Assembly: GCA_017472665.1 (NCBI GenBank)
Contig: JAFUOS010000003.1
Span: 1-64,000, forward strand
Direction: 5' to 3'
DNA length: 64,000 nt
From: Tyzzerella sp.
GTDB lineage: Bacteria; Bacillota; Clostridia; Lachnospirales; Lachnospiraceae
Made by a program: the position numbers and the translations under genes. Under the pieces are notes generated by a model. That model saw only the letters and a list, made by a program, of their open reading frames with translations. It ran no database searches and was not told the DNA's origin. This document shows positions 1 through 64,000 of this stretch, piece after piece. Each line of letters opens with the position of its first letter. Positions within the stretch are counted from its first letter, which is position 1.

Positions 1-61
1 AAAGAAATCTCGGAGTTTTAACTCCTATGGAAAAACACGAAATTTATTTGGAAGCCGCATA

Positions 62-110
62 AAAACTGCCAGCAGATAATCTCTACTGGCAGGAAAATTT
101 TATATTTTTT
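62..110 (-). terminator. Bidirectional intrinsic terminator
   Basis: A 7-bp stem (CTGCCAG at 66-72, CTGGCAG at 86-92) with a 13-nt loop. On the minus strand five T follow the stem directly; on the plus strand a T-rich tract follows a few bases later. It lies just past the stop of the minus-strand gene ending at 161, so it most likely ends that transcript. Positions 1-61 hold nothing I can recognise. Confidence 0.6.
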
Positions 111-160
111 CAATTGTCTACTTGACGGGGTGCAGTTCAAAGACCTGGAAGCCTATTATT

Positions 161-586
161 TTACTTTATATTATTGACTTTTTTATAAATCTTCTGCAGT
201 TCTTCATCGCTCAGCAGTGTAATGGAGGCTCTGACCACTTCATAACTCACTCCGTTTTCAAAAAATTTTTTTGCACTATCCGCTGCTTCTTTCTTCGCAC
301 GCTCCCTTGCATAATTTTCAACCAAATCACACACTTCGTTCTTACCTCCTTCATTTGTTTTGAACTGTTTCTTACGTTTTGACACCTTCGGAAATTTTTC
401 AAAATCATACACATTTATATCCGTAAAGATATGCATCAATTCTGCAATATCCGTTCCATCATCAATAATATTCAATTGTTGTACAATCTCTTGTACTTTT
501 TGTAACTCTTGCACTTTTGTATCCTTCCTCCTCATTTTATCATAATCAATTGCCATATAACAACATAAAATCAGAGCTTTATACAA
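161..586 (-). pseudogene. Rpn-family (PD-(D/E)XK) nuclease remnant
   Basis: An open frame of 141 residues starting at a TTG; ATG codons lie at 556 and 536. The C-terminal half (FxKVSKRKK, then a charged ARERAKKEA stretch, then an S-x-E-V-V-x-A-S-I helix) resembles the tail of Rpn or transposase-associated PD-(D/E)XK nucleases common in Lachnospiraceae. The N-terminal nuclease core with its D/E-x-K residues is missing; full-length family members are about 300 residues, as at 47613-48539. I infer a decayed 3' fragment, although the frame is open and a short expressed protein cannot be excluded. The family assignment rests on the tail only. Confidence 0.45.
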
Positions 587-771
587 TCATAAATACCACT
601 TCCTCATATTCAATTTCATCAACTTGAAATCTGTGGCTGATTCGCCATGAAATTCAGATGCGTTTAGAAACGCAACGGACACACATTGTTTGAATTAAAC
701 TTGTCCGAAATTTGATGTAACTTCATCTTAGCACAAAGGAAATGCCATTGCAATAAGTAAATGCACAAATC

Positions 772-811
772 GAGGGGACGATGTAGTCCATACAAACTAC
801 ATCGTCCCCTC
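772..811 (-). terminator. 16-bp perfect hairpin after the nitroreductase gene
   Basis: A perfect 16-bp inverted repeat (GAGGGGACGATGTAGT at 772-787, its complement at 796-811) with an 8-nt loop lies three bases past the stop of the nitroreductase gene. No good T-run follows on the minus strand, so it may end transcription imperfectly, block 3' exonucleases, or be a structured repeat. The rest of 587-814 holds no gene that I can support. Confidence 0.5.
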
Positions 812-814
812 ATT

Positions 815-1336
815 TCAGAACTGTCTATGCACTTTTGAAAAATCCACCTCATCCAACCTATGTGACTTGATTTCTTTCTCTGGCATACCCAGCGCAAGTA
901 TTCCTACAATGCGATAATTCCCGGGCACAGATAAAATTTCCCTTACATTCATTTCTGCATCTTTTCCATGCACGGAGGAACGCAAGTGCATTTGACACCA
1001 ACAGCATCCAACACCTTGTTCTACCGCCATCAAATTCATATAGGACATGGCAATCGAACAGTCCTCCACCCACGTATCAGCTTTATTACTATCTCCTGAA
1101 ACAACAATCGCCACATTACATTCTGAAAGCATTCCTGCTCCCATTTTTTTAGCTTTGGAAAGTTCTTTCAAAACAGCTTTATCGCGGATGACATAGAACT
1201 CACACGGCTTTCTGTTTTGGCTGGTCGGAGCAAGAAGTCCGGCTTGAAGAATCTTTTCTAGTTTATCTTCTGAGACGGGCTCTGTAGTGTACTTACGCAC
1301 ACTACGACGTTTCAGTATAATGTCTAATAATTCCAT
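815..1336 (-). CDS. Nitroreductase-family flavoprotein
   Basis: 173 residues opening with the nitroreductase signature (RRSVRKY near residues 11-17, then LLAPTSQNRKP around 34-44), which binds the FMN phosphate, and ending with a conserved VGILALGMPxE segment. Members are FMN-dependent NAD(P)H oxidoreductases acting on nitro compounds, quinones or other electron acceptors; the substrate cannot be read from sequence. The length fits the small single-domain subgroup, which acts as a homodimer. Only 2 bp separate it from the flavoprotein gene upstream, so the two are surely co-transcribed. A strong hairpin follows the stop codon. Confidence 0.85.
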   Translation of the reverse strand: MELLDIILKRRSVRKYTTEPVSEDKLEKILQAGLLAPTSQNRKPCEFYVIRDKAVLKELSKAKKMGAGMLSECNVAIVVSGDSNKADTWVEDCSIAMSYMNLMAVEQGVGCCWCQMHLRSSVHGKDAEMNVREILSVPGNYRIVGILALGMPEKEIKSHRLDEVDFSKVHRQF

Positions 1337-1338
1337 AC

Positions 1339-2538
1339 TTATTCCTCCAAATTCAATTGAAATTTCACACCTGCTTCTTTCAAACTCTTCTGAAGTATCT
1401 TTACATCCAACTCATGATTTCCACATGTTTCTTTCACACAGAGCGCAGCTGCCGTTCCCGCCGCTTCTCCCGAAAGAGCCGCCACTGGAATCACACGAGT
1501 CAACTCCCAACCGTCATCCTTTGCACTAATGACACGTCCGGCCGCAAACAGATTGCCGACTTTCTTATTATATAAAGAAGCGTATGGCAATTGAAAATAT
1601 CTTCCAGCTTTTCTAAAGTCTCCAAATGTTCCAACGGAATCCGCAATCGCAATGCCGTCTTCACTGCCATCGAATTCCACCTCACCGATAATTCTGCGGA
1701 TTTTGCGAAATTGCGGCATCGCCGGAATGCTCACCACCTCTCTGCTGTTTTTATCTTCTAATTTCAGACGATTCAGCACTTTCTTACCGCCCCAAACTAT
1801 GTATTCTGTCACATCATCTGCTGTAGAAACCTGCATCGCTTTCTTTCCTTCCGGCTGGCCATTGCCAAACATGTCGCTTCCAGCACTCTTCCACTTTCTT
1901 GCTATGCGAAAGTCGCCCGTCTCGGCAAGCTTCTCCGCATCTTTATCATCCATTTCGTGTGTAATATAAGAGAAATAGTTATCACCAAGTTCCGTTGGAA
2001 TCCCCGCACGATGGCAGATACACGCATCACCAGTTGCATCTACTACCATCTTTGTAGGGAAATATTCTCTTCCACCTATCGTTTCCACCAAGATTCCTTT
2101 GCAAATGCCATCTTCCACATCCGGATAGGTTGCAAGCGTATCTAGTCTCAAGGAAACTCCATTTTCTCCTAAATATTCAATCAAGGCCAGAGCAAAAATA
2201 TTTGGCGAAAAGAATGTTGCATATCGTTCTCCGCGAGGTGGATATTTTCCTTCGCCGCCCCATTTCTCAGGCAGACTTTCAAAACCATATTTTACAGAAA
2301 GCTTAATCAGTTCTTCTGCAATGCCGGTGACCATCTGATTTCCTTCACCATCACAGAGTGGCTCATACCAGTTAATAAGTCCTATTGTTGCAAGACCGCC
2401 TAGGATCACTGTCTTTTCCATAAGTAATGTTTTTGCGCCATTTCTTGATGCTGCAACTGCTGCTGCCACGCCTGCAACTCCACCGCCAACAACGATTACA
2501 TCATATTCTGGCATTCTTTTGGTTTCTATTCCCTGCAT
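1339..2538 (-). CDS. FAD-dependent oxidoreductase (FAD_oxidored family)
   Basis: 399 residues. A dinucleotide-binding Rossmann motif (VVGGGVAGVAAAVAA) sits near residues 16-30, followed by an acidic residue in the LLMEK strand, and a second FAD-contact region (VVDATGDACICHRAG) lies mid-protein. The C-terminal FAAGRVISAKDDG segment is the conserved FAD ribityl-contact motif of this family. There is no signal peptide, so it is cytoplasmic. The start has a good ribosome site (GAGGAGGGA, 6 nt before ATG). The nitroreductase gene follows after 2 bp, suggesting a two-flavoprotein redox unit. Substrate unknown; close relatives are often annotated only as FAD-dependent oxidoreductase. Confidence 0.85.
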   Translation of the reverse strand: MQGIETKRMPEYDVIVVGGGVAGVAAAVAASRNGAKTLLMEKTVILGGLATIGLINWYEPLCDGEGNQMVTGIAEELIKLSVKYGFESLPEKWGGEGKYPPRGERYATFFSPNIFALALIEYLGENGVSLRLDTLATYPDVEDGICKGILVETIGGREYFPTKMVVDATGDACICHRAGIPTELGDNYFSYITHEMDDKDAEKLAETGDFRIARKWKSAGSDMFGNGQPEGKKAMQVSTADDVTEYIVWGGKKVLNRLKLEDKNSREVVSIPAMPQFRKIRRIIGEVEFDGSEDGIAIADSVGTFGDFRKAGRYFQLPYASLYNKKVGNLFAAGRVISAKDDGWELTRVIPVAALSGEAAGTAAALCVKETCGNHELDVKILQKSLKEAGVKFQLNLEE

Positions 2539-2564
2539 GTTGCTCCCTCCTCTATTTATAATTT

Positions 2565-3062
2565 CTACGCGTTATCTATTCTCTTTTGTAATTCTTTTTC
2601 AGGCAATCTCACCTTTTGTCCATTATTGCTAAGCAACTCTTTCATGCAGTACACGTATTCTTCTTTTTCAATATGTTTCCCTTCATATAATTGATCAAGA
2701 ACACCTATAGTTCCAATGACAGCTACACCCTCTTGCTCTGCTGCTCTTCTTAATGGTCCATCACCCGTCATCAATGTTATACCCCTTACTTTTGCAACAG
2801 CTAATGCCACACAATCATAAAGTGATGGTTTCTGATATTTGGCATTATATTCTCCCGCCAAATAGAACTCCTCTTCCGATAATTCAACTGCTTGCAACCC
2901 TAACTCAACAAGATTTTCTCTGAGTTCTTTCGGCGAAAGCAATTCGTTTTCTATCGCATCCTCATTCATGATATAAGTATATGGCAGTTTAAAGGGTATT
3001 TCTAACCTCTTAATTATTGCAAAGTCTAACCAGACATTTGTATCACTGCTAATATACTCCAT
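2565..3062 (-). CDS. PIN-domain protein, possible toxin
   Basis: 165 residues with the PIN-domain pattern: an acidic residue in the first strand (SSDTNVWLDF, Asp7), an acidic pair in DAIENEL (about 35-40), an Asp in SLYDCVALAVAK, and an Asp in LMTGDGPLRRAA. PIN domains are Mg2+-dependent ribonucleases and many are toxins. Its ribosome site (GGAGGTG) lies inside the end of the upstream XRE-ImmA gene and the two genes are 3 nt apart, so translation is probably coupled. I infer a regulator/nuclease pair resembling a toxin-antitoxin or stress module. Whether it cleaves RNA, and which RNA, is unknown. Confidence 0.7.
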   Translation of the reverse strand: MEYISSDTNVWLDFAIIKRLEIPFKLPYTYIMNEDAIENELLSPKELRENLVELGLQAVELSEEEFYLAGEYNAKYQKPSLYDCVALAVAKVRGITLMTGDGPLRRAAEQEGVAVIGTIGVLDQLYEGKHIEKEEYVYCMKELLSNNGQKVRLPEKELQKRIDNA

Positions 3063-3065
3063 CCA

Positions 3066-4106
3066 CTACACCTCCATAGCAGAGCAGTTTTCCACAACCT
3101 CTTCATATGATGCGCGTAACAGTTCTGCCCCTTTCTGTACAGTGATTTCGTTTTCGGTCACAGCACGATACACTAGTTGATAAAATAATCTTGGAGACTC
3201 TCTTTTGATTCGAGTAGGTTCATTTTTTCTCCAACCTGCTTTATTCGCATTGATGTAGAAATTCTTGGCAACATACTCATTAATAATTCCGCTTTTATTA
3301 GCTCTCATTACTAACATATACATTGAAATACCATATTCTTTACATACACCTATCATATCATTAGTAATGGCACTCCTTTTAACCCCCAACTCACGTTTCA
3401 CATCATTCGCTGGAAATAGGAATGAACCACTAATTGCATTTGCCATCTGCTCAACTTCTTTATCTGCCATATCTTCTGGCCACATAAACATAAAATGAGC
3501 CATTTCATGCGCAATCGTTGACCGAATTCTTTCAGCAGTCATATTCTTATTAACGATAATATATGGGCGTCCATTCACAGTTCCATTCATACCAGAAAAA
3601 TCATCATTCTCAATATCACACAAGTATACCAAGATACCTTTATTCTCAAGAATTTCAATCAGATCACCAATTGGACCTTCCTTTGGTAATTCTAAATGTG
3701 TTCTCATCCTCAAAGCATTCTCCTCTGGTGAACTTGACAACGGAAGCTCATAAATCTTGGGTGATGCAGGAAGCACTTCTCCACCAAGAATATTAACAGT
3801 CTGGTAGAATCTTCCAAAATACTCTTCTACTTCCTCTCTAACAAATTCCTGTTGCTTCCCAGATAATTTACTATTTTTTCTAAATTGCTCATGGCAGAAC
3901 ACAAGAGACTCATCCCTATTAGCCAAGAAATCCGTCACTCTTACTTGCAACGCTTTTGCAAGAGCTTTTATAGTCTGCATATCCGGTTTACGCTCTTCTT
4001 TTTCATAATGACTTATTGCCATAGGTGAGATCTGGACTAAATCTGCAAGTTCTTTCATTGACATATTGTTTTTTAATCTGTAATATTTCAAATTCTTTCC
4101 AAACAT
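3066..4106 (-). CDS. XRE HTH fused to ImmA/IrrE-type Zn peptidase
   Basis: 346 residues. Residues 1-65 form an XRE/Cro helix-turn-helix (NMSMKELADLVQISPMAISHYE). Residues about 160-290 carry a COG2856/ImmA metallopeptidase domain with HEMAH (IAHEMAHFMF) and a downstream helix (EVEQMANAISGSFLFP) giving the third ligand. ImmA-like peptidases cleave regulators, as in ICEBs1, and XRE-ImmA fusions often regulate neighbouring genes. Here the neighbour is a PIN protein in the same transcript, so this is a plausible antitoxin or autorepressor. A sigma-A-like promoter (4134-4161) precedes it. The remaining C-terminal region (about 290-346) is not recognised. Confidence 0.85.
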   Translation of the reverse strand: MFGKNLKYYRLKNNMSMKELADLVQISPMAISHYEKEERKPDMQTIKALAKALQVRVTDFLANRDESLVFCHEQFRKNSKLSGKQQEFVREEVEEYFGRFYQTVNILGGEVLPASPKIYELPLSSSPEENALRMRTHLELPKEGPIGDLIEILENKGILVYLCDIENDDFSGMNGTVNGRPYIIVNKNMTAERIRSTIAHEMAHFMFMWPEDMADKEVEQMANAISGSFLFPANDVKRELGVKRSAITNDMIGVCKEYGISMYMLVMRANKSGIINEYVAKNFYINANKAGWRKNEPTRIKRESPRLFYQLVYRAVTENEITVQKGAELLRASYEEVVENCSAMEV

Positions 4107-4133
4107 AGCTCCATCTCCTTTCCTTCTGTTTAT

Positions 4134-4161
4134 ATTTTATCATATTTTTTAATTTTGTAAA
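4134..4161 (-). promoter_or_regulatory. Promoter for the XRE-ImmA/PIN pair
   Basis: On the minus strand a TTTACA box (4156-4161) and a TAAAAT box (4134-4139) are separated by 16 bp, about 30 bp upstream of the start codon of the XRE-ImmA gene. Confidence 0.5.
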
Positions 4162-4187
4162 CACCTGTATGTAATTAAATTTTAATA

Positions 4188-4209
4188 GGGCCGGCATATT
4201 TGCCAGCCC
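4188..4209 (-). terminator. Terminator at the end of the glycan locus
   Basis: A 9-bp stem (GGGCCGGCA at 4188-4196, TGCCAGCCC at 4201-4209) with a 4-nt loop; on the minus strand the single odd position is a G-U pair. It is followed by an AT-rich stretch and lies between the GH32 remnant and the XRE-ImmA promoter. Positions 4210-4391 contain no gene that I can support. Confidence 0.5.
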
Positions 4210-4391
4210 CTCATAATAGACCCTTAAATCAACCCCTCAAAAAGTTTGATTACCTTGTGAAATGAACACGATGCCACTCGTACCAAGAGAGATATTACAC
4301 ATTTCCTTTAACAGATAATGACATTCTTGTCGAAACTTTAGATGGGAACACAAATCCGTGGAAACTTTGTTCACCTTTGTTCACAAAAACT

Positions 4392-4583
4392 TCAACTCTC
4401 TGCTTCCGCTGTGAAAACAAATTTACCATCCACTTGTTCTAGGTTGCCTAATATATACGACGTGCCACCAGTAGTAATGACCCACTTCATATTATTTTCA
4501 TCACCGTCAACTGCAAGTGGAAAAATATCCGGGCATTCGCTTTCCAAGACTTTTATATGTGAATTCTCCGTTTTCCCCAACAA
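4392..4583 (-). pseudogene. GH32 fructosidase remnant (central fragment)
   Basis: The frame offset from the end of the GH32-like gene reads ESECPDIFPLAVDGDENN and then KWVITTGGTSYILGNL. This is the E-C-P motif of GH32 (the Glu is the acid/base) plus the next propeller strands. It closely parallels HSECPDLYPLEV in the giant fructanase upstream. About 60 residues survive; the N-terminal NDPN and RDP motifs and the C-terminal sandwich are missing, and a stop follows at 4392. It overlaps the 3' end of the neighbouring frame (4507-4583). I infer that two GH32-type genes recombined or a deletion fused them. Confidence 0.65.
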
Positions 4584-5760
4584 CAGCTTCTAAGAAAGTT
4601 AATGTTCCGCCATAAATACCGTTTCCATCAAATCCTGCAAAAATCAGTCTATCATTCCATATAGCTGCTTTAGGCACAGATTTGCAAGGAATAATTGGAT
4701 TTTTCGGAATTATCCAATCACTAAAAGGTTTTTTTGAATATTGATAGTACCCTTTTAGGCCCAAACTATAAACCAGATAATAAAATCCATCCTTATAAAA
4801 ATAGTCTGGACATTCCGGCTCCCCTGCTTCTTTTTCCGAAATATAAAGTGGTTCATCTACTTCGCACCATTCCTTGAGATTTTCGGATATCAAATGAGCA
4901 AGACAACCTCTCCCCCTGTCACTTAAACTTGTAGTCAATATCATGTGGAACACGCCTTTCTCATCTTTTACAATTTTCGGATCCCTTGCAGATGGTGCTG
5001 TATATTTGTTACTTAAAGTAAAAGAAAATTCTCTGTCCTTTTCAAAATGAAAACCATCTTGTGAAATCGAACGACAGATTTTTGCCGGACTTCCATCACA
5101 CATTCTCACTGTATAAAAAAGATAATGTATACCATTATCGTATATCCAAGAGCCTGTACAGATAGAACCTTCGGCAGGATCATCAATTGCTACAGCCATA
5201 GGATGAATATTCCAGGTTTCGAAATCATCTGTTGAGATGTGATTCCATTGATGTGCCCCATACCCCCATTTGCTGCCATGATGATGACGGTCTTTCAGAT
5301 ACAACACATGGTATACTCCATTATGGTGATATGGCATGCAGTCACCAACAAAAATATTTCCCTCTGGTTTCCACCCTTCGGCATTGCTAAATGTTCCTAT
5401 AACACTTGGCTCTACTTCGTTTATAATGTGGGATTCCTGTATACGCACCGTACATCCATTATCTATAATTGAACATTTACTTAAATAATGTTCACCACAA
5501 GGCCACTCTTCATCTGCAAGCACTTCATTAACATATAATTCTATTCTGTACGGCAAAATATGTACCTTGATTTTATCTCCAAGTTTTGCTGATGATGACA
5601 AATGAAGCAGTGGTTTGTCCATAAAGTCATATTTAATAGAAAAATCCAACATTCCATTTTCAAAAACACACTGCAGCACTTCTTCGCTATTATATCTGCC
5701 TTCAAATAGTTTGTCCTTTTTGCTAATATCAAAAACAATACAAAAATTATCCCAATTCAT
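4507..5760 (-). CDS. GH32/GH43-clan beta-propeller glycosidase
   Basis: 417 residues. Residues 1-115 look like a beta-sandwich; about 120-400 form a five-bladed propeller of the GH32/GH43 type. Visible motifs are GDCMPYHHNGVYH (place of the GH32 NDPNG box, with Asp as likely nucleophile), SARDPKI (RDP, transition-state stabiliser) and GEPECPDYFY (EC box, acid/base Glu). There is no signal peptide, so it probably acts in the cytoplasm on imported oligosaccharides. Its start overlaps the kinase stop by 14 bp. The last dozen residues (after GENGEF) are read out of frame from the GH32 remnant, so the natural C-terminus is probably lost or replaced. Linkage specificity is unknown. Confidence 0.75.
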   Translation of the reverse strand: MNWDNFCIVFDISKKDKLFEGRYNSEEVLQCVFENGMLDFSIKYDFMDKPLLHLSSSAKLGDKIKVHILPYRIELYVNEVLADEEWPCGEHYLSKCSIIDNGCTVRIQESHIINEVEPSVIGTFSNAEGWKPEGNIFVGDCMPYHHNGVYHVLYLKDRHHHGSKWGYGAHQWNHISTDDFETWNIHPMAVAIDDPAEGSICTGSWIYDNGIHYLFYTVRMCDGSPAKICRSISQDGFHFEKDREFSFTLSNKYTAPSARDPKIVKDEKGVFHMILTTSLSDRGRGCLAHLISENLKEWCEVDEPLYISEKEAGEPECPDYFYKDGFYYLVYSLGLKGYYQYSKKPFSDWIIPKNPIIPCKSVPKAAIWNDRLIFAGFDGNGIYGGTLTFLEAVVGENGEFTYKSLGKRMPGYFSTCS

Positions 5761-7129
5761 TTTTGTGGTCCTCCCTGTAAGTAATTATTTTTTTTGCCTG
5801 CGTCGCCTCAATAACATTGTTACAAACACTTGCATATAATGCTGCTCCTATTGCCGCTTCTTCATTATTACTCGTCAAGTCAACATTCAAATGGAATGTA
5901 TCTGCGAGTAACATTCTTAAAACCTTATTTTTTTGTACAGCATTACCCGAAGCAACAAGTCCCCTAATACGATCCAATTTCATGCAATCAAAATATTTTT
6001 TTAACTCTTCAACCATACCTTGAAGTGTACCTAGAATTAAATTCTCTGGTGTGAGATTTTCACAATCAATCTGTGTTATTGTTCCTCGCAAAGCAGGTTC
6101 CTCCCTTGTACCTGAAAACTGTGTTGACACTTTTAGTGTTCGCTCTTTGGAATAATATTTTAGCGCCAACTCATTCATGACTTCATATTGTGATTTTGGA
6201 TTTTCCATAACCGCCTCTGCGTACTTAAAAAAGAATTTTTCAAGAACAGCATAAGCCTTCCCACCACATAATGCAGAGCCACAAAGCAAATATTTCCCAA
6301 ACAAATATGGTCTTATTTCCAAGTCTTCATCAACTTTTTTAACAGAATCCAAAACCACCGAGATTTGACTTCCTGTTCCAAAATTCACAAGCGCACTTGT
6401 CTTTTCATCCTTAACACTTCCATAAAAACTTGCCTGGTTATCTCCTATGGCGACACTTACAGGGATATTATGATAAAAACCTACAATTTCACCCTCTTTT
6501 GCAATCCTTGGCATAGTAAGGTGCGACAGTTCTAATTGTTCTACGGCCTTACTTTCAAAACAGTTCTTCTGTAGATTGTACAAACCAAAACTTGCTGCAT
6601 TTGTCGGATGTATTAACGGAGTTATATTTCCTGTCAAGTTCATAGCAATATAATCCATTATTGTGCAAAATGTTTTCGCTCTTTTAGGTTCCAAATTATT
6701 AATTTGATTATAAAATAATGTCGAAAATGCATATCCAGGGGAAACAGCATATCCTGTGCGCGCATAAATTTCTTCACGATAAGTTTTGTTCTGAGCAAAC
6801 AATCTATTACTGCGACCATCTTGCCATGTGTATAGCGGAGAAACAAGCTGTCCATTTTCATCCACATATACAACTCCATGCATTTGACCCGTAATTCCAA
6901 TACTTTTAATATTAGGACAATCCTCAATAAAACAATCAATAATCTGTCTTGCTTTATCTGTTATCACCTTTGCATCACATTCACTCAGATCACTATCTGT
7001 AAGTAGTTTCGAATCATTTGCAACAGTACAGGTTTTAATAACTGTATTTTCTTCTATATCGATAACAACAACACTAATATTAGTTGTTCCAATATCAATT
7101 CCTAAAATAGATTCATTAGACAATATCAT
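5747..7129 (-). CDS. FGGY carbohydrate kinase, sedoheptulokinase-like
   Basis: 460 residues. An N-terminal phosphate-binding loop (GIDIGTT, Asp12), then SIGITGQMHGVVYVDENG and LYTWQDGR (about 103-108), catalytic Asp near 229 in VAIGDNQASFYG, and ATP-site glycines in VNFGTGSQ. The GQMHG plus TWQDGR combination is typical of the sedoheptulokinase branch rather than xylulokinase, glycerol kinase or ribulokinase. FGGY kinases transfer phosphate from ATP to an open-chain polyol or ketose. In this fructan-type locus the natural substrate may be a ketose released by the GH32 or GH43 enzymes; that is inference. The gene overlaps the GH32-like gene by 14 bp. Ribosome site AAAGGGAAG. Confidence 0.8.
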   Translation of the reverse strand: MILSNESILGIDIGTTNISVVVIDIEENTVIKTCTVANDSKLLTDSDLSECDAKVITDKARQIIDCFIEDCPNIKSIGITGQMHGVVYVDENGQLVSPLYTWQDGRSNRLFAQNKTYREEIYARTGYAVSPGYAFSTLFYNQINNLEPKRAKTFCTIMDYIAMNLTGNITPLIHPTNAASFGLYNLQKNCFESKAVEQLELSHLTMPRIAKEGEIVGFYHNIPVSVAIGDNQASFYGSVKDEKTSALVNFGTGSQISVVLDSVKKVDEDLEIRPYLFGKYLLCGSALCGGKAYAVLEKFFFKYAEAVMENPKSQYEVMNELALKYYSKERTLKVSTQFSGTREEPALRGTITQIDCENLTPENLILGTLQGMVEELKKYFDCMKLDRIRGLVASGNAVQKNKVLRMLLADTFHLNVDLTSNNEEAAIGAALYASVCNNVIEATQAKKIITYREDHKNELG

Positions 7130-7160
7130 TTTTCTTCCCTTTAATCTTCTTTCTTATAAT

Positions 7161-7201
7161 TAGATTAACCACATATACTTTCGGTATATGTGGTTAATCT
7201 A
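7161..7201 (-). terminator. 18-bp hairpin between fructanase and kinase genes
   Basis: A perfect 18-bp inverted repeat (7161-7178 and 7184-7201) with a 5-nt loop fills most of the 77-bp gap. On the minus strand, the direction of the operon, only a weak AU-rich tail follows; on the plus strand TCTTTTTATT follows. It may act as a partial terminator or RNA-stabilising element that lowers kinase expression relative to the surface enzyme. Confidence 0.55.
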
Positions 7202-7206
7202 TCTTT

Positions 7207-10200
7207 TTATTCTAGTACTTGTAATTCCACATTGTTAAATATAGTCTCTGACCAGAATGTATTTAATCCAAAGTAAAAACTTCCATCATATGCTGCTAAC
7301 GACGCATCATGTTGAGTTTCTACAATTACATAATCCTCTGTTCCATGAGGAGCAACCTTATATGTAAGAGTCGAGCTATTTGCATCATACTCGAATCTTA
7401 TGTGGCACTTCCCTGGATTTGTAAGAGTTGGATAATTAGTATACGGCATTGTGACCTCACTCCATGCATCCGAGCCAACTTTGAACAGCTTAAATTGATT
7501 CAGCTCAGGCTGGGTATTCAAACAGATCCAATGCGCACTGACATTTGCTGGGTCCTTGATGCCTACTACCAAACCACCTGCACCCACAGAAGTTACGTTC
7601 AAGTCCGCCTCGTATATCCATGATTTGTTTGATGGTACACTCACCTCTGACACATACCAATCATCCCCTCTTTCAAGGTTCGATGTTTTTAATCCGTCGT
7701 CTGTAATAGCCCAATTTCCACTTACTGCAGACCAACCCGTGAGATTTGTACTAAACTTTTCTGTGAAAATATTTATAGTTGTTTCCTCTGTTTTACCATT
7801 CACCGTATAAGATACTGTATAGCTGCCTTTTTTAGTTCCCTTTAAAGTTACAGAATTTCTAGTTTTTTCACCGACAACTTCCAATCCTTCTGGAATCGTC
7901 CATTCAAACAATGCTGCCCCTGTCATTGGATATATCTCAGCTGATATTGTGAATTCAGTACCTACTTCTACATTTTCTTTCGTTTGTAAAGAGATGTATG
8001 TTTCTACGTATTTGGTTACACTTTCTTGCGTATAGATAGACTTCATATCATATACTGTCAATTCATCAATAGTAACACTTCCACCTTTTGTATAGAATGA
8101 CATACCAACACTTGATTCGTCTGCAAATAATAAATCAACTAAATGTGCATCTCCATCATTTCCAAATGTTTCAATTGCTCCCTTATCTACAATCACACGA
8201 AGTTTTACAGTTCCATCACTTCTTGGTTCTAGTGACCAACTCGAGATATCATTGTCCCAAATACCTGATAATCTCTTATCCAAGATTACCTTCTTTTTTT
8301 GCACATCGTACTTATAAATAGTCTTTTGACCATTGCCAGTTCTAAGTTCAAATCCAAACTCGCTAGCCTCAGCAAAGTTAGAGAAGATTGCTTCAATTTC
8401 GTAAATCTGTCCTGTGAGACCGTTTAAGATATTGGCAGAATCTTCCGCTACCGTTACATTGCTCTTTGTGAGTAATGCCTCGCCACGTAACGATTTTACT
8501 TCGTCTACTGGGTTTTGAACAATCATATAACCACTATCAGTTTTCTTCAAAGTAGTCTCAAGTGGTAATGACAAAATACCGTTCCATCTCTTCGTTGGTA
8601 TTACATTAGGAGCTGTTTCATCCCAAAGCCAATGTACAGAGATTCTTCTTCCACTCGGGTCATTGTAAAATGATTGTGCTGCATAGGCAGTTGCATAGGC
8701 ATCCATATTACCTGCTGCTATTGGTGCCTCTATTCTCTTTTCTGCTTTGAATCTGTAGTAACCATCACTACCCTTTACCATATCTCCGATAACATAGAAT
8801 TTACTTGCTGCAGCATATACCCATTTTGTTTCTCCTGTTTCATTTCCATCTTTGTCTAATACTTCTAATGGATATAAATCAGGACATTCTGAATGTAATT
8901 CACTTCCATCTGCATAAGTTAATTCCTGAATCAAGGTCCATTCTCTTAAGTTTTCAGATACAAAGATACGTCCTCTTCCACCTGCAACTACCATATACCA
9001 TAAATCTTTCTCATCGCCTGGAACCTTAAATATCTTTGGATCTCGAAGACCGGCTTCACCATAGTCAGTTGAAATTGCTGGTAATCCATTTGCATCTCTA
9101 TGTTTCACCCAAGTTACTCCATGGTCTTTTGAATAAGCTACACCTTGCATGAAAGGATCGTTACAATATGTATACATTGCCACGAGTTTTGATTCGCCCT
9201 CTTTATTATCTGTGAAGAAACCACTTGTGTTATTCTCATCCACAGCACAAGATCCTGACCATATTGCACCAAATTCATCCACATCGATTGCCACTGGTAA
9301 TTCTACCCAATTCACTAAGTCATCACTTACAGCATGTCCCCATATCTTAGCATAACCATTTGTTAACTGTGGTAAGTATTGATAAAACATATGCCATGTT
9401 TCATTACTTGTATCATAAACCAGACCATTCGGGTCATTCAGCCAATTGTTTTCAGCTGTAAAATGTAACTGTGGACGATATTCTTCGGTTGACATGTATT
9501 TTGCATCCGCTTTATTTGTGATTACAAGAACAATAGACGACATATCATCATCTTTTGTCATATTGATAATCATCTGGCTTTCACCATATGCTGGTGTAAG
9601 TTCTTTGTTTTCTCCACTCGTCAATGTTCCTTTGTCATAGATTACCCCATTAGCTGCTTTAAGTGCATATGTGATACTTATTTCTTCATCCGCTGTAGCT
9701 GAAACATTCATTTTACTTGTGTTACTTGGCATATATACATCATACACTGGCACACTCTTATCATATTTAGGAGCAAATATAATATCTGTTCCTGATACTT
9801 TCAAATTATTCAGTGTAGGAATGTCATCTATTGTTACCTCTTTGTACATAACATCCTGATATGTAACTGTTGTATTAAAAGTCAACAATCCTAATTTACC
9901 AGAGGTAAAGGTATCATCTGTACCAGCTACCATCAATTTTCCATCCACGTAGCATTTCAAAGAATTTCCTATTGCTTCCACACGTAAATGATAAGTATCT
10001 TTAATCTCTGTATATGCAGTTCCTACATCAACTCCTCCTGGGAATCTGAAGAGACGAACCTGACCAGTTCCTCTATCAATATTCGCTACATAAGAGCCTT
10101 GTGAAGGATTATCGGTTGAACGGAACACTACGGAAGCTGCACCCTGTGCTTGGCCAAAGGTAATGTCTGTTTCATAAACAAAATCACTCGCCATTGTCTG

Positions 10201-13200
10201 AGACAGTGCAAAATTATCAAAAGCACCGTTTGAATATAAACCTTTTGCTGTCTCTACCCAAGTTCCTTGCAAACCATTTAATTCAACCAAATTTGTATTA
10301 AATGCAGATTCAAATTTTGCTACATATGCCTCAGCCTCTGTTGCGTTTTCAAAAATCTGTGCATCTAGGCTCTCTACAGTTGTGGTTGCACCACCATGAC
10401 TTGAGAACAGGATAGAACTTTCTGTCATAGACACTGTATCGCTCATATAACAAATCTTATCATCAAGCAAGAAGTAAACTTTGTTTCCAATTGCAATTAC
10501 TTCAAAATCAACACTGTACGTATTATTTTGCACGCTAGTTTTGTCCAATGTAACGAAGTTCGACCATGTATTTGAACCATCTTTCAACGCAGCTATTAAC
10601 TGATATTGGTTATCACCACATCGTTCGAGATAAATCAAATGTTCATTGCTACTATCCGAAGATACATAAAGTCTCGTTTGTGCCCAATCTGCTTGTGCGT
10701 TTAAGGTTAATTTACCTTTCACACTGTAGTTAGACTCTTTCAATACATTGCCTTCGTATACTACAGAATCTACTTTACGTTCAGCATCTACATTGCCATC
10801 ATTTGTAAATGTATATGCTCCATGTTGTGTTTGAGCAAAATGGTTTTCAGTTAATCTTGTTCCGACTTCTTCATACATTACATTCTGATAGGTTGCTGCT
10901 GTCTCACATGTCAACAAGCCAAGCTTTCCTGATGCATACGTATTGTCGGTTGCATCAATTATCAATTCACCATCCACGTAAAGTTTTAAATTATTTCCTA
11001 TCGCCTCTACACGCAAATGGTAGTTATCTTTAGGCGTTACTGTTTTTGTGGCTGTACCAACATCCAATCCTTCTGGAAATTTGAATAGTCGAACAGACCC
11101 GTCATGTCTAGCAATATTTACAACATAAGAACCGTCTTTTGGATTGTCCTGTGAACGGAACACTAAAGCAGCACACCACCAAGGCTTTTCAAATGTCACG
11201 TCTGTTTCATAGACAAAGTCACTTGCTATAGTTTGAGACATTGCAAAATTATCTCCTCGACCAATTGAATACAATCCTCTTGCTGTCTCATTCCAAACAC
11301 CATTAATACCAGTTAATTTGTCTAAGTTCGTCTTAAATTCATGTTTAAATTGCTCCACATACTTTTGGGCATTTTCTGCGCTCTTAAAGATTTGTCCATT
11401 CAGGTTCTCCACAGTTGTAGTGGCACTATTAAGACATGAAAACTTAACCGTACTGTCTGCCATAGCAACATCATCACTTACGTAACAAATCTTTCCATCA
11501 AGCACAAAATATAACTTACTTTCTGTCACAATAATTTCAAAATCTATACTTTTCGCATATGTGTCTGCACTTACGCTATAACTTTGAATCAAGACTCCGG
11601 CTGCTCCACTCCATGGATCCCATGGCGCCCATCCAGCACCATTATTCCACCAACCGTTTAATCTGAATGTTTTCAGCTCTGGATTGGTGCGTTCAAAGAA
11701 AAGCATATGTTCATGCGTACTGTCAGAAGAGATATAAAATCTTGCTTGAGCCCAGTCCGCTGTTGATTCTAACGTGAGCGTTCCCTTCACGCTATAATTA
11801 GAAGCTCTCATTTCGCTTCCGTTATATGTTACAGAATCTAACATATCAGTGTTTCCACTGTTTGTTAATTGATATACACCACTTGATGTTTCTTTGAAGT
11901 TGTTGGTTGTTAAACCAATTTTTACCTTCTCTGCTACATCTTCTTTAGCCTGCTCAATCTTATCATTTGCATTTTTCCCTTTGAGTATTTTATAATCGCT
12001 TGCTGTCAGAACCGTGTTAAACGAGAAGATACCTACTGCACTCTTTTCATCTTCAAGTCCGCATGTCTCCCAAAGTACTAACTCGCCATTTACGTAGAAA
12101 TAGTAATCCATGCCATCTCGTACAACTGCTAGTTTCACTTTGTCACTGCCTGTAAATTTCATGCCATTCACATTAGCAGAAACCGCATTACCCCAGTCAT
12201 CGCTTTGTCCTGTTGGCTGATATACTACACCTACTGTGTTCGCTGTCATTTGTGGTGTCATATCTACATAGAATTTCACCATTTCAGTCTTACCATTAAG
12301 CATTAGTCCAAATTTTGGATAACCGTCATTGTTCAAAACTTCACTCACATTGATTTCTGTCTCGAAATAGAACTTATTAGTAAATGTGTCATTTAAATAA
12401 GCATATCTTGGTACTCCGCCAAACATTTCAATGGTTGCGTTCTTACCTTCATCTTTGATTAATTCAATACCATTTGTAGTCTTATAAGTAACACCATCAC
12501 CTACTGTCACACCAAAATTCTCACCTTTGAAAATCTTGTCATACAGATAAGCGGACCATACTTTGTAGCCTTCCTGATTCAAGTGAATATCATTGTTTGC
12601 GCCAAACAACTCTGTCTTTACATTCTTTGTATTAGAATCCACTAACAAGTCGAATGTATCTATTCCCTGTACATAATCCAAAGATTCGCACAATGCTTTT
12701 TCGCCTTGTACTAATGCTTCATATTCAGGGTCTAACCATTGTCCATCTACATACTTCACTGCTGCAGGAAGTGAATAGATATAATAAATTTCTGCATCTG
12801 GACGGTCAGTGTGAATTTTTTCAAATAATTCTTTCAAATTCTCTACAACTTCATCGCCATCGCGTCCCCATGCTCTTACATCATTTTCACCAACCGAAAT
12901 CACAAATCTGTCTGCTTCAAATGGTTTTACAAGTGTGTCATAAGCATATAACCAGTCTGCTGTGGTTGTTCCACCAATACCTACGTTATAACCATTTACA
13001 TATTTTGTTAATCCAGTTTGATTCTCCCAATCGAGCCAGAATACATAAGGATCCATATGGGAATGTCCTAAAATTAGAGTTCCTCCTTGAGCAGTGCAAT
13101 CACGGTCTACAAAATATTCTTGGTATCTTGCATCTATTTGTGCCTGGAATATTGACTCATAAGGTTTTTCACTCTTTGTTGCCAGATATTCCTCTATCTC

Positions 13201-16200
13201 TTTTTGCGTTTCAAAGATTTGACCATCTAAGTTCTTCACTGTTGTAGTAGCACTCATATTGGAACCTTCATTATTGATGAAGCATGAGAATTTCACCGTA
13301 CTTTCTGTCATAGATTCCACTCTGTCATTTGAGTAACAAATCTGATCATCCATTAAGAAATACATCTCATTCCCAATTACAATAACTTCAAAGTCCATGT
13401 AATCTTTAGAACCATTAATTTCCACAGGGGAAACCATTTGCCAGTCATTCCATATGTTTTCGTCATTTTTCGACATGCTGAATATATGATACATATTTTC
13501 ACTATATCGTTCTAACGCAACTACATATTCATTTTGAGGGTCTGATGAAACTAAAATTCTTGCCTGTGACCAGTTTGTATTAGCACTTAGTGATATTGTA
13601 CCTTTCATGCTATAATAAGGTGCTTTCACGACTTGTTTCCCACGTATTACGTCGTCCACTTTACCCTCATTTTTAGACTCAGCAGTAAGTGTATATACAT
13701 CTTCTGATGTTTCCTTGAAATAATTTGTAGTTAATCTAAATTTCGCATCTTCTTTTGCTGTTGCAATATAACTTTCAGCTTCAGTGCCTGTGTATACTGT
13801 ATAATTGCTTGCTGTTAATACAGTATTAAATGAGAAGATACCAACAGCGCTCTTTTCGTCAGTAAATGCATAATCTTCTACAAGTACGAGTTCATCATTT
13901 ACGTAGAAATAGTATGCTTTTCCATCACGAGCAACTGCTAATTTAATCTTATCTTCATTTGTGAACTTCATGTTATCCACATTTGCAGATACCGAATTAG
14001 CCCAGTCATCTGCACCATTTGTTGGCTGATGTACCACACCTACTTTTGTAGCTGTCATTTCTGCTGTCATGTCCACATAGAATTTCAAGCTTTCAGTTTC
14101 TCCGTTTAAGATTAAACCAAACTTAGGATATTTATCCCCATTCAAAACTTCACTTACAGTAATTTCTGTTTCAAAATAAAGTTTATCAGTAAATGTGTCA
14201 TTCAAATAAGCATATCTTGGTGCGCCACCAAAGATATCGACAGTTGGGGTTTCACCCTTATCGTTTCTTAATTCGATACCATTTGTTGTTTTGTAATAAG
14301 TATCGCCTACCTTAGTCACACCAAAGTTCTCGCCCTTGAAAAGCAAGTCATACAAATGATCTGACCATACTTTGTAACCATCTGCATTTAAATGAATATC
14401 TTTGTTTGGACGATATAACTCTGTCTTTACTTCGTCTGTATCGGCGTCTACCAGCAAATCAAACATGCTGATGCCTTCTACATATCTCAAAGAGTCAACT
14501 AATTCTTTTTCGCCTTTCACTAATGCAGCGTATTTTGAATTTAACCATTTTCCATCTTTATATTTTGTTTGTGCAGGAAGCGAATAAATATAATAGATTT
14601 CTGCTTCTGAATGGTCATTGTGGATTTTTTCAAATAACTCTGCAAGTCTTCCAACAACCTCTTCTCCTGTAGCACCCCATCCTGTGACGTCATTTTCACC
14701 AAGAGAGATTACAAATCTATCTGCACCAAATGGTTTCACAAGTGTGTCATAAGCATATAACCAATCCATAGTAGTCGTTCCGCCGATACCTACATTGTAA
14801 CCATTTACATAGTTCGTTAAGCCCGTTTGTGATTCCCATTCATTCCAGAATGCACGATCCATATGAGAGTGTCCTAAAAGAAGAGTTCCTCCCTTGCCAG
14901 TGCAATTATTATCTACAAAGTATTCTTGATACATTGCATCAATTCTATCTTGGAATGGAGATTCGTATGCTTTTTCACTCTTTGTTGCCAGATAAAACTG
15001 TACAGCTTCTGAACTCTTAAAGAGTTGTCCATCGAGATTTTCTACTGTTGTAGTTCCATTGTTATAGCTTGCAAACTTCACTGTACTTTCTTTCATAGAA
15101 ACTCTGTCACTTGTATAACAGATTTCATCGTCGACCAAGAAATAAATCTTGTTTCCATCTGCAACCACTTCAAAATCAACACTGTTTTTGCTGCTGCTTG
15201 CTTCCGCATGAGCAATCAATTTCCACTCGTTCCAAACTTGCTCGTTATCTTTTGACATCGTGAAAATCTGATATTTATTCTCAGCAGTCTGTTCCAATGC
15301 AATCACATGCTCATTCTTAGGATCAGAAGAAATGAGAATTCTTGCCTGTGACCAATCCTCAGCATCTGTTAAGGTTAATTTACCTTTGATACTGTAATGA
15401 GATTCTTTTAATATTGTTCCGCCGTAGATTACGTCGTCAACCTTACTTTCATCTTTCGATTTTGTTGTAAGTGTATAGACTCCATCTTTTTTCTCTTCAA
15501 AGTAATTTGTAGTTAATCCATATACCCAGAAAGACTCGGCATCCTTTGTTGCCAGATATTTTTCCACGTCTTCTGCTTTCGAGAAAATCTGTCCGTCCAA
15601 ATCTTCTACGATTGTAGTTGCATTCTTGTAACCTGCGAATTTCACAGTACTTTCTGTCATAGAAACACTGTCGCTTGTATAACAAATCATATCATCAATT
15701 AAGAAATAGACTTTATTTCCATTTGCAATCACTTCAAAGTCAATACTGTTGCGATCACCATTGATTTCAGCTCCCACAATTGATGTCCAGTTATTCCAAA
15801 TTTCTTCATTGTTCTTTGACATTGTGAAAATCTGATACTTATTCTTAGCAGTCTGCTCCAATGCGATGACATACTCATTTTTAGGATCCGAAGAGATCAG
15901 TATTCTTGCCTGTGACCAATCTTTGGAATTCTTTAAAGTCAGTTTTCCTTTGATGCTGTAATAAGGTGTCTTTAACACTTGTCCAGCATATTTCACATCA
16001 TCTACTTTGCTTTCATCTGCGGAATTTGTCTTAAGCTTATATACTCCATCGCTTGATTCTGCAAAGTAATTTGTTGTTAAGCTGAACTTGTTAAATTCAG
16101 CAACATCTTCCTTTGCCTCATTCAGTAGCTTGTCAAATTTCGTTCCACTGGTTACCAGTTTGTAATTTGTAAGCTTCAAGGATGTACCAAATGAGAATAC

Positions 16201-17097
16201 ACCTGCCGCGCCTGCCTTATTTGATAAGTCGGAACCTGTTGCAGCCAATTCACCATTTACATAGAAATAATAGGTTTTTCCATCTCGAAGCAATCCAAGT
16301 TTCACTGTTTTTTTCGATAAATTCAGTTTTTCATCCAAAGAGAAATAATCTTGATTTGCCCAATCATCATCTCCTCCTGAAACCTGGTGAACCGCACCTA
16401 CAGAAGAAACCACTTTTTTGGTGCTCATATCCAGATAGAACTTCACCATTTCGGTACCATCATTTGTCATAATACCGAATTTTGGATATTTCTCTGATTT
16501 CAGGATGTCTGTCACTTCTACTTCGGTTTCAAAGTAGAACTGCTTTGCGCTTAAATCATTGATGTACGCATAAAGTGGTGTTCCCTTTGTTGCATCTAAT
16601 GTCAAGTATGGAAATAATCCTTTGTCCGTCTTGAAATTAATCACATCACTGGATTCATAATCTCCCGATTTTCCGAAAAAGTTACCCTTTCCTACAATCA
16701 GCGAGAATTTTGCCAGAACCTTGACATCTTTTGCCGGCATTTTAAAAGTTGTTTCACTTTTTTTCTTATTTACAGTCAATGACTTGAGTTCATAGCCGTC
16801 ATCCGGTTTAACGGTCAGCACAATCTCATCGCCTTCTGCAGCTTCCGTTTTGTTAGCCGTTACGCTGCCATGTGCGCTTTTCAGAATCTGGACCTCATAA
16901 ATCCCGTCATCCTGCTCTGCTGAAACATCTTCATCATCTTCTTCTGAAGTATCTTTATCAACATTCTCTACCGGAATATCATTTCCTGTATTCTCATCTT
17001 TCGATATGCAGGAAAAGAGGCCTATCACTATTCCCAAAAGCAAAAGAAGTAACAAAATCACCAGCGTCGCTTTTTTCTTTTTGTTATCTTCGTTCAT
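7207..17097 (-). CDS. Giant surface fructanase with two SGNH esterase domains
   Basis: 3296 residues. The N-terminus has a hydrophobic stretch (about 11-28) ending in LFSC, a plausible lipobox with Cys30, so it is likely a surface lipoprotein. An InlB/bacterial-repeat segment (about 62-132) follows. Then come jelly-roll-like modules of three kinds (A, B, C) in the order B1-A1-[A2-SGNH1-B2]-[A3-SGNH2-B3]-A4-C1-A5-C2. Each SGNH domain (about 735-930 and 1335-1530) has GHSHMD for the nucleophile block, GENDV, and a DIHLN late block with Asp and His. A beta-sandwich (about 2425-2540) precedes a GH32 propeller with NWLNDPNG (about 2550), LRDPKIF (about 2680) and SECPDLYP (about 2735), a GH32 C-terminal sandwich, an Ig-like segment and a last jelly roll. 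No LPXTG is present. Predicted role: exo-fructan hydrolysis coupled to deacylation at the cell surface. Substrate not proven. Confidence 0.85.
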   Translation of the reverse strand: MNEDNKKKKATLVILLLLLLLGIVIGLFSCISKDENTGNDIPVENVDKDTSEEDDEDVSAEQDDGIYEVQILKSAHGSVTANKTEAAEGDEIVLTVKPDDGYELKSLTVNKKKSETTFKMPAKDVKVLAKFSLIVGKGNFFGKSGDYESSDVINFKTDKGLFPYLTLDATKGTPLYAYINDLSAKQFYFETEVEVTDILKSEKYPKFGIMTNDGTEMVKFYLDMSTKKVVSSVGAVHQVSGGDDDWANQDYFSLDEKLNLSKKTVKLGLLRDGKTYYFYVNGELAATGSDLSNKAGAAGVFSFGTSLKLTNYKLVTSGTKFDKLLNEAKEDVAEFNKFSLTTNYFAESSDGVYKLKTNSADESKVDDVKYAGQVLKTPYYSIKGKLTLKNSKDWSQARILISSDPKNEYVIALEQTAKNKYQIFTMSKNNEEIWNNWTSIVGAEINGDRNSIDFEVIANGNKVYFLIDDMICYTSDSVSMTESTVKFAGYKNATTIVEDLDGQIFSKAEDVEKYLATKDAESFWVYGLTTNYFEEKKDGVYTLTTKSKDESKVDDVIYGGTILKESHYSIKGKLTLTDAEDWSQARILISSDPKNEHVIALEQTAENKYQIFTMSKDNEQVWNEWKLIAHAEASSSKNSVDFEVVADGNKIYFLVDDEICYTSDRVSMKESTVKFASYNNGTTTVENLDGQLFKSSEAVQFYLATKSEKAYESPFQDRIDAMYQEYFVDNNCTGKGGTLLLGHSHMDRAFWNEWESQTGLTNYVNGYNVGIGGTTTMDWLYAYDTLVKPFGADRFVISLGENDVTGWGATGEEVVGRLAELFEKIHNDHSEAEIYYIYSLPAQTKYKDGKWLNSKYAALVKGEKELVDSLRYVEGISMFDLLVDADTDEVKTELYRPNKDIHLNADGYKVWSDHLYDLLFKGENFGVTKVGDTYYKTTNGIELRNDKGETPTVDIFGGAPRYAYLNDTFTDKLYFETEITVSEVLNGDKYPKFGLILNGETESLKFYVDMTAEMTATKVGVVHQPTNGADDWANSVSANVDNMKFTNEDKIKLAVARDGKAYYFYVNDELVLVEDYAFTDEKSAVGIFSFNTVLTASNYTVYTGTEAESYIATAKEDAKFRLTTNYFKETSEDVYTLTAESKNEGKVDDVIRGKQVVKAPYYSMKGTISLSANTNWSQARILVSSDPQNEYVVALERYSENMYHIFSMSKNDENIWNDWQMVSPVEINGSKDYMDFEVIVIGNEMYFLMDDQICYSNDRVESMTESTVKFSCFINNEGSNMSATTTVKNLDGQIFETQKEIEEYLATKSEKPYESIFQAQIDARYQEYFVDRDCTAQGGTLILGHSHMDPYVFWLDWENQTGLTKYVNGYNVGIGGTTTADWLYAYDTLVKPFEADRFVISVGENDVRAWGRDGDEVVENLKELFEKIHTDRPDAEIYYIYSLPAAVKYVDGQWLDPEYEALVQGEKALCESLDYVQGIDTFDLLVDSNTKNVKTELFGANNDIHLNQEGYKVWSAYLYDKIFKGENFGVTVGDGVTYKTTNGIELIKDEGKNATIEMFGGVPRYAYLNDTFTNKFYFETEINVSEVLNNDGYPKFGLMLNGKTEMVKFYVDMTPQMTANTVGVVYQPTGQSDDWGNAVSANVNGMKFTGSDKVKLAVVRDGMDYYFYVNGELVLWETCGLEDEKSAVGIFSFNTVLTASDYKILKGKNANDKIEQAKEDVAEKVKIGLTTNNFKETSSGVYQLTNSGNTDMLDSVTYNGSEMRASNYSVKGTLTLESTADWAQARFYISSDSTHEHMLFFERTNPELKTFRLNGWWNNGAGWAPWDPWSGAAGVLIQSYSVSADTYAKSIDFEIIVTESKLYFVLDGKICYVSDDVAMADSTVKFSCLNSATTTVENLNGQIFKSAENAQKYVEQFKHEFKTNLDKLTGINGVWNETARGLYSIGRGDNFAMSQTIASDFVYETDVTFEKPWWCAALVFRSQDNPKDGSYVVNIARHDGSVRLFKFPEGLDVGTATKTVTPKDNYHLRVEAIGNNLKLYVDGELIIDATDNTYASGKLGLLTCETAATYQNVMYEEVGTRLTENHFAQTQHGAYTFTNDGNVDAERKVDSVVYEGNVLKESNYSVKGKLTLNAQADWAQTRLYVSSDSSNEHLIYLERCGDNQYQLIAALKDGSNTWSNFVTLDKTSVQNNTYSVDFEVIAIGNKVYFLLDDKICYMSDTVSMTESSILFSSHGGATTTVESLDAQIFENATEAEAYVAKFESAFNTNLVELNGLQGTWVETAKGLYSNGAFDNFALSQTMASDFVYETDITFGQAQGAASVVFRSTDNPSQGSYVANIDRGTGQVRLFRFPGGVDVGTAYTEIKDTYHLRVEAIGNSLKCYVDGKLMVAGTDDTFTSGKLGLLTFNTTVTYQDVMYKEVTIDDIPTLNNLKVSGTDIIFAPKYDKSVPVYDVYMPSNTSKMNVSATADEEISITYALKAANGVIYDKGTLTSGENKELTPAYGESQMIINMTKDDDMSSIVLVITNKADAKYMSTEEYRPQLHFTAENNWLNDPNGLVYDTSNETWHMFYQYLPQLTNGYAKIWGHAVSDDLVNWVELPVAIDVDEFGAIWSGSCAVDENNTSGFFTDNKEGESKLVAMYTYCNDPFMQGVAYSKDHGVTWVKHRDANGLPAISTDYGEAGLRDPKIFKVPGDEKDLWYMVVAGGRGRIFVSENLREWTLIQELTYADGSELHSECPDLYPLEVLDKDGNETGETKWVYAAASKFYVIGDMVKGSDGYYRFKAEKRIEAPIAAGNMDAYATAYAAQSFYNDPSGRRISVHWLWDETAPNVIPTKRWNGILSLPLETTLKKTDSGYMIVQNPVDEVKSLRGEALLTKSNVTVAEDSANILNGLTGQIYEIEAIFSNFAEASEFGFELRTGNGQKTIYKYDVQKKKVILDKRLSGIWDNDISSWSLEPRSDGTVKLRVIVDKGAIETFGNDGDAHLVDLLFADESSVGMSFYTKGGSVTIDELTVYDMKSIYTQESVTKYVETYISLQTKENVEVGTEFTISAEIYPMTGAALFEWTIPEGLEVVGEKTRNSVTLKGTKKGSYTVSYTVNGKTEETTINIFTEKFSTNLTGWSAVSGNWAITDDGLKTSNLERGDDWYVSEVSVPSNKSWIYEADLNVTSVGAGGLVVGIKDPANVSAHWICLNTQPELNQFKLFKVGSDAWSEVTMPYTNYPTLTNPGKCHIRFEYDANSSTLTYKVAPHGTEDYVIVETQHDASLAAYDGSFYFGLNTFWSETIFNNVELQVLE
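11955..15525 (-). repeat. Tandem 1.8-kb coding duplication (A-SGNH-B unit)
   Basis: Within the giant gene, about 15525-13760 and about 13745-11955 encode the same order of modules: A jelly roll, linker with LATKSEKxYES, SGNH domain, B jelly roll, AKED linker. Shared blocks include YQEYFVD, YVNGYNVGIGGTT, DWLYAYDTLVKPF and GENFGVT. Several stretches are nearly identical in DNA too, for example the region encoding DTLVKPF. Boundaries are estimated from the protein alignment by eye. It points to a fairly recent unequal crossover and may make this region unstable or prone to assembly collapse. Confidence 0.75.
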
Positions 17098-17107
17098 TTT
17101 GCACCTC

Positions 17108-20100
17108 CTATTTCAAAATAAATCTACTGTTAAGGTCATTTGGTACACGTCCTTTGAAGTACCACCACGGATCTCCATTAAATTTCATAGCGTTATCCGT
17201 AATCTCAGTCACACTCTTGTAACTTTGATCACAGGTCTTGAACGCAAAACCTAAAGCAGCCGTTTTGTTTCCGATCACTTCGTCTGGCACAAAGATTTCT
17301 ACTACGGTTGTATAGGCTCCAGTCGTCTTATCCTCTGTTGTCTTCATTGCTTTCAGAAGATATCCGCTGTCACCAAATGATGTACATGCAAACTGGTCAT
17401 CATTGATATAGAATTCTGCATTTGTGTTATAATGCCAGCTTCCGCCCCACTTATACTGTTTCGTCTGATATTGGTGTGCCACCTTGTACGCCAGATATAC
17501 ACCTTTTTCATTTCGATAGCCATACACAGACATCTCATTTCCGTTAGAACTATCTTTCTGACTTGCTACAAGTGTATTCTCTAAATCCCAGTCGCTCAAA
17601 TCAGCATCCAATGCAATCTCAGAAACATAAGGATAGATATATTCCTCTACATTTTCCTTCTCTGTCTCATAAGCGTTTACTGTAATCTCTGCCTCTGTAT
17701 TAAAGAAGAACAATCCTGGAATAGAGCCTTCATCAAGACCCTCTACGTCGATGTCGCCCAAAACATATCTGCCGTTAACCAGCATCACAAATTGATCCTC
17801 ATAACGGATGAGTTCCACATTTACATACTCTTCCGCAGATAAACCTAGACCCGATGTATCAAAGGTGTTGCTGGAATTTGTATCCCACTCCCAGTTTGTA
17901 CCTGAAAACTCCGTGGTATGGGCAGTCACTCTTCCTATCGAATTATAATTTGCCCCTGCAATATCAAAATAATATGCAAGCAGAGAATCCATCGACTTGG
18001 ATGCAACACCGAATTTCGGATACTTGTCATTATTTAAAATGTCTCTAACCTTGATATCAACATTGATATAATAAGCATCTGACAATTCATCTCCAAAGTA
18101 GTAGAACTGGTTTGAACCTCCAGTCTGGGTAAGGGAATCGCCGTCCACTTCAAATCCGCCTGTCATAACTGTCTGACCATCGGCATTAATTCGATACCAT
18201 GAAGTCGGATCTGAGAACGAAGAACCTACCATCAATGTCCATGTCGTTCTTCCTGAAGCCTCATAGGCTTTTCTCGTATTAAAGGAAGGAGCACAGATTA
18301 AGCTGTCCGGTTGTTCCTCCAGATTCAAAGCACTATATGGAATATATGCCTCCACATCATATCCTTCACATTTAGAAGAATTCAACTCTCCATAGATATG
18401 AACTTTGCTTACGGTATCAATATAGGTGCGGATGTATTCATAATCCTTTGCAGAATTAACACCAATCCATCCTTCTGTTGTTCCATCTAAGCCATATCGA
18501 ACCTGAATGACATTGGCATTTAATTTGTCTGTTCCACCCTCAGCAAGCTGAATCTCCACAGAAGTATTCTGGTAAATACTCTGGGTTGGATTAACGAACA
18601 CATTGGTATCGTTTGAATGGAAACCGAAGAAGATACCTTCTTCTGTCATCTTGGAATACATCGTCATAGTAACGCCGTTTGTATCAGCGAATTCTATTTT
18701 TTCGCCTGTGTATTCTTCTGCTTTTACTTCCCCGTCAAACGTTACCGTGTCATCTTCAGGAACCTCTATCTGCCATGTACCATCGCCTTCGGCTTCTTCT
18801 AATTCCTCTTGGTTATCTCGTTTTGCCATTACCGCAATTTCGGAAATTGCATACTCAGTAGACATCGCAGGCATTTTGATTTCAATGGATTTTACTTTCA
18901 TCTCATCAAATGTGAAAGCAACTGCGCCGCCTGGTATTACATAACCATCCTCTGTATAATACTTATCCCAGTCAAATGCCAAATCTTTATAAGTAACTTT
19001 CTCTCCATTTTCGAGAGTCAATTTCACAGAACTGATGTTACTGAACATATAGTCATAGTCCTGGCTATTGTAGATTGCGAGGCCCGAAACTGCCTGTGCT
19101 TCCTCGAAATCCAGAGTAATCTTGGAAGACTTTCCAGCAAAAACAGCTTCCTTGATAAACGAAACATTATGATAATCAATGAGCTTATCATTCAGACAAG
19201 CAGCATCCGCATCATCCACAAGTCCCTTTGCCTGAACCTTTGCCTTTGGTGCCACGTTTTCATATTGATATGTAGTCAGTGGCATGAAAGAATAAGATGG
19301 TCCATTGGCTACCGGCACTAACATTCCGTCATCATTCTTTGTCCAATTCAGTTCGTCTACGGCGATTCCTCTGGTAGAGTTACCGTTTACGCGGTCTAAG
19401 TGGGCATGATAAACAATGTAATCCTGTCCATTTTTGTTTACGACACTACAGTGTCCTGTTCCGGATGCCCAGCTCCAATGGCTTTCTGCAAACAGCAGGA
19501 ATCCGCCTTCGTCCTGAGACAGCTTTGTAAATGGTCCTGTAGGTGTCTCTCCAACTGCCACTCTTACAGAATACGTTTTCTGATTAAAAGAGTTCGCAGA
19601 ATACAGCAGATAATACAAATCCGATTCTTCGTTGTAGAGCATGTAAGGAGCTTCGTTTACGCTTCCTTCATTCATATCGTAAGAAATTTCAGAATCTAAT
19701 GTGTATTGATTTGGGGTTGTCAGACGATATACCTCATCATAATTTACAGTATAATCATCATTTAGCGCTATTGCATAAATATTGGATTCCGTTATACCCT
19801 GGTCTTTCCATAAATCATGACAAAAATATACATACTTTTTACCCGTCTTAGGATCCTCAAAAGGATTCAAGTCAATGATCTTCATATATCCATTGGTTTG
19901 GGTTTCATACAATGGATGGTCCGGTGACATTTTCGAAAAATCAAATACCGGCTCATAACACACGATTTTCTTTTCTGCATCAACTACAACCGGCTCCTTG
20001 CCCAAGTATTCGTTATACTGAACAAATGGACCGGCTGGCGATTCTGAAACTGCTATATCGCCATAGAAGTTAAGAGAATTTTCAAAACTAGTGTCGTATC

Positions 20101-20536
20101 GATTCGCTGTGTAGAACATATAATAAAGTTTTGTTTCTTCATCATAAATCACTTCCGGTGCCCAGTAATTTGAAAACGCATACGAAATTGTCGTATATCC
20201 GGTTGCCTCGTCATATTTCCCATCCGGATTTAATGCAACTCCTGCACACTCCCAGTTTACTAAGTCCTTGGATTTGTACGCAAAATATCCTGCTCCGCCG
20301 AGTTCGTCCGAAGTAATATACATATAGTAATATCCGGCGTCCTCTCCCTCGGTGATGTAAATCACATCCGGGTCGGCCCCAACTGTCGTCAGGTCATTTT
20401 GGTAAAAGAGCTCACTCCCTGCATCCACTGAATCCACTTTTTTCTCTTTCTTGCCGAACAAGAAGATCCCTGCAGACAGTGCTGCCACGACAACTACTAC
20501 AGCTGCTATTGGAAGCAATATTTTTTTGTTTTTCAT
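17108..20536 (-). CDS. Membrane-anchored GH43 with CBM-like modules
   Basis: 1142 residues. Residues 6-28 form a hydrophobic anchor after MKNKK with no lipobox, so it is probably a signal-anchor protein facing outward. The GH43 propeller (about 40-410) shows GADPDVIY near 56 (general base Asp), a central Asp in IIDLNPFED, and SVNEAPYMLY near 300 (acid Glu). It is followed by an F5/8-type discoidin domain (about 425-575), a CBM9-like domain (about 597-787), a B-type jelly roll also found in the giant fructanase (about 795-965) and a second CBM9-like domain (about 972-1142). The family covers arabinofuranosidases, xylosidases and galactanases; specificity is not readable. Its ATG overlaps the permease stop (TAATG) and the fructanase gene starts 10 bp downstream. 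Confidence 0.85.
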   Translation of the reverse strand: MKNKKILLPIAAVVVVVAALSAGIFLFGKKEKKVDSVDAGSELFYQNDLTTVGADPDVIYITEGEDAGYYYMYITSDELGGAGYFAYKSKDLVNWECAGVALNPDGKYDEATGYTTISYAFSNYWAPEVIYDEETKLYYMFYTANRYDTSFENSLNFYGDIAVSESPAGPFVQYNEYLGKEPVVVDAEKKIVCYEPVFDFSKMSPDHPLYETQTNGYMKIIDLNPFEDPKTGKKYVYFCHDLWKDQGITESNIYAIALNDDYTVNYDEVYRLTTPNQYTLDSEISYDMNEGSVNEAPYMLYNEESDLYYLLYSANSFNQKTYSVRVAVGETPTGPFTKLSQDEGGFLLFAESHWSWASGTGHCSVVNKNGQDYIVYHAHLDRVNGNSTRGIAVDELNWTKNDDGMLVPVANGPSYSFMPLTTYQYENVAPKAKVQAKGLVDDADAACLNDKLIDYHNVSFIKEAVFAGKSSKITLDFEEAQAVSGLAIYNSQDYDYMFSNISSVKLTLENGEKVTYKDLAFDWDKYYTEDGYVIPGGAVAFTFDEMKVKSIEIKMPAMSTEYAISEIAVMAKRDNQEELEEAEGDGTWQIEVPEDDTVTFDGEVKAEEYTGEKIEFADTNGVTMTMYSKMTEEGIFFGFHSNDTNVFVNPTQSIYQNTSVEIQLAEGGTDKLNANVIQVRYGLDGTTEGWIGVNSAKDYEYIRTYIDTVSKVHIYGELNSSKCEGYDVEAYIPYSALNLEEQPDSLICAPSFNTRKAYEASGRTTWTLMVGSSFSDPTSWYRINADGQTVMTGGFEVDGDSLTQTGGSNQFYYFGDELSDAYYINVDIKVRDILNNDKYPKFGVASKSMDSLLAYYFDIAGANYNSIGRVTAHTTEFSGTNWEWDTNSSNTFDTSGLGLSAEEYVNVELIRYEDQFVMLVNGRYVLGDIDVEGLDEGSIPGLFFFNTEAEITVNAYETEKENVEEYIYPYVSEIALDADLSDWDLENTLVASQKDSSNGNEMSVYGYRNEKGVYLAYKVAHQYQTKQYKWGGSWHYNTNAEFYINDDQFACTSFGDSGYLLKAMKTTEDKTTGAYTTVVEIFVPDEVIGNKTAALGFAFKTCDQSYKSVTEITDNAMKFNGDPWWYFKGRVPNDLNSRFILK

Positions 20537-21390
20537 TATCCTTTTTCACCTCCTGCTGTAATACCCTCAATAAAGTATTTCTGCGCAAAAATATAAATTA
20601 ATACCGTCGGAACAATCGCAACTACATTGGCCGCCAAGATGCTTGGCCAGTCGCCCGAGTACCGATCGGAAAAGATAGATACTGCAATCTGCAGTGTCTG
20701 ATAATCAGATTTCAGGTAAATCAATGGTCCAAAGTAGTCATTGTATCCGCCTACAAATCCTAAAATTCCCTGCGACAAAAGAGCAGGTTTCGAAAGCGGC
20801 AGAACGATACGCAAAAAGCACTGGAATGGACCAAGTCCATCTATTTTTGCCGCCTCGATAATGGAGTCCGGAATCGCATAGAACGACTGTCTCATGAAGA
20901 ACACACAAGCCGCCGCACCAAACATTCCAGGAATCATAAGTGGAAGAAACGGTGCATTTGCCGTCACTCCAAGAGCATCCCAAATAACATAAGAAGGCAC
21001 GAGTGTCACAATACCCGGAACCATCATGGTAGCAATGAGAAGCCCAAACATAATATCCTTTCCTCTGAATCGCATTTTTGCAAATGCAAATGCAGAAAGA
21101 GAAGACACAAAGAGACCTATCAGCGTAGGTGGAATAATAATCCACAGAGTGTTGAAAAATCCTTCCACAATCGATGTGGATGAAGCAACCTTTTCAAATG
21201 CATTCATGTAACCGCGAAGGGTCACTCCCAGTTTTGGCAACCATGTAAACGTACCAATGGTTTCTTCTTTCTGTTTTAAAGAAGAAATCAACATGATTGC
21301 AAAAGGAAGCAGCACAAAGAGTGCATACAGAATCAGGCCCACATATGTCAGGCATTTACGAATGATTACGTTTTTATTCTTTTTAATCAT
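20536..21390 (-). CDS. Sugar ABC transporter permease (MalG/AraQ type)
   Basis: 284 residues with about six transmembrane helices and the inner-membrane EAA loop (SIIEAAKIDGLGPFQ) near residue 190, which docks the ATPase. It belongs to the CUT1 family that imports oligosaccharides with a family 1 binding protein. It overlaps the other permease gene by 8 bp (ATGATTAA) and the downstream GH43 gene by 1 bp. No ATPase gene is in the locus, so a shared MsmX/UgpC-type ATPase elsewhere is assumed. Confidence 0.9.
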   Translation of the reverse strand: MIKKNKNVIIRKCLTYVGLILYALFVLLPFAIMLISSLKQKEETIGTFTWLPKLGVTLRGYMNAFEKVASSTSIVEGFFNTLWIIIPPTLIGLFVSSLSAFAFAKMRFRGKDIMFGLLIATMMVPGIVTLVPSYVIWDALGVTANAPFLPLMIPGMFGAAACVFFMRQSFYAIPDSIIEAAKIDGLGPFQCFLRIVLPLSKPALLSQGILGFVGGYNDYFGPLIYLKSDYQTLQIAVSIFSDRYSGDWPSILAANVVAIVPTVLIYIFAQKYFIEGITAGGEKG

Positions 21391-22303
21391 AATTCACCCA
21401 CTTTCTCTGCAGTTTGAAATTCACAATGGTGACAGCACCAATCAGCACTGCAATCAGCCAGCCGGTAGCTGTAGCCACACCTAAATCCGAACCGCCGGAA
21501 GCATTAAACAGCTTCCTGTACAGGTAAAATACAACGGTGAGGCCCTGATAATCCGGTCCTCCATCCGGGGTCATAACCTGGAATTGGGCAAATGCCTGAA
21601 GCGCCCCATTGACTCCCGTAACTAACAGGAAGAATATAGTAGGCGATATGATTGGAATCGTGATTTTGAAAAACTTCCTCAGTCCACTTGCACCGTCAAT
21701 ATCTGCTGCTTCATACAGATCCCTTGACACATTCGTGAGAGCTGACGTGAGCAGGATAATATTGTATCCCATGCCGCCCCATACCAGCAGTACAAACATT
21801 GCCACTCTATAATAATCTGCCGAGCCGAGCCAGTCGATAGGTTCTTTAATCCAGCCCCATTCCATTAACGTGGAATTCAAAACTCCATAATTGTAGTCGT
21901 AAATCCACTTCCACATGAAGGTAACTGCTACCATGGAACACACATATGGAACGAAATATACTGTTTTAAATCCCTTCGCTCCCTTTACACCTGTCGCAAT
22001 CAGTCCGCTGATGACCAAAGAGAGCACTAGCGAAACGATAGAGGCAAACAGAACATAGACCGTATTGCCCAAAGCCTTATAAAATAATTCATCCTCCAAT
22101 ATGGCCTTAAAGTTCTCAAGTCCAATAAAGGCTGCACTGTCTAAACGCAGGCCTTTGAATGTATGAAAACATAAGTAAACAGATAAAAGCAGGGGAATCA
22201 GCCCAAAGATCGTAAAACCAAGCAGCGGAATATTAGCGAACACAATTCCCTGAATTTCTTCTCCCTTTATTTTTTTCTTGGTTTTTTGCATGTTTTTATT
22301 CAT
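21383..22303 (-). CDS. Sugar ABC transporter permease (MalF/UgpA type)
   Basis: 306 residues from the ATG at 22303. An upstream in-frame ATG at 22369 is less likely because it lies deep inside the binding-protein gene. The start overlaps the binding-protein stop by 8 bp (ATGAATAA), a classic coupling arrangement. Six hydrophobic helices and an EAA loop (LYEAADIDGASGLRKF) near residue 210 identify a CUT1 permease. It pairs with the MalG-type permease to form the membrane channel for the oligosaccharide that the surface enzymes release. Confidence 0.9.
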   Translation of the reverse strand: MNKNMQKTKKKIKGEEIQGIVFANIPLLGFTIFGLIPLLLSVYLCFHTFKGLRLDSAAFIGLENFKAILEDELFYKALGNTVYVLFASIVSLVLSLVISGLIATGVKGAKGFKTVYFVPYVCSMVAVTFMWKWIYDYNYGVLNSTLMEWGWIKEPIDWLGSADYYRVAMFVLLVWGGMGYNIILLTSALTNVSRDLYEAADIDGASGLRKFFKITIPIISPTIFFLLVTGVNGALQAFAQFQVMTPDGGPDYQGLTVVFYLYRKLFNASGGSDLGVATATGWLIAVLIGAVTIVNFKLQRKWVNYD

Positions 22304-23963
22304 TAGAATACCCCGTATATTTATACAACTTTTCCTGCGTTGGTTCATAATACTTGTCAAACAAATCATTTACGGTAGCCTTATTTTCTCTGACTGTGTA
22401 GTTCAAGTAGTTTGCCCAGTCATCAATCCATGTTGAGTCAGTAAGGCTCCACCAGTCACCCGGACGCTGTACAGCTGCCGCTTCCACGAAAGCAATCGCG
22501 TTCGCAGGGTCTTGTGAAGTTTGTAAGAACACTTCATCATTTGCAAGTGCTTTCTGGTTTGGAATTGCAAAACCAGCTTCCGCTTGTGATTTCTGTCCTT
22601 CTTCACCAGCTACGAATTTTAAAAACTCGAATGCTGCTTCCTTGTTCTTAGAACCATCTGCAATTGCAAGTCCTACAGAACCGGAATGTCCTGCTGCCAC
22701 ACCGTGAACTGTTACGTTGCCGCTGGCATCATATTCTTTATAAACAGGAAGTGGAGCTACGTTCCAAGAGCCTTTGCCCCATTTTTCTGATTCTGACATT
22801 TCCTTACGCAAAGTAGGTACTTCCCATCTTCCATCTACAAACATACCGAATTTACCGGAAATGAAATAATCCTCTGCATCTGCAGTTCCAAGTGAGTTCG
22901 CTCCCATAGAAACGCCATAGCCAAGTTTTTCTGAACCATCTGTAGCAGTTCCCACAACACTTCCTTCTTTTGCTGTCAATGCAACAAATTCTAAGAAAGC
23001 ATCAAACATGCTAGGAAGTTCATTTAAACTCTGCTTATCTGCATCTGTAAGAGTTGCTTTGTCTTTATAAGAAATGAGCTCACCTGCTTTATAGGTTGTT
23101 CCATTGATTTCCACAGACGCTACATCATCTTTTACAATGTAATTTGGTGTCTCGTCGTTCAATGTGAATTTATAGTAACCTTCGTCCATGTACTCAACGT
23201 TGTCGCCGCCTACAGACCATCCGTAATTAAACCACCATTCATTGTAATAGCCGTAGTCACAGCCATCAATTTTTTCCATTTCTTTTGCAAGTTCGATTGT
23301 CTCTTCCCAAGACATTGCAATGCGGTTATTAAACACTTTCGCATCAGAATCGTAGCCTTTTGCCAGATAGTTTGTTCCGTTTGCTGTATTATAGGCAGCC
23401 AGCTCTTCTTCTGTAACGGAAATTTCTGTGATTCCTAATTCTTTTAAATATGTAGTATTATAATAGATAACAGTTGGACCAATATCCTTTGGCAGAGCCC
23501 ACAGAGGTGCATCTTCACTGGTCGTTGCTGTCTCCGGATCAAAACGGTATCTATAGAGTCCGCTTTCCCACATCTCATCCTTCTCATTTGTAAAATCAAA
23601 TCCTGAAAATTCTCCGGAATCTAACTGAGTTAAGTATCCTGCGTCTGACCATGACTTCACATAAGTTTCTTCCACATAGACAATATCCGGTGTATTATTT
23701 CCGGAGAGTGCCAGTGCGGCATCACTTGAATAAGAAGAAGATGCTTTCTGCACATATTTTACAGAAATATTTTTTTCTTTTCCTACAGTCTCATTAAACT
23801 GGTCTGTAATTTCCTGGAAAACAGATGCTTCTACATCATCTCCCCAGCCCCAGAACTGAAGAGTAACCGTATCGTTGGTCGGTTTTCCATCACTAGCTGT
23901 TCCACAAGCGCTAAGTCCTAAAACAAGCGCCATTCCCATAGCTACCAAACTTTTCTTTTTCAT
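22296..23963 (-). CDS. Extracellular sugar-binding lipoprotein (SBP family 1)
   Basis: 555 residues. A signal peptide ends in the lipobox LSAC with Cys20. The mature part starts with TLQFWGWGDD, typical of CUT1 binding proteins, and ends with an aromatic-rich C-terminal lobe (GDWWSLTDSTWIDDW). It is longer than the usual 420-450 residues; the extra sequence includes an insertion around 185-300 (YNTANGTNYLAKG and an NGTTYKAGE segment), which may widen the pocket for a larger glycan. It captures the oligosaccharide for the two permeases encoded next. Ribosome site GGAGGG 6 nt before the ATG. Confidence 0.9.
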   Translation of the reverse strand: MKKKSLVAMGMALVLGLSACGTASDGKPTNDTVTLQFWGWGDDVEASVFQEITDQFNETVGKEKNISVKYVQKASSSYSSDAALALSGNNTPDIVYVEETYVKSWSDAGYLTQLDSGEFSGFDFTNEKDEMWESGLYRYRFDPETATTSEDAPLWALPKDIGPTVIYYNTTYLKELGITEISVTEEELAAYNTANGTNYLAKGYDSDAKVFNNRIAMSWEETIELAKEMEKIDGCDYGYYNEWWFNYGWSVGGDNVEYMDEGYYKFTLNDETPNYIVKDDVASVEINGTTYKAGELISYKDKATLTDADKQSLNELPSMFDAFLEFVALTAKEGSVVGTATDGSEKLGYGVSMGANSLGTADAEDYFISGKFGMFVDGRWEVPTLRKEMSESEKWGKGSWNVAPLPVYKEYDASGNVTVHGVAAGHSGSVGLAIADGSKNKEAAFEFLKFVAGEEGQKSQAEAGFAIPNQKALANDEVFLQTSQDPANAIAFVEAAAVQRPGDWWSLTDSTWIDDWANYLNYTVRENKATVNDLFDKYYEPTQEKLYKYTGYSNE

Positions 23964-23977
23964 TTTTTCCCTCCTTG

Positions 23978-24871
23978 TTACAACTCGAACACAATGGTTC
24001 CATTTTTGATTTCTGCGTTACAAATACAAGCTTTTCTGTTTTGCGAAGGCTCATTCTCATATGTATGAATATGGAAAGATGTCATCAAATTTCCTTCTCC
24101 ATCTTTAAAGAATGCATTGTGTCCTGGACCTGAAAAGTCTCCATCCACATCTTTGTGTGTCAGGATTGGCTCATCGTGTTTCACAAAAGGTCCAAGTGGA
24201 TTCTCCGATTTAGCCAGGCAGATACAGTAATCTTTTGAGGCATAGAAATTGGCTGAATAAGCAAGATAATAAATTCCGTCTTTTTTCAACACATATGGTG
24301 CTTCATTCCACGACTGATCCCCGACCATCATCGAATCGTAATCTTCGCTTGGTCCAAACAATGTGATTGGTTCCCCCACGAGAGACAGAAGGTCATCACT
24401 CAATTCACATACACATATTTCCGAAATTCGTCCTTTTCCGTCCACATAGTTCTCCGAGCAATCCTTCGAATAATAGAAATACGTTTTTTGGTCTTCATCG
24501 ATAAACACATGTCCGTCAATTGCCGCATAGCCAAAGTCAAACATTGGACCGTTGTGAACATCCGTGAATGGTCCTTCTGGACTATCGCTCACAGCAACAC
24601 CAATTCTTAAAGAATTGTCGGCTTTGCGTCTGGCTGTATAGTGCATAATGTACTTGCCTTGATAGTAAATTACTTCCGGTGCCCAATAGTCTTGACAAGC
24701 CCATGAATCACTCAAGTCCAGACAAACGCCCAGATTGTCCCAGTTGGTGAGGTCATCCGACTTCCAAACTTTGAAGCCATCCACATCAAAACTAGTGGCG
24801 TACATATAATAGTGTTCGCCAGCATTGACCACGAATGGATCTCCAATATTTGTCACATTTGTTCTGATCAT
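23978..24871 (-). CDS. Intracellular GH43 glycosidase
   Basis: 297 residues from the second of two adjacent ATG codons; that one sits 7 nt after AGGAGG, while the first (24874) is only 4 nt away. The GH43 triad is visible: NIGDPF (general base Asp near residue 11), AAIDGHVF (near 120) and WNEAPYV (acid Glu near 190), with the SGPGHNAFF loop near the C-terminus. There is no signal peptide, so it should cut imported arabino- or xylo-oligosaccharides, or other furanosides, in the cytoplasm. It is the first gene of the operon and faces the AraC regulator gene. Confidence 0.88.
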   Translation of the reverse strand: MIRTNVTNIGDPFVVNAGEHYYMYATSFDVDGFKVWKSDDLTNWDNLGVCLDLSDSWACQDYWAPEVIYYQGKYIMHYTARRKADNSLRIGVAVSDSPEGPFTDVHNGPMFDFGYAAIDGHVFIDEDQKTYFYYSKDCSENYVDGKGRISEICVCELSDDLLSLVGEPITLFGPSEDYDSMMVGDQSWNEAPYVLKKDGIYYLAYSANFYASKDYCICLAKSENPLGPFVKHDEPILTHKDVDGDFSGPGHNAFFKDGEGNLMTSFHIHTYENEPSQNRKACICNAEIKNGTIVFEL

Positions 24872-24911
24872 CATAAACCCTCCTTTCTTTTTACTTTTAT
24901 TTCATTTTTAT

Positions 24912-24939
24912 TTTATACAATCTTTACCCTATAAAACAA
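24912..24939 (-). promoter_or_regulatory. Putative promoter of the glycan-use operon
   Basis: On the minus strand TTGTTT (24934-24939) and TATAAA (24912-24917) are spaced 16 bp, about 38 bp upstream of the first GH43 start codon. Weak -35 match, as expected for an activator-dependent promoter under the divergent AraC-type regulator. Confidence 0.4.
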
Positions 24940-24959
24940 TATATAAATGTGTCATATAA

Positions 24960-25112
24960 GTGAGGAAAAATTTCATTTAGTACAATCATGCCCGTATAAA
25001 GTAATTTGAAATTTCATGGTAAAATTTGCTAAAATTAAGATTTTTAACTTGACTTCTCTTATCTTATGCGTTAAATTTGAAACGACGCATGAAGGTGAGG
25101 TAAAATTTCATT
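24960..25112. promoter_or_regulatory. Divergent regulatory region with an 18-bp direct repeat
   Basis: Two near-identical 18-bp words, GTGAGGAAAAATTTCATT at 24960-24977 and GTGAGGTAAAATTTCATT at 25095-25112 (17 of 18 match), lie 135 bp apart between the operon and its regulator. A related AAATTTCATGGTAAAATTT stretch lies between them (25009-25027). The second copy contains the regulator's ribosome site and abuts its ATG. A plus-strand promoter candidate (TTGACT 25049-25054, 17 bp, TAAATT 25072-25077) serves the regulator. The repeats are candidate AraC-protein sites; one copy could allow autoregulation. Confidence 0.45.
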
Positions 25113-26012
25113 ATGGATAAATATATAACATTTGATCATATTAGAAAAAAAGATATTTCTGGTTTTACAGGGTTAGAGAATGAAGTACTGACTTACATTT
25201 ATCACAGTCAGGGAAAAGTCCCGTTATCCATCGAAAGCTTTGGCATTACTTTTCCCAGCCCAGACTATCATATTCAGAGAACTGGCTCCCGCTATTTTAT
25301 TTTGGAATATATCGTTTCCGGGAAAGGATACTTAAAAGTAGATGGAAAAAAATTCGCCTTGAGTGCGAACGATGTCTATTTGTTAGAGCCCGGGTCTTCG
25401 CATGAATATTATTCGGACAAAGATGATCCTTTTAAGAAATACTGGATTAATTTTAATAGTGAGATTTTTTTCAACATTTTTAATGAATATGACTTAAAGC
25501 AGATTTATGTTTTCCCCGATACGGATATTTCTGAGGAAATGGAGAATCTATTCAAATTAGAAGAAATTTCTCTTTACAATGACCATATTTATAGAGAAGC
25601 AAGTGCCTATTTGTTTTCTATTTTTATGAAATTGGCTGCCAAGAACCAGATAAAAGAAGAAAGTTCCGTAATCGCCCAACAGATACTGGCAGAACTAGAC
25701 CTTGCAATCGACTCCTCGATTTCCATCGATGAAATATGCAATAAGCTTTTTATTTCGCGTTCGAAGCTAATACGCGAGTTCAAAAAGCACTACAACATAA
25801 CACCCCACGCTTACCTAATGGACCGGAAGATTGCATTTTCCAAAATGCTTCTGCAAAATACCAACCATTCCATCAAGTCCATATCGAATCACCTGGGATT
25901 TGCGGATGAACATTATTTTTCCAATGTTTTTCGGAAGAAGACAAATATGACACCGAGTGAGTATCGAAGGTCGCGGAGTAATCTTGTTGTAGATTCCAGT
26001 AGGGAAGATTAG
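25113..26012 (+). CDS. AraC-family transcriptional regulator
   Basis: 299 residues. Residues about 35-130 form a cupin-like sensor (YFILEYIVSGKGYLKVDGK, then VYLLEPGSSHEYY). Residues about 200-295 hold the two-helix-turn-helix AraC domain with the late signature FADEHYFSNVFRKKTNMTPSEYR. It is the only gene transcribed away from the 20-kb glycan operon and shares its regulatory region, so it most likely activates that operon on sensing a sugar or oligosaccharide. The effector is unknown. A terminator follows the gene. Confidence 0.92.
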   Translation: MDKYITFDHIRKKDISGFTGLENEVLTYIYHSQGKVPLSIESFGITFPSPDYHIQRTGSRYFILEYIVSGKGYLKVDGKKFALSANDVYLLEPGSSHEYYSDKDDPFKKYWINFNSEIFFNIFNEYDLKQIYVFPDTDISEEMENLFKLEEISLYNDHIYREASAYLFSIFMKLAAKNQIKEESSVIAQQILAELDLAIDSSISIDEICNKLFISRSKLIREFKKHYNITPHAYLMDRKIAFSKMLLQNTNHSIKSISNHLGFADEHYFSNVFRKKTNMTPSEYRRSRSNLVVDSSRED

Positions 26013-26047
26013 GAATTGGTGTGGCGCCAAGCGAATACGCAAAAAAA

Positions 26048-26097
26048 AGCTATTACTCAGTAGACTAGATATCTACTTTTGTAATAGCTCTCTTTTT
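26048..26097. terminator. Bidirectional terminator between AraC and ferredoxin genes
   Basis: Stem AGCTATTAC (26048-26056) with GTAATAGCT (26081-26089) and an inner TAGA/TCTA helix; eight A precede it and six T follow, so it can stop both the plus-strand regulator transcript and the minus-strand ferredoxin transcript. Confidence 0.75.
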
Positions 26098-26105
26098 TAT
26101 TGATA

Positions 26106-26276
26106 TTATTCAGCTGAGATAGCTCCTACTGGACATTGAGCTGCACATGCACCACAATCTACACAAGAATCTGCATCGATTTCGTAGTGTTCTGCGCCTT
26201 CAGAAATAGCGCCTACTGGGCATTCAGCTTCGCAAGATCCACAGCTTACACATTCATCACTAATTACGTGTGCCAT
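26106..26276 (-). CDS. Two-cluster [4Fe-4S] ferredoxin
   Basis: A 56-residue gene. It reads MAHVISDECVSCGSCEAECP, then a spacer, then CVDCGACAAQCPVGAISAE. The two CxxCxxCxxxCP motifs bind two [4Fe-4S] clusters, as in clostridial ferredoxins that carry electrons for pyruvate oxidation and hydrogenases. A strong ribosome site (AAGGAGG, 8 nt before ATG) is present. It follows the PFL activase gene, and radical SAM activases need a reductant such as ferredoxin; that link is inference. A small hairpin (GTCAGGC at 26300-26306, GCCTGAC at 26313-26319) sits in its leader. Confidence 0.95.
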   Translation of the reverse strand: MAHVISDECVSCGSCEAECPVGAISEGAEHYEIDADSCVDCGACAAQCPVGAISAE

Positions 26277-26388
26277 AATATGTACCTCCTTTTTGATTTG
26301 TCAGGCTTCATCGCCTGACCCTTTTATTCATTCTAATACAATTTTGCAAAATATACAAGCCATTTTCGTGTTTTGGATTGGATACATA

Positions 26389-27147
26389 TTATCTTTCCTT
26401 AAAGCTCTTTGCTTTCTTATACGCATTCAATATAATCTGCTTCGCCGCAACCGCTTCCTGCTTCGTTGCCTCTCTCGTATCCTTCAAAGGATAATCCATA
26501 TTCATATTCTCATACTTCACTTTTCCCATCGTATGATATGGAAGCACGTCCAAAGCCTGCACGTTATTGAGCGTACCCATGAATTCTCCGAGTTTTTCCA
26601 GATACTCCTGATACAGCGTAATGCCCGGCACAACCACATGGCGAATCCAGATAGGAATATTCTTTTCATCCAAATATCTGGCAAATGCAAGAATTCTTTC
26701 ATTAGAATGAGAAGTCAATATCTTGTGCTTTTCATTATCAATATGCTTGATATCCAGCATCACCAAATCTGTCACGGCCGCCAGCGTCTCCATCTTCTTC
26801 ATAAACTCTTCGCTTTTTGGCTGGAACATAATGCCCGATGTATCGATGCAGGTGTGCACTCCATCCTCGTGCAGTTTGGTAAATAACTCAATTAGGAAAT
26901 CCATCTGCATCATCGGTTCTCCACCCGTCACGGTAACGCCGCCATGTTTGTAAAATGCAAGGTTACTATAAAAACTCTTCAGGACCTCATCCACTGTCAT
27001 CTCATCGCCAATTCCCGGCTCCCAGGTGTCTGGATTGTGGCAATATTGGCATCGCATTGGACAGCCTTGTAAAAAAATTACATATCTTAAGCCTGGACCG
27101 TCTACTGTCCCACAAGTTTCTATTGAATGTATATGACCTTTTGTCAT
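26389..27147 (-). CDS. pflA: Pyruvate formate-lyase activating enzyme (radical SAM)
   Basis: 252 residues from the ATG at 27147, which follows GGAGGTGAC; an in-frame extension to 27216 has no ribosome site. The radical SAM cysteines are in CPMRCQYCHNPDTW (CxxxCxxC), preceded by SIETCGTVDGPGLRYV, the conserved PflA opening, and followed by the SAM-binding GGVTVTGGEPM strand. It uses SAM and a reduced [4Fe-4S] cluster to make the glycyl radical. In this genome its target would be the separate 81-residue glycyl-radical protein encoded just upstream. A terminator-like hairpin lies between the two genes. Confidence 0.95.
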   Translation of the reverse strand: MTKGHIHSIETCGTVDGPGLRYVIFLQGCPMRCQYCHNPDTWEPGIGDEMTVDEVLKSFYSNLAFYKHGGVTVTGGEPMMQMDFLIELFTKLHEDGVHTCIDTSGIMFQPKSEEFMKKMETLAAVTDLVMLDIKHIDNEKHKILTSHSNERILAFARYLDEKNIPIWIRHVVVPGITLYQEYLEKLGEFMGTLNNVQALDVLPYHTMGKVKYENMNMDYPLKDTREATKQEAVAAKQIILNAYKKAKSFKER

Positions 27148-27177
27148 GTCGTCACCTCCATTTCTTATTAGTATAAA

Positions 27178-27206
27178 ACAGGAGATGAAAAATATCCATC
27201 TCCTGT
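27178..27206 (-). terminator. Terminator/attenuator between the glycyl-radical gene and pflA
   Basis: 10-bp stem ACAGGAGATG (27178-27187) with CATCTCCTGT (27197-27206) and a 9-nt loop, followed on the minus strand by TTTTATACT. It probably ends most transcripts after the abundant PFL genes, with limited read-through into pflA. Confidence 0.65.
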
Positions 27207-27229
27207 CATAAATCATTTCAACTTTTCAA

Positions 27230-27475
27230 TTACATTGCTTCGTGGAATGTACGTGAAATTACGTCATCTTGTTGTTCCTTTGTAAGTTTGATAAAGTTTA
27301 CTGCATAACCAGAAACACGCACTGTTAATTGTGGATAATTTTCTGGATGTTGTTGTGCATCTAATAATGTTTCTCTTGTAAATACGTTAACATTTAAGTG
27401 ATGTCCACCTTGTTCTACGTATCCATCTAACATGTTCACTAAGTTGTCAATTTGTTGTTGGTTTACTGCTGCCAT
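27230..27475 (-). CDS. Stand-alone glycyl-radical subunit of split PFL (GrcA-like)
   Basis: 81 residues equal to the C-terminal end of ordinary [22 protein letters not shown], then [14 protein letters not shown] with the radical Gly56 in RVSGYAV, then [18 protein letters not shown]. It resembles the GrcA/YfiD spare-part proteins that rescue damaged PFL, but here the neighbouring PFL core lacks this region entirely, so it must be a constitutive partner. It has its own strong ribosome site (AAGGAGGTATGAAAC before ATG) and lies 43 bp after the core stop, so this is not a frameshift. Activated by PflA, it should dock into the core and pass the radical to the Cys pair. Confidence 0.9.
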
Positions 27476-27518
27476 GTTTCATACCTCCTTATTATTTTAA
27501 ACAATAGCTTTATAAATC

Positions 27519-29630
27519 TTATTCTGCATCAATGCTGTCCATGATATTTGGAATATCAGCGCATGTTGCACATTCTCCTCCGATTCTGTCAAGGTCTAAA
27601 TCTCCAGCGAAGATTTGATCTTCTTTTCCAAGTGCTCCCGGAATGATAGAGAATGTGTTTGAAATACCATCCTGAGCGTGTCTGAATGGAATCTTAGCTA
27701 CAGATGCAAGTGAAGCTAATGCTCCATGTGTATCACGTCTGTGCATTGGGTTAGCACCTGGTGCTAATGGTTCTCCTAATTTTCTACCATCTGGTGTGTT
27801 ACCTGTCTTCTTACCATATACAACGTTTGAAGTAATTGTAAGGATTGACATTGTTGGAACACCGTGACGATATGTGTGGTGTTTTCTGATCTTGTCCATG
27901 AATGAACGTACAACCATAACTGCTAAATCGTCTACACGGTCATCATCATTACCATATTTAGGGAATTCGCCTTCTACTGCGTAGTCTACTACTAAACCAT
28001 CTTCATCGCGGACTGCTTTCACTTTTGCATATTTAATAGCACTTAATGAGTCAGCTACTACTGAGAGTCCGGCAATACCTGTTGCGAAGTAACGTTTTAC
28101 TTCTCTGTCGTGAAGAGCCATCTGGATTTTTTCGTAGCAGTATTTATCATGCATGTAGTGAATGATATTCAATGTGTTTACATAAAGTTCTGCTAACCAT
28201 TCCATCATAGCGTCAAATTTATCCATTACATCGTCAAAGTCAAGGTATTCGCCTTCCACTGCACGATATTTTGGTCCAACTTGCACTTTTGATTTTTCAT
28301 CCACACCACCGTTGATAGCGTATAATAAACATTTTGCAAGGTTTGCACGAGCTCCGAAGAACTGCATTTCCTTACCAACTCTCATGGAAGATACACAGCA
28401 AGCAATAGCGTAGTCATCACCGTGTGTTTCACGCATTAAATCATCATTTTCGTATTGGATAGATGATGATTTGATTGACATCTTAGCACAGAATTCTTTG
28501 AATGCTTTTGGTAAGCGTGTTGACCAAAGTACTGTTAAGTTTGGTTCTGGAGCTGTACCAAGGTTGTCTAATGTGTGTAAATAACGGAAGGATGTCTTTG
28601 TTACCAATGGACGTCCGTCAATACCAACACCACCGATTGATTCTGTTACCCATGTTGGGTCACCTGAGAATAATGCGTTATATTCTGGTGTACGAGCAAA
28701 TTTTACAAGACGTAACTTCATAATGAAGTGGTCAATGTATTCCTGAGCTTGTTCTTCTGTGATTAATCCTCTTTCCAAGTCACGTTGGATATAGATATCA
28801 ATAAATGTAGAAGTACGGCCAAGGCTCATTGCTGCCCCGTTTTGTTCCTTAACTGCTGCTAAGTATCCGAAGTATACCCATTGGATAGCTTCTTTTGCAT
28901 TTGCAGCTGGTTGTGAAATATCGTATCCGTAGATCTGACCTAATTCAGCTAATTCGCCAAGTGCACGGATTTGTTCTGATAATTCTTCACGAAGACGGAT
29001 ATTTTCACCTGTCATTCTCTTTAATGAAGTAGCAAGCTGTTCTTTCTTGTCTTCGATTAATTTGTCTACACCGTATAAAGCTACACGACGGTAGTCACCG
29101 ATGATACGTCCACGTCCGTAAGCATCTGGAAGACCTGTGATAATACCAGATTTTCTAGCTGCTCTCATCTCTGGTGTGTAAGCATCGAATACACCTTGGT
29201 TGTGTGTTTTTCTATATTTTGTAAAGATTTCTACAACTTCTGGATCTACTTCGTATCCGTTTTCTTTGCAAGCGTTTTGCGCCATACGGATACCACCAAA
29301 TGGTTGAAGAGAACGTTTGAAAGGCTTGTCTGTCTGGAAACCTACGATCGTTTCTAAATCTTTATCTAAGTATCCAGGTCCATGAGATGTAATACCTGAA
29401 ACGATCTTGGTATCCATATCAAGAACTCCGCCTGCTTCACGTTCTTGTTTTGAAAGTTCCATTACCTGTGCCCAGAGCTTTGTAGTAGCTTCTGTAGGTC
29501 CTGCCAAGAACGAATCATCACCTTCATATGGTGTGTAGTTTTCTTGAATAAAGTCGCGAACATTTACTCCTGTACGGCTCCAGCGACCTGGTTTGAAGCC
29601 GTCCCAATTTGAGTGCCAATTTTTTTCCAT
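27519..29630 (-). CDS. pflB: Pyruvate formate-lyase core lacking the glycyl-radical domain
   Basis: 703 residues. Catalytic Cys411-Cys412 are seen in [16 protein letters not shown]; the N-terminal GFKPGRW and [20 protein letters not shown] segments are typical of true PFL rather than diol dehydratases. It converts pyruvate and CoA to acetyl-CoA and formate. Ordinary PFL is about 740-760 residues and ends with the RVSGYAV radical loop; this protein stops at MDSIDAE before that loop, which is encoded as a separate downstream gene. Ribosome site AAAGGAGGAGA; promoter at 29690-29718. High conservation of the core argues that it is functional. Confidence 0.93.
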
Positions 29631-29689
29631 GGATATCTCCTCCTTTTATTAAAATAATATAATTATTATTACTTTACCGATTTGACTTT

Positions 29690-29718
29690 ATTATACTCCA
29701 GTGAAAATTTTAACGCAA
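29690..29718 (-). promoter_or_regulatory. Promoter of the PFL operon
   Basis: Minus strand: TTGCGT (29713-29718), 17-bp spacer, TATAAT (29690-29695), about 60 bp before the PFL start. A possible plus-strand extended -10 (TATAGT at 29816-29821) serves the divergent lipoprotein gene. The remaining intergenic DNA is AT-rich without other clear signals. Confidence 0.6.
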
Positions 29719-29852
29719 TGCTAATGTTGCACTTAGATTGTTCTAAATTCGATACACTTTCTTATATTTCTAAAAAATTAAGAATTATTTTCACCCTTTT
29801 TTCAAAGTTTTGGTGTATAGTGTCTTTAGTAAGTTTATGGAGGATGTAATTT

Positions 29853-31025
29853 ATGAAAAAAAGATTTCGTGTAATAGCACTCGTTCTCAGCCTTGCACTC
29901 CTTGGCAGCGGGTGTTCCAGGGCTCCGGCAAACGGCGGAGAATCGACAAACACAAACGTTAACAATACTACTAAGACAGAAAACGCAAACCAAAGTAAAC
30001 TGGATGCACTTAGTCCAGATGCCTACAGTAACGTAGACGGTTTAACTTTGGAACCAGGCTCTTACATTTCTATTATAGGAAGATTCTCAGGGGACAGCTA
30101 CTGGAAAGAAGTGGAAGCAGGCGCAAAGCAGGCAGTTGCTGACATCAATACTCTGCTTGGTTATAAAGGAGACGATAAGATTAAGCTCACATTTAGTGCT
30201 CCAAGCGAACGTGATAATGTAGATGAACAGGTTAATATTTTAGATGAAGAATTGGCACGATATCCTGTTGCCATTGCTATCGCAGCCGTTGATACCACAG
30301 CATGCCAGGTGCAGTTTGAAGCTGCTGCCGACAATGGTATTCCAGTTGTAACTTTCGATTCTGGTAGTGATTATGCAGATATTGCATCACATGTTTCTAC
30401 TAATAATTTAGAAGCATCAAAAACGGCAGCCGACAAATTAGCCACTCTTATGGAGAGAAGCGGCGAAGTCGCTGTTTTTGTACAGGACTCTCTTTCGATG
30501 ACAGCAAAAGAACGTGAACAAGGGTTTGTGGCAGAACTTGCGGCCAGCTTTCCAGATGTTTCAGTAGTGAGTGTCTATCATCTGGATGAATTGGAAACGA
30601 TGGCAGCAAATATTGCAGCCGAAAAAAATGCTGCACTTGCAGAAGGCGAGGAGGGCATTGACCCTGCTTCTATTACACAGGAAGATGTAGTGAAATATAT
30701 TTTAGAAAAGAATCCAAACTTAAAAGGAATCTATGCAACAAATTTAGATACGACACAGTTAGTTGCGGATGTGCTCGCTTCTCTTGAACGTGACGATTTA
30801 TATTTTGTGGGATTTGATGGTGGTGAGGAACAATTAGAACTGCTTAAAGATGATGTCGTAGACGGACTTGTGATTCAGAACCCATATGGTATGGGATATG
30901 CTGCTGTGGTTTCGGCTGCGAGAGCGGTGCTGGAACTTGGAAATGAGGCTTTTGTGGACAGTGGTTATACTTGGGTTACTAAGGATAATATGAAAGAGGC
31001 GGAAATTAAGAAGATGTTGTATTAG
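29853..31025 (+). CDS. Periplasmic-binding-type sugar lipoprotein (RbsB-like)
   Basis: 390 residues. A signal peptide ends in LGSGC, lipobox Cys21, followed by an Asn/Thr-rich linker. The rest is a type 1 periplasmic-binding fold: YISIIGRFSGDSYWKEVEAG, AIAIAAVDTTACQ, GIPVVTFDSGSD and YFVGFDGGEEQLELL are its characteristic strands and hinge. Such proteins bind pentoses, hexoses or autoinducer-like ligands for ABC importers or sensor kinases. No permease, ATPase or kinase gene is adjacent, so it is an orphan here; it may feed a distant transporter or act as a sensor subunit. The MerR-type gene downstream has its own promoter signals. Confidence 0.85.
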   Translation: MKKRFRVIALVLSLALLGSGCSRAPANGGESTNTNVNNTTKTENANQSKLDALSPDAYSNVDGLTLEPGSYISIIGRFSGDSYWKEVEAGAKQAVADINTLLGYKGDDKIKLTFSAPSERDNVDEQVNILDEELARYPVAIAIAAVDTTACQVQFEAAADNGIPVVTFDSGSDYADIASHVSTNNLEASKTAADKLATLMERSGEVAVFVQDSLSMTAKEREQGFVAELAASFPDVSVVSVYHLDELETMAANIAAEKNAALAEGEEGIDPASITQEDVVKYILEKNPNLKGIYATNLDTTQLVADVLASLERDDLYFVGFDGGEEQLELLKDDVVDGLVIQNPYGMGYAAVVSAARAVLELGNEAFVDSGYTWVTKDNMKEAEIKKMLY

Positions 31026-31055
31026 AATATCCTGTCGAAATTTTACGATTGATTT

Positions 31056-31087
31056 TTGTAAAAAACAGGACAAACCTGTGCTATGAT
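31056..31087 (+). promoter_or_regulatory. MerR-type promoter with palindrome in a 20-bp spacer
   Basis: TTGTAA (31056-31061) and TATGAT (31082-31087) are 20 bp apart, longer than the normal 17. The palindrome ACAGGacaaaCCTGT (31065-31079) lies between them. This is the layout of MerR-family promoters, and the next gene encodes a MerR-family protein, so autoregulation is likely. Confidence 0.5.
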
Positions 31088-31127
31088 ATACATGAATTAA
31101 ATAAACATGACATAGGGGGCATTTTGT

Positions 31128-31712
31128 ATGGGCGAAGTTCACTACATGATTTCCGAAGCCGCCAAACGCGTAAGTGTTGAAACCCACGTTTTAAGATACT
31201 GGGAAGAAGAGTTAGATTTGACGATTGGCCGCACGGAAATGGGACATCGATACTATACAGAAGAAGATGTACAGTTATTTAACTGCATTAAAGAACTAAA
31301 AGAACAAGGCATGTTATTGAAAGATTTGAAAAATCTGATTCCGGACATGTTGCGTACGAGAAACAAACTGAGACTTCGCAGATTGGAAGCTGCGACAAAC
31401 GCTGCGATAAAGGAACCAACAACAGAGACACATAATGAGCCAAACGCTCCTATCGTCGCTGAAAACACAAAAAAACTGACTGACCTTCAAGAAGCACTTT
31501 TAGCGAACAACAAACTTCTAGAAACCTCCATCAGTCAAGCTGTCTCAAAAGCAGTCATTACAGAGATGGATTTTCTACTACAAGCCAAAGAGCGTCAGGA
31601 AGAAGAACGCTACAAGAAGCTAGACTGCCTGATTCGTCAGCAGCAAACCTTAAGACGCGAATCTGCGCGCCCTGCACCATTCAAAAATTTTCGCAGATTA
31701 TTTGAGGCGTAA
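31128..31712 (+). CDS. MerR-family transcriptional regulator
   Basis: 194 residues. The N-terminal winged helix-turn-helix (MISEAAKRVSVETHVLRYWE, then GHRYYTEEDVQLF) is of the MerR/DnaA-binding RacA-like type. After residue 85 comes a long low-complexity and helical region (about 90-180, including AKERQEEERYKKLD) suggestive of a coiled coil, with no metal-binding cysteines. Proteins of this layout are common in Lachnospiraceae; their targets are unknown. It is followed by a structured bidirectional terminator shared with the convergent glgP gene. Ribosome site AGGGGGC, 8 nt from the ATG. Confidence 0.8.
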   Translation: MGEVHYMISEAAKRVSVETHVLRYWEEELDLTIGRTEMGHRYYTEEDVQLFNCIKELKEQGMLLKDLKNLIPDMLRTRNKLRLRRLEAATNAAIKEPTTETHNEPNAPIVAENTKKLTDLQEALLANNKLLETSISQAVSKAVITEMDFLLQAKERQEEERYKKLDCLIRQQQTLRRESARPAPFKNFRRLFEA

Positions 31713-31731
31713 ATGTACATACTTATAAAAG

Positions 31732-31788
31732 AAGCGCACCGCTGATGGCGGCATACCACAATATGCTACCAAAAGCAATGCGCTTTTT
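31732..31788. terminator. Repeated terminator-like element, copy 1
   Basis: Outer stem AAGCGCA (31732-31738) with TGCGCTT (31779-31785), inner stem GCATA (31751-31755) with TATGC (31762-31766), and a small CCGC/GCGG helix. T-runs lie on both outer sides, so it can stop both the merR-type gene and glgP. A close copy is at 35374-35431, also between convergent genes. Confidence 0.7.
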
Positions 31789-31796
31789 CATATTTA

Positions 31797-34052
31797 TTAG
31801 TTCAGTTTCCAAATATCACGGTTGTAGTCTTCAATGGTTCTGTCTGATGAGAAATATCCCGCTTTTGCTGTATTTACAAGCATTTTCTTAGCCCATAATT
31901 CTCTGTCAGCATAGTCAGCAAACATTTTCTCTTTTGTTGCAATATATTCTTTCACATCAAGTAATGCCATGAACCAGTCTTTGTGAATCAAATCGCCATG
32001 CACGCGTCCAAGATTTTCAGCATCACCGATTGCCAATAATTCTTCTCCAACAATGAAATCTACTATCTTCTTGATTTCTACATCATTGTTGTAAATATCC
32101 CATGAACTGTAGCTTCCTGTTTCATAAAGTTTGATGACTTCTTCACTCTTCTTACCGAAGATGTAAATGTTATCTTCTCCAACCAAATCATGGATTTCCA
32201 CGTTAGCACCGTCCATTGTTCCAAGTGTAACAGCACCATTTAACATGAATTTCATATTACCTGTACCAGAAGCTTCTTTCGAAGCAAGTGAGATTTGTTC
32301 TGAAACATCACATGCCGGAATTAATTTAGAAGCTTTTGTTACGTTGTAGTTTTCTACCATAACCACTTTTAAGTATGGACTTACTTCTGGATCATTTGCA
32401 ATTAATTCTTGTAAACAAAGAATTAAATGAATGATATCTTTTGCAAGGATATATGCAGGAGCTGCTTTTGCACCGAAAATCATGGTAATCGGTGTTTCAG
32501 GACGTTTTCCTGCCTTGATTTCCAAATATTTGTAAATCACATAAAGTGCGTTCATTTGTTGACGTTTATACTCGTGAAGACGTTTGATTTGGATATCAAA
32601 AATAGAGTTTTCGTCTACTTCAATCTGCTCTGTTTCTGCAAGATATTTCTTAAGCGCCACTTTATTTTCTGTTTTAATTGCAACTAATTTTTCTAATACA
32701 GTTTCATCATCGATGAATTTCAAAAGTTTTTCCAGTTCTTTTGCATCCTTCTTCCATCCATTTCCGATTAACTCTGTAATATATGCTGCAAGCTTTGGAT
32801 TACAGTGCATTAACCATCTACGGAATGTAATTCCGTTTGTCTTATTATTGAATTTTTCCGGATAAATGTCGTAGAACACTTTAAGTTCAGATTCTTTTAA
32901 TATATCTGTATGGAGTGCTGCTACCCCATTTACGCTAAATCCGTAGTGAATGTCCATATGAGCCATGTGTACACGGTCTGATTCATCAATAATTGCAACT
33001 CTTTTATCATCATATTTTTCTTTTACACGTTTATCCAATTCGCGGATGATTGGAAGCAAGTGCGGCACTACTTCTTCTAAGAATGAAATTGGCCATTTTT
33101 CCAATGCTTCTGCCAAGATTGTGTGGTTTGTATATGCGCATGTCTTTGTTACAATTTCAACTGCTTCATCCATAGAGATTCCACGTCCCATTAATAAACG
33201 GATTAATTCTGGAATAACCATAGATGGGTGTGTATCATTGATTTGCACTACCACATGTTCATGAAGTTTCTTTACGTCAAATCCATTTTCATCCATTTCT
33301 TTCAAGATTAACTGAGCCGCATTGCTTACCATGAAGTATTGTTGGTAAATTCGAAGCAGCTGGCCTTCTCTGTCACTGTCATCCGGATATAAGAATAATG
33401 TTAAGTTCTTTGCGATGTCTTTCTTATCGAAATTGATTCCTTCACCTACCAAGCTTTCGTCAATGGTAGCCACATCAAACAAGTGAAGTTTGTTTGTAGC
33501 GTTTTCATATCCTGTTACATCGATGTCATACAATTCTGATGTTAATGTGAAATCTTTGAATGTAACCTGAAAACTTGTATTTGTTTTTGTTAACCAGCTT
33601 TCTTTTTCCATCCATGGATTTTTTACTTCTTTTTGCTTGCGGTTTTCAAATACCTGTTGGAATAAACCATAGTGATAGTTGAGTCCAACGCCTGCGCCGT
33701 TTAATCCTAATGTTGCAATGGAATCCAAGAAACATGCAGCGAGTCTTCCAAGCCCGCCATTTCCAAGTGATGGTTCTGGTTCCACTTCTTCAATTTCTGT
33801 TATATCTTTCTGATTTTCAGCCAACAATGCTTTCACATCATCATAAATTCCCAAATTAATCAAGTTATTTGAAAGCAATTTTCCAATTAAGAATTCTGCT
33901 GAAATATAGTATACTTTTTTATTACCCGCTTTTCTCTCTTTTCCTTTGCTCATTTCCTTTACTACGGATAACAAAGCATAATATACTTGTTCATTTGTTG
34001 CGTCGGCGATTGTCTTACCTAATTTTTGTTCTAATACTTGTTGTAAGTTCAT
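31797..34052 (-). CDS. glgP: Glycogen/starch phosphorylase
   Basis: 751 residues. Family blocks are clear: [20 protein letters not shown] near 90, the [16 protein letters not shown] region, the RRWLMHCNP region, and [20 protein letters not shown] with the PLP-binding Lys near 600. It removes glucose-1-phosphate from alpha-1,4-glucans. It is a little shorter than the usual 800-840 residues, as in some clostridial relatives. A LacI-type regulator is encoded divergently with an operator-like palindrome between, so maltodextrin or catabolite control is likely. A structured terminator separates it from the convergent MerR-type gene. Confidence 0.93.
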
Positions 34053-34129
34053 TTTTAAAATCTCCTTTCAATCCATAAAATGCGTCTATAAAATATTGTT
34101 GATATCAGATTCTGATGTTGCGCTGTTAT

Positions 34130-34143
34130 CGCAACCGTTTGCA
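34130..34143. promoter_or_regulatory. LacI-type operator between glgP and its divergent regulator
   Basis: CGCAACCGTTTGCA contains the palindrome GCAAaCGgTTGC read on the other strand and matches the MalR/LacI consensus CGCAAACGTTTGCG at 12 of 14 positions. A second half-site (GCGTTTGCA, 34166-34174) follows. The rest of 34053-34349 is AT-rich and unusually dense in TTTGCA/TGCA words, with no supported gene. Confidence 0.55.
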
Positions 34144-34349
34144 CTAAATTTACAATATTTGCATAGCGTTTGCAAGCCGTTTTTTTATTTTTTTGCAGTT
34201 TTCTGCATTTTGCATAACTATTTATGCCATGCTTTGTGCATTTTCCACTTCTTTTTATGCAAATTTTGCATGAATTTGCACAGCACAATTGACTTTTATG
34301 CATGCATTTACTAAAATAAAATTAGTTTACAAACAAAGGAGGCCTTTCC

Positions 34350-35369
34350 ATGCCTGTTACAATTAAAGATGTTGCAGCTCTTGCCGGAGTCTCACCTTCC
34401 ACGGTTTCCAGAACCTGCAAAAACAACCCTTCTATCAGCAAGGAGACAAAGGAAAAAGTAAGACGCGCCATGACAGAACTTGGTTATGAGCCAAATTTCC
34501 AGGCAAGCAACCTTGCAAACAATAACTCTAGAACGATTGGAATCATTCTTCCTGTCTCAGCAAAAGAGGCCTATGAAAATTCATTTTATTTGGAAGTAAT
34601 CCGCGGAATCAGTCAGTTCTGTAATCAACGACAATATGCAAATACGATCATTACAGGACAAGACGAGAATGAGATTCTGCAGGTAATCCGCACTATGACC
34701 CGCAGTGGACAAGTAGATGGGTTTATTGTGCTTTATTCAAGACACCAAGACCCTATTATTGATTACTTAGATGAAGAGGGACTTCTTTACGTGTTGATTG
34801 GGAAAGCCTATCAGCTTGCAAATCAGACGATTTACATTGACAACGACAATATCCTTGCAGGGCAGGCAGCCACCGAATATTTATATCGTTTAGGGCATAG
34901 AAAGATTGCATACTTAGGATGTGGAGATGATTTAATCTTTTCTTCAGATAGAAAAGCTGGATACCAGTTAGCCGCATCAAGATTGCGGCTGGACGCTCCT
35001 GTAGAATACAACGTCAATATGCCTTCTGTGTTTGGCGATGACTATTCTTCCGTACGAGAGCTTTTAACTTCAGAAAATCGCCCGAGCGCGATGGTTGTAT
35101 GTGATGACATTCTTGCTGTGGCACTAGAACGCATTTGCAATGAGATTGGACTTTCTATCCCAGATGATTTGTCCATTATTTCATTCAACAATTCCTTGTT
35201 TGCAAAATTGACTTCTCCTCAATTGACAACCATTGATATCAATACAGCGCAATTAGGAATTGAAGCCGCTTCGCAGATTATCAATCACATTGAAAATCCG
35301 AATCTTTTGGCCACAAAGATTATTGTTCCGCATTTTATTGTGGAACGCAATAGCTGCAGACAGATATAA
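34350..35369 (+). CDS. LacI-family transcriptional regulator
   Basis: 339 residues. The LacI helix-turn-helix (TIKDVAALAGVSPSTVSRT) and hinge helix (ARAMTELGYEPNFQASNLA-like segment near 45-62) are clear, followed by a type 1 periplasmic-binding effector domain (TIGIILPVSAKEAY, then GQVDGFIVLYSR, then AMVVCDDILAVALER). The sequence is close in style to maltose/maltodextrin regulators (MalR). It lies divergent from glgP with a matching operator between, so it most likely represses glgP and itself in the absence of a maltodextrin-type effector. Ribosome site AAAGGAGG. Confidence 0.9.
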   Translation: MPVTIKDVAALAGVSPSTVSRTCKNNPSISKETKEKVRRAMTELGYEPNFQASNLANNNSRTIGIILPVSAKEAYENSFYLEVIRGISQFCNQRQYANTIITGQDENEILQVIRTMTRSGQVDGFIVLYSRHQDPIIDYLDEEGLLYVLIGKAYQLANQTIYIDNDNILAGQAATEYLYRLGHRKIAYLGCGDDLIFSSDRKAGYQLAASRLRLDAPVEYNVNMPSVFGDDYSSVRELLTSENRPSAMVVCDDILAVALERICNEIGLSIPDDLSIISFNNSLFAKLTSPQLTTIDINTAQLGIEAASQIINHIENPNLLATKIIVPHFIVERNSCRQI

Positions 35370-35373
35370 AAAG

Positions 35374-35431
35374 AAGCGCATCGCTGATGGAGCATACCAT
35401 AATATGCACTCCAAAAGCGTTGCGCTTCCTT
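35374..35431. terminator. Repeated terminator-like element, copy 2
   Basis: Outer stem AAGCGCA (35374-35380) with TGCGCTT (35421-35427) and inner stem GCATA (35392-35396) with TATGC (35403-35407), flanked by T-runs on both strands. It shares the words AAGAAGCGCA, CGCTGATGG and GCATACCA with the copy at 31732-31788. It sits between the convergent lacI-type gene and dnaB. Confidence 0.7.
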
Positions 35432-35445
35432 TATAAAATTCTTTT

Positions 35446-36783
35446 TTACTGCTTCAAATAATTCGCGAACTTCGTGTAATTTGGCAGCCATGTCAGATTC
35501 ACAGTTCCAATCGAACCATTTCTCTGTTTCGCTATGATAATCTCCGCCACATTCTTCAGTTCCGTATCTTTATTATAATAATCATCACGATAAATAAACA
35601 TAACCACGTCGGCATCCTGCTCAATCGCACCCGATTCACGCAGGTCTGAAAGCATCGGTCTGTGGTCCGGTCTCTGCTCTACCGCACGGCTGAGCTGCGA
35701 CAATGCGATAACCGGTACATTCAGCTCTCTCGCAAGACCTTTCAGTGATCTTGAAATATCTGAAATTTCCTGCTGTCTCGATTCACTTCTGCCGCCGACA
35801 CGTCCTGTCATAAGCTGCAGGTAGTCGATGATAATTAAATCGAGGCCATGTTCTAACTTAAACTTACGGCATTTCGAACGCAATTCAGAAATCGAAATAC
35901 CTGGTGTATCGTCGATAATCAGTTTTGACTTTCCGATGATACCGGCACTTTCAATCAATTTCTCCCAATCCTCATCCTTCAAGTTACCGGTACGAAGGGA
36001 CTGAGAATCTACTTGTGCCTCCAATGCAAAAAGACGGTTTACCAACTGTTCCTTTGACATTTCCAAACTAAAAATCGCAACGGCCTTGTCCGCCTTAAAC
36101 GCCACATGCTGCGCAATGTTAAGTACAAACGCCGTCTTACCCATAGAAGGTCTGGCCGCAACCAGAATCAAATCCGACGGCTGAAGTCCCGCCATCTTAT
36201 AATCCAAATCCAGGAATCCGGTCGGAATACCTGTTACATTGCCACTTGTCTTAGATGCGATTTCAATTTTTTCCAGAGTATTTAACACCACATCTTTGAT
36301 TGGAACAAAGTCCCCTGTATTTCTCTTCTGGACAAGTTCAAATACTTTTTTCTCTGTCGTTTCCAGTACGGCCTCCATCGGTTCTTTGCCAAGGTAGCAC
36401 ATATTAGAAATCTCATCATTTAATTTAATCAATCGGCGCAGCATCGACTTTTCCGCTACAATCTCTGCGTAGTATTTCACATTCGCAGAAGTAGGGACGG
36501 CTGTCACCAAATCCCTGACAAACTCCAGGCTGCTGATCTCCGCCGGTACATCCTTCTCTTTCAAGCGTTCCTGCAGAGTAATCAAATCCACCGGTTTGCC
36601 TTCGTTATAAATCTCCACGACAGCCTCAAAAATCACTCCATATGCAGTTTGATAAAAATCTTCCCCACTGATAATCTCTGAAGAGGTCAGAATCGCATCT
36701 CGGTCCATAAGCATGGCACCTACAACTGCCTGCTCCGCTTCAATACTATGTGGCAATACTCTTTTAATGAGAGCTTCATCCAT
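35446..36783 (-). CDS. dnaB: Replicative DNA helicase
   Basis: 445 residues. The N-terminal DnaB domain (LPHSIEAEQAVVGAML) is followed by a RecA-type ATPase with Walker A ARPSMGKTAFVLN near residue 210, Walker B LDLIIIDYLQLM, and the arginine-finger region RESGAIEQDADVV. It unwinds DNA at the replication fork as a hexamer. The gene is last in the gdpP-rplI-dnaB string, 13 bp after rplI, an order widely conserved in Firmicutes. Confidence 0.97.
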   Translation of the reverse strand: MDEALIKRVLPHSIEAEQAVVGAMLMDRDAILTSSEIISGEDFYQTAYGVIFEAVVEIYNEGKPVDLITLQERLKEKDVPAEISSLEFVRDLVTAVPTSANVKYYAEIVAEKSMLRRLIKLNDEISNMCYLGKEPMEAVLETTEKKVFELVQKRNTGDFVPIKDVVLNTLEKIEIASKTSGNVTGIPTGFLDLDYKMAGLQPSDLILVAARPSMGKTAFVLNIAQHVAFKADKAVAIFSLEMSKEQLVNRLFALEAQVDSQSLRTGNLKDEDWEKLIESAGIIGKSKLIIDDTPGISISELRSKCRKFKLEHGLDLIIIDYLQLMTGRVGGRSESRQQEISDISRSLKGLARELNVPVIALSQLSRAVEQRPDHRPMLSDLRESGAIEQDADVVMFIYRDDYYNKDTELKNVAEIIIAKQRNGSIGTVNLTWLPNYTKFANYLKQ

Positions 36784-36796
36784 CGTTTATAGCCTC

Positions 36797-37243
36797 CTAA
36801 GCTCCTGTTACAATTACTTTTAATTCCGCTGTCACCTTTGGATGTAATTTTACTGGAACAGTATGCGTTCCCAACGCTTTAATCGCATCCTTCAGCTGAA
36901 TCTTCTTCTTATCGATGTCATATCCCATCTGTTCTTTCACAGCTGCCGCGATTTCTTTGGAAGAGACAGAGCCAAATGCTCTTCCCCCTTCTCCAACCTT
37001 AATCGCAAGCTCCACTTTTCCGGCTTCGATCTTCTTTCCGAGTGCCTGTGCTTCTTCTAATTGTTCCTGGGCGAGCCTAGCTTCATTTGCTTTTTTTAAT
37101 TTTAAATCATTCAAATTCTTACTAGTTGCTTCTAAACCAAGCTTCTTTGGTAAAATAAAGTTTCTTGCATATCCATCGTTTACATTTACGATTTCGCCCT
37201 TTTTACCAAGTGTCTTTACGTCTTCTAATAAAATAACCTTCAT
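36797..37243 (-). CDS. rplI: 50S ribosomal protein L9
   Basis: 148 residues. The N-terminal RNA-binding domain has the L9 signature ([20 protein letters not shown]), then a long connecting helix, then a C-terminal domain ([17 protein letters not shown]). Full length for the family. It starts 2 bp after the gdpP stop, so translation is coupled. Confidence 0.97.
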
Positions 37244-37245
37244 AA

Positions 37246-39294
37246 TTAAAGATCCCCTTCTGAAATCATAATGTCAATCACATCTTTTAAGCTTGCGATT
37301 GCTTCCTCCATGTCCGTATGTTGGAACTGTGCACCGGCAGTATTAATATGACCGCCGCCACCAAGTTTTTCCATAATCACCTGTACATTGACTTCGTCAA
37401 TCGCCCTTGCGCTGACATAAATCTTGCCATAATACTCCGTTAAAACAAACGAAGCTTTAATTCCACTGATGTTCAGCAATTCATTCGCTGCCTGTGCACC
37501 AATAATCGTTGGGCTCTCGATATCTTGATTTGTGCATTGAGCAATCGCATATTCATCATGGAATACTTCTGCACTGCTGATAATTTCCGCTTTTACACGA
37601 TAGCTTTCCAAATCATCCCGGAACATCTTTCTTACATGCGTAATATCTGCACCGCAGCGTCTTAAGAATGCTGCCGCTTCAAACGTTCTGACCCCTGTAC
37701 GATTCATAAAATTGTTCGTATCAATCATAATTCCGGCATACATACTGTTTGCCTCAACGTTTGAAATTCTAATATTATCTGCAATATACTGCAATACCTC
37801 TGCTACCATTTCGCAAGCAGAAGATGCATAAGGTTCTATATAAGATAAAGTCGTATTTTCAATCATGTCACTACTTTGTCTGTGATGGTCAAATACTACT
37901 ATTGTCTTTGCCTTCTTGAGTAATTCGGGACAATCCGTCATCTCTGGTTTATTTGTATCAACTACAACCACCATCGTGTTATCGTTCATAAGTTCATTTA
38001 CATCTGAAGACTTAATAAACATATCCTCCGGATAAGCTTTTTTTCCACAAAATGAATTGTAAAGCGGGCGCACCGATGCTGTAATATCATTCAGTACAAT
38101 ATAAGCCTTTTTCTCCATCGTCCTTGCCGCGCGCCAAATACCAATCGCCGCACCAAAAGAGTCCACATCTGCAATGCGATGTCCCATGACAATAACCTGA
38201 TCCTTTGCCATAATAAACTCTCGCAATGCCTCTGCTTTTACACGAGCCTTTACTCGTGTATTTTTGGATGTCTGTTCTCTCTTACCACCATAGTAAGAAA
38301 TATTTTTTCCATCCTTTACAACAGCCTGGTCGCCACCGCGAGCAAGCGCCAAATCGATAGCAACACGTGCATAATTGTAACTTTGTGCATAAGTATCCGC
38401 AGCCATACCCATACCGATACTGAGCGTAACCGGCATGGTATTTCCGATATTCACACTTTTTGCGTCTTCTAAAATTGAAAACTTATTCTTCAGCATTTCT
38501 TTAAAGTAATGTTTCTTGACAACAAAGAAATACTTATCTTTTTCCATCTTCTTGACAAGACCATCGCAGCTGGCCAAATACTGGTTGATCTTTCGGTCAA
38601 TCAATGCAACAAGTAAAGACTGGCGTACTTCCTCAACACTTTCCATAACTTCTTCATAGTTATCGATATAAATCAAACCGGAAACCAGCCTCTGGTCCTC
38701 ATTTTCCCGCATGAAACGCTTTAAGTCTGTGATGTCACTAAGCGATACCGCCACAAAACATTCTCTTCCTTTCGGAAGGTGAAACATTTTATCTGCATCA
38801 CGGAATTCCTGTACCGCAATTCTCGAAAGTTTTGCGCGATAGTTCCGTTCCCGGAAAGTCACTTCCATCTCAGCCTTTTCGCTTTCTTCTTTTGGGAAAA
38901 CACTTCGATTCAGTTCAGGAATATAATTGCTTAAATAACACTCAACAACTTGTTCTCCTTCAAACAGTTTTGAAAAACTGTCATTCACCCAGAGCACCTT
39001 ACCATCATCCAGCATGATCGCATATGGAATTGATAATTCTTTTAATAATACATTTTGAACAAGACCATACTGTGCTGCGAAATCAATCAATCCTGTCATA
39101 ATCAGTGATTTGTTGTAAAAATATAAAAGCGCTACAGCAACAATATAAATTAACACAAGAAGACTCATAACGAGTCCCGCATGTATGTCAATCGTAAAAA
39201 TCCATATGTTCATGGCAAGCAATAAAATAACCATAATCGCCGGCCATAGCATATACAATTTCAGTCGTCCTTTCAAACGCACATCATTTTTCAT
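37246..39294 (-). CDS. gdpP: Cyclic-di-AMP phosphodiesterase (GdpP)
   Basis: 682 residues from the ATG at 39294, preceded by GGGAGGGCAAGG; an upstream ATG at 39327 has no ribosome site and overlaps the galE stop. Two membrane helices (about 10-60), a PAS-like domain (about 75-165), a degenerate GGDEF domain (about 165-300), then DHH ([15 protein letters not shown] and VFDHHRQS) and DHHA1 with [12 protein letters not shown]. It hydrolyses c-di-AMP to pApA, affecting potassium, cell-wall and stress homeostasis. Neighbour order with rplI and dnaB is typical. Confidence 0.95.
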
Positions 39295-39326
39295 TACCTT
39301 GCCCTCCCAATCCGGGAAATCATTCA

Positions 39327-40343
39327 CTAACCTTCATATCCGTTTGGATTTGTTGACTGCCATCTCCAAGAGTCTTCACACATTTCATCCAAACCTCTCT
39401 TGGCTTCCCAGCCAAGCTCTGCTTTTGCCTTTGCAGGATCTGCATAACAGGTAGCAATGTCACCAGGTCTTCTATCCTGGATCTTATATGGAAGGTCTTT
39501 TCCACAAGCTTTGCTGAATGCTTTTACCATATCTAATACAGAATAACCGTTTCCTGTACCAAGGTTGTATACACAAACTCCTGCTTTTTCTTTAATCTTC
39601 TTAAGTGCTTTTACATGACCCTCTGCAAGGTCTACAACATGGATATAGTCACGCACGCCTGTACCATCTGGTGTATCATAATCGTCACCAAATACGCCAA
39701 GGAATTCACGTTTTCCAACTGCCACTTGTGTAATGTATGGCATCAAGTTGTTTGGAATACCCTTTGGATCTTCTCCGATTGTACCGCTCTTATGAGCTCC
39801 AACCGGATTGAAGTAACGAAGTAATACCACGTTCCATTCTGGGTCTGCTGTGTGGAAATCTGTTAAAATCTGTTCTAACATAGATTTTGTCCAGCCGTAT
39901 GGATTTGTACATTGTCCTTTTGGGCATTCTTCTGTAATCGGAATAAATGCTGGGTCTCCATATACAGTTGCTGATGAACTGAAAATGATGTTTTTCACAC
40001 CGGCATTTCTCATAGCATTACATAATACTAATGTTCCGTTGATGTTGTTATCATAATATTCTAATGGTTTAGCTACAGATTCTCCTACAGCTTTTAAGCC
40101 TGCGAAATGAATGACTGCATCAATTTTTTCATTGGCAAATACATTCTTCATAGCCTCGGCATCACGAATGTCTGCTTCGTAAAATTTAATTTCTTTTCCA
40201 ACGATCTTTTCTACTCTTTTTAAAGATTCCTTGCTTGCATTGCATAAGTTATCTACAACTACTACATCATAACCTGCATTCACTAATTCGATACATGTAT
40301 GGCTACCAATATAGCCTGCTCCACCTGTTACTAAAATTGTCAT
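39327..40343 (-). CDS. galE: UDP-glucose 4-epimerase
   Basis: 338 residues. The NAD-binding GxxGxxG motif ([12 protein letters not shown]) is at residues 5-16 and the catalytic YxxxK (YGWTK) near 150, with SSSATVYG upstream. It interconverts UDP-glucose and UDP-galactose in the Leloir pathway and for cell-envelope sugars. It is 13 bp after a sugar-phosphate nucleotidyltransferase gene, in the same transcript. Ribosome site AAGGAGG. Confidence 0.97.
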
Positions 40344-40356
40344 AATTTTTTCCTCC

Positions 40357-41283
40357 TTATTCTGCTTTCCATAATCTTTCTGGATATAAGCCTGTTTCTT
40401 TCATATTTTTAATTGCTGCAACCACAACTGGTTTGTCTTCTTTGTATGTAACACCATACCATTTATCTTCCGATGTAAGTACTACGACTGTGGCTTTGTC
40501 TTTTGCTAACAAATCACTTACGACTGATGGAAGATAATACTCACATTTCATAGGGTTGGTCTTTAACCCTTCTTTCAAAAATGTTGGAAATCCTTTTTTA
40601 ATTTCCTGCAAAAAACTTGCAGTAAATCCCCACATATTCATGGACACGATGCTGCCTTTTGGAAGCGAAATCCATGTTGCTCCATCATCTTCCGTATAAG
40701 CTGCGCCATTTTCCTTTTTCTCAATGCGCGTTCTTTCTACAACACTCACGAGTTCGCTTTGTGCATTCAGAGTACATACACCACGTGATACATGACCATT
40801 TTCTGTCAATGTGTTTTCCAATTGATATCCAACCATGGTATAACGATATTTGTCGTCATCTTCATGGGTTGACAGATAATCGTAAATCTTTTGGAATGCA
40901 TCTCTTCCGTAGTAGTCATCTGCATTAATTACTGCAAATGGTCCATCTACCTCATCGATACAGCTAAGTACCGCATGTGCTGTTCCCCAAGGCTTCACTC
41001 TGCCCTCCGGAACTTCAAAGCCCTCTGGAATATTATGCAGGTCTTGATATACATATGCTACTTCCATGACACTTTCTACACGTTTTCCAATTGCTTCTTT
41101 GAATGTGTCTTCATTATCTTTTTTAATGATAAATACGACTTTCTCAAATCCTGCTCTTTTGGCATCAAAGATAGAGAAATCCATGATAATGTGACCCTGT
41201 TCATCGATTGGGTCAATCTGTTTTAACCCGCCATAGCGGCTCCCCATGCCTGCCGCCATAATGACTAACACTGGTTTTTTCAT
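40357..41283 (-). CDS. Sugar-1-phosphate nucleotidyltransferase-like protein
   Basis: 308 residues. The nucleotide-binding start ([20 protein letters not shown]) is the GxGxRxx...K signature of NTP-transferases, and [15 protein letters not shown] holds the metal-binding Asp-Asp. It is not a standard GalU or GlmU; relatives are often encoded with galE in Lachnospiraceae and may charge a hexose- or hexosamine-1-phosphate. In operon with galE, it probably supplies a UDP-sugar that GalE epimerises. Specificity unproven. Confidence 0.8.
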
Positions 41284-41339
41284 CTCTTATTCCTCCAGAC
41301 GGTGTGCTTTTATTTTTAGTTCGCACACTGTATTTAACT

Positions 41340-41368
41340 ATTATAGTACATATCGCTTTAAAAATCAA
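41340..41368 (-). promoter_or_regulatory. Promoter of the nucleotidyltransferase-galE operon
   Basis: Minus strand: TTGATT (41363-41368), 17-bp spacer, perfect TATAAT (41340-41345). A hairpin (GTGTGC at 41302-41307 with GCACAC at 41323-41328) lies in the leader just before the ribosome site. Confidence 0.7.
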
Positions 41369-41396
41369 TGCAAGTCAAGTTCCTGATATATAAAAA

Positions 41397-41422
41397 AACC
41401 TGCCGCAACTTTGCGACAGGTT
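41397..41422 (-). terminator. Terminator of the rpsF-ssb-rpsR operon
   Basis: A 12-bp stem (41397-41408 with 41411-41422, one G-U) followed on the minus strand by seven T; it lies 14 bp past the rpsR stop. A classic intrinsic terminator. Confidence 0.85.
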
Positions 41423-41435
41423 TCATTCATACTAA

Positions 41436-41699
41436 TTAATCTTGTACATATGGCATAAGTGCGATATGTCTTGCTCTCTTGATAGCTACTGTAAGAGCTC
41501 TTTGATGTTTTGCACAGTTTCCTGTGATTCTTCTTGGAAGGATTTTTCCTCTTTCAGAAACATATTTTCTCAATTTAGCCACATCTTTGTAATCGATCTG
41601 GTTGTTTTCTTTACCACAGAATACACATACTTTTTTTCTTCTGCGTCCGCCTCTTCTCTTCATTGGAGAATCAGCTTTGTTACCTTTATCAAAAGCCAT
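41436..41699 (-). CDS. rpsR: 30S ribosomal protein S18
   Basis: 87 residues with the S18 core ([20 protein letters not shown], then [19 protein letters not shown]). A CxxC (CVFC) and a later Cys suggest a zinc-binding (C+) form. Last gene of the rpsF-ssb-rpsR operon; S18 and S6 assemble together on 16S rRNA. Confidence 0.97.
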
Positions 41700-41763
41700 T
41701 TGTCAATACCTCCTATAATATTTCTCGAACACACGCGTTCTTACTACTACACAATCAATCGTT

Positions 41764-42204
41764 TTAGCTGAATGGTAATTCTTCATCAATTCCGTCTGGA
41801 ATGTTCATGAATCCATCGCCGATGTCTACGCTTGGTGATGGTGCTGGGCTTGTCTGATAATTACTGTTAGATGCACCACTTGCTGCTTTGCTTTCTGCAA
41901 ATTCTTGTTCTTCGATCACAACGTCTGTTGTGTAAACTTTTACGCCATCTCTGTTTGTATAGCTTCCAGTCTGAATACGTCCAGTTACTGCAATCTTCAC
42001 ACCTTGACGTAAATATCTTTCAGCAAATTCTGCTGCTCTGCCAAATGCCACACAGTTAATAAAATCTGCTGATTGTTCTCCGTCACGTTTGAAACGGCGG
42101 TCAACAGCCAATGTATATCTTGCAACTGCGCTTGCATTCTCACCTTGTGAATATCTAACTTCTGGATCTCTTGTCAAACGTCCCATTAAAATTACTTTAT
42201 TCAT
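41764..42204 (-). CDS. ssb: Single-stranded DNA-binding protein
   Basis: 146 residues: an OB-fold (MNKVILMGRLTRDPEVRYS to about 105), a flexible Ser/Ala/Pro linker, and an acidic tail ending EELPFS, similar to the DDDIPF tip that recruits repair and replication proteins. It coats single-stranded DNA. Encoded between rpsF and rpsR, the standard Firmicutes order. Confidence 0.97.
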   Translation of the reverse strand: MNKVILMGRLTRDPEVRYSQGENASAVARYTLAVDRRFKRDGEQSADFINCVAFGRAAEFAERYLRQGVKIAVTGRIQTGSYTNRDGVKVYTTDVVIEEQEFAESKAASGASNSNYQTSPAPSPSVDIGDGFMNIPDGIDEELPFS

Positions 42205-42222
42205 ACGATTTCCTCTCTTCTC

Positions 42223-42510
42223 TTATGCTTCTTGTCTAACGCATAAAAATCTGATTACATTGTCCATGATACGAAGTCTTGCTTCGATTTCAGCTGGAGC
42301 TGTAGCTTCAGATTCGAAGTTGATGAAGTAGTAATATCCTTCTCTCATCTTTTGAATTTCGTAAGCTAATCTTTTCTTACCCCATTCATCAACGTTAGTA
42401 ACTGTACCACCGAAACGTGTAATATAGCCTTGCACTTTTTCGATTACAGCTGCTCTAGCGTCGTCTTCGATTTTTGCATTGACAACAACTGCTAATTCAT
42501 ATTTGTTCAT
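42223..42510 (-). CDS. rpsF: 30S ribosomal protein S6
   Basis: 95 residues with the S6 fold markers (YELAVVVNAKIEDDARAAV, GTVTNVDEWGKKRLAYEI, then YYFINFESEA). First gene of the rpsF-ssb-rpsR operon, with its own promoter and a hairpin leader just upstream. Ribosome site AAGGAGG. Confidence 0.97.
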   Translation of the reverse strand: MNKYELAVVVNAKIEDDARAAVIEKVQGYITRFGGTVTNVDEWGKKRLAYEIQKMREGYYYFINFESEATAPAEIEARLRIMDNVIRFLCVRQEA

Positions 42511-42537
42511 GTCGTTTGCACCTCCTTATGGTCTCTG

Positions 42538-42619
42538 GTCCCTAAATCTTTGTTAGGAACAAGGAATAAAATAATATATCACAATTTGGTATGATAACAT
42601 ATTTAAAGCACGGTTTCAA
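42538..42619 (-). promoter_or_regulatory. rpsF promoter and leader hairpin
   Basis: Minus strand promoter TTGAAA (42614-42619), 17-bp spacer, TATCAT (42591-42596). The leader contains a hairpin, GTTCCTAA pairing with TTAGGGAC (42538-42560), just before the ribosome site. S6:S18 leader motifs regulate this operon in many bacteria; whether this hairpin is one needs a covariance search. Confidence 0.5.
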
Positions 42620-42804
42620 GCCTTTTTTCTCAATTCTTTCGTGTTTTTTTCCACTAATTTCCGTGCAATCATAATCTGGTGGCCGCAGCCGACACATTTT
42701 AAACGAAAGTCTGCTCCCACGCGCAGGATTTCCCATTCAAAACTGCCGCATGGATGCTTTTTCTTCATTTTTACAATATCCCCAATCTCATAAATGTCTG
42801 CCAT
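42616..42804 (-). CDS. DUF951 small protein
   Basis: 62 residues: MADIYEIGDIVKMKKKHPCG, then FRLKCVGCGHQIMI. One Cys near residue 19 and a CVGC pair suggest a zinc-binding fold. DUF951 proteins are conserved in Firmicutes, often near rpsF or parB genes; function unknown. The 3' end overlaps the rpsF -35 box. Confidence 0.85.
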   Translation of the reverse strand: MADIYEIGDIVKMKKKHPCGSFEWEILRVGADFRLKCVGCGHQIMIARKLVEKNTKELRKKA

Positions 42805-42850
42805 TTCTACACTCCTCTATTAAATTTTCCCTTTCTGCATCTATGGTTCC

Positions 42851-43717
42851 TTAGTTTGCAGACTCGGCGCTTCCGCCTTTTTCCGTTGCCGCCTCGCCAC
42901 CAACCGTCTCTTCGTTGATTTTCACGCCATGTACCAACAATCGCTCGTCATCACTAACATTTGTGCAAGTAGACAGACTGACGATTTTTGAATCCGTTCC
43001 CACTTCCACATCTGTCTGATATCCGGAAATGCTTCTGATGTAATTGATATAGTTCTGGAACTCCGCATCTGAATTGTACCATTTCGTATAGCTTTCCGAA
43101 GTATCTTTCACAACACTCACAGCAAATACTTGATATGTAGACACCTTTCCATCCGGCGTATAAATATAAAAGTACGGGTGTTCTGTGCCAAAAGACTTCG
43201 TCTTATATTTTCTCAGCATTCCGAACATAGAACCATTTTTCATGTTATGTCCATAAATAAATGTGTTTCTATCACTAAAATCACCTGCATTATACATATC
43301 TACAAAAAGCGTACCCGCCGAGTTTTTCTTGCCTTCAAATGTGGTCTTCAAGTATTTGTCATTATCCTTGCCTTTGACCACCGGATAACTAATCTGTGAT
43401 GGCTCGTCGAATCGAATCCACGCCACTACATCTGGATTGATTTCTTCCAGTTTTGCAAAGTCTACCATAAAAGTTTCTTCCTCTTCTTCCCCCTCCTCTG
43501 GCTTTGTATACGTGATTGCAATGTCTTCGAGGGAAGCGTATTCCTCTTCTCCTTTTCCGTACTCAGAGAAAATCCCCCACAATTTAAATGCAGAAAACAA
43601 AAATACACCAATTGCAATTATAAGCACAACATTACTAACGATTTGCCCTACCGACTTTTTCTTACGTCTTCCTCTGTGATGTTTCGTCCCCTTATGCTGT
43701 TTTGTCTTATCTTCCAT
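42851..43717 (-). CDS. srtB: Class B sortase
   Basis: 288 residues from the ATG at 43717, which has AGGAGG 5 nt upstream; an in-frame TTG at 43735 overlaps that ribosome site. A basic N-terminus (residues 6-25) precedes a membrane helix (about 25-45), then the sortase barrel with catalytic His in FIYGHNM, Cys in VSLSTCTN and Arg in DERLLVHG. Sortase B types anchor proteins to peptidoglycan or assemble them on the surface. No LPXTG-like substrate is encoded nearby; the large surface enzymes in this window lack a C-terminal sorting signal, so its substrates lie elsewhere. Confidence 0.88.
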   Translation of the reverse strand: MEDKTKQHKGTKHHRGRRKKKSVGQIVSNVVLIIAIGVFLFSAFKLWGIFSEYGKGEEEYASLEDIAITYTKPEEGEEEEETFMVDFAKLEEINPDVVAWIRFDEPSQISYPVVKGKDNDKYLKTTFEGKKNSAGTLFVDMYNAGDFSDRNTFIYGHNMKNGSMFGMLRKYKTKSFGTEHPYFYIYTPDGKVSTYQVFAVSVVKDTSESYTKWYNSDAEFQNYINYIRSISGYQTDVEVGTDSKIVSLSTCTNVSDDERLLVHGVKINEETVGGEAATEKGGSAESAN

Positions 43718-43836
43718 CTCAGCCTCCTGTTTCAACTACACAATCCTCGTGCACGGGCAGCCTGTAACTCAATTCCCGACACAAACCATATATTTAGAAA
43801 AAGGTGGGCACGATTGCACCCACCCATTAACTTCCA

Positions 43837-45129
43837 TTAACCAACTTTTAATTTAAATTTCTGAATCTCTTTCTCGCTGGCAACTCTTTCAATCAATCCG
43901 CCGAGCGAGCGAAGTTTTTCTTCAAATCGTTCATATCCTCTTTGGATATATACGATATCATCTACAATAGTAATACCTTCCGTTGCCAGACCTGCAATAC
44001 AAAGTGCTGCTCCTGCTCGCAGGTCCGGTGCACTTACTCTTGCGCCCGATAATTTTTCTACACCTTCAATCGTAGCAGAATTGCCTTCAATCTTTGCGAC
44101 TGCGCCCATACGAGCAAGTTCATCCAAATATTTAAAACGATTTTCAAAAATACTTTCCGTAATAATACTGGTTCCCTGTGCCAATGCCAAGGCCACACCA
44201 ATCTGCGGCTGCATATCTGTCGGATATCCAGGATATGGAAGCGTCTTTACATGCGTGCTTCTCAAACGTTTCTTAGCGACTACGCGAACTGCATCGTCAA
44301 ATTCCTCTACTTCGCACCCGATTTCTACTAATTTTGCAATCGTAGCCTCTAAATGCTTTGGAATGACGTTGAGTACCGTAACATCACCTCTTGTAGCTGC
44401 TGCTGCGAACATAAATGTCCCCGCTTCAATCTGGTCTGGAATAATCGAATACTCTGTCTTATGAAGCTTTGGTACTCCTTTAATCTTGATGACGTCTGTA
44501 CCAGCGCCCTTGATATTAGCGCCCATACTATTCAGGAAGTTTGCAACGTCTACAACATGAGGTTCCTTGGCAACGTTTTCTAAGATAGTAGTACCTTCTG
44601 CCATGGCAGCGGCCATCATAACGTTGATTGTCGCACCTACAGAAACCACGTCAAAGTATAAGTGTGTTCCTCTTAAATGCTCTGCTTCTGCTACAATCTT
44701 TCCACATTCAATCTCTACTTCTGCGCCCAAAGCACGGAAGCCTTTCAAATGTTGGTCAATTGGTCTGCTTCCGATGTTGCATCCTCCAGGGAGTGCAACC
44801 TCTGCTTTATGATATTTCCCAAGTAATGCTCCTAACAAATAGTAAGAAGCTCTGATTTTCTTAATATATTCATATTCAATACTTAAATCGCCCACGCCGG
44901 CACCATTGATACGGACTGTGTGGCGGTCTACACGTTGCACCGATGCGCCGATACCACTAATGGCTTCCAAGAGCACATTGATATCGTTTACATCCGGCAA
45001 ATTATCTATCGTAACGGTTTCGTCTGTCATAATCGCTGCTGATAAAATAGCAAGCGCAGCATTCTTTGCTCCACCGATTTCAACTTCTCCTACTAGCGGA
45101 TTTCCACCCTTAATAATATATTGTTCCAT
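43837..45129 (-). CDS. murA: UDP-GlcNAc 1-carboxyvinyltransferase
   Basis: 430 residues. GGAKNAALAILSAA near the N-terminus binds substrate (Lys and Asn), and the active Cys lies in PGGCNIGSRPIDQH near residue 115. The last third has the YPTDMQPQ motif. It catalyses the first committed step of peptidoglycan synthesis, transferring enolpyruvate from PEP to UDP-GlcNAc; the Cys form is fosfomycin-sensitive in known relatives. A promoter with an operator-like palindrome lies upstream (45190-45240). Confidence 0.97.
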   Translation of the reverse strand: MEQYIIKGGNPLVGEVEIGGAKNAALAILSAAIMTDETVTIDNLPDVNDINVLLEAISGIGASVQRVDRHTVRINGAGVGDLSIEYEYIKKIRASYYLLGALLGKYHKAEVALPGGCNIGSRPIDQHLKGFRALGAEVEIECGKIVAEAEHLRGTHLYFDVVSVGATINVMMAAAMAEGTTILENVAKEPHVVDVANFLNSMGANIKGAGTDVIKIKGVPKLHKTEYSIIPDQIEAGTFMFAAAATRGDVTVLNVIPKHLEATIAKLVEIGCEVEEFDDAVRVVAKKRLRSTHVKTLPYPGYPTDMQPQIGVALALAQGTSIITESIFENRFKYLDELARMGAVAKIEGNSATIEGVEKLSGARVSAPDLRAGAALCIAGLATEGITIVDDIVYIQRGYERFEEKLRSLGGLIERVASEKEIQKFKLKVG

Positions 45130-45189
45130 TTCGCACCTCTAATATGGTTTCATAATCTATCTTTATTAAAAATTAGTCCTACTCACCCA

Positions 45190-45240
45190 AGTGTAATTTA
45201 CACTACCTTGGTATTATATCACAAAATACACTTTTGTAAA
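45190..45240 (-). promoter_or_regulatory. murA promoter with an operator-like palindrome
   Basis: Minus strand: TTTACA (45235-45240), 16-bp spacer, perfect TATAAT (45213-45218). A perfect 15-bp palindrome, AGTGTAATTTACACT (45190-45204), lies just past the expected start site, where a bound repressor would block transcription. The cognate regulator is unknown. Confidence 0.55.
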
Positions 45241-45258
45241 AGTATTTCTTTGAAAAGT

Positions 45259-45285
45259 AAATAGGAGGCATGCCACCTCCTATTT
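45259..45285 (-). terminator. Terminator overlapping the shikimate kinase stop
   Basis: 10-bp stem AAATAGGAGG (45259-45268) with CCTCCTATTT (45276-45285), 7-nt loop, followed on the minus strand by TTTACTTTTC. The stem includes the stop codon at 45280-45282. Confidence 0.65.
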
Positions 45286-45777
45286 ATCAAACAATTCCAA
45301 CACTTCATCAATTGTCTCTTCCAGACTTAATCCCTCTTCTGAAACAATATAGTCTGCATATTTTTCGAACAATTTTGTTCTTTCCTCGTACAGGTCGCGC
45401 AGTGTCTGACCTTCTTTCAACACCACGCCACGGTTTTTCGCACTGCTGATTCTTCGATTGATTGTCTCATAAGATACTTTTAAATATACAATCTTTCCGA
45501 TTTCTTTAAAATGTTCCATCGCATCTTTGCAGTAGACCACACTTCCACCCGGCGAAATCACCGCATGTTCTGCTTCTACTTCTCGATTCACCTGATTCTC
45601 AATTGCAAGAAATCCATCATTTCCCACATCTGCTATAATCTCTTTCAGCAAACGTTTTTCTTGTTTTTGTATTAATAAATCTGTGTCTATGAAATCATAT
45701 CCCAGGCGTTTTGCAACGACAACTCCTACTGTACTTTTTCCTGATGCCGGCATGCCGATAAAAATAATGTTTTTCAT
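45280..45777 (-). CDS. aroK: Shikimate kinase-like P-loop kinase
   Basis: 165 residues from the ATG at 45777; a farther ATG at 45795 would overlap the AAAGGCGAG ribosome site. Walker A is GMPASGKST (residues 8-16), followed by DFIDTDLLIQ, where the shikimate-binding Asp is expected, and SPGGSVVY in place of the usual GGG loop. It should phosphorylate shikimate in aromatic amino acid synthesis, though the GGS variation leaves room for a related small-molecule kinase. No other shikimate-pathway gene is adjacent. Confidence 0.7.
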   Translation of the reverse strand: MKNIIFIGMPASGKSTVGVVVAKRLGYDFIDTDLLIQKQEKRLLKEIIADVGNDGFLAIENQVNREVEAEHAVISPGGSVVYCKDAMEHFKEIGKIVYLKVSYETINRRISSAKNRGVVLKEGQTLRDLYEERTKLFEKYADYIVSEEGLSLEETIDEVLELFDK

Positions 45778-45800
45778 ATGTATCTCGCCTTTCATTCATC

Positions 45801-46271
45801 CTAATAAAATCTTCTTCTGCGTCTTCGATGATCGTTTCTTCGCCGAAACAATTCCTGAAACAGTAGAACCTGAATCAAATCCCTGAGTCGGTCTCTCTGC
45901 GGATTTCTACGTGGATTCCTCTGTGGGTCTCCTGGTGGATCACCTTGCATTTCTCCTCGCATCTCTCCCCACATAGCTCCTTCTTGCGGATCTCCCCATA
46001 GTTCTTCTTCAGAATCTGCCATATCCTTCACTTTATCATAAACGCGATTGCACATCATGCGAATCTGCAGCTGATCCGGATATTCATCATAGATGACGCT
46101 GCCCGTATATTCCATACGGTCACATTCTTCTTCCACGTATGGTAATATTCTTTTTGCAGTCATGGGGTACATGCTTTTCATGTATTCGAAATCCCGTTTT
46201 TCTATTTTTTCGTCATCATATAGTAATGGCATTGGATAGGCCATGTAGTATGGCAATTTTGAATCCATCAT
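45801..46271 (-). CDS. Unknown protein with acidic and Arg/Pro-rich repeats
   Basis: 156 residues from ATG 46271 (an in-frame TTG lies at 46283). I do not recognise the family. Residues 1-85 look folded (KLPYYMAYPMPLLYDDE, then KILPYVEEECDRMEYTGS, a pattern seen in small Lachnospiraceae proteins). Residues about 90-130 are a low-complexity run of MRGEMQGDPPGDPQ and NPRRNPQ repeats, and the tail is very basic (RRRRRRF). The acidic-to-basic switch suggests a nucleic-acid- or coat-associated role, but that is a guess. A clear promoter (46293-46320) lies so close that the leader is at most about 15 nt. Confidence 0.55.
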   Translation of the reverse strand: MMDSKLPYYMAYPMPLLYDDEKIEKRDFEYMKSMYPMTAKRILPYVEEECDRMEYTGSVIYDEYPDQLQIRMMCNRVYDKVKDMADSEEELWGDPQEGAMWGEMRGEMQGDPPGDPQRNPRRNPQRDRLRDLIQVLLFQELFRRRNDHRRRRRRFY

Positions 46272-46292
46272 CCACACATCCAATCTATAAAC

Positions 46293-46320
46293 ATTATAAT
46301 ATAAGATATGCAGATGTAAA
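46293..46320 (-). promoter_or_regulatory. Promoter with a very short leader
   Basis: Minus strand TTTACA (46315-46320), 16-bp spacer, TATAAT (46293-46298). The expected start is near 46286, giving a leader of roughly 15 nt to the ATG at 46271, or almost none to the TTG at 46283. Confidence 0.6.
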
Positions 46321-46329
46321 GAATTTGGT

Positions 46330-47199
46330 TTATATTTTTTCTCTCATTCGACGATAAAAAGTAGAACGGCTCAGTTGCAAAATTTTAAGAGCCTCTTCTT
46401 CTGTAATTAACCCCTCTTGGAACTGATTTACTGTTTCCTTAAAAAGCAATGGATCCAAAGAAATGCGTTTTCTCCCTTTATACTTCCCCTCTGCCTTTGC
46501 TTTTTCAATCCCCGCCTTTTGTCTCAACGTCTGAAACGCTTTCTCATATTCCATCATACGTCCTAAAGAATAGAGATTCCTTCTACATTCTTCCACTGTC
46601 AGCACCATATTATCTTCTTTCACGAAAATCGTCACTCCGCTTTGAAAAAGACGGAACATAGACTCTGAAAGGTCATTTCGATTGGTAGATATATCGCATA
46701 ATTGGTTCAACACCACCCTATCTCCAGGTTGGAAAAGATTAATTTTCTCTGCGCTCGGCTCCTCATAGGTTACAGCTTTATCGTGTTTTCTTACAACAAT
46801 AAAATTGTCATCTCCACAGCGCATATCTGTGCGTAGTAACCATTCAAATCGATCATAATAATCAAGTCCAACTTCCTTCAATAATTCCCACACATCTTCT
46901 CTGGACTGACTTGGCGTTCTCTTACTGATAAAAGAAGGGGTCATGTTTACACGATAATAATGTTCCTTCTGAATATCCATGTCAATTCCTGGAATGCCTG
47001 AAAATATATTGGACGGAAGCGTCTCAATCTGCCCCCAATATGGGGAAAACACATATTGATAATTTTGATCATCAAATCGCTCAAAGGCAATCTCTGCAAC
47101 ATTATATTGATTGTCTTTTTTATCTGCTACTTTGATTATTCCTACACTGCGGAAATATGGTGTGCCTTGGAGCGCTGTGGTATATTCGGTTGTTCGCAT
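46330..47199 (-). CDS. Protein with serine-recombinase C-terminal half
   Basis: 289 residues. Residues about 165-289 match the back half of serine resolvases: FQPGDRVVLNQL, then SMFRLFQSGVTIFVKED, a long E helix, RQKAGIEKAKAEGKYKGRKR, and a helix-turn-helix ending LQLSRSTFYRRMREKI. The catalytic front part is absent: no Y-x-R-V-S motif with the nucleophile Ser, and the usual R-L-D-R-x-x-R is replaced by NQLCDISTNR. Residues 1-165 are a different, unrecognised domain rich in aromatics. It may be a DNA-binding protein derived from a recombinase, or a very divergent enzyme. Not flanked by recognisable transposon ends. Confidence 0.6.
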   Translation of the reverse strand: MRTTEYTTALQGTPYFRSVGIIKVADKKDNQYNVAEIAFERFDDQNYQYVFSPYWGQIETLPSNIFSGIPGIDMDIQKEHYYRVNMTPSFISKRTPSQSREDVWELLKEVGLDYYDRFEWLLRTDMRCGDDNFIVVRKHDKAVTYEEPSAEKINLFQPGDRVVLNQLCDISTNRNDLSESMFRLFQSGVTIFVKEDNMVLTVEECRRNLYSLGRMMEYEKAFQTLRQKAGIEKAKAEGKYKGRKRISLDPLLFKETVNQFQEGLITEEEALKILQLSRSTFYRRMREKI

Positions 47200-47374
47200 G
47201 TCTTTCCTCCTTATCTTTCCAATTTTTTATGTGCATCTACAAGTATTTTTTCATATCTTTCTTTGTACATCATCCTATAGAAGCACTTTTAATAGTACTC
47301 GTATTATAATTCGCATTCCTTTTTTGTGTCAATAGGGTCCTTTTTATTTTTGAGACTAAAATATGATTTTCTCC

Positions 47375-47403
47375 TTGACTTTTACCACCGCCCATACTAC
47401 AAT
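47375..47403 (+). promoter_or_regulatory. Promoter of the Rpn nuclease gene, long leader
   Basis: TTGACT (47375-47380), 17-bp spacer, TACAAT (47398-47403). About 200 nt of leader follow before the start at 47613, with an inverted repeat TTCAAACATT (47449-47458) and AATGTTTGAA (47503-47512) enclosing a GGCAATTCGCC hairpin. No gene is supported in 47200-47612. Confidence 0.55.
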
Positions 47404-47612
47404 GAAAGCCCACACAGACGATGGCATCATAAAAAGTAACCATCGTACTTCAAACATTCAAATAACATTTCTAAACATCGTATGGCAATTCGCCAATATT
47501 TTAATGTTTGAACAACAAAATATTGAGGAAGGGGCTGAGGCCTATGATTGTAAAATTCCTTATTTGGGTCTGTTACTAGATAAAATTGTATGCTAAAATA
47601 AGGAGAAAGAAT

Positions 47613-48539
47613 ATGAATTACACAACTGAATATCAAGAAATTCCACAAGGAAACCGTGAATACAAAAGCACTTTATTTTGCAAAGTATTCGAAGAGAAAA
47701 AACATTTACTGGATTTGTACAACAGTGTGAATGGAACGAATTATCAAAACGAGGACGATTTAGAAGTGAACACATTAGAAAATGTCGTTTACATCTCCAT
47801 GAAGAATGACACCTCGTTTTTGATAGACTGTAACATGAATCTATACGAACACCAAAGTACATACAATCCAAATATGCCATTGCGAGGGCTGCTATATTTT
47901 GCACAACTGTACAACAAGTATATTGCGCAGCATAACATAAACGTTTTTAGCAGCACATTACAAGAAGTCCCAATACCACAGTATGTCGTATTTTACAATG
48001 GTACGAAGGAGCAGCCAGATGAACAGATTTTGCTATTATCTGAGGCTTTTCAGAAAAACAATATGCATAAGTATGTTGAAGGTTGTTTGGAATGTCAAGC
48101 ACATATGTTGAATATTAATTACGGGCATAACCGTGAATTAATGGAAAAGTGCAAAAGGTTGGAAGAATATGCAATCTTTGTATCGAAAGTACGTCAATAT
48201 ACTGCTGAAAATCCTAAAAACCCCTCAAGAGCAATTACGCAGGCATTAGATGAGTGTATCGAAAAAGGAATCCTTGCTGATATTCTAAGTAGTCAGAAAG
48301 CCGAGGTGTTAGAATTGGTATTAACGACATTTAATCGCGAATTATACGAACAAGGATTGAGAGAGGAAGGCGCAAGAGAGGCCTCAAAAGAAGCAGAGGA
48401 ACGTGGTGAAAAGAATCTCCTCAAACGTCAAGTAAAAAGTAAGTTAGCAAAAGGCAAGTCCGTAGAAGTGATTGCCGATGAAGTAGAAGAAACTGTCGAT
48501 ACTGTTCTTGCAATCATCAAAGAACTAGAAGGCAATTAG
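47613..48539 (+). CDS. Rpn-family PD-(D/E)XK nuclease/transposase-like protein
   Basis: 308 residues from the ATG after AAGGAGAAAG; upstream in-frame ATGs have no ribosome site. The nuclease core shows Phe-rich NREYKSTLFCKVFEEKKHLL, then FLIDCNMNLYEHQSTYNP with the D and Q-S-T-Y pattern of Rpn/T5orf172-like proteins in place of E-x-K, then YVVFYNGTKEQPDEQ. The C-terminal tail is a charged coiled coil. Rpn (recombination-promoting nuclease) proteins raise RecA-independent recombination and are widespread, often multi-copy. A related remnant is at 161-586. Confidence 0.8.
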   Translation: MNYTTEYQEIPQGNREYKSTLFCKVFEEKKHLLDLYNSVNGTNYQNEDDLEVNTLENVVYISMKNDTSFLIDCNMNLYEHQSTYNPNMPLRGLLYFAQLYNKYIAQHNINVFSSTLQEVPIPQYVVFYNGTKEQPDEQILLLSEAFQKNNMHKYVEGCLECQAHMLNINYGHNRELMEKCKRLEEYAIFVSKVRQYTAENPKNPSRAITQALDECIEKGILADILSSQKAEVLELVLTTFNRELYEQGLREEGAREASKEAEERGEKNLLKRQVKSKLAKGKSVEVIADEVEETVDTVLAIIKELEGN

Positions 48540-48605
48540 ATAATGATGAAACTATCGATATGACAGCGAAAGCTTCGGAACACATGCATAGAAAAACTTT
48601 AAAAA

Positions 48606-48636
48606 AGTAGGTTATGCACATTTTGCATAACCTACT
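48606..48636 (-). terminator. Terminator of the atp operon
   Basis: 13-bp perfect stem AGTAGGTTATGCA (48606-48618) with its complement (48624-48636), 5-nt loop, followed on the minus strand by six T. It lies 17 bp past the atpC stop. Confidence 0.85.
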
Positions 48637-48653
48637 CGACATAAATACCATTT

Positions 48654-49058
48654 TTACTTCGCCGTCTGAATCCGCGCCACGGCCCTCTTCAGCGCCGCCT
48701 CGGCCCGCACCACATCCAGCCCGGCTTCCTTCCGGGCAAGGCGGTCCTTGGCCCGCTGCCTCGCTGCCTCGGCACGCGTCACGTCGATTTCTTCCGGCCA
48801 GTTCGCATCCTCAGCCAGCACCGTAATGCGCTCCTTCTGGATTTCGATAAACCCACCTAAAATCGCCGCTTTCTTTCTCTCGCCGCCATCGTGGATTTTC
48901 ATCACACACGGCTCGAGAATCGTCGTGAGCGGAATATGATTCTTATAAACTCCCATCTCGCCTTCCACGGAAGTAAATTCCAAAAAGTCGCTCCCGCCTT
49001 CAAAGAAAACTCCGTCCGGCTCAATAATCTTTAACTCAAATCTGTTATTCTCTGCCAT
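48654..49058 (-). CDS. atpC: ATP synthase epsilon subunit
   Basis: 134 residues from ATG 49058 (ribosome site AGAGGTGGG; a GTG at 49064 is less likely). N-terminal beta-sandwich (FELKIIEPDGVFFEGGSDFL, then GVYKNHIPLTTILEP), C-terminal helices rich in Ala and Arg (ARQRAKDRLARKEAG). It links the rotor to the catalytic head and can inhibit ATP hydrolysis. The last 140 bp are markedly GC-rich compared with neighbouring DNA, visible as runs of GC-ending codons. Confidence 0.95.
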   Translation of the reverse strand: MAENNRFELKIIEPDGVFFEGGSDFLEFTSVEGEMGVYKNHIPLTTILEPCVMKIHDGGERKKAAILGGFIEIQKERITVLAEDANWPEEIDVTRAEAARQRAKDRLARKEAGLDVVRAEAALKRAVARIQTAK

Positions 49059-49070
49059 ACGCACCCACCT

Positions 49071-50474
<1,404 letters not shown>

Positions 50475-51338
50475 TTATCCGATAGCATCCGCTCCGGCTA
50501 TAATTTCTGTTAATTCTTGTGTAATAGCACCCTGACGGGCTCTATTGTATTTCAATTCCAAATCATTTATGATTTCTTCTGCATTATTCGTCGCGGAATC
50601 CATCGCCTGCATACGCGCGCCATTTTCACTTGCAACTGCCTCTACAAAAGCACCATATAAAATACTGGTCACATACTTTGGGATCAGAAGGCCGATTGCT
50701 TCCTCTTCGCTTGGCTCGAAATTCATGAGCGTAAGCTGGCCTGCTTCGCCTTCCTCCGTCTGCATTTCCGCAGGATCTATCGGAAGAAGCTTCATCAATT
50801 TCGGTACATGACTCACTGTATTCTTAAATTCGGTATATGCAATATAGATTTCCCCGATTTCTCCATTGGAAAAATCAGAAAGTAATCTTGTTCCAATCTG
50901 TCTTGCGTCTTCAAACGTCGGGTCCTCAATCACTTCCGGATAATCGACTGCAATCTCGTAACCTTTTCTCGCAAGGGTTTCTGCTCCTTTATTTCCGACT
51001 GTGTACAGACGAACCTTTTCTTTTTCAAATCCGCTCGACTGAATCAGTCTGGCAATGTTGGCATTGTAACCGCCTGCAAGACCTCTGTTTGAAGTAATCG
51101 CAACAATCCCTACTTTGTCAGAATTGCCGCTTTTCAGATAAGGATGGTTAATCTCTCCCGCTTGTGCAAGCATAGACGTCATCGTCTTATACATATACTG
51201 AAAATATGGTTTTGAGTTTTCTGCACGTTGTCTCGCTTTTTGTAGTTTTACAGTAGAAACAAGTTTCATGGCTTTTGTAATCTGCTGCGTGCTTTGAATA
51301 CTGCCGCGGCGTCTTTTAATTTCTCTCATTGATGCCAT
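50475..51338 (-). CDS. atpG: ATP synthase gamma subunit
   Basis: 287 residues, with the N-terminal coiled-coil helix (REIKRRRGSIQSTQQITKAM) and the C-terminal one (YNRARQGAITQELTEIIAGA), which together form the rotor shaft. The middle carries TSNRGLAGGYNANI, a family signature. It is 12 bp from atpD. Confidence 0.97.
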   Translation of the reverse strand: MASMREIKRRRGSIQSTQQITKAMKLVSTVKLQKARQRAENSKPYFQYMYKTMTSMLAQAGEINHPYLKSGNSDKVGIVAITSNRGLAGGYNANIARLIQSSGFEKEKVRLYTVGNKGAETLARKGYEIAVDYPEVIEDPTFEDARQIGTRLLSDFSNGEIGEIYIAYTEFKNTVSHVPKLMKLLPIDPAEMQTEEGEAGQLTLMNFEPSEEEAIGLLIPKYVTSILYGAFVEAVASENGARMQAMDSATNNAEEIINDLELKYNRARQGAITQELTEIIAGADAIG

Positions 51339-51384
51339 GATAATAGCTCTCCTCTCTTACTTAAGGAAAACATCTTCGAGTTTT

Positions 51385-52926
<1,542 letters not shown>

Positions 52927-52945
52927 TTATGGTTGCACATGTTTT

Positions 52946-52999
52946 GTGCTTGTACATAATTTGGCACTCATACATATTTCTGCACTTGTACATATTTTG
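52946..52999 (-). repeat. Three tandem 18-bp repeats between atpH and atpA
   Basis: Units GTGCTTGTACATAATTTG, GCACTCATACATATTTCT and GCACTTGTACATATTTTG at 52946-52963, 52964-52981 and 52982-52999, with further partial matches on both sides. They fill half of the only long gap in the operon and lie just past the atpH stop codon. Function unknown; RNA structure, an mRNA processing site or replication slippage are possible. Confidence 0.8.
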
Positions 53000-53007
53000 T
53001 ACGTGCC

Positions 53008-53553
53008 TTACACCTGCACATTTCTTAACTCGCGCGACAATTCATACAATTTCGTCTTAATACTGCTGTCCACCACGCGGTCACCGATTCGGATTACCAT
53101 GCCGCCAATTAAGGATGCATCTACAGAATAGTTCATTTCAAATGTTTCATATTTTGTAGTATCCAATAATCTTTGTTCCACCTTTGCTTTTTGTTTGTCG
53201 CTCAGCTGGACTGCTGTTGTGACACTGGCAATTCCAATTTTCTTTTCTTCTTTTACAAGGTCGATAAAATAATCAAACACGGAAAGCATCTCTTCTGCAC
53301 GACCCTTTGTCACGAGGATGGTCATCATCCCCACGATTTCTTTCGGGATTCTGCCGCTGAAGGTGTCTTCCACGATTTTCACTTTATCTTCTTTCATAAT
53401 CTTTGGATGATTCATTAATTTGCCAAACTCATCGTTCGTGCGCAAAATCTCAGCCACGACCTTCACTGCTTCAAAAAATTCATCCATACGGTTCTCTTCC
53501 AAAGCGACTGCAAATAATGCATCCCCATATGTTTTTGAAACTAACTTAGCCAT
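53008..53553 (-). CDS. atpH: ATP synthase delta subunit
   Basis: 181 residues, with the family opening (KTYGDALFAVALEENRMDE) and C-terminal signature (DASLIGGMVIRIGDRVVDSSI). It attaches F1 to the b stalk. It overlaps atpF by 13 bp. Confidence 0.97.
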   Translation of the reverse strand: MAKLVSKTYGDALFAVALEENRMDEFFEAVKVVAEILRTNDEFGKLMNHPKIMKEDKVKIVEDTFSGRIPKEIVGMMTILVTKGRAEEMLSVFDYFIDLVKEEKKIGIASVTTAVQLSDKQKAKVEQRLLDTTKYETFEMNYSVDASLIGGMVIRIGDRVVDSSIKTKLYELSRELRNVQV

Positions 53554-54056
53554 GTACCTTCACCCATTTCTTTCAATGTTTCGTCAATCAGACTTTCCTG
53601 TACATTCGTATCAATAGAAGCCGCTACGACTTTTTCAGCCATCATAGATGCAATCGTAATCATCTCTTGTTTCATATCGTTAAGTGCATGTTTCTTTTCT
53701 AATTCAATCTCGGCATTTGCACGAGCGATAATACGGGCTGCCTCTTCTTTTGCCTCAGCGACAATTTTTGCTTCATTTTGAAGTGCTCTTTTGCGCGCAT
53801 CACTGAGAATGACCTGCACTTCCTTGTCCACTTCTTTCAGTTTTTGCTCATATTCTTCTCTATAAGCAATCGCTTCTGCTTTTTCACGCTTTGCAGACTC
53901 CTGATCATCCACAACACGCTGTCTTCTCTTTTCCAGCATGTCTCTTACCGGATTAAACAGCAGATAAGAAAGCAACGTGAATAATACAAGCATACTCAGC
54001 GCCATGACTGCGACATCAAACAAAAACTGCGCATCAAGTGAAAATAAACGTTCCAA
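53541..54056 (-). CDS. atpF: ATP synthase b subunit
   Basis: 171 residues: one N-terminal membrane helix (LFDVAVMALSMLVLFTLLSY) and a long charged helix with VRDMLEKRRQRV and many Ala/Glu/Lys repeats, forming the peripheral stalk. Overlaps atpH by 13 bp. Confidence 0.96.
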   Translation of the reverse strand: MERLFSLDAQFLFDVAVMALSMLVLFTLLSYLLFNPVRDMLEKRRQRVVDDQESAKREKAEAIAYREEYEQKLKEVDKEVQVILSDARKRALQNEAKIVAEAKEEAARIIARANAEIELEKKHALNDMKQEMITIASMMAEKVVAASIDTNVQESLIDETLKEMGEGTWLS

Positions 54057-54099
54057 GGTCCAGCCTCCTTCCCTCTATTCTTTCTTTTTATCCTGTTTT

Positions 54100-54378
<279 letters not shown>

Positions 54379-54404
54379 CTAATTTTTGATTTTTATTTTA
54401 TTAT

Positions 54405-55124
54405 TTAATTTTTGTCTGGTATCTTGTTGCCGATAAATACCATCGTCAACATACAGAATACATACGTCTGGATTGCCCCGGAAAATACATCGAAATATAC
54501 ATGTAAGATTCCCGGCCAAAAGAATGCAATTTTATATAGCAGTCCATAAACCAGCGCCATAATAACGGTTCCTGCCAGCACGTTTCCAAATAAACGCAGT
54601 GACAAAGAAAATGGGGTTGCGATTTCTCCAATCAGGTTAATCGGGAACAAAAGCGGTATCGGCTGGAACAATTCTGTAAATGCGCCGAATTTGTTGTACC
54701 GGATGTTGTTCACCTGAACCAGGAAAAATGTGATCAATCCCAAACCAAGCGTGACACCATAATCTGCTGTCGGCGGCCTGAGGCCCAATAATCCGGAAAG
54801 ATTACTGAACAAAATAAACAGGAACAACACTCCAATATAATTGCGGAATGGTGCGCCCTTTTTCCCCATGGAACTTGCTACCATGCCATCCAGCATCTCG
54901 ACCACGAGCTCCATCGCATTTTGAAAACGACTCGGCTTTTCGTTTGTGTCTTTCAGCTTAATTCTTGCGACGAGAGCAATTAAAATAAGTGCGACACAGA
55001 TAATGAGCAGACTGACATGGGTCGTTGTCAGATATACTTCCTGTCCTAGAATTTTCAACTTTAACAGGTTATGAATCATAAAGTCTGCTTCTTTTGCTGC
55101 CACAACTCCTAAGCTGTTTCCCAC
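54405..55124 (-). CDS. atpB: ATP synthase a subunit
   Basis: 239 residues with about six membrane helices; the essential Arg lies in SLSLRLFGNVLAG near residue 178. It forms the ion half-channels against the c ring. A lone in-frame Met start at 55124 has GGAGGGTGA upstream. Confidence 0.96.
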   Translation of the reverse strand: MGNSLGVVAAKEADFMIHNLLKLKILGQEVYLTTTHVSLLIICVALILIALVARIKLKDTNEKPSRFQNAMELVVEMLDGMVASSMGKKGAPFRNYIGVLFLFILFSNLSGLLGLRPPTADYGVTLGLGLITFFLVQVNNIRYNKFGAFTELFQPIPLLFPINLIGEIATPFSLSLRLFGNVLAGTVIMALVYGLLYKIAFFWPGILHVYFDVFSGAIQTYVFCMLTMVFIGNKIPDKN

Positions 55125-55178
55125 ATTATCACCCTCCTTTACTCAGTTTTCTTTACTTTTGGTTTCAATGTTTTAATC

Positions 55179-55574
55179 TCATTTCTGCGATTTCAATAAG
55201 TGTTTAGAAAACACTCTGTGCATAAGCGGCTGCATATAAGCTGCCACTTTCAATGCAAAAATCCCTGCCAATACGGTCAGCGGATTGCCCCACTCATAGT
55301 AGATAACCACACCAATCACAACACACACCACCAAAGCACGCGTCATGTATGACTTGCGCATATATCTATCTGCAGAATCTGCATCAAAATCCAACGCATC
55401 TTCCACGGAACGCTGCATATGAATGGCTAGTCCCCCACTGAGCAGCACACCGCTCCATAACCCCACGGCATTATATACATGGTTTTCAAAAAAAATCAGA
55501 CATACTATCTGCTCTATGACTCCTACGAGAAGAATTCCCGCAAGAAGTTCTGCTAACGTGCTATTCTTCTTCAT
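55179..55574 (-). CDS. atpI: ATP synthase subunit I-like membrane protein
   Basis: 131 residues from ATG 55574 (AGGAAGAGGAAG before it); the longer reading from 55625 would lie mostly inside atpZ. Four hydrophobic stretches and an ALDFDADSADRYMRKSY loop. Subunit I proteins are accessory factors encoded before atpB and help c-ring assembly. It overlaps the atpZ stop by 14 bp. Confidence 0.8.
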   Translation of the reverse strand: MKKNSTLAELLAGILLVGVIEQIVCLIFFENHVYNAVGLWSGVLLSGGLAIHMQRSVEDALDFDADSADRYMRKSYMTRALVVCVVIGVVIYYEWGNPLTVLAGIFALKVAAYMQPLMHRVFSKHLLKSQK

Positions 55575-55797
55575 CTTCCTCTTCCTTTGCTTCTTCGATT
55601 GCACGGCGTACCATCGCATAAACATTGCGGGCGCCAGAAAATACTCCTAAAATCATCAGCGGTATCGTAAGAGGAATCGAAAATTTCCCTTCCAGCCACA
55701 CTCCTGCGTAGGTGCACAAGAGGATTGGGGCTACCATGCTGATACCCAACTGCGAAATCAATGCAAATGTAGTATATACGCTTTTTTTATTTTTCAT
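55561..55797 (-). CDS. atpZ: AtpZ-like accessory subunit
   Basis: 78 residues with two membrane helices (FALISQLGISMVAPILLC and TIPLMILGVFSGARNVY) and an acidic tail (KEEEDEEE). AtpZ/AtpI family proteins associate with the F0 sector and may affect Mg2+ handling. First gene of the atp operon. Confidence 0.85.
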   Translation of the reverse strand: MKNKKSVYTTFALISQLGISMVAPILLCTYAGVWLEGKFSIPLTIPLMILGVFSGARNVYAMVRRAIEEAKEEEDEEE

Positions 55798-55833
55798 AAT
55801 TTCTTTCTTGTTTTCCTCTCAAACCCTTTCTTC

Positions 55834-55862
55834 ATCTTACAATATCTGCTTGCCTGTGTCTA
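55834..55862 (-). promoter_or_regulatory. Promoter of the atp operon
   Basis: Minus strand TAGACA (55857-55862), 17-bp spacer, TAAGAT (55834-55839), about 36 bp before the atpZ start. Confidence 0.55.
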
Positions 55863-55921
55863 GCGTTTTTGATGATTTTTCTTTACCAAATCTTAGCCAT
55901 TTTAAATTACGAAGAGGGACA

Positions 55922-56416
55922 TTAGTCCCACTCTAATCGGTGTAAATGCCCCTCTTTCGTCATATCCTTAAAATTGTTCTGTCGCAGTGCCTCATACAGG
56001 ACAATCGCCACCGAATTTCCAAGATTGAGCGAACGGATATCGCCCACCATCGGAATTCGAATACTATCTTCCTTATGATGCACTAAAATTTCTTCCGGAA
56101 TGCCCGCACTTTCCTTACCAAACATGATATAGCAGTCTGGCTCGTAAGACACATCGGTGTAGACATTCGGTGCTTTTGTGGTCGCCATATAGATTTTAGC
56201 TCCCGGATTTTTCTCTAGAAAATCATTAAAATCGATGTACGTTGTCACATCTAAATCTTTCCAGTAATCCATCCCCGCACGTTTCAATGATTTCTCATCC
56301 AAACGGAAACCCAGCGGCTCAATCAAGTGTAATCTTGTACCTGTCGCCACACAAGTCCTTCCAATATTCCCTGTATTTGCCGGAATCTCCGGCTCAAATA
56401 ATACAATGTTTAACAT
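55922..56416 (-). CDS. trmL: tRNA (cytidine(34)-2'-O)-methyltransferase
   Basis: 164 residues of the SPOUT class: LFEPEIPANTGNIGRTCVAT at the start, FGKESAGIPEEIL in the middle and MVGDIRSLNLGNSVAIVLYE at the end, the knotted SAM-binding region. It methylates the wobble base of certain tRNA-Leu. A weak GGGAC/GTCCC hairpin (55916-55929) overlaps the stop. Confidence 0.95.
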   Translation of the reverse strand: MLNIVLFEPEIPANTGNIGRTCVATGTRLHLIEPLGFRLDEKSLKRAGMDYWKDLDVTTYIDFNDFLEKNPGAKIYMATTKAPNVYTDVSYEPDCYIMFGKESAGIPEEILVHHKEDSIRIPMVGDIRSLNLGNSVAIVLYEALRQNNFKDMTKEGHLHRLEWD

Positions 56417-56426
56417 CTTTTTTCCT

Positions 56427-57596
56427 CTATTTTTCGTTTCTTAAACGAGTAATAAATCTCTCCAGACGGCCGATTGCCTCTTTCAAATCCTCAATCGAAT
56501 ATGCATAAGAAATTCGAAGGAATCCTTCTCCACAATCACCAAACGCAGTTCCTGGAACGATAGCAACCTTTTCTTCTTCCAGTAAGCGTGTCGCAAATTC
56601 TTCCGAAGTCATGCCAAATTCCTTGATGCTTGGGAATATGTAAAATGCTCCAAATGGTTCGAAGCAATCTAAGCCGATTCTCTTAAACTCATGTACTAAG
56701 AAACGTCTTCTCTGGTTATATGCCTCGCGCATTTCCTCTACTTCTGCTTCGCAGCTTCTAAGTGCTTCCACCGCTGCATACTGGCTGTTTGTAGGAGCAC
56801 ACATGATTGCATACTGATGGATTTTTACCATTTGAGAAATGATTTCTGCTGGTCCACATGCGTAGCCAAGTCTCCATCCTGTCATGGCAAATCCTTTTGA
56901 AAAACCATTGATTAAAATCGTGCGTTCCTTCATTCCTTCAAAGCTTGCGATGGAAACGTGTTCTCCTTTGTAGCTCAATTCTGAATAAATCTCATCTGAG
57001 ATCACAAATAAATCATGTTTCTTCACTACTTCTACGATTGGTTCCAAGTCTTCTTTTGTCATAATAGAGCCAGTCGGATTATTCGGGAATGGCATTACCA
57101 GAATCTTTGTTTTTGGAGTAATTGCAGCTTCTAATTCTTCTGCTGTCAGTTTAAATTCATTCTTTTCCTGAAGTGGAATCACAACCGGTACTCCGTCTGC
57201 CAAAACAGTACATGGCAGATAAGAAACGTAACTTGGCTGTGGAATCAGGACTTCATCGCCTGGGTCCAACATGGCACGAAGTGCGATATCAATACCCTCA
57301 CTTCCGCCGACTGTCACAATCACTTCATTCTGATAATTATACTGTACATTTACTTTTCTATCTAAGTATTTGCAGATTTCAATTTTTAATTCTTTCAAAC
57401 CAGCATTCGATGTGTAGAATGTCTTCCCTTTTTCCAGAGTGTAGATTCCTTCTTCACGAATACGCCATGGTGTATCAAAATCAGGTTCCCCTACTCCAAG
57501 AGAAATTGCATCTGGCATCTCGCTTACTACGTCGAAAAATTTACGAATGCCTGATGGTGCAATGCTGGTCACTTTTTGTGATAATGGATTTCTCAT
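56427..57596 (-). CDS. PLP-dependent aminotransferase (class I/II)
   Basis: 389 residues. The PLP-binding Lys lies in NGFSKGFAMTGWRLGY near residue 230, with PNNPTGSIM and SDEIYSEL before it (PLP phosphate and ring contacts) and the substrate-carboxylate Arg near the C-terminus (GFLRISYA). Family I-gamma aminotransferases such as PatA act on aromatic or branched amino acids. It overlaps the Lrp gene by one base (TAATG) and precedes trmL by 10 bp. Confidence 0.92.
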   Translation of the reverse strand: MRNPLSQKVTSIAPSGIRKFFDVVSEMPDAISLGVGEPDFDTPWRIREEGIYTLEKGKTFYTSNAGLKELKIEICKYLDRKVNVQYNYQNEVIVTVGGSEGIDIALRAMLDPGDEVLIPQPSYVSYLPCTVLADGVPVVIPLQEKNEFKLTAEELEAAITPKTKILVMPFPNNPTGSIMTKEDLEPIVEVVKKHDLFVISDEIYSELSYKGEHVSIASFEGMKERTILINGFSKGFAMTGWRLGYACGPAEIISQMVKIHQYAIMCAPTNSQYAAVEALRSCEAEVEEMREAYNQRRRFLVHEFKRIGLDCFEPFGAFYIFPSIKEFGMTSEEFATRLLEEEKVAIVPGTAFGDCGEGFLRISYAYSIEDLKEAIGRLERFITRLRNEK

Positions 57597-58078
57597 TATA
57601 ATGTCACCGGCATCCTTTCTGGTTTAGATTTCTTTACTAAGATGGTTCCATGGTCTTTGTATTTCTTTAAAATAAAGTGTGTAGCTGTGCTAAGAACAGA
57701 ATCTACCGGAGATAATTTGTCCGATACGAACTGTGACACTTCTTTCAAGGTCTTTCCTTCTAATGTGACAAGCAAATCGTAAGCTCCTGAAATCAAGTAC
57801 ACGGCGCTTACTTCTGGGTAGTTGTAAATGCGTTCTGCGATTTTGTCAAAGCCTTGATTTCTTTGAGGTGTCACACGTACTTCGATGAGTGCGGTTACGG
57901 ATTCTACGCCTGCTTTGTCCCAGTCGATTAAGGTGTGGTAGCCGCAGATAATTTTTTCTTTTTCCATTTCTGCGATTTCATTTGCGACAGTTACTTCATC
58001 TGTGCCAAGTAATACGGCAAGTTCACCTAAATCTACTTTACTTTTCTTTTCGATATACTTTAAAATTTGAGTTCTCAT
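57596..58078 (-). CDS. Lrp/AsnC-family regulator
   Basis: 160 residues: an N-terminal helix-turn-helix (VDLGELAVLLGTDEVTVANE) and a C-terminal RAM/AsnC ligand-binding domain (VTALIEVRVTPQRN, then VYLISGAYDLLVTLEG). Such proteins sense amino acids. Translationally coupled with an aminotransferase, so it most likely controls it in response to the enzyme's substrate or product. Confidence 0.92.
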   Translation of the reverse strand: MRTQILKYIEKKSKVDLGELAVLLGTDEVTVANEIAEMEKEKIICGYHTLIDWDKAGVESVTALIEVRVTPQRNQGFDKIAERIYNYPEVSAVYLISGAYDLLVTLEGKTLKEVSQFVSDKLSPVDSVLSTATHFILKKYKDHGTILVKKSKPERMPVTL

Positions 58079-58121
58079 AGGATTCTCTCCTCCCTTATAT
58101 GTTTAATGCATGATGTGTGCT

Positions 58122-59114
58122 TTACTCTGCGCTATACAACTGTAGAAGCTCGTCCGGCGCGGGTCTGTCCAAAAATCGCTTCTCTTCCCCGCCGAGAATG
58201 ACTCTCGCTGTATCCATTGTTGTTCTTCCCAAAACGGCAGCTTGAATTCCTTCTTCTTCAAATCTGGAAACTAACTCTTCGCCTCGGTCCGTGAAAATAA
58301 GTACACTTCCCGCCGAAGTAAGCTGATACGGATTCAAATGGCAGAACTCACAAACCTCCACAGTTTCCTGCTTAATCGCCATCTTTTTTAAATCCACTTC
58401 CAGTCCCACATTCGAACTTTCCGCCATCTCCCAAAGAGCTGCTAAAATACCGCCGCTCGTAATCTGGTGCATCGCTGATACCCCAAATTCTTTCGCGATA
58501 AAAAGTTCCCTTTCGGAAAATAACTGTGGTTCCAGATTCTTTATCTGATTCAAAAATGTTGGTACAAACCTTTTGGAAAGTGCTTCTTCCTTTTCACGCA
58601 TGGCACGAAATGTTCCCTCTAATCCAATCCATTTCAATAAGACAATGTCCTGGTTCGGTTTCCCCATGTTGCTTTGAAGAAGCTCTCCTTTTTTCAATAC
58701 GCCCATACCGTTCACGTAAACAACCGCTTTACTGATAACCGGGCTTACTTCTGCCTTCGCGCACAGAATCTGAACGGCGTGCGCGCTCGCCGCTCGCTCC
58801 GCATGCTCCACCATCGCCTTCAGCCGCGATTCATACGCATGCGGCGGGAGCATGACGTGTACGCTCGCGCCTACCGCTTTCGCCCCTCGCGTCGCAAGGT
58901 CATTCACAACCTGCGCCAGTGCAAACACGGCCAAATCCTTTTCATCGCCGTAGAGCACCGCACTGGACGCAATACATTGTTCATCGGCTTGCACCTCTAT
59001 CCCGTAGCACATCTCCTCTATCGAAGGCTCCACAATCGCTTCGTCCCTATGAAATTGTAGTGGTTTCAATATCGACCGTTTCAGCACGGTCTGTGATACT
59101 TTCCCTATTTTCAT
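58122..59114 (-). CDS. PurM/HypE-like (AIR synthase-related) protein
   Basis: 330 residues. The N-terminal half has the PurM fold pattern (DLAVFALAQVVNDLATRGAK, then AVGASVHVMLPP), and the C-terminal half has the TSGGILAALWEMAESSNVGL turn typical of the AIR synthase C-domain. This subgroup resembles HypE and hydrogenase-maturation factors but is common in Lachnospiraceae without hyp genes, so the substrate is unknown. In operon with the Lrp regulator and aminotransferase. Its centre (about 58750-58900) is much richer in GC than its ends. Confidence 0.7.
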   Translation of the reverse strand: MKIGKVSQTVLKRSILKPLQFHRDEAIVEPSIEEMCYGIEVQADEQCIASSAVLYGDEKDLAVFALAQVVNDLATRGAKAVGASVHVMLPPHAYESRLKAMVEHAERAASAHAVQILCAKAEVSPVISKAVVYVNGMGVLKKGELLQSNMGKPNQDIVLLKWIGLEGTFRAMREKEEALSKRFVPTFLNQIKNLEPQLFSERELFIAKEFGVSAMHQITSGGILAALWEMAESSNVGLEVDLKKMAIKQETVEVCEFCHLNPYQLTSAGSVLIFTDRGEELVSRFEEEGIQAAVLGRTTMDTARVILGGEEKRFLDRPAPDELLQLYSAE

Positions 59115-59402
59115 ATTCTCTCAATCACGCAGGTATCCCTGCTTCTCCTGCTATCGCTTTCACTACTGACCAAGTCATCAACCTTACCCCTATCATTTCT
59201 TTCTATTCTTCCAAGGGTATATACACAAAAATTAACACTTCATACCCTCAAAAGCAGTAAAATTGATGATCTTAGAGGCTGTTTTTTCGATTTTTTTCGA
59301 TATACAAAAAACTTACTCTGTAATACCCTTAATTATTCTAAAACAGCGGGTATAACAAGATAATTTTGATCCATATCGAAATTTCTCTGGTTTGAGCCCC
59401 AG

Positions 59403-59425
59403 AAAACCCAGCACTACTTGCCGGG
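59403..59425 (-). terminator. Terminator after vanW
   Basis: Minus-strand stem CCCGGC/GCTGGG (59407-59412 with 59420-59425, one G-U) followed by TTTTC, about 30 bp past the vanW stop. The rest of 59115-59455 holds no supported gene. Confidence 0.45.
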
Positions 59426-59455
59426 CTTAACCCAATGGCGTCGCTACTGCGTTGC

Positions 59456-61024
59456 CTACTGAGTCGTCCCCGCTCCAGCCTCCGCCGGCGTCTGCGCCGC
59501 CGCATCCGCCGCAGGTACGCTCGCCGCATCTATCAAGGCCTTCGCCTGCGCTATCGCTGCATTAATCGTCGCCTCATCCTGCGTCGCAATCGCATTATTC
59601 ACAATTGCCGCCGCTTCCGCATTGTCCGTGGCAGTTCCCACATTATAAACTGCTGCAGAAGCACTGTAAGTGCTATTATTTACCACCTTACGGCTCACTT
59701 CTACACCATTTTCATAAACTACTTTCCAAAGCTTCGCTTTCATTCCAGTGTAACCAGAAGAAGCCTTCTTAATGGTTCCAATCGCATCACCGGAAGCCAC
59801 AAATTTCTTGCCCGCCGGGGTTGAACTTACAACCTCGCTGACGAACTCAACCTTCCTGTCTGCCGATCTCGTGTCTTTTCCATAAATATTAAACGTAATA
59901 TATGCACCAGACACATATCCTTCAATATAAACCGGTGTGTCCTGATTATTCTTAAACTTCAAATCCTTAAAATCGCCGGCAATCGCTGCATCCATAGATG
60001 GTTCCACATAACTTACCAACATAGAATGAGCTGCTCGCTCCACGATTTCCAGTTCTGCTAAAATCACTGCATTATAAAGCGTACTCGATACCTGACAGAT
60101 ACCGCCGCCCATACTCTGCACAACTTTTCCATTTTCATAAGAGCCGGCTTCTGCATAACCATTCTCCGTCGTATACGGCTCCATCGCTGCATTTGCCGAA
60201 TATTCCTCGCCTGGCATTAGAACTTTCCCGTTAATATGCGCTGCACCAGTCTTAATGTTCTGCACTCTGCCGCCGCCAGTTCCGCAATTTGTCGTAAACG
60301 TTCCAAGTACATCCTGAATCGTCTCCAATTGCTCTCTCGTCACCTTCGGATTTTCAACTTTTGTCACAAGTGTAATGCTTCCGCCGTCTTTTTCCCATTC
60401 TTCGTTAAAATAGGTTTCAATCACTTTGGCAGACTCCTGCGCATCAATTGCAACCCCTTCTACCTCATCTGTAATAACAAATGCACCATTTTGACGCGTA
60501 ATTGTCGCATCCTTCGCTTCATTTTCCAGATGTGGAATCTTTTCCGCAATGGTCGCTGCCACGGCCTCTGCATCAATCTTATAGGTTGCATGGAATACCT
60601 TTTTCTGGTCTTCCAGATCTTTCATTTGGGAATAACGACTCCAAAGGCTGCCCTCTTTTCCATAAGAAACAGCTTTTTCCACTAATTTATCTACGCTTTT
60701 TACTCCAAATCCAAGGTCACTTAAAAGCACCTCTGCACTTGCTTCCTCTGCAGTTAAAGTAACAGCTACTGTCTGATACTCTGCAATCTTCGCTTCCACC
60801 GCCGCTTTCGCTTCATCGGCCTTCATGCCAGACACATCGACATCCTCAATATAAACATTGTCGCAAATCGTGTCCTTCGCCACTTTGTTCACACTCGACC
60901 TTAAAGCGAGATACCCGGCTAAGCCTATCACAAGAATCAAGCCAGCCACCAGACCAAACTTAATCATCAGATTCCGTTGTCTTGCTCGCTTTCTTTTGCT
61001 TATCGGCTTCCTTTTTTTCTTCAT
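59456..61024 (-). CDS. VanW-family protein with PG-binding-4 repeats
   Basis: 522 residues. A basic N-terminus and one membrane helix (about 22-44), then two peptidoglycan-binding-4-like repeats (about 55-225), the VanW domain (about 245-400, with GEEYSANAAMEPYT and SMGGGICQVSSTLYNAV), and an Ala/Thr-rich disordered tail ending AGAGTTQ. VanW proteins are envelope proteins of unknown biochemical function, named from vancomycin-resistance operons. No van resistance genes are nearby. Ribosome site AAAGGTGGGG. Confidence 0.85.
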   Translation of the reverse strand: MKKKRKPISKRKRARQRNLMIKFGLVAGLILVIGLAGYLALRSSVNKVAKDTICDNVYIEDVDVSGMKADEAKAAVEAKIAEYQTVAVTLTAEEASAEVLLSDLGFGVKSVDKLVEKAVSYGKEGSLWSRYSQMKDLEDQKKVFHATYKIDAEAVAATIAEKIPHLENEAKDATITRQNGAFVITDEVEGVAIDAQESAKVIETYFNEEWEKDGGSITLVTKVENPKVTREQLETIQDVLGTFTTNCGTGGGRVQNIKTGAAHINGKVLMPGEEYSANAAMEPYTTENGYAEAGSYENGKVVQSMGGGICQVSSTLYNAVILAELEIVERAAHSMLVSYVEPSMDAAIAGDFKDLKFKNNQDTPVYIEGYVSGAYITFNIYGKDTRSADRKVEFVSEVVSSTPAGKKFVASGDAIGTIKKASSGYTGMKAKLWKVVYENGVEVSRKVVNNSTYSASAAVYNVGTATDNAEAAAIVNNAIATQDEATINAAIAQAKALIDAASVPAADAAAQTPAEAGAGTTQ

Positions 61025-61049
61025 ACTTTCCCCACCTTTTTAATTCAGG

Positions 61050-61151
61050 TTATACTAAATATGGAATTACAGATGTTGCAACCATTGCTACAACAAGTAC
61101 AATAATCACGATTGCCATAATTCTTCTTGTTTTTTTGTTGTTAAAGTTCAT
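61050..61151 (-). CDS. 33-residue single-pass membrane protein
   Basis: Short gene of 33 residues beginning MNFNNKKTRRIMAIVIIVLV, with the hydrophobic helix continuing to the C-terminal PYLV. The pattern is basic N-terminus, one helix, no tail. It has a ribosome site (AAAGGTG, 7 nt before ATG) and ends 25 bp before vanW in the same direction, so co-translation is likely. It resembles the size class of Prli42 and DUF4044 peptides, which are small membrane proteins, but I cannot assign a family with certainty. Confidence 0.65.
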   Translation of the reverse strand: MNFNNKKTRRIMAIVIIVLVVAMVATSVIPYLV

Positions 61152-61225
61152 TTTTTTCACCTTTCTCTCTTGAATGTAAGTTTTATCTTTTCATTGTAAA
61201 CGTTTTGTATCATTTTTGCAAGATT

Positions 61226-63064
61226 CTATATCTGGAAAATTGACGCCTGATGGGTCAACTTACTGCGATTCTCATAGTCAAACAGAATTTTGATCTCCTT
61301 CTCAGAGCCATCCCCGAGCACATCATACTGAAACTTCTCTATATGTGTCATCTTGCGTAGCTGCCGCTTATCATACTGCTCATAGTTTTTCAAATACTGA
61401 TGCTGCTCAGTCTCTACCTCATAAAATTGATTCATTTCTTCCTTTGATACTTTATATTCCCCAGCAAATTCCGGACGATTCTTCACATTTTCCCGCAAAT
61501 ACAGATCAAATGTCAAAAGTTCGCGGTACAAATCCTCTTTTCCTGTCTCCAGACTCCGGATAAAATCTAACAAAATCTCGTATCTTGTAATTCGCGAATG
61601 ACTCATCAAATGCAGTTCATGTTTTTCATAATAGTTTCCAAGTGCCATGTACAGTGCAAATGCCGAATCGAATTCCTGTTCCAACTGGCGCAGCGTATAA
61701 GAAAATTGTCCACTATTGTAATAGACTTCTACCATCTCTTCCACCATTTTGAGGACCAGCACGTCCGCGTAAGATAACCAATTCGTATAGAGCACTTCAT
61801 ATGGCGGGTTACTCTTATATACAAGACCGTAATCCTGTTTCTTTTCCTCCATGTACGAGCCTTTTAGTACCTTTAGAAATCCCAACTGTAATTGTTCAGG
61901 ATGCAGCCCATATACATCATCAAATGATTTTTGGAAACTTGCAAGGTCCTCATAAGGAAGTCCTGCAATCAAATCCAGATGCTGATGCACATTTCCTCCT
62001 TGGTTGATACGGTTCACGATTCTTGCCACTTCTGGAAACTTCATGGTTCTTCGAATCTCACGAATCGTCTCTTCATTCGTAGACTGCACGCCGATTTCCA
62101 ACTGAATCAATCCCGGTCTCATTTTTCCAATGAGCTGAATCTCTTCCTCGTTTAATAAATCTGCAGCCACTTCAAAGTGAAAGTTAGTAATGCCTTTATC
62201 ATGTTCCATGAGATAGGTCCAAATCTCCATCGCATGTTTATGATTACAGTTAAATGTCCTATCTACAAATTTTACTTGGGGTACTTCTGCATCAATAAAA
62301 AATTGTAATTCCTTTTTTACCAGTTCCACATCTCGGAAACGCAGGCATTTATCTACCGAGGACAGACAGTAACTACAAGAAAATGGACATCCTCGGCTGC
62401 TCTCGTAGTAAACAATCTTGTTTTTGAAATCTGCCATGTCATGATAGACAAATGGTACGGTACTCAGGTCAATCGTCTTGCGCCATTCATTCTGGCAAAT
62501 ATTTCCATCTTTGTTTCGATATGCGATTCCTGCAATCGAAGCCAGCGCACTGTCTTGCACCGTTGAGATTGTATCGCTTTCCACTTCTTTCGATGAATCG
62601 TCATCTATCTGCGTCATTGCACTGCCGTTCGCTTGCTTCGTCAAATCGTCCTTCGGCCCTGTCAGCATTTTTTCTCCCTTATGATAATACCTAAGCAGCT
62701 CCAAGAACGTCTCCTCACCTTCACCGAACATAACCCCCGTCACTTCCGGCAAACGCTTAAGCACATCCTTGGCATCATAAGACACTTCCGGACCTCCGAC
62801 CCAGATTGGCAGACTCGGAAAAATCTTCCTAATCTCCCGAATCAATTCCTCTACCTGAGTCAGATTCCAAATATAGCAGGAAAAACACAAAACATCCGGC
62901 TTTCGCTTATATAAATCCATCAAAATGTCATCCAATTGCTGGTTAATCGTATATTCTGCAATCTCAATCTCATCCTTATATTGCTTCGCATACGCACGAA
63001 GGCTGTATACTGCCAGATTCGAATGAATGTATTTTGCGTTAATCGCGGTTAAAACAACCTTCAT
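61226..63064 (-). CDS. B12-binding/radical SAM protein (DUF4080 type)
   Basis: 612 residues from ATG 63064, preceded by AGAGAGGTG; the longer reading to 63124 has no ribosome site. N-terminal B12-binding-like domain (LTAINAKYIHSNLAVYSLRA, residues 1-140), radical SAM core with ESSRGCPFSCSYCLSSVDK near 235 (CxxxCxxC), then a DUF4080 C-terminal region. A Ser/Asp-rich linker at about 150-190 separates the first two. Members are putative methyltransferases or cofactor enzymes; the reaction is unknown. Confidence 0.88.
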   Translation of the reverse strand: MKVVLTAINAKYIHSNLAVYSLRAYAKQYKDEIEIAEYTINQQLDDILMDLYKRKPDVLCFSCYIWNLTQVEELIREIRKIFPSLPIWVGGPEVSYDAKDVLKRLPEVTGVMFGEGEETFLELLRYYHKGEKMLTGPKDDLTKQANGSAMTQIDDDSSKEVESDTISTVQDSALASIAGIAYRNKDGNICQNEWRKTIDLSTVPFVYHDMADFKNKIVYYESSRGCPFSCSYCLSSVDKCLRFRDVELVKKELQFFIDAEVPQVKFVDRTFNCNHKHAMEIWTYLMEHDKGITNFHFEVAADLLNEEEIQLIGKMRPGLIQLEIGVQSTNEETIREIRRTMKFPEVARIVNRINQGGNVHQHLDLIAGLPYEDLASFQKSFDDVYGLHPEQLQLGFLKVLKGSYMEEKKQDYGLVYKSNPPYEVLYTNWLSYADVLVLKMVEEMVEVYYNSGQFSYTLRQLEQEFDSAFALYMALGNYYEKHELHLMSHSRITRYEILLDFIRSLETGKEDLYRELLTFDLYLRENVKNRPEFAGEYKVSKEEMNQFYEVETEQHQYLKNYEQYDKRQLRKMTHIEKFQYDVLGDGSEKEIKILFDYENRSKLTHQASIFQI

Positions 63065-63128
63065 ATCGCACCTCTCTCTTTTCTGCTTTGTTTTTCTTTC
63101 AGATTTTCTTACCTGTAAATGCATTTAC

Positions 63129-63184
63129 AAAAAAGGTGCTATTGTATCATTAGTTTCTTAACTAGTAATGCAATAACACCTTTT
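63129..63184. terminator. Terminator of the SRP RNA gene
   Basis: A long stem with AAAAGGTGCTATTG on one side (about 63131-63145) and CAATAACACCTTTT on the other (about 63170-63184), an inner CATTA/TAATG helix, and T-runs on both strands. Confidence 0.7.
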
Positions 63185-63189
63185 CTTTT

Positions 63190-63455
63190 TTACGTGCGTT
63201 GCATTTCGAACTCCCTCCATGGACGTTACCTCTGCAGTTAACTCAGCCCAGGCACCCTCACGGCACCCGGAAGGTTCTACTTAGTGCTGCTTCGTTCCCG
63301 ACCTGACACGGTTCATAGATTTCCGTCGCGTGAGACCCAAACATCTACGCCACTTACAGAGGGCAGCTCCACAGACAAGAGCCCTCCATGCAACATCACC
63401 CCTACTATAGCGGATTGTAGGTACAAGGCACCGCTAACGCCCCGGCTGCACGGTT
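63190..63455 (-). ncRNA. ffs: Signal recognition particle RNA (bacterial large type)
   Basis: About 265 nt on the minus strand. The Alu-side loops are visible as GGTGCCTTGTACC and CAATCCGCTATAG, and the Ffh-binding domain IV as TGTCAGGTCGGGAACGAAGC followed by AGCACTAAG. The two ends pair (CGTGC near 63452, GCACG near 63193). The Alu domain marks the long Firmicutes form that works with Ffh and HBsu. Its own promoter lies at 63460-63489, and tadA precedes it, the same neighbourhood as in Bacillus. Ends are estimated to within about 5 nt. Confidence 0.92.
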
Positions 63456-63459
63456 ATTT

Positions 63460-63489
63460 ATTATACTATTACTTTCTTTCAAATGTCAA
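63460..63489 (-). promoter_or_regulatory. Strong promoter of the SRP RNA gene
   Basis: Minus strand TTGACA (63484-63489), 18-bp spacer, TATAAT (63460-63465), both perfect. The -35 box overlaps the stop codon region of tadA. Confidence 0.8.
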
Positions 63490-63959
63490 TGCCCTTGTTG
63501 CTTTTTCTCTCGCAATTCTTTAAAAAATTGTTTCATCATCGCACTGCATTCTTCGCCAAGCACACCAATCTCCAATTCCACCTGATGATTGAACTCCTCC
63601 ATCTGCAGCAAATTCAAAATGGAGCCGGCGCATCCTGCCTTTGGATTCATACATCCGATGACTACTTTTTTCATGCGGGACTGCACAATCGCCCCGGAAC
63701 ACATCTGACATGGTTCCAACGTCACATACATGGTGCAATCTTCCAAACGCCAGTCGTCCATTTTCTTACTTGCCTTTTTGATAGCAATCATTTCCGCGTG
63801 CGCGATTGTGTTTTTATCAATAGTTCGGCGGTTGTAGCCTCTTCCGATAATTTTGCCTTCATAGACAATGACGCAGCCTATCGGGACTTCTCCAAGAGCG
63901 TATGCTTTTTTTGCCTGCCGAATGGCTTCTTTCATATATTTTTCATCTTGACTTTTCAT
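63486..63959 (-). CDS. tadA: tRNA-specific adenosine deaminase
   Basis: 157 residues of the cytidine-deaminase fold: HAEMIAI (zinc His and proton-transfer Glu) and PCQMCSGAIVQSR (two zinc Cys), plus VPIGCVIVYEGKIIGRGYN at the start. It converts A34 to inosine in tRNA-Arg. It lies just upstream of the SRP RNA gene. Positions 63960-64000 hold only its upstream sequence. Confidence 0.95.
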   Translation of the reverse strand: MKSQDEKYMKEAIRQAKKAYALGEVPIGCVIVYEGKIIGRGYNRRTIDKNTIAHAEMIAIKKASKKMDDWRLEDCTMYVTLEPCQMCSGAIVQSRMKKVVIGCMNPKAGCAGSILNLLQMEEFNHQVELEIGVLGEECSAMMKQFFKELREKKQQGH

Positions 63960-64000
63960 TTGCTCACCTTAACAAATATCTTTTATGCACAATTTCAACC

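Follow-up and report, generated by a model that had tools for sequence, protein, structure and literature searches.

A Tyzzerella protein, probably surface anchored, that joins a GH32 fructanase cassette to two atypical SGNH esterase-type domains

The exo-levanase SacC of Bacillus subtilis, about 680 residues long, is among the described enzymes closest to the protein considered here. It is an extracellular glycoside hydrolase of family 32 (GH32) with a CBM66, and the extracellular GH32 enzymes of Anaerostipes (A. hadrus GH32-4 and A. butyraticus GH32-3) bear CBM66 too; the available text of PMC6560043 and PMC7833758 links these proteins to degradation of fructan or FOS. An esterase and a glycoside hydrolase can likewise share one chain, as in CE15-GH8 of Bacteroides eggerthii, which excerpts of PMC8417218 place in a PUL. 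The gpPUL, as defined in the accessible part of PMC5320581, unites enzyme, transporter and regulator in one locus.

The window, meaning the whole 64,000-nucleotide stretch of Tyzzerella sp. DNA that was analysed, belongs to a draft genome of 1.66 Mb in 29 contigs that is 65% complete. On its minus strand, to which all coordinates within the chain refer, 7207..17097 is a single unbroken reading frame of 3296 codons with an ATG start and AGGAGG 6 bases 5' of the ATG. An earlier note on this DNA had given the length and position correctly, with no strand, and the motifs it listed (GHSHMD, GENDV, DIHLN, WLNDPNG, RDP and ECP) could all be located. Pfam recognizes a pair of SGNH domains and a single GH32 domain, and the note's central claim, an anchored fructanase whose chain also carries domains of esterase type, is supported. 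Over the whole chain, Lipase_GDSL_2 (6.5e-28) and PF06439 (4.3e-8) each match two stretches. From N to C terminus the order is anchor, Flg_new_2, A1, B1, B2, SGNH1, A2, B3, SGNH2, A3 and B4, followed by C1, B5, C2, a linker domain, GH32, a PKD-like stretch and C3, with module boundaries taken from profiles built in this analysis and coordinates moved by 5 to fit the ATG.

The N terminus (aa 1-30, 17008..17097) has a hydrophobic segment at aa 10-29, followed by Cys30 in the lipobox-like sequence GLFSC. A sister protein of the same genus, P0006 of genome G302, has the hydrophobic segment and lacks this Cys, and for this reason a membrane anchor is a safer statement than a lipid anchor; of the "lipid or membrane anchor" proposed earlier, the hydrophobic part stands and the lipid part is less safe. 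Beyond it lies a Flg_new_2 or InlB B-repeat-like stalk (aa 67-133, 16699..16899; Pfam 3e-12), and the chain is probably surface anchored.

Eleven modules were counted with the profiles: three A (A1, aa 137-321, 16135..16689; A2, aa 921-1108, 13774..14337; A3, aa 1524-1711, 11965..12528), five B (B1, aa 334-522, 15532..16098; B2, aa 523-711, 14965..15531; B3, aa 1117-1313, 13159..13749; B4, aa 1723-1916, 11350..11931; B5, aa 2077-2266, 10300..10869), and three C (C1, aa 1917-2078, 10864..11349; C2, aa 2262-2421, 9835..10314; C3, aa 3111-3294, 7216..7767). This agrees with the "at least ten jelly-roll modules" of the earlier note in number, whereas the fold is supported by sequence for C, weakly for A and not for B. 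When the three C modules and three modules of relatives were searched as one profile against the PDB, the CBM66 of B. subtilis levanase (4azz/4b1l/4b1m) was matched at E 1.6e-35, and the best match outside that levanase had E 0.13. The C modules are thus related by sequence to SacC, the founding member of CBM66, and they flank the GH32, C1 and C2 preceding it and C3 following. Their presence makes it more credible that the GH32 half acts on fructan. Membership alone leaves the ligand unfixed; one CBM66 binds xanthan and, in the text available from PMC11002231, not fructan. Module A is related to C at E 2.8e-4 (hhalign, probability 41%) and to LamG at E 0.01, and module B to C at E 0.048 and to A at E 0.06. 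Neither module has a significant match in the PDB, the best E values being 0.01 for A and 0.038 for B, and with the similarity of A weak and that of B insignificant, the jelly-roll label is unestablished for both. Among the loci searched with the module profiles, A and B are confined to this locus and its G302 counterpart, and C to GH32-bearing chains.

SGNH1 (aa 715-925, 14323..14955; Pfam 9.5e-14) and SGNH2 (aa 1317-1528, 12514..13149; Pfam 1.2e-15), assigned by motifs and alignment as well, score 52.7 and 58.9 bits against the Lipase_GDSL_2 cut-off of 32.9, in matches that begin at profile position 17-19 and leave block I unscored. GHSHMD occurs at 742 and 1344, GENDV at 800 and 1403, and DIHLN at 900 and 1503. 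Ser of block I (placed by alignment with the G302 domains), Gly of block II, Asn of block III and His of block V occupy conserved columns in both copies, as Ser744, Asn802 and His902 in SGNH1 and Ser1346, Asn1405 and His1505 in SGNH2. The canonical DxxH of block V is found in neither copy: the Asp is displaced by one residue to H-2 (Asp900, Asp1503), Lys899 and Asn1502 stand at H-3, and alignment to 6njc and 2hsj sets Lys899 opposite the Asp of DxxH. The domains are therefore "complete-looking", as had been claimed, in Ser, Gly, Asn and His, but not in the place of the Asp. Of the two findings that the earlier note had named as refuting its reading, a missing Ser-Asp-His triad is half realized, through this displacement, and an inactive propeller is not, as the propeller looks active. 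In an iterated SGNH profile (33 rows, 22 distinct domains from the loci collected), 18 of the 20 other domains carry Asp or Glu at H-3; of the remaining two, one shows Tyr at that place and the other lacks an aligned His.

Between SGNH1 and SGNH2, dN/dS is 0.16 (NG86) or 0.22 (LWL85), with dS near saturation; both domains are under purifying selection and show no sign of decay. The DxH spacing of block V occurs in active CE20 enzymes, whose triad is water mediated (available text of PMC9487903), and in AlgJ/AlgX, among which AlgJ enzymes are active (excerpts of PMC12313940), and CE2, which also shows that the active site of an SGNH enzyme may serve for binding as well, includes members that work as Ser-His dyads (accessible part of PMC2661963). 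Given the purifying selection, and given that active CE20 and AlgJ enzymes also have DxH, the two domains can be regarded as atypical esterases that are probably active, and we rate esterase activity as moderately likely. Matches to SGNH1 were obtained in 3 of 10 genus genomes (E 1e-5) and in 2 of 299 family genomes (E 1e-10, own genome counted), and the SGNH profile matched 7 of 391 class genomes (E 1e-12, own genome counted), of which the six others have their match in frames of 217-383 aa. In one further chain, P0007, an SGNH domain with canonical residues accompanies a GH43. A G302 chain (L055) has two Pfam-recognized SGNH-like domains that the iterated profile missed; by eye, these have GDG at block I, which costs them the Ser position, E where block III should have its Asn, and neither DxxH nor its His at block V, and they look inactive.

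The GH32 domain consists of an N-terminal catalytic propeller (aa 2545-2863, 8509..9465; Pfam 1e-52, 180 bits against a cut-off of 22.1) and a C-terminal domain (aa 2866-3017, 8047..8502; Pfam 4.3e-22, 79.3 bits against 21.9). Before it lies the linker domain (about aa 2428-2530, 9508..9816), defined by alignment as common to P0005 and L027 and with no Pfam match over the cut-off, and after it a PKD-like stretch (aa 3054-3098, 7804..7938) at E 0.017, under the curated cut-off. Endo-inulinases carry NEPNG, and the NDPNG box found here, in NWLNDPNG at 2551, favors an exo-type beta-fructosidase. With RDP at 2685 and ECP at 2737 the catalytic trio is complete: Asp2555 as nucleophile, Asp2686 as stabilizer and Glu2737 as acid/base, roles that are set out in the accessible text of PMC6560043. 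The trio aligns with that of the exo-inulinases 8i12 and 1y4w, 8i12 being the best PDB match (E 5.1e-62), and dN/dS against the GH32 of genome G300 is 0.12-0.18. The single propeller described earlier is thus confirmed by Pfam and by three aligned catalytic acids, and the domain is very probably active.

The breadth of GH32 relatives was drawn from genome samples, and a contig scan for them yielded 4 loci. GH32N matches at E 1e-30 are found in 206 of 397 genomes of the family sample, and among the matches listed, which do not include our own, all frames have 315-585 aa. Matches to the GH32 of this chain are fewer: 8 of 397 family genomes (E 1e-40) and 12 of 398 phylum genomes (E 1e-45), own genome counted in each, and 3 of 10 genus genomes (E 1e-20), where identity exceeds 32% only in the own genome and in G300. 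An SGNH domain was absent from the fetched stretches of about 4 kb at 28 of 28 other GH32 loci when searched by profile; these come from genus, family and phylum searches (L010, L011, L030-L036 and L064-L082, with G300 and L027-L029 excluded). GH32 was confirmed in all of them and C modules in six (L030, whose frame extends beyond its stretch, L034, L065, L066, L068 and L069). In L065, L068 and L069, SGNH-free chains of some 1300 aa, the order C-C-GH32-C is that seen around GH32 here except for B5. In the C-C-GH32 chain of a chicken Pararuminococcus (L027, 49% identity), no SGNH was seen in the part before the contig end.

The gene stands in a minus-strand run composed of a GH43, a solute-binding protein, two permeases, a surface GH43, the 3296-aa gene, an FGGY kinase and a GH32-like gene. 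The GH43 without a visible signal peptide (23978..24874) has as its closest PDB entry 4qqs (E 2e-75), an enzyme with alpha-L-arabinofuranosidase activity. It is followed by the extracellular solute-binding protein (22296..23963), ABC permeases (21383..22369 and 20536..21390) and a surface GH43 with a hydrophobic N terminus (17108..20536; Pfam 6.6e-29) that itself contains one A module (iE 1.4e-15). No weight is given to in-frame TAGs flagged in some of the GH43 frames compared, as in L050 the TAG proved to be the stop codon of that gene. A divergent AraC-family regulator lies on the plus strand (25113..26012), and the locus accordingly has the polysaccharide-degrading enzyme, transport system and regulator by which a gpPUL is defined.

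On the other side of the giant gene are the FGGY sugar kinase (5747..7129, minus strand), with a xylulokinase model as its nearest, under that model's cut-off, and a 417-aa GH32-like protein without NDPNG (4507..5760, minus strand). The kinase was dropped as a pointer to the sugar, as none of the 12 NCBIfam models listed matches it above its cut-off; its one relative in the genus at E 1e-40 is in G302 (45%; 2 of 10 genomes, own counted), at a different locus and adjoining an apparent glycyl-radical-type enzyme. In the GH32-like protein, which at E 1e-20 was matched in 1 of 10 genus genomes, its own, GDCMPYHHNG replaces NDPNG, and the N terminus is extended by about 130 aa. It was dropped as proof of intracellular fructoside use, given that in butyrate producers GH32-like proteins lacking NDPNG showed no activity towards FOS, levan, inulin or arabinan (available text of PMC7833758). 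Between the giant gene and the kinase, 7161-7201 forms a near-perfect hairpin of 18-19 bp (-24.5 kcal/mol, z -9.3); with its T-run on the plus-strand side, it does not qualify as a standard terminator of the operon, but it makes co-transcription of the kinase and GH32-like gene with the 3296-aa gene uncertain.

The two halves of the chain have separate relatives within the genus. Residues 1-1872 align with P0006 of G302 at 46.6% identity. This protein, from an orthologous operon, likewise has anchor, Flg_new_2, A, B and SGNH modules, but it has 2576 aa and three SGNH domains with canonical DxxH, and it has neither GH32 nor a CBM66-like module. Residues 2264-3110 align instead at 62.9% identity, over 849 columns, with a fructanase cassette in P0005 of G300 (Tyzzerella sp. 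RGIG2081, goat colon; JAFQRJ010000030.1), the named record whose GH32 is nearest to this one. P0005 shares the CBM66-like, linker and GH32 cassette and the company of SGNH; it differs in an SGNH of another subtype with canonical DGLH and in its BNR_2, dockerin and DUF2961 domains (DUF2961 corresponding to GH172, whose enzymes act on alpha-D-fructo- and D-arabinofuranosides), and profiles found no A or B modules in its sequence, which ends at the contig end. Judged by these alignments, the chain is a chimera of two ready-made cassettes. As an SGNH domain shares its chain with GH32 in G300 too, the pairing arose repeatedly or was reshuffled.

The G302 operon is conserved from regulator, GH43, solute-binding protein and two permeases through the surface GH43 (78% identical) up to the giant protein, with kinase and GH32-like gene absent at that place, and G302 (88% complete) has no match to the GH32 of the chain at E 1e-20. 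An SGNH orthologue without GH32, together with module A in the surface GH43, indicates that the SGNH half belongs with the GH43 locus; what varies is the fructanase half, which looks like an addition to an esterase/GH43 system. A fusion of two genes by misassembly could be suspected in a draft of this completeness and fragmentation, with two relatives carrying one half each. It is exceedingly unlikely, however, because the cassette joint was itself duplicated and then diverged, as seen in the pairs B4-C1 and B5-C2 (55.6% identity), and because the gene contains no exact direct repeat of at least 31 bases; in addition, the frame is unbroken, each of six relatives' loci tested has 0 or 1 31-mer in common with it, and G300 too has SGNH and GH32 in a single chain.

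Giant chains are found elsewhere in the genus. G302 has three more, with similar N termini (L055:4950-13580, 2876 aa; L056:3825-13250, 3141 aa; L057:9461-15661, at least 2067 aa), each following an apparent solute-binding protein, two permeases and a surface-GH43 relative of about 600 aa; one has a GH43 and the two degenerate SGNH-like domains, and another a GH43. The genus thus multiplies the operon plan of transporter, surface GH43 and giant chain. The G300 locus L025 (299-9322 of JAFQRJ010000030.1) encodes a contig-cut chain of 3008 aa, with BNR_2, SGNH, CBM66-like, GH32, dockerin and DUF2961, that is possibly stranger than the 3296-aa chain. In the own genome, a second locus on contig 19 (L054:3196-15766), by eye parallel to the G300 locus L012/L024, has a GH127-like protein, a transporter, a GH43 relative and a CBM9-SGNH protein of 1644 aa that has the canonical spacing, as DNVH.

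It is somewhat better than an even bet that the chain is a membrane-tethered, multicatalytic surface enzyme of a gpPUL, in which a fructanase was added to an esterase/GH43 system; we infer its activities, substrates and localization from sequence. Two ready-made cassettes would then share one membrane tether. The C-terminal cassette (CBM66-like, linker, GH32, CBM66-like) would bind fructan chain ends, from which GH32 may remove beta-D-fructofuranosyl units by a retaining mechanism. The N-terminal cassette, with A and B modules and two SGNH domains, would belong to the neighboring GH43 system and could take acyl groups, most likely acetyl, off a furanoside-rich plant glycan, through a Ser-His pair whose assisting Asp has the spacing DxH instead of DxxH. 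Several bonds of the same plant material could in this way be served from one tether, and freed oligosaccharides would be imported through the ABC transporter and then trimmed inside by GH43, possibly also by the GH32-like protein. The substrates of GH43, kinase and SGNH domains are guesses, and it is unlikely that both activities meet on one molecule.

The earlier note had favored such a meeting, with SGNH domains deacylating one acylated fructan before GH32 trims it. The two domain types do share a chain, here as in P0005, and this substrate is possible because O-acetylated plant fructans have been reported (available text of PMC12457904) and an FT-IR band of a fructose-rich polysaccharide was assigned to O-acetyl (excerpts of PMC12405078). 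The coupling is nonetheless not borne out and distinctly unlikely: G302 keeps SGNH, GH43 and transporter without GH32, although by our own yardstick the esterase of such a system should occur only with the fructanase, and SGNH is lacking from the stretches of all 28 other GH32 loci, the six chains with CBM66-like modules included. Quite improbable, too, is a machine for a single, so far undescribed acylated plant heteroglycan with beta-fructofuranosyl and arabinofuranosyl units, in which the GHSHMD/DxH pair would be the first of a new family of displaced-Asp esterases.

It could also be speculated that the SGNH domains only bind or support, leaving GH32 as sole catalyst. The usual place of the catalytic Asp is taken by Lys899 and Asn1502, block I reads GHSHMD with the Pfam match starting behind it, the L055 pair indicates that such loss occurs in this genus, and a CE2 active site can serve for binding. 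Yet Ser, Gly, Asn and His, and the Asp at H-2, are kept in both copies under a dN/dS of 0.16-0.22, and active SGNH enzymes without the canonical Asp are known (as far as PMC9487903, PMC2661963 and PMC12313940 are available), which makes a non-catalytic role rather doubtful. For GH32 and the CBM66-like modules, another furanoside is conceivable as target, for instance a D-arabinofuranoside or a mixed glycan, given that the closest GH32 shares its chain with DUF2961 and BNR_2, that the operon enzymes are GH43 and that a fructan-ignoring CBM66 exists (available text of PMC11002231). This is very improbable against a complete GH32 motif set with an exo-inulinase as best match and a CBM66 profile matching the levan-binding founder.

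If the fructanase addition to an esterase/GH43 system is correct, the chain is an example of how a glycan locus already present in a gut bacterium can have a fructanase cassette grafted onto its surface protein, and its genus builds giant chains again and again, out of SGNH, GH43, GH32 and DUF2961 parts. Two questions follow: does deacylation help animal-gut bacteria to use fructan, and can two SGNH domains whose Asp is displaced work as esterases? Full-text searches of open-licence papers brought up no fructanase with its own esterase domain and no SGNH-GH32 chain; in the available text of a biofilm review that names both, SGNH appears in a reference title only and GH32 only for SacC.

Compared with the described CBM66-bearing fructanases, of which that of A. 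butyraticus is encoded by a gene of 4140 bp (available text of PMC7833758), the present chain has 3296 aa, two SGNH domains, eight A and B modules and a hydrophobic anchor. CE15-GH8 of B. eggerthii combines other families and, in the excerpted text of PMC8417218, no GH32. CE20 and AlgJ/AlgX enzymes resemble the SGNH pair in the DxH of block V, but they are otherwise distinct families, CE20 having GQSNM at block I (accessible parts of PMC9487903 and PMC12313940) where GHSHMD is found here. The parts are thus of known kinds, esterase-glycosidase chains on one side and CBM66-GH32 proteins on the other, and it is their combination that looks new.
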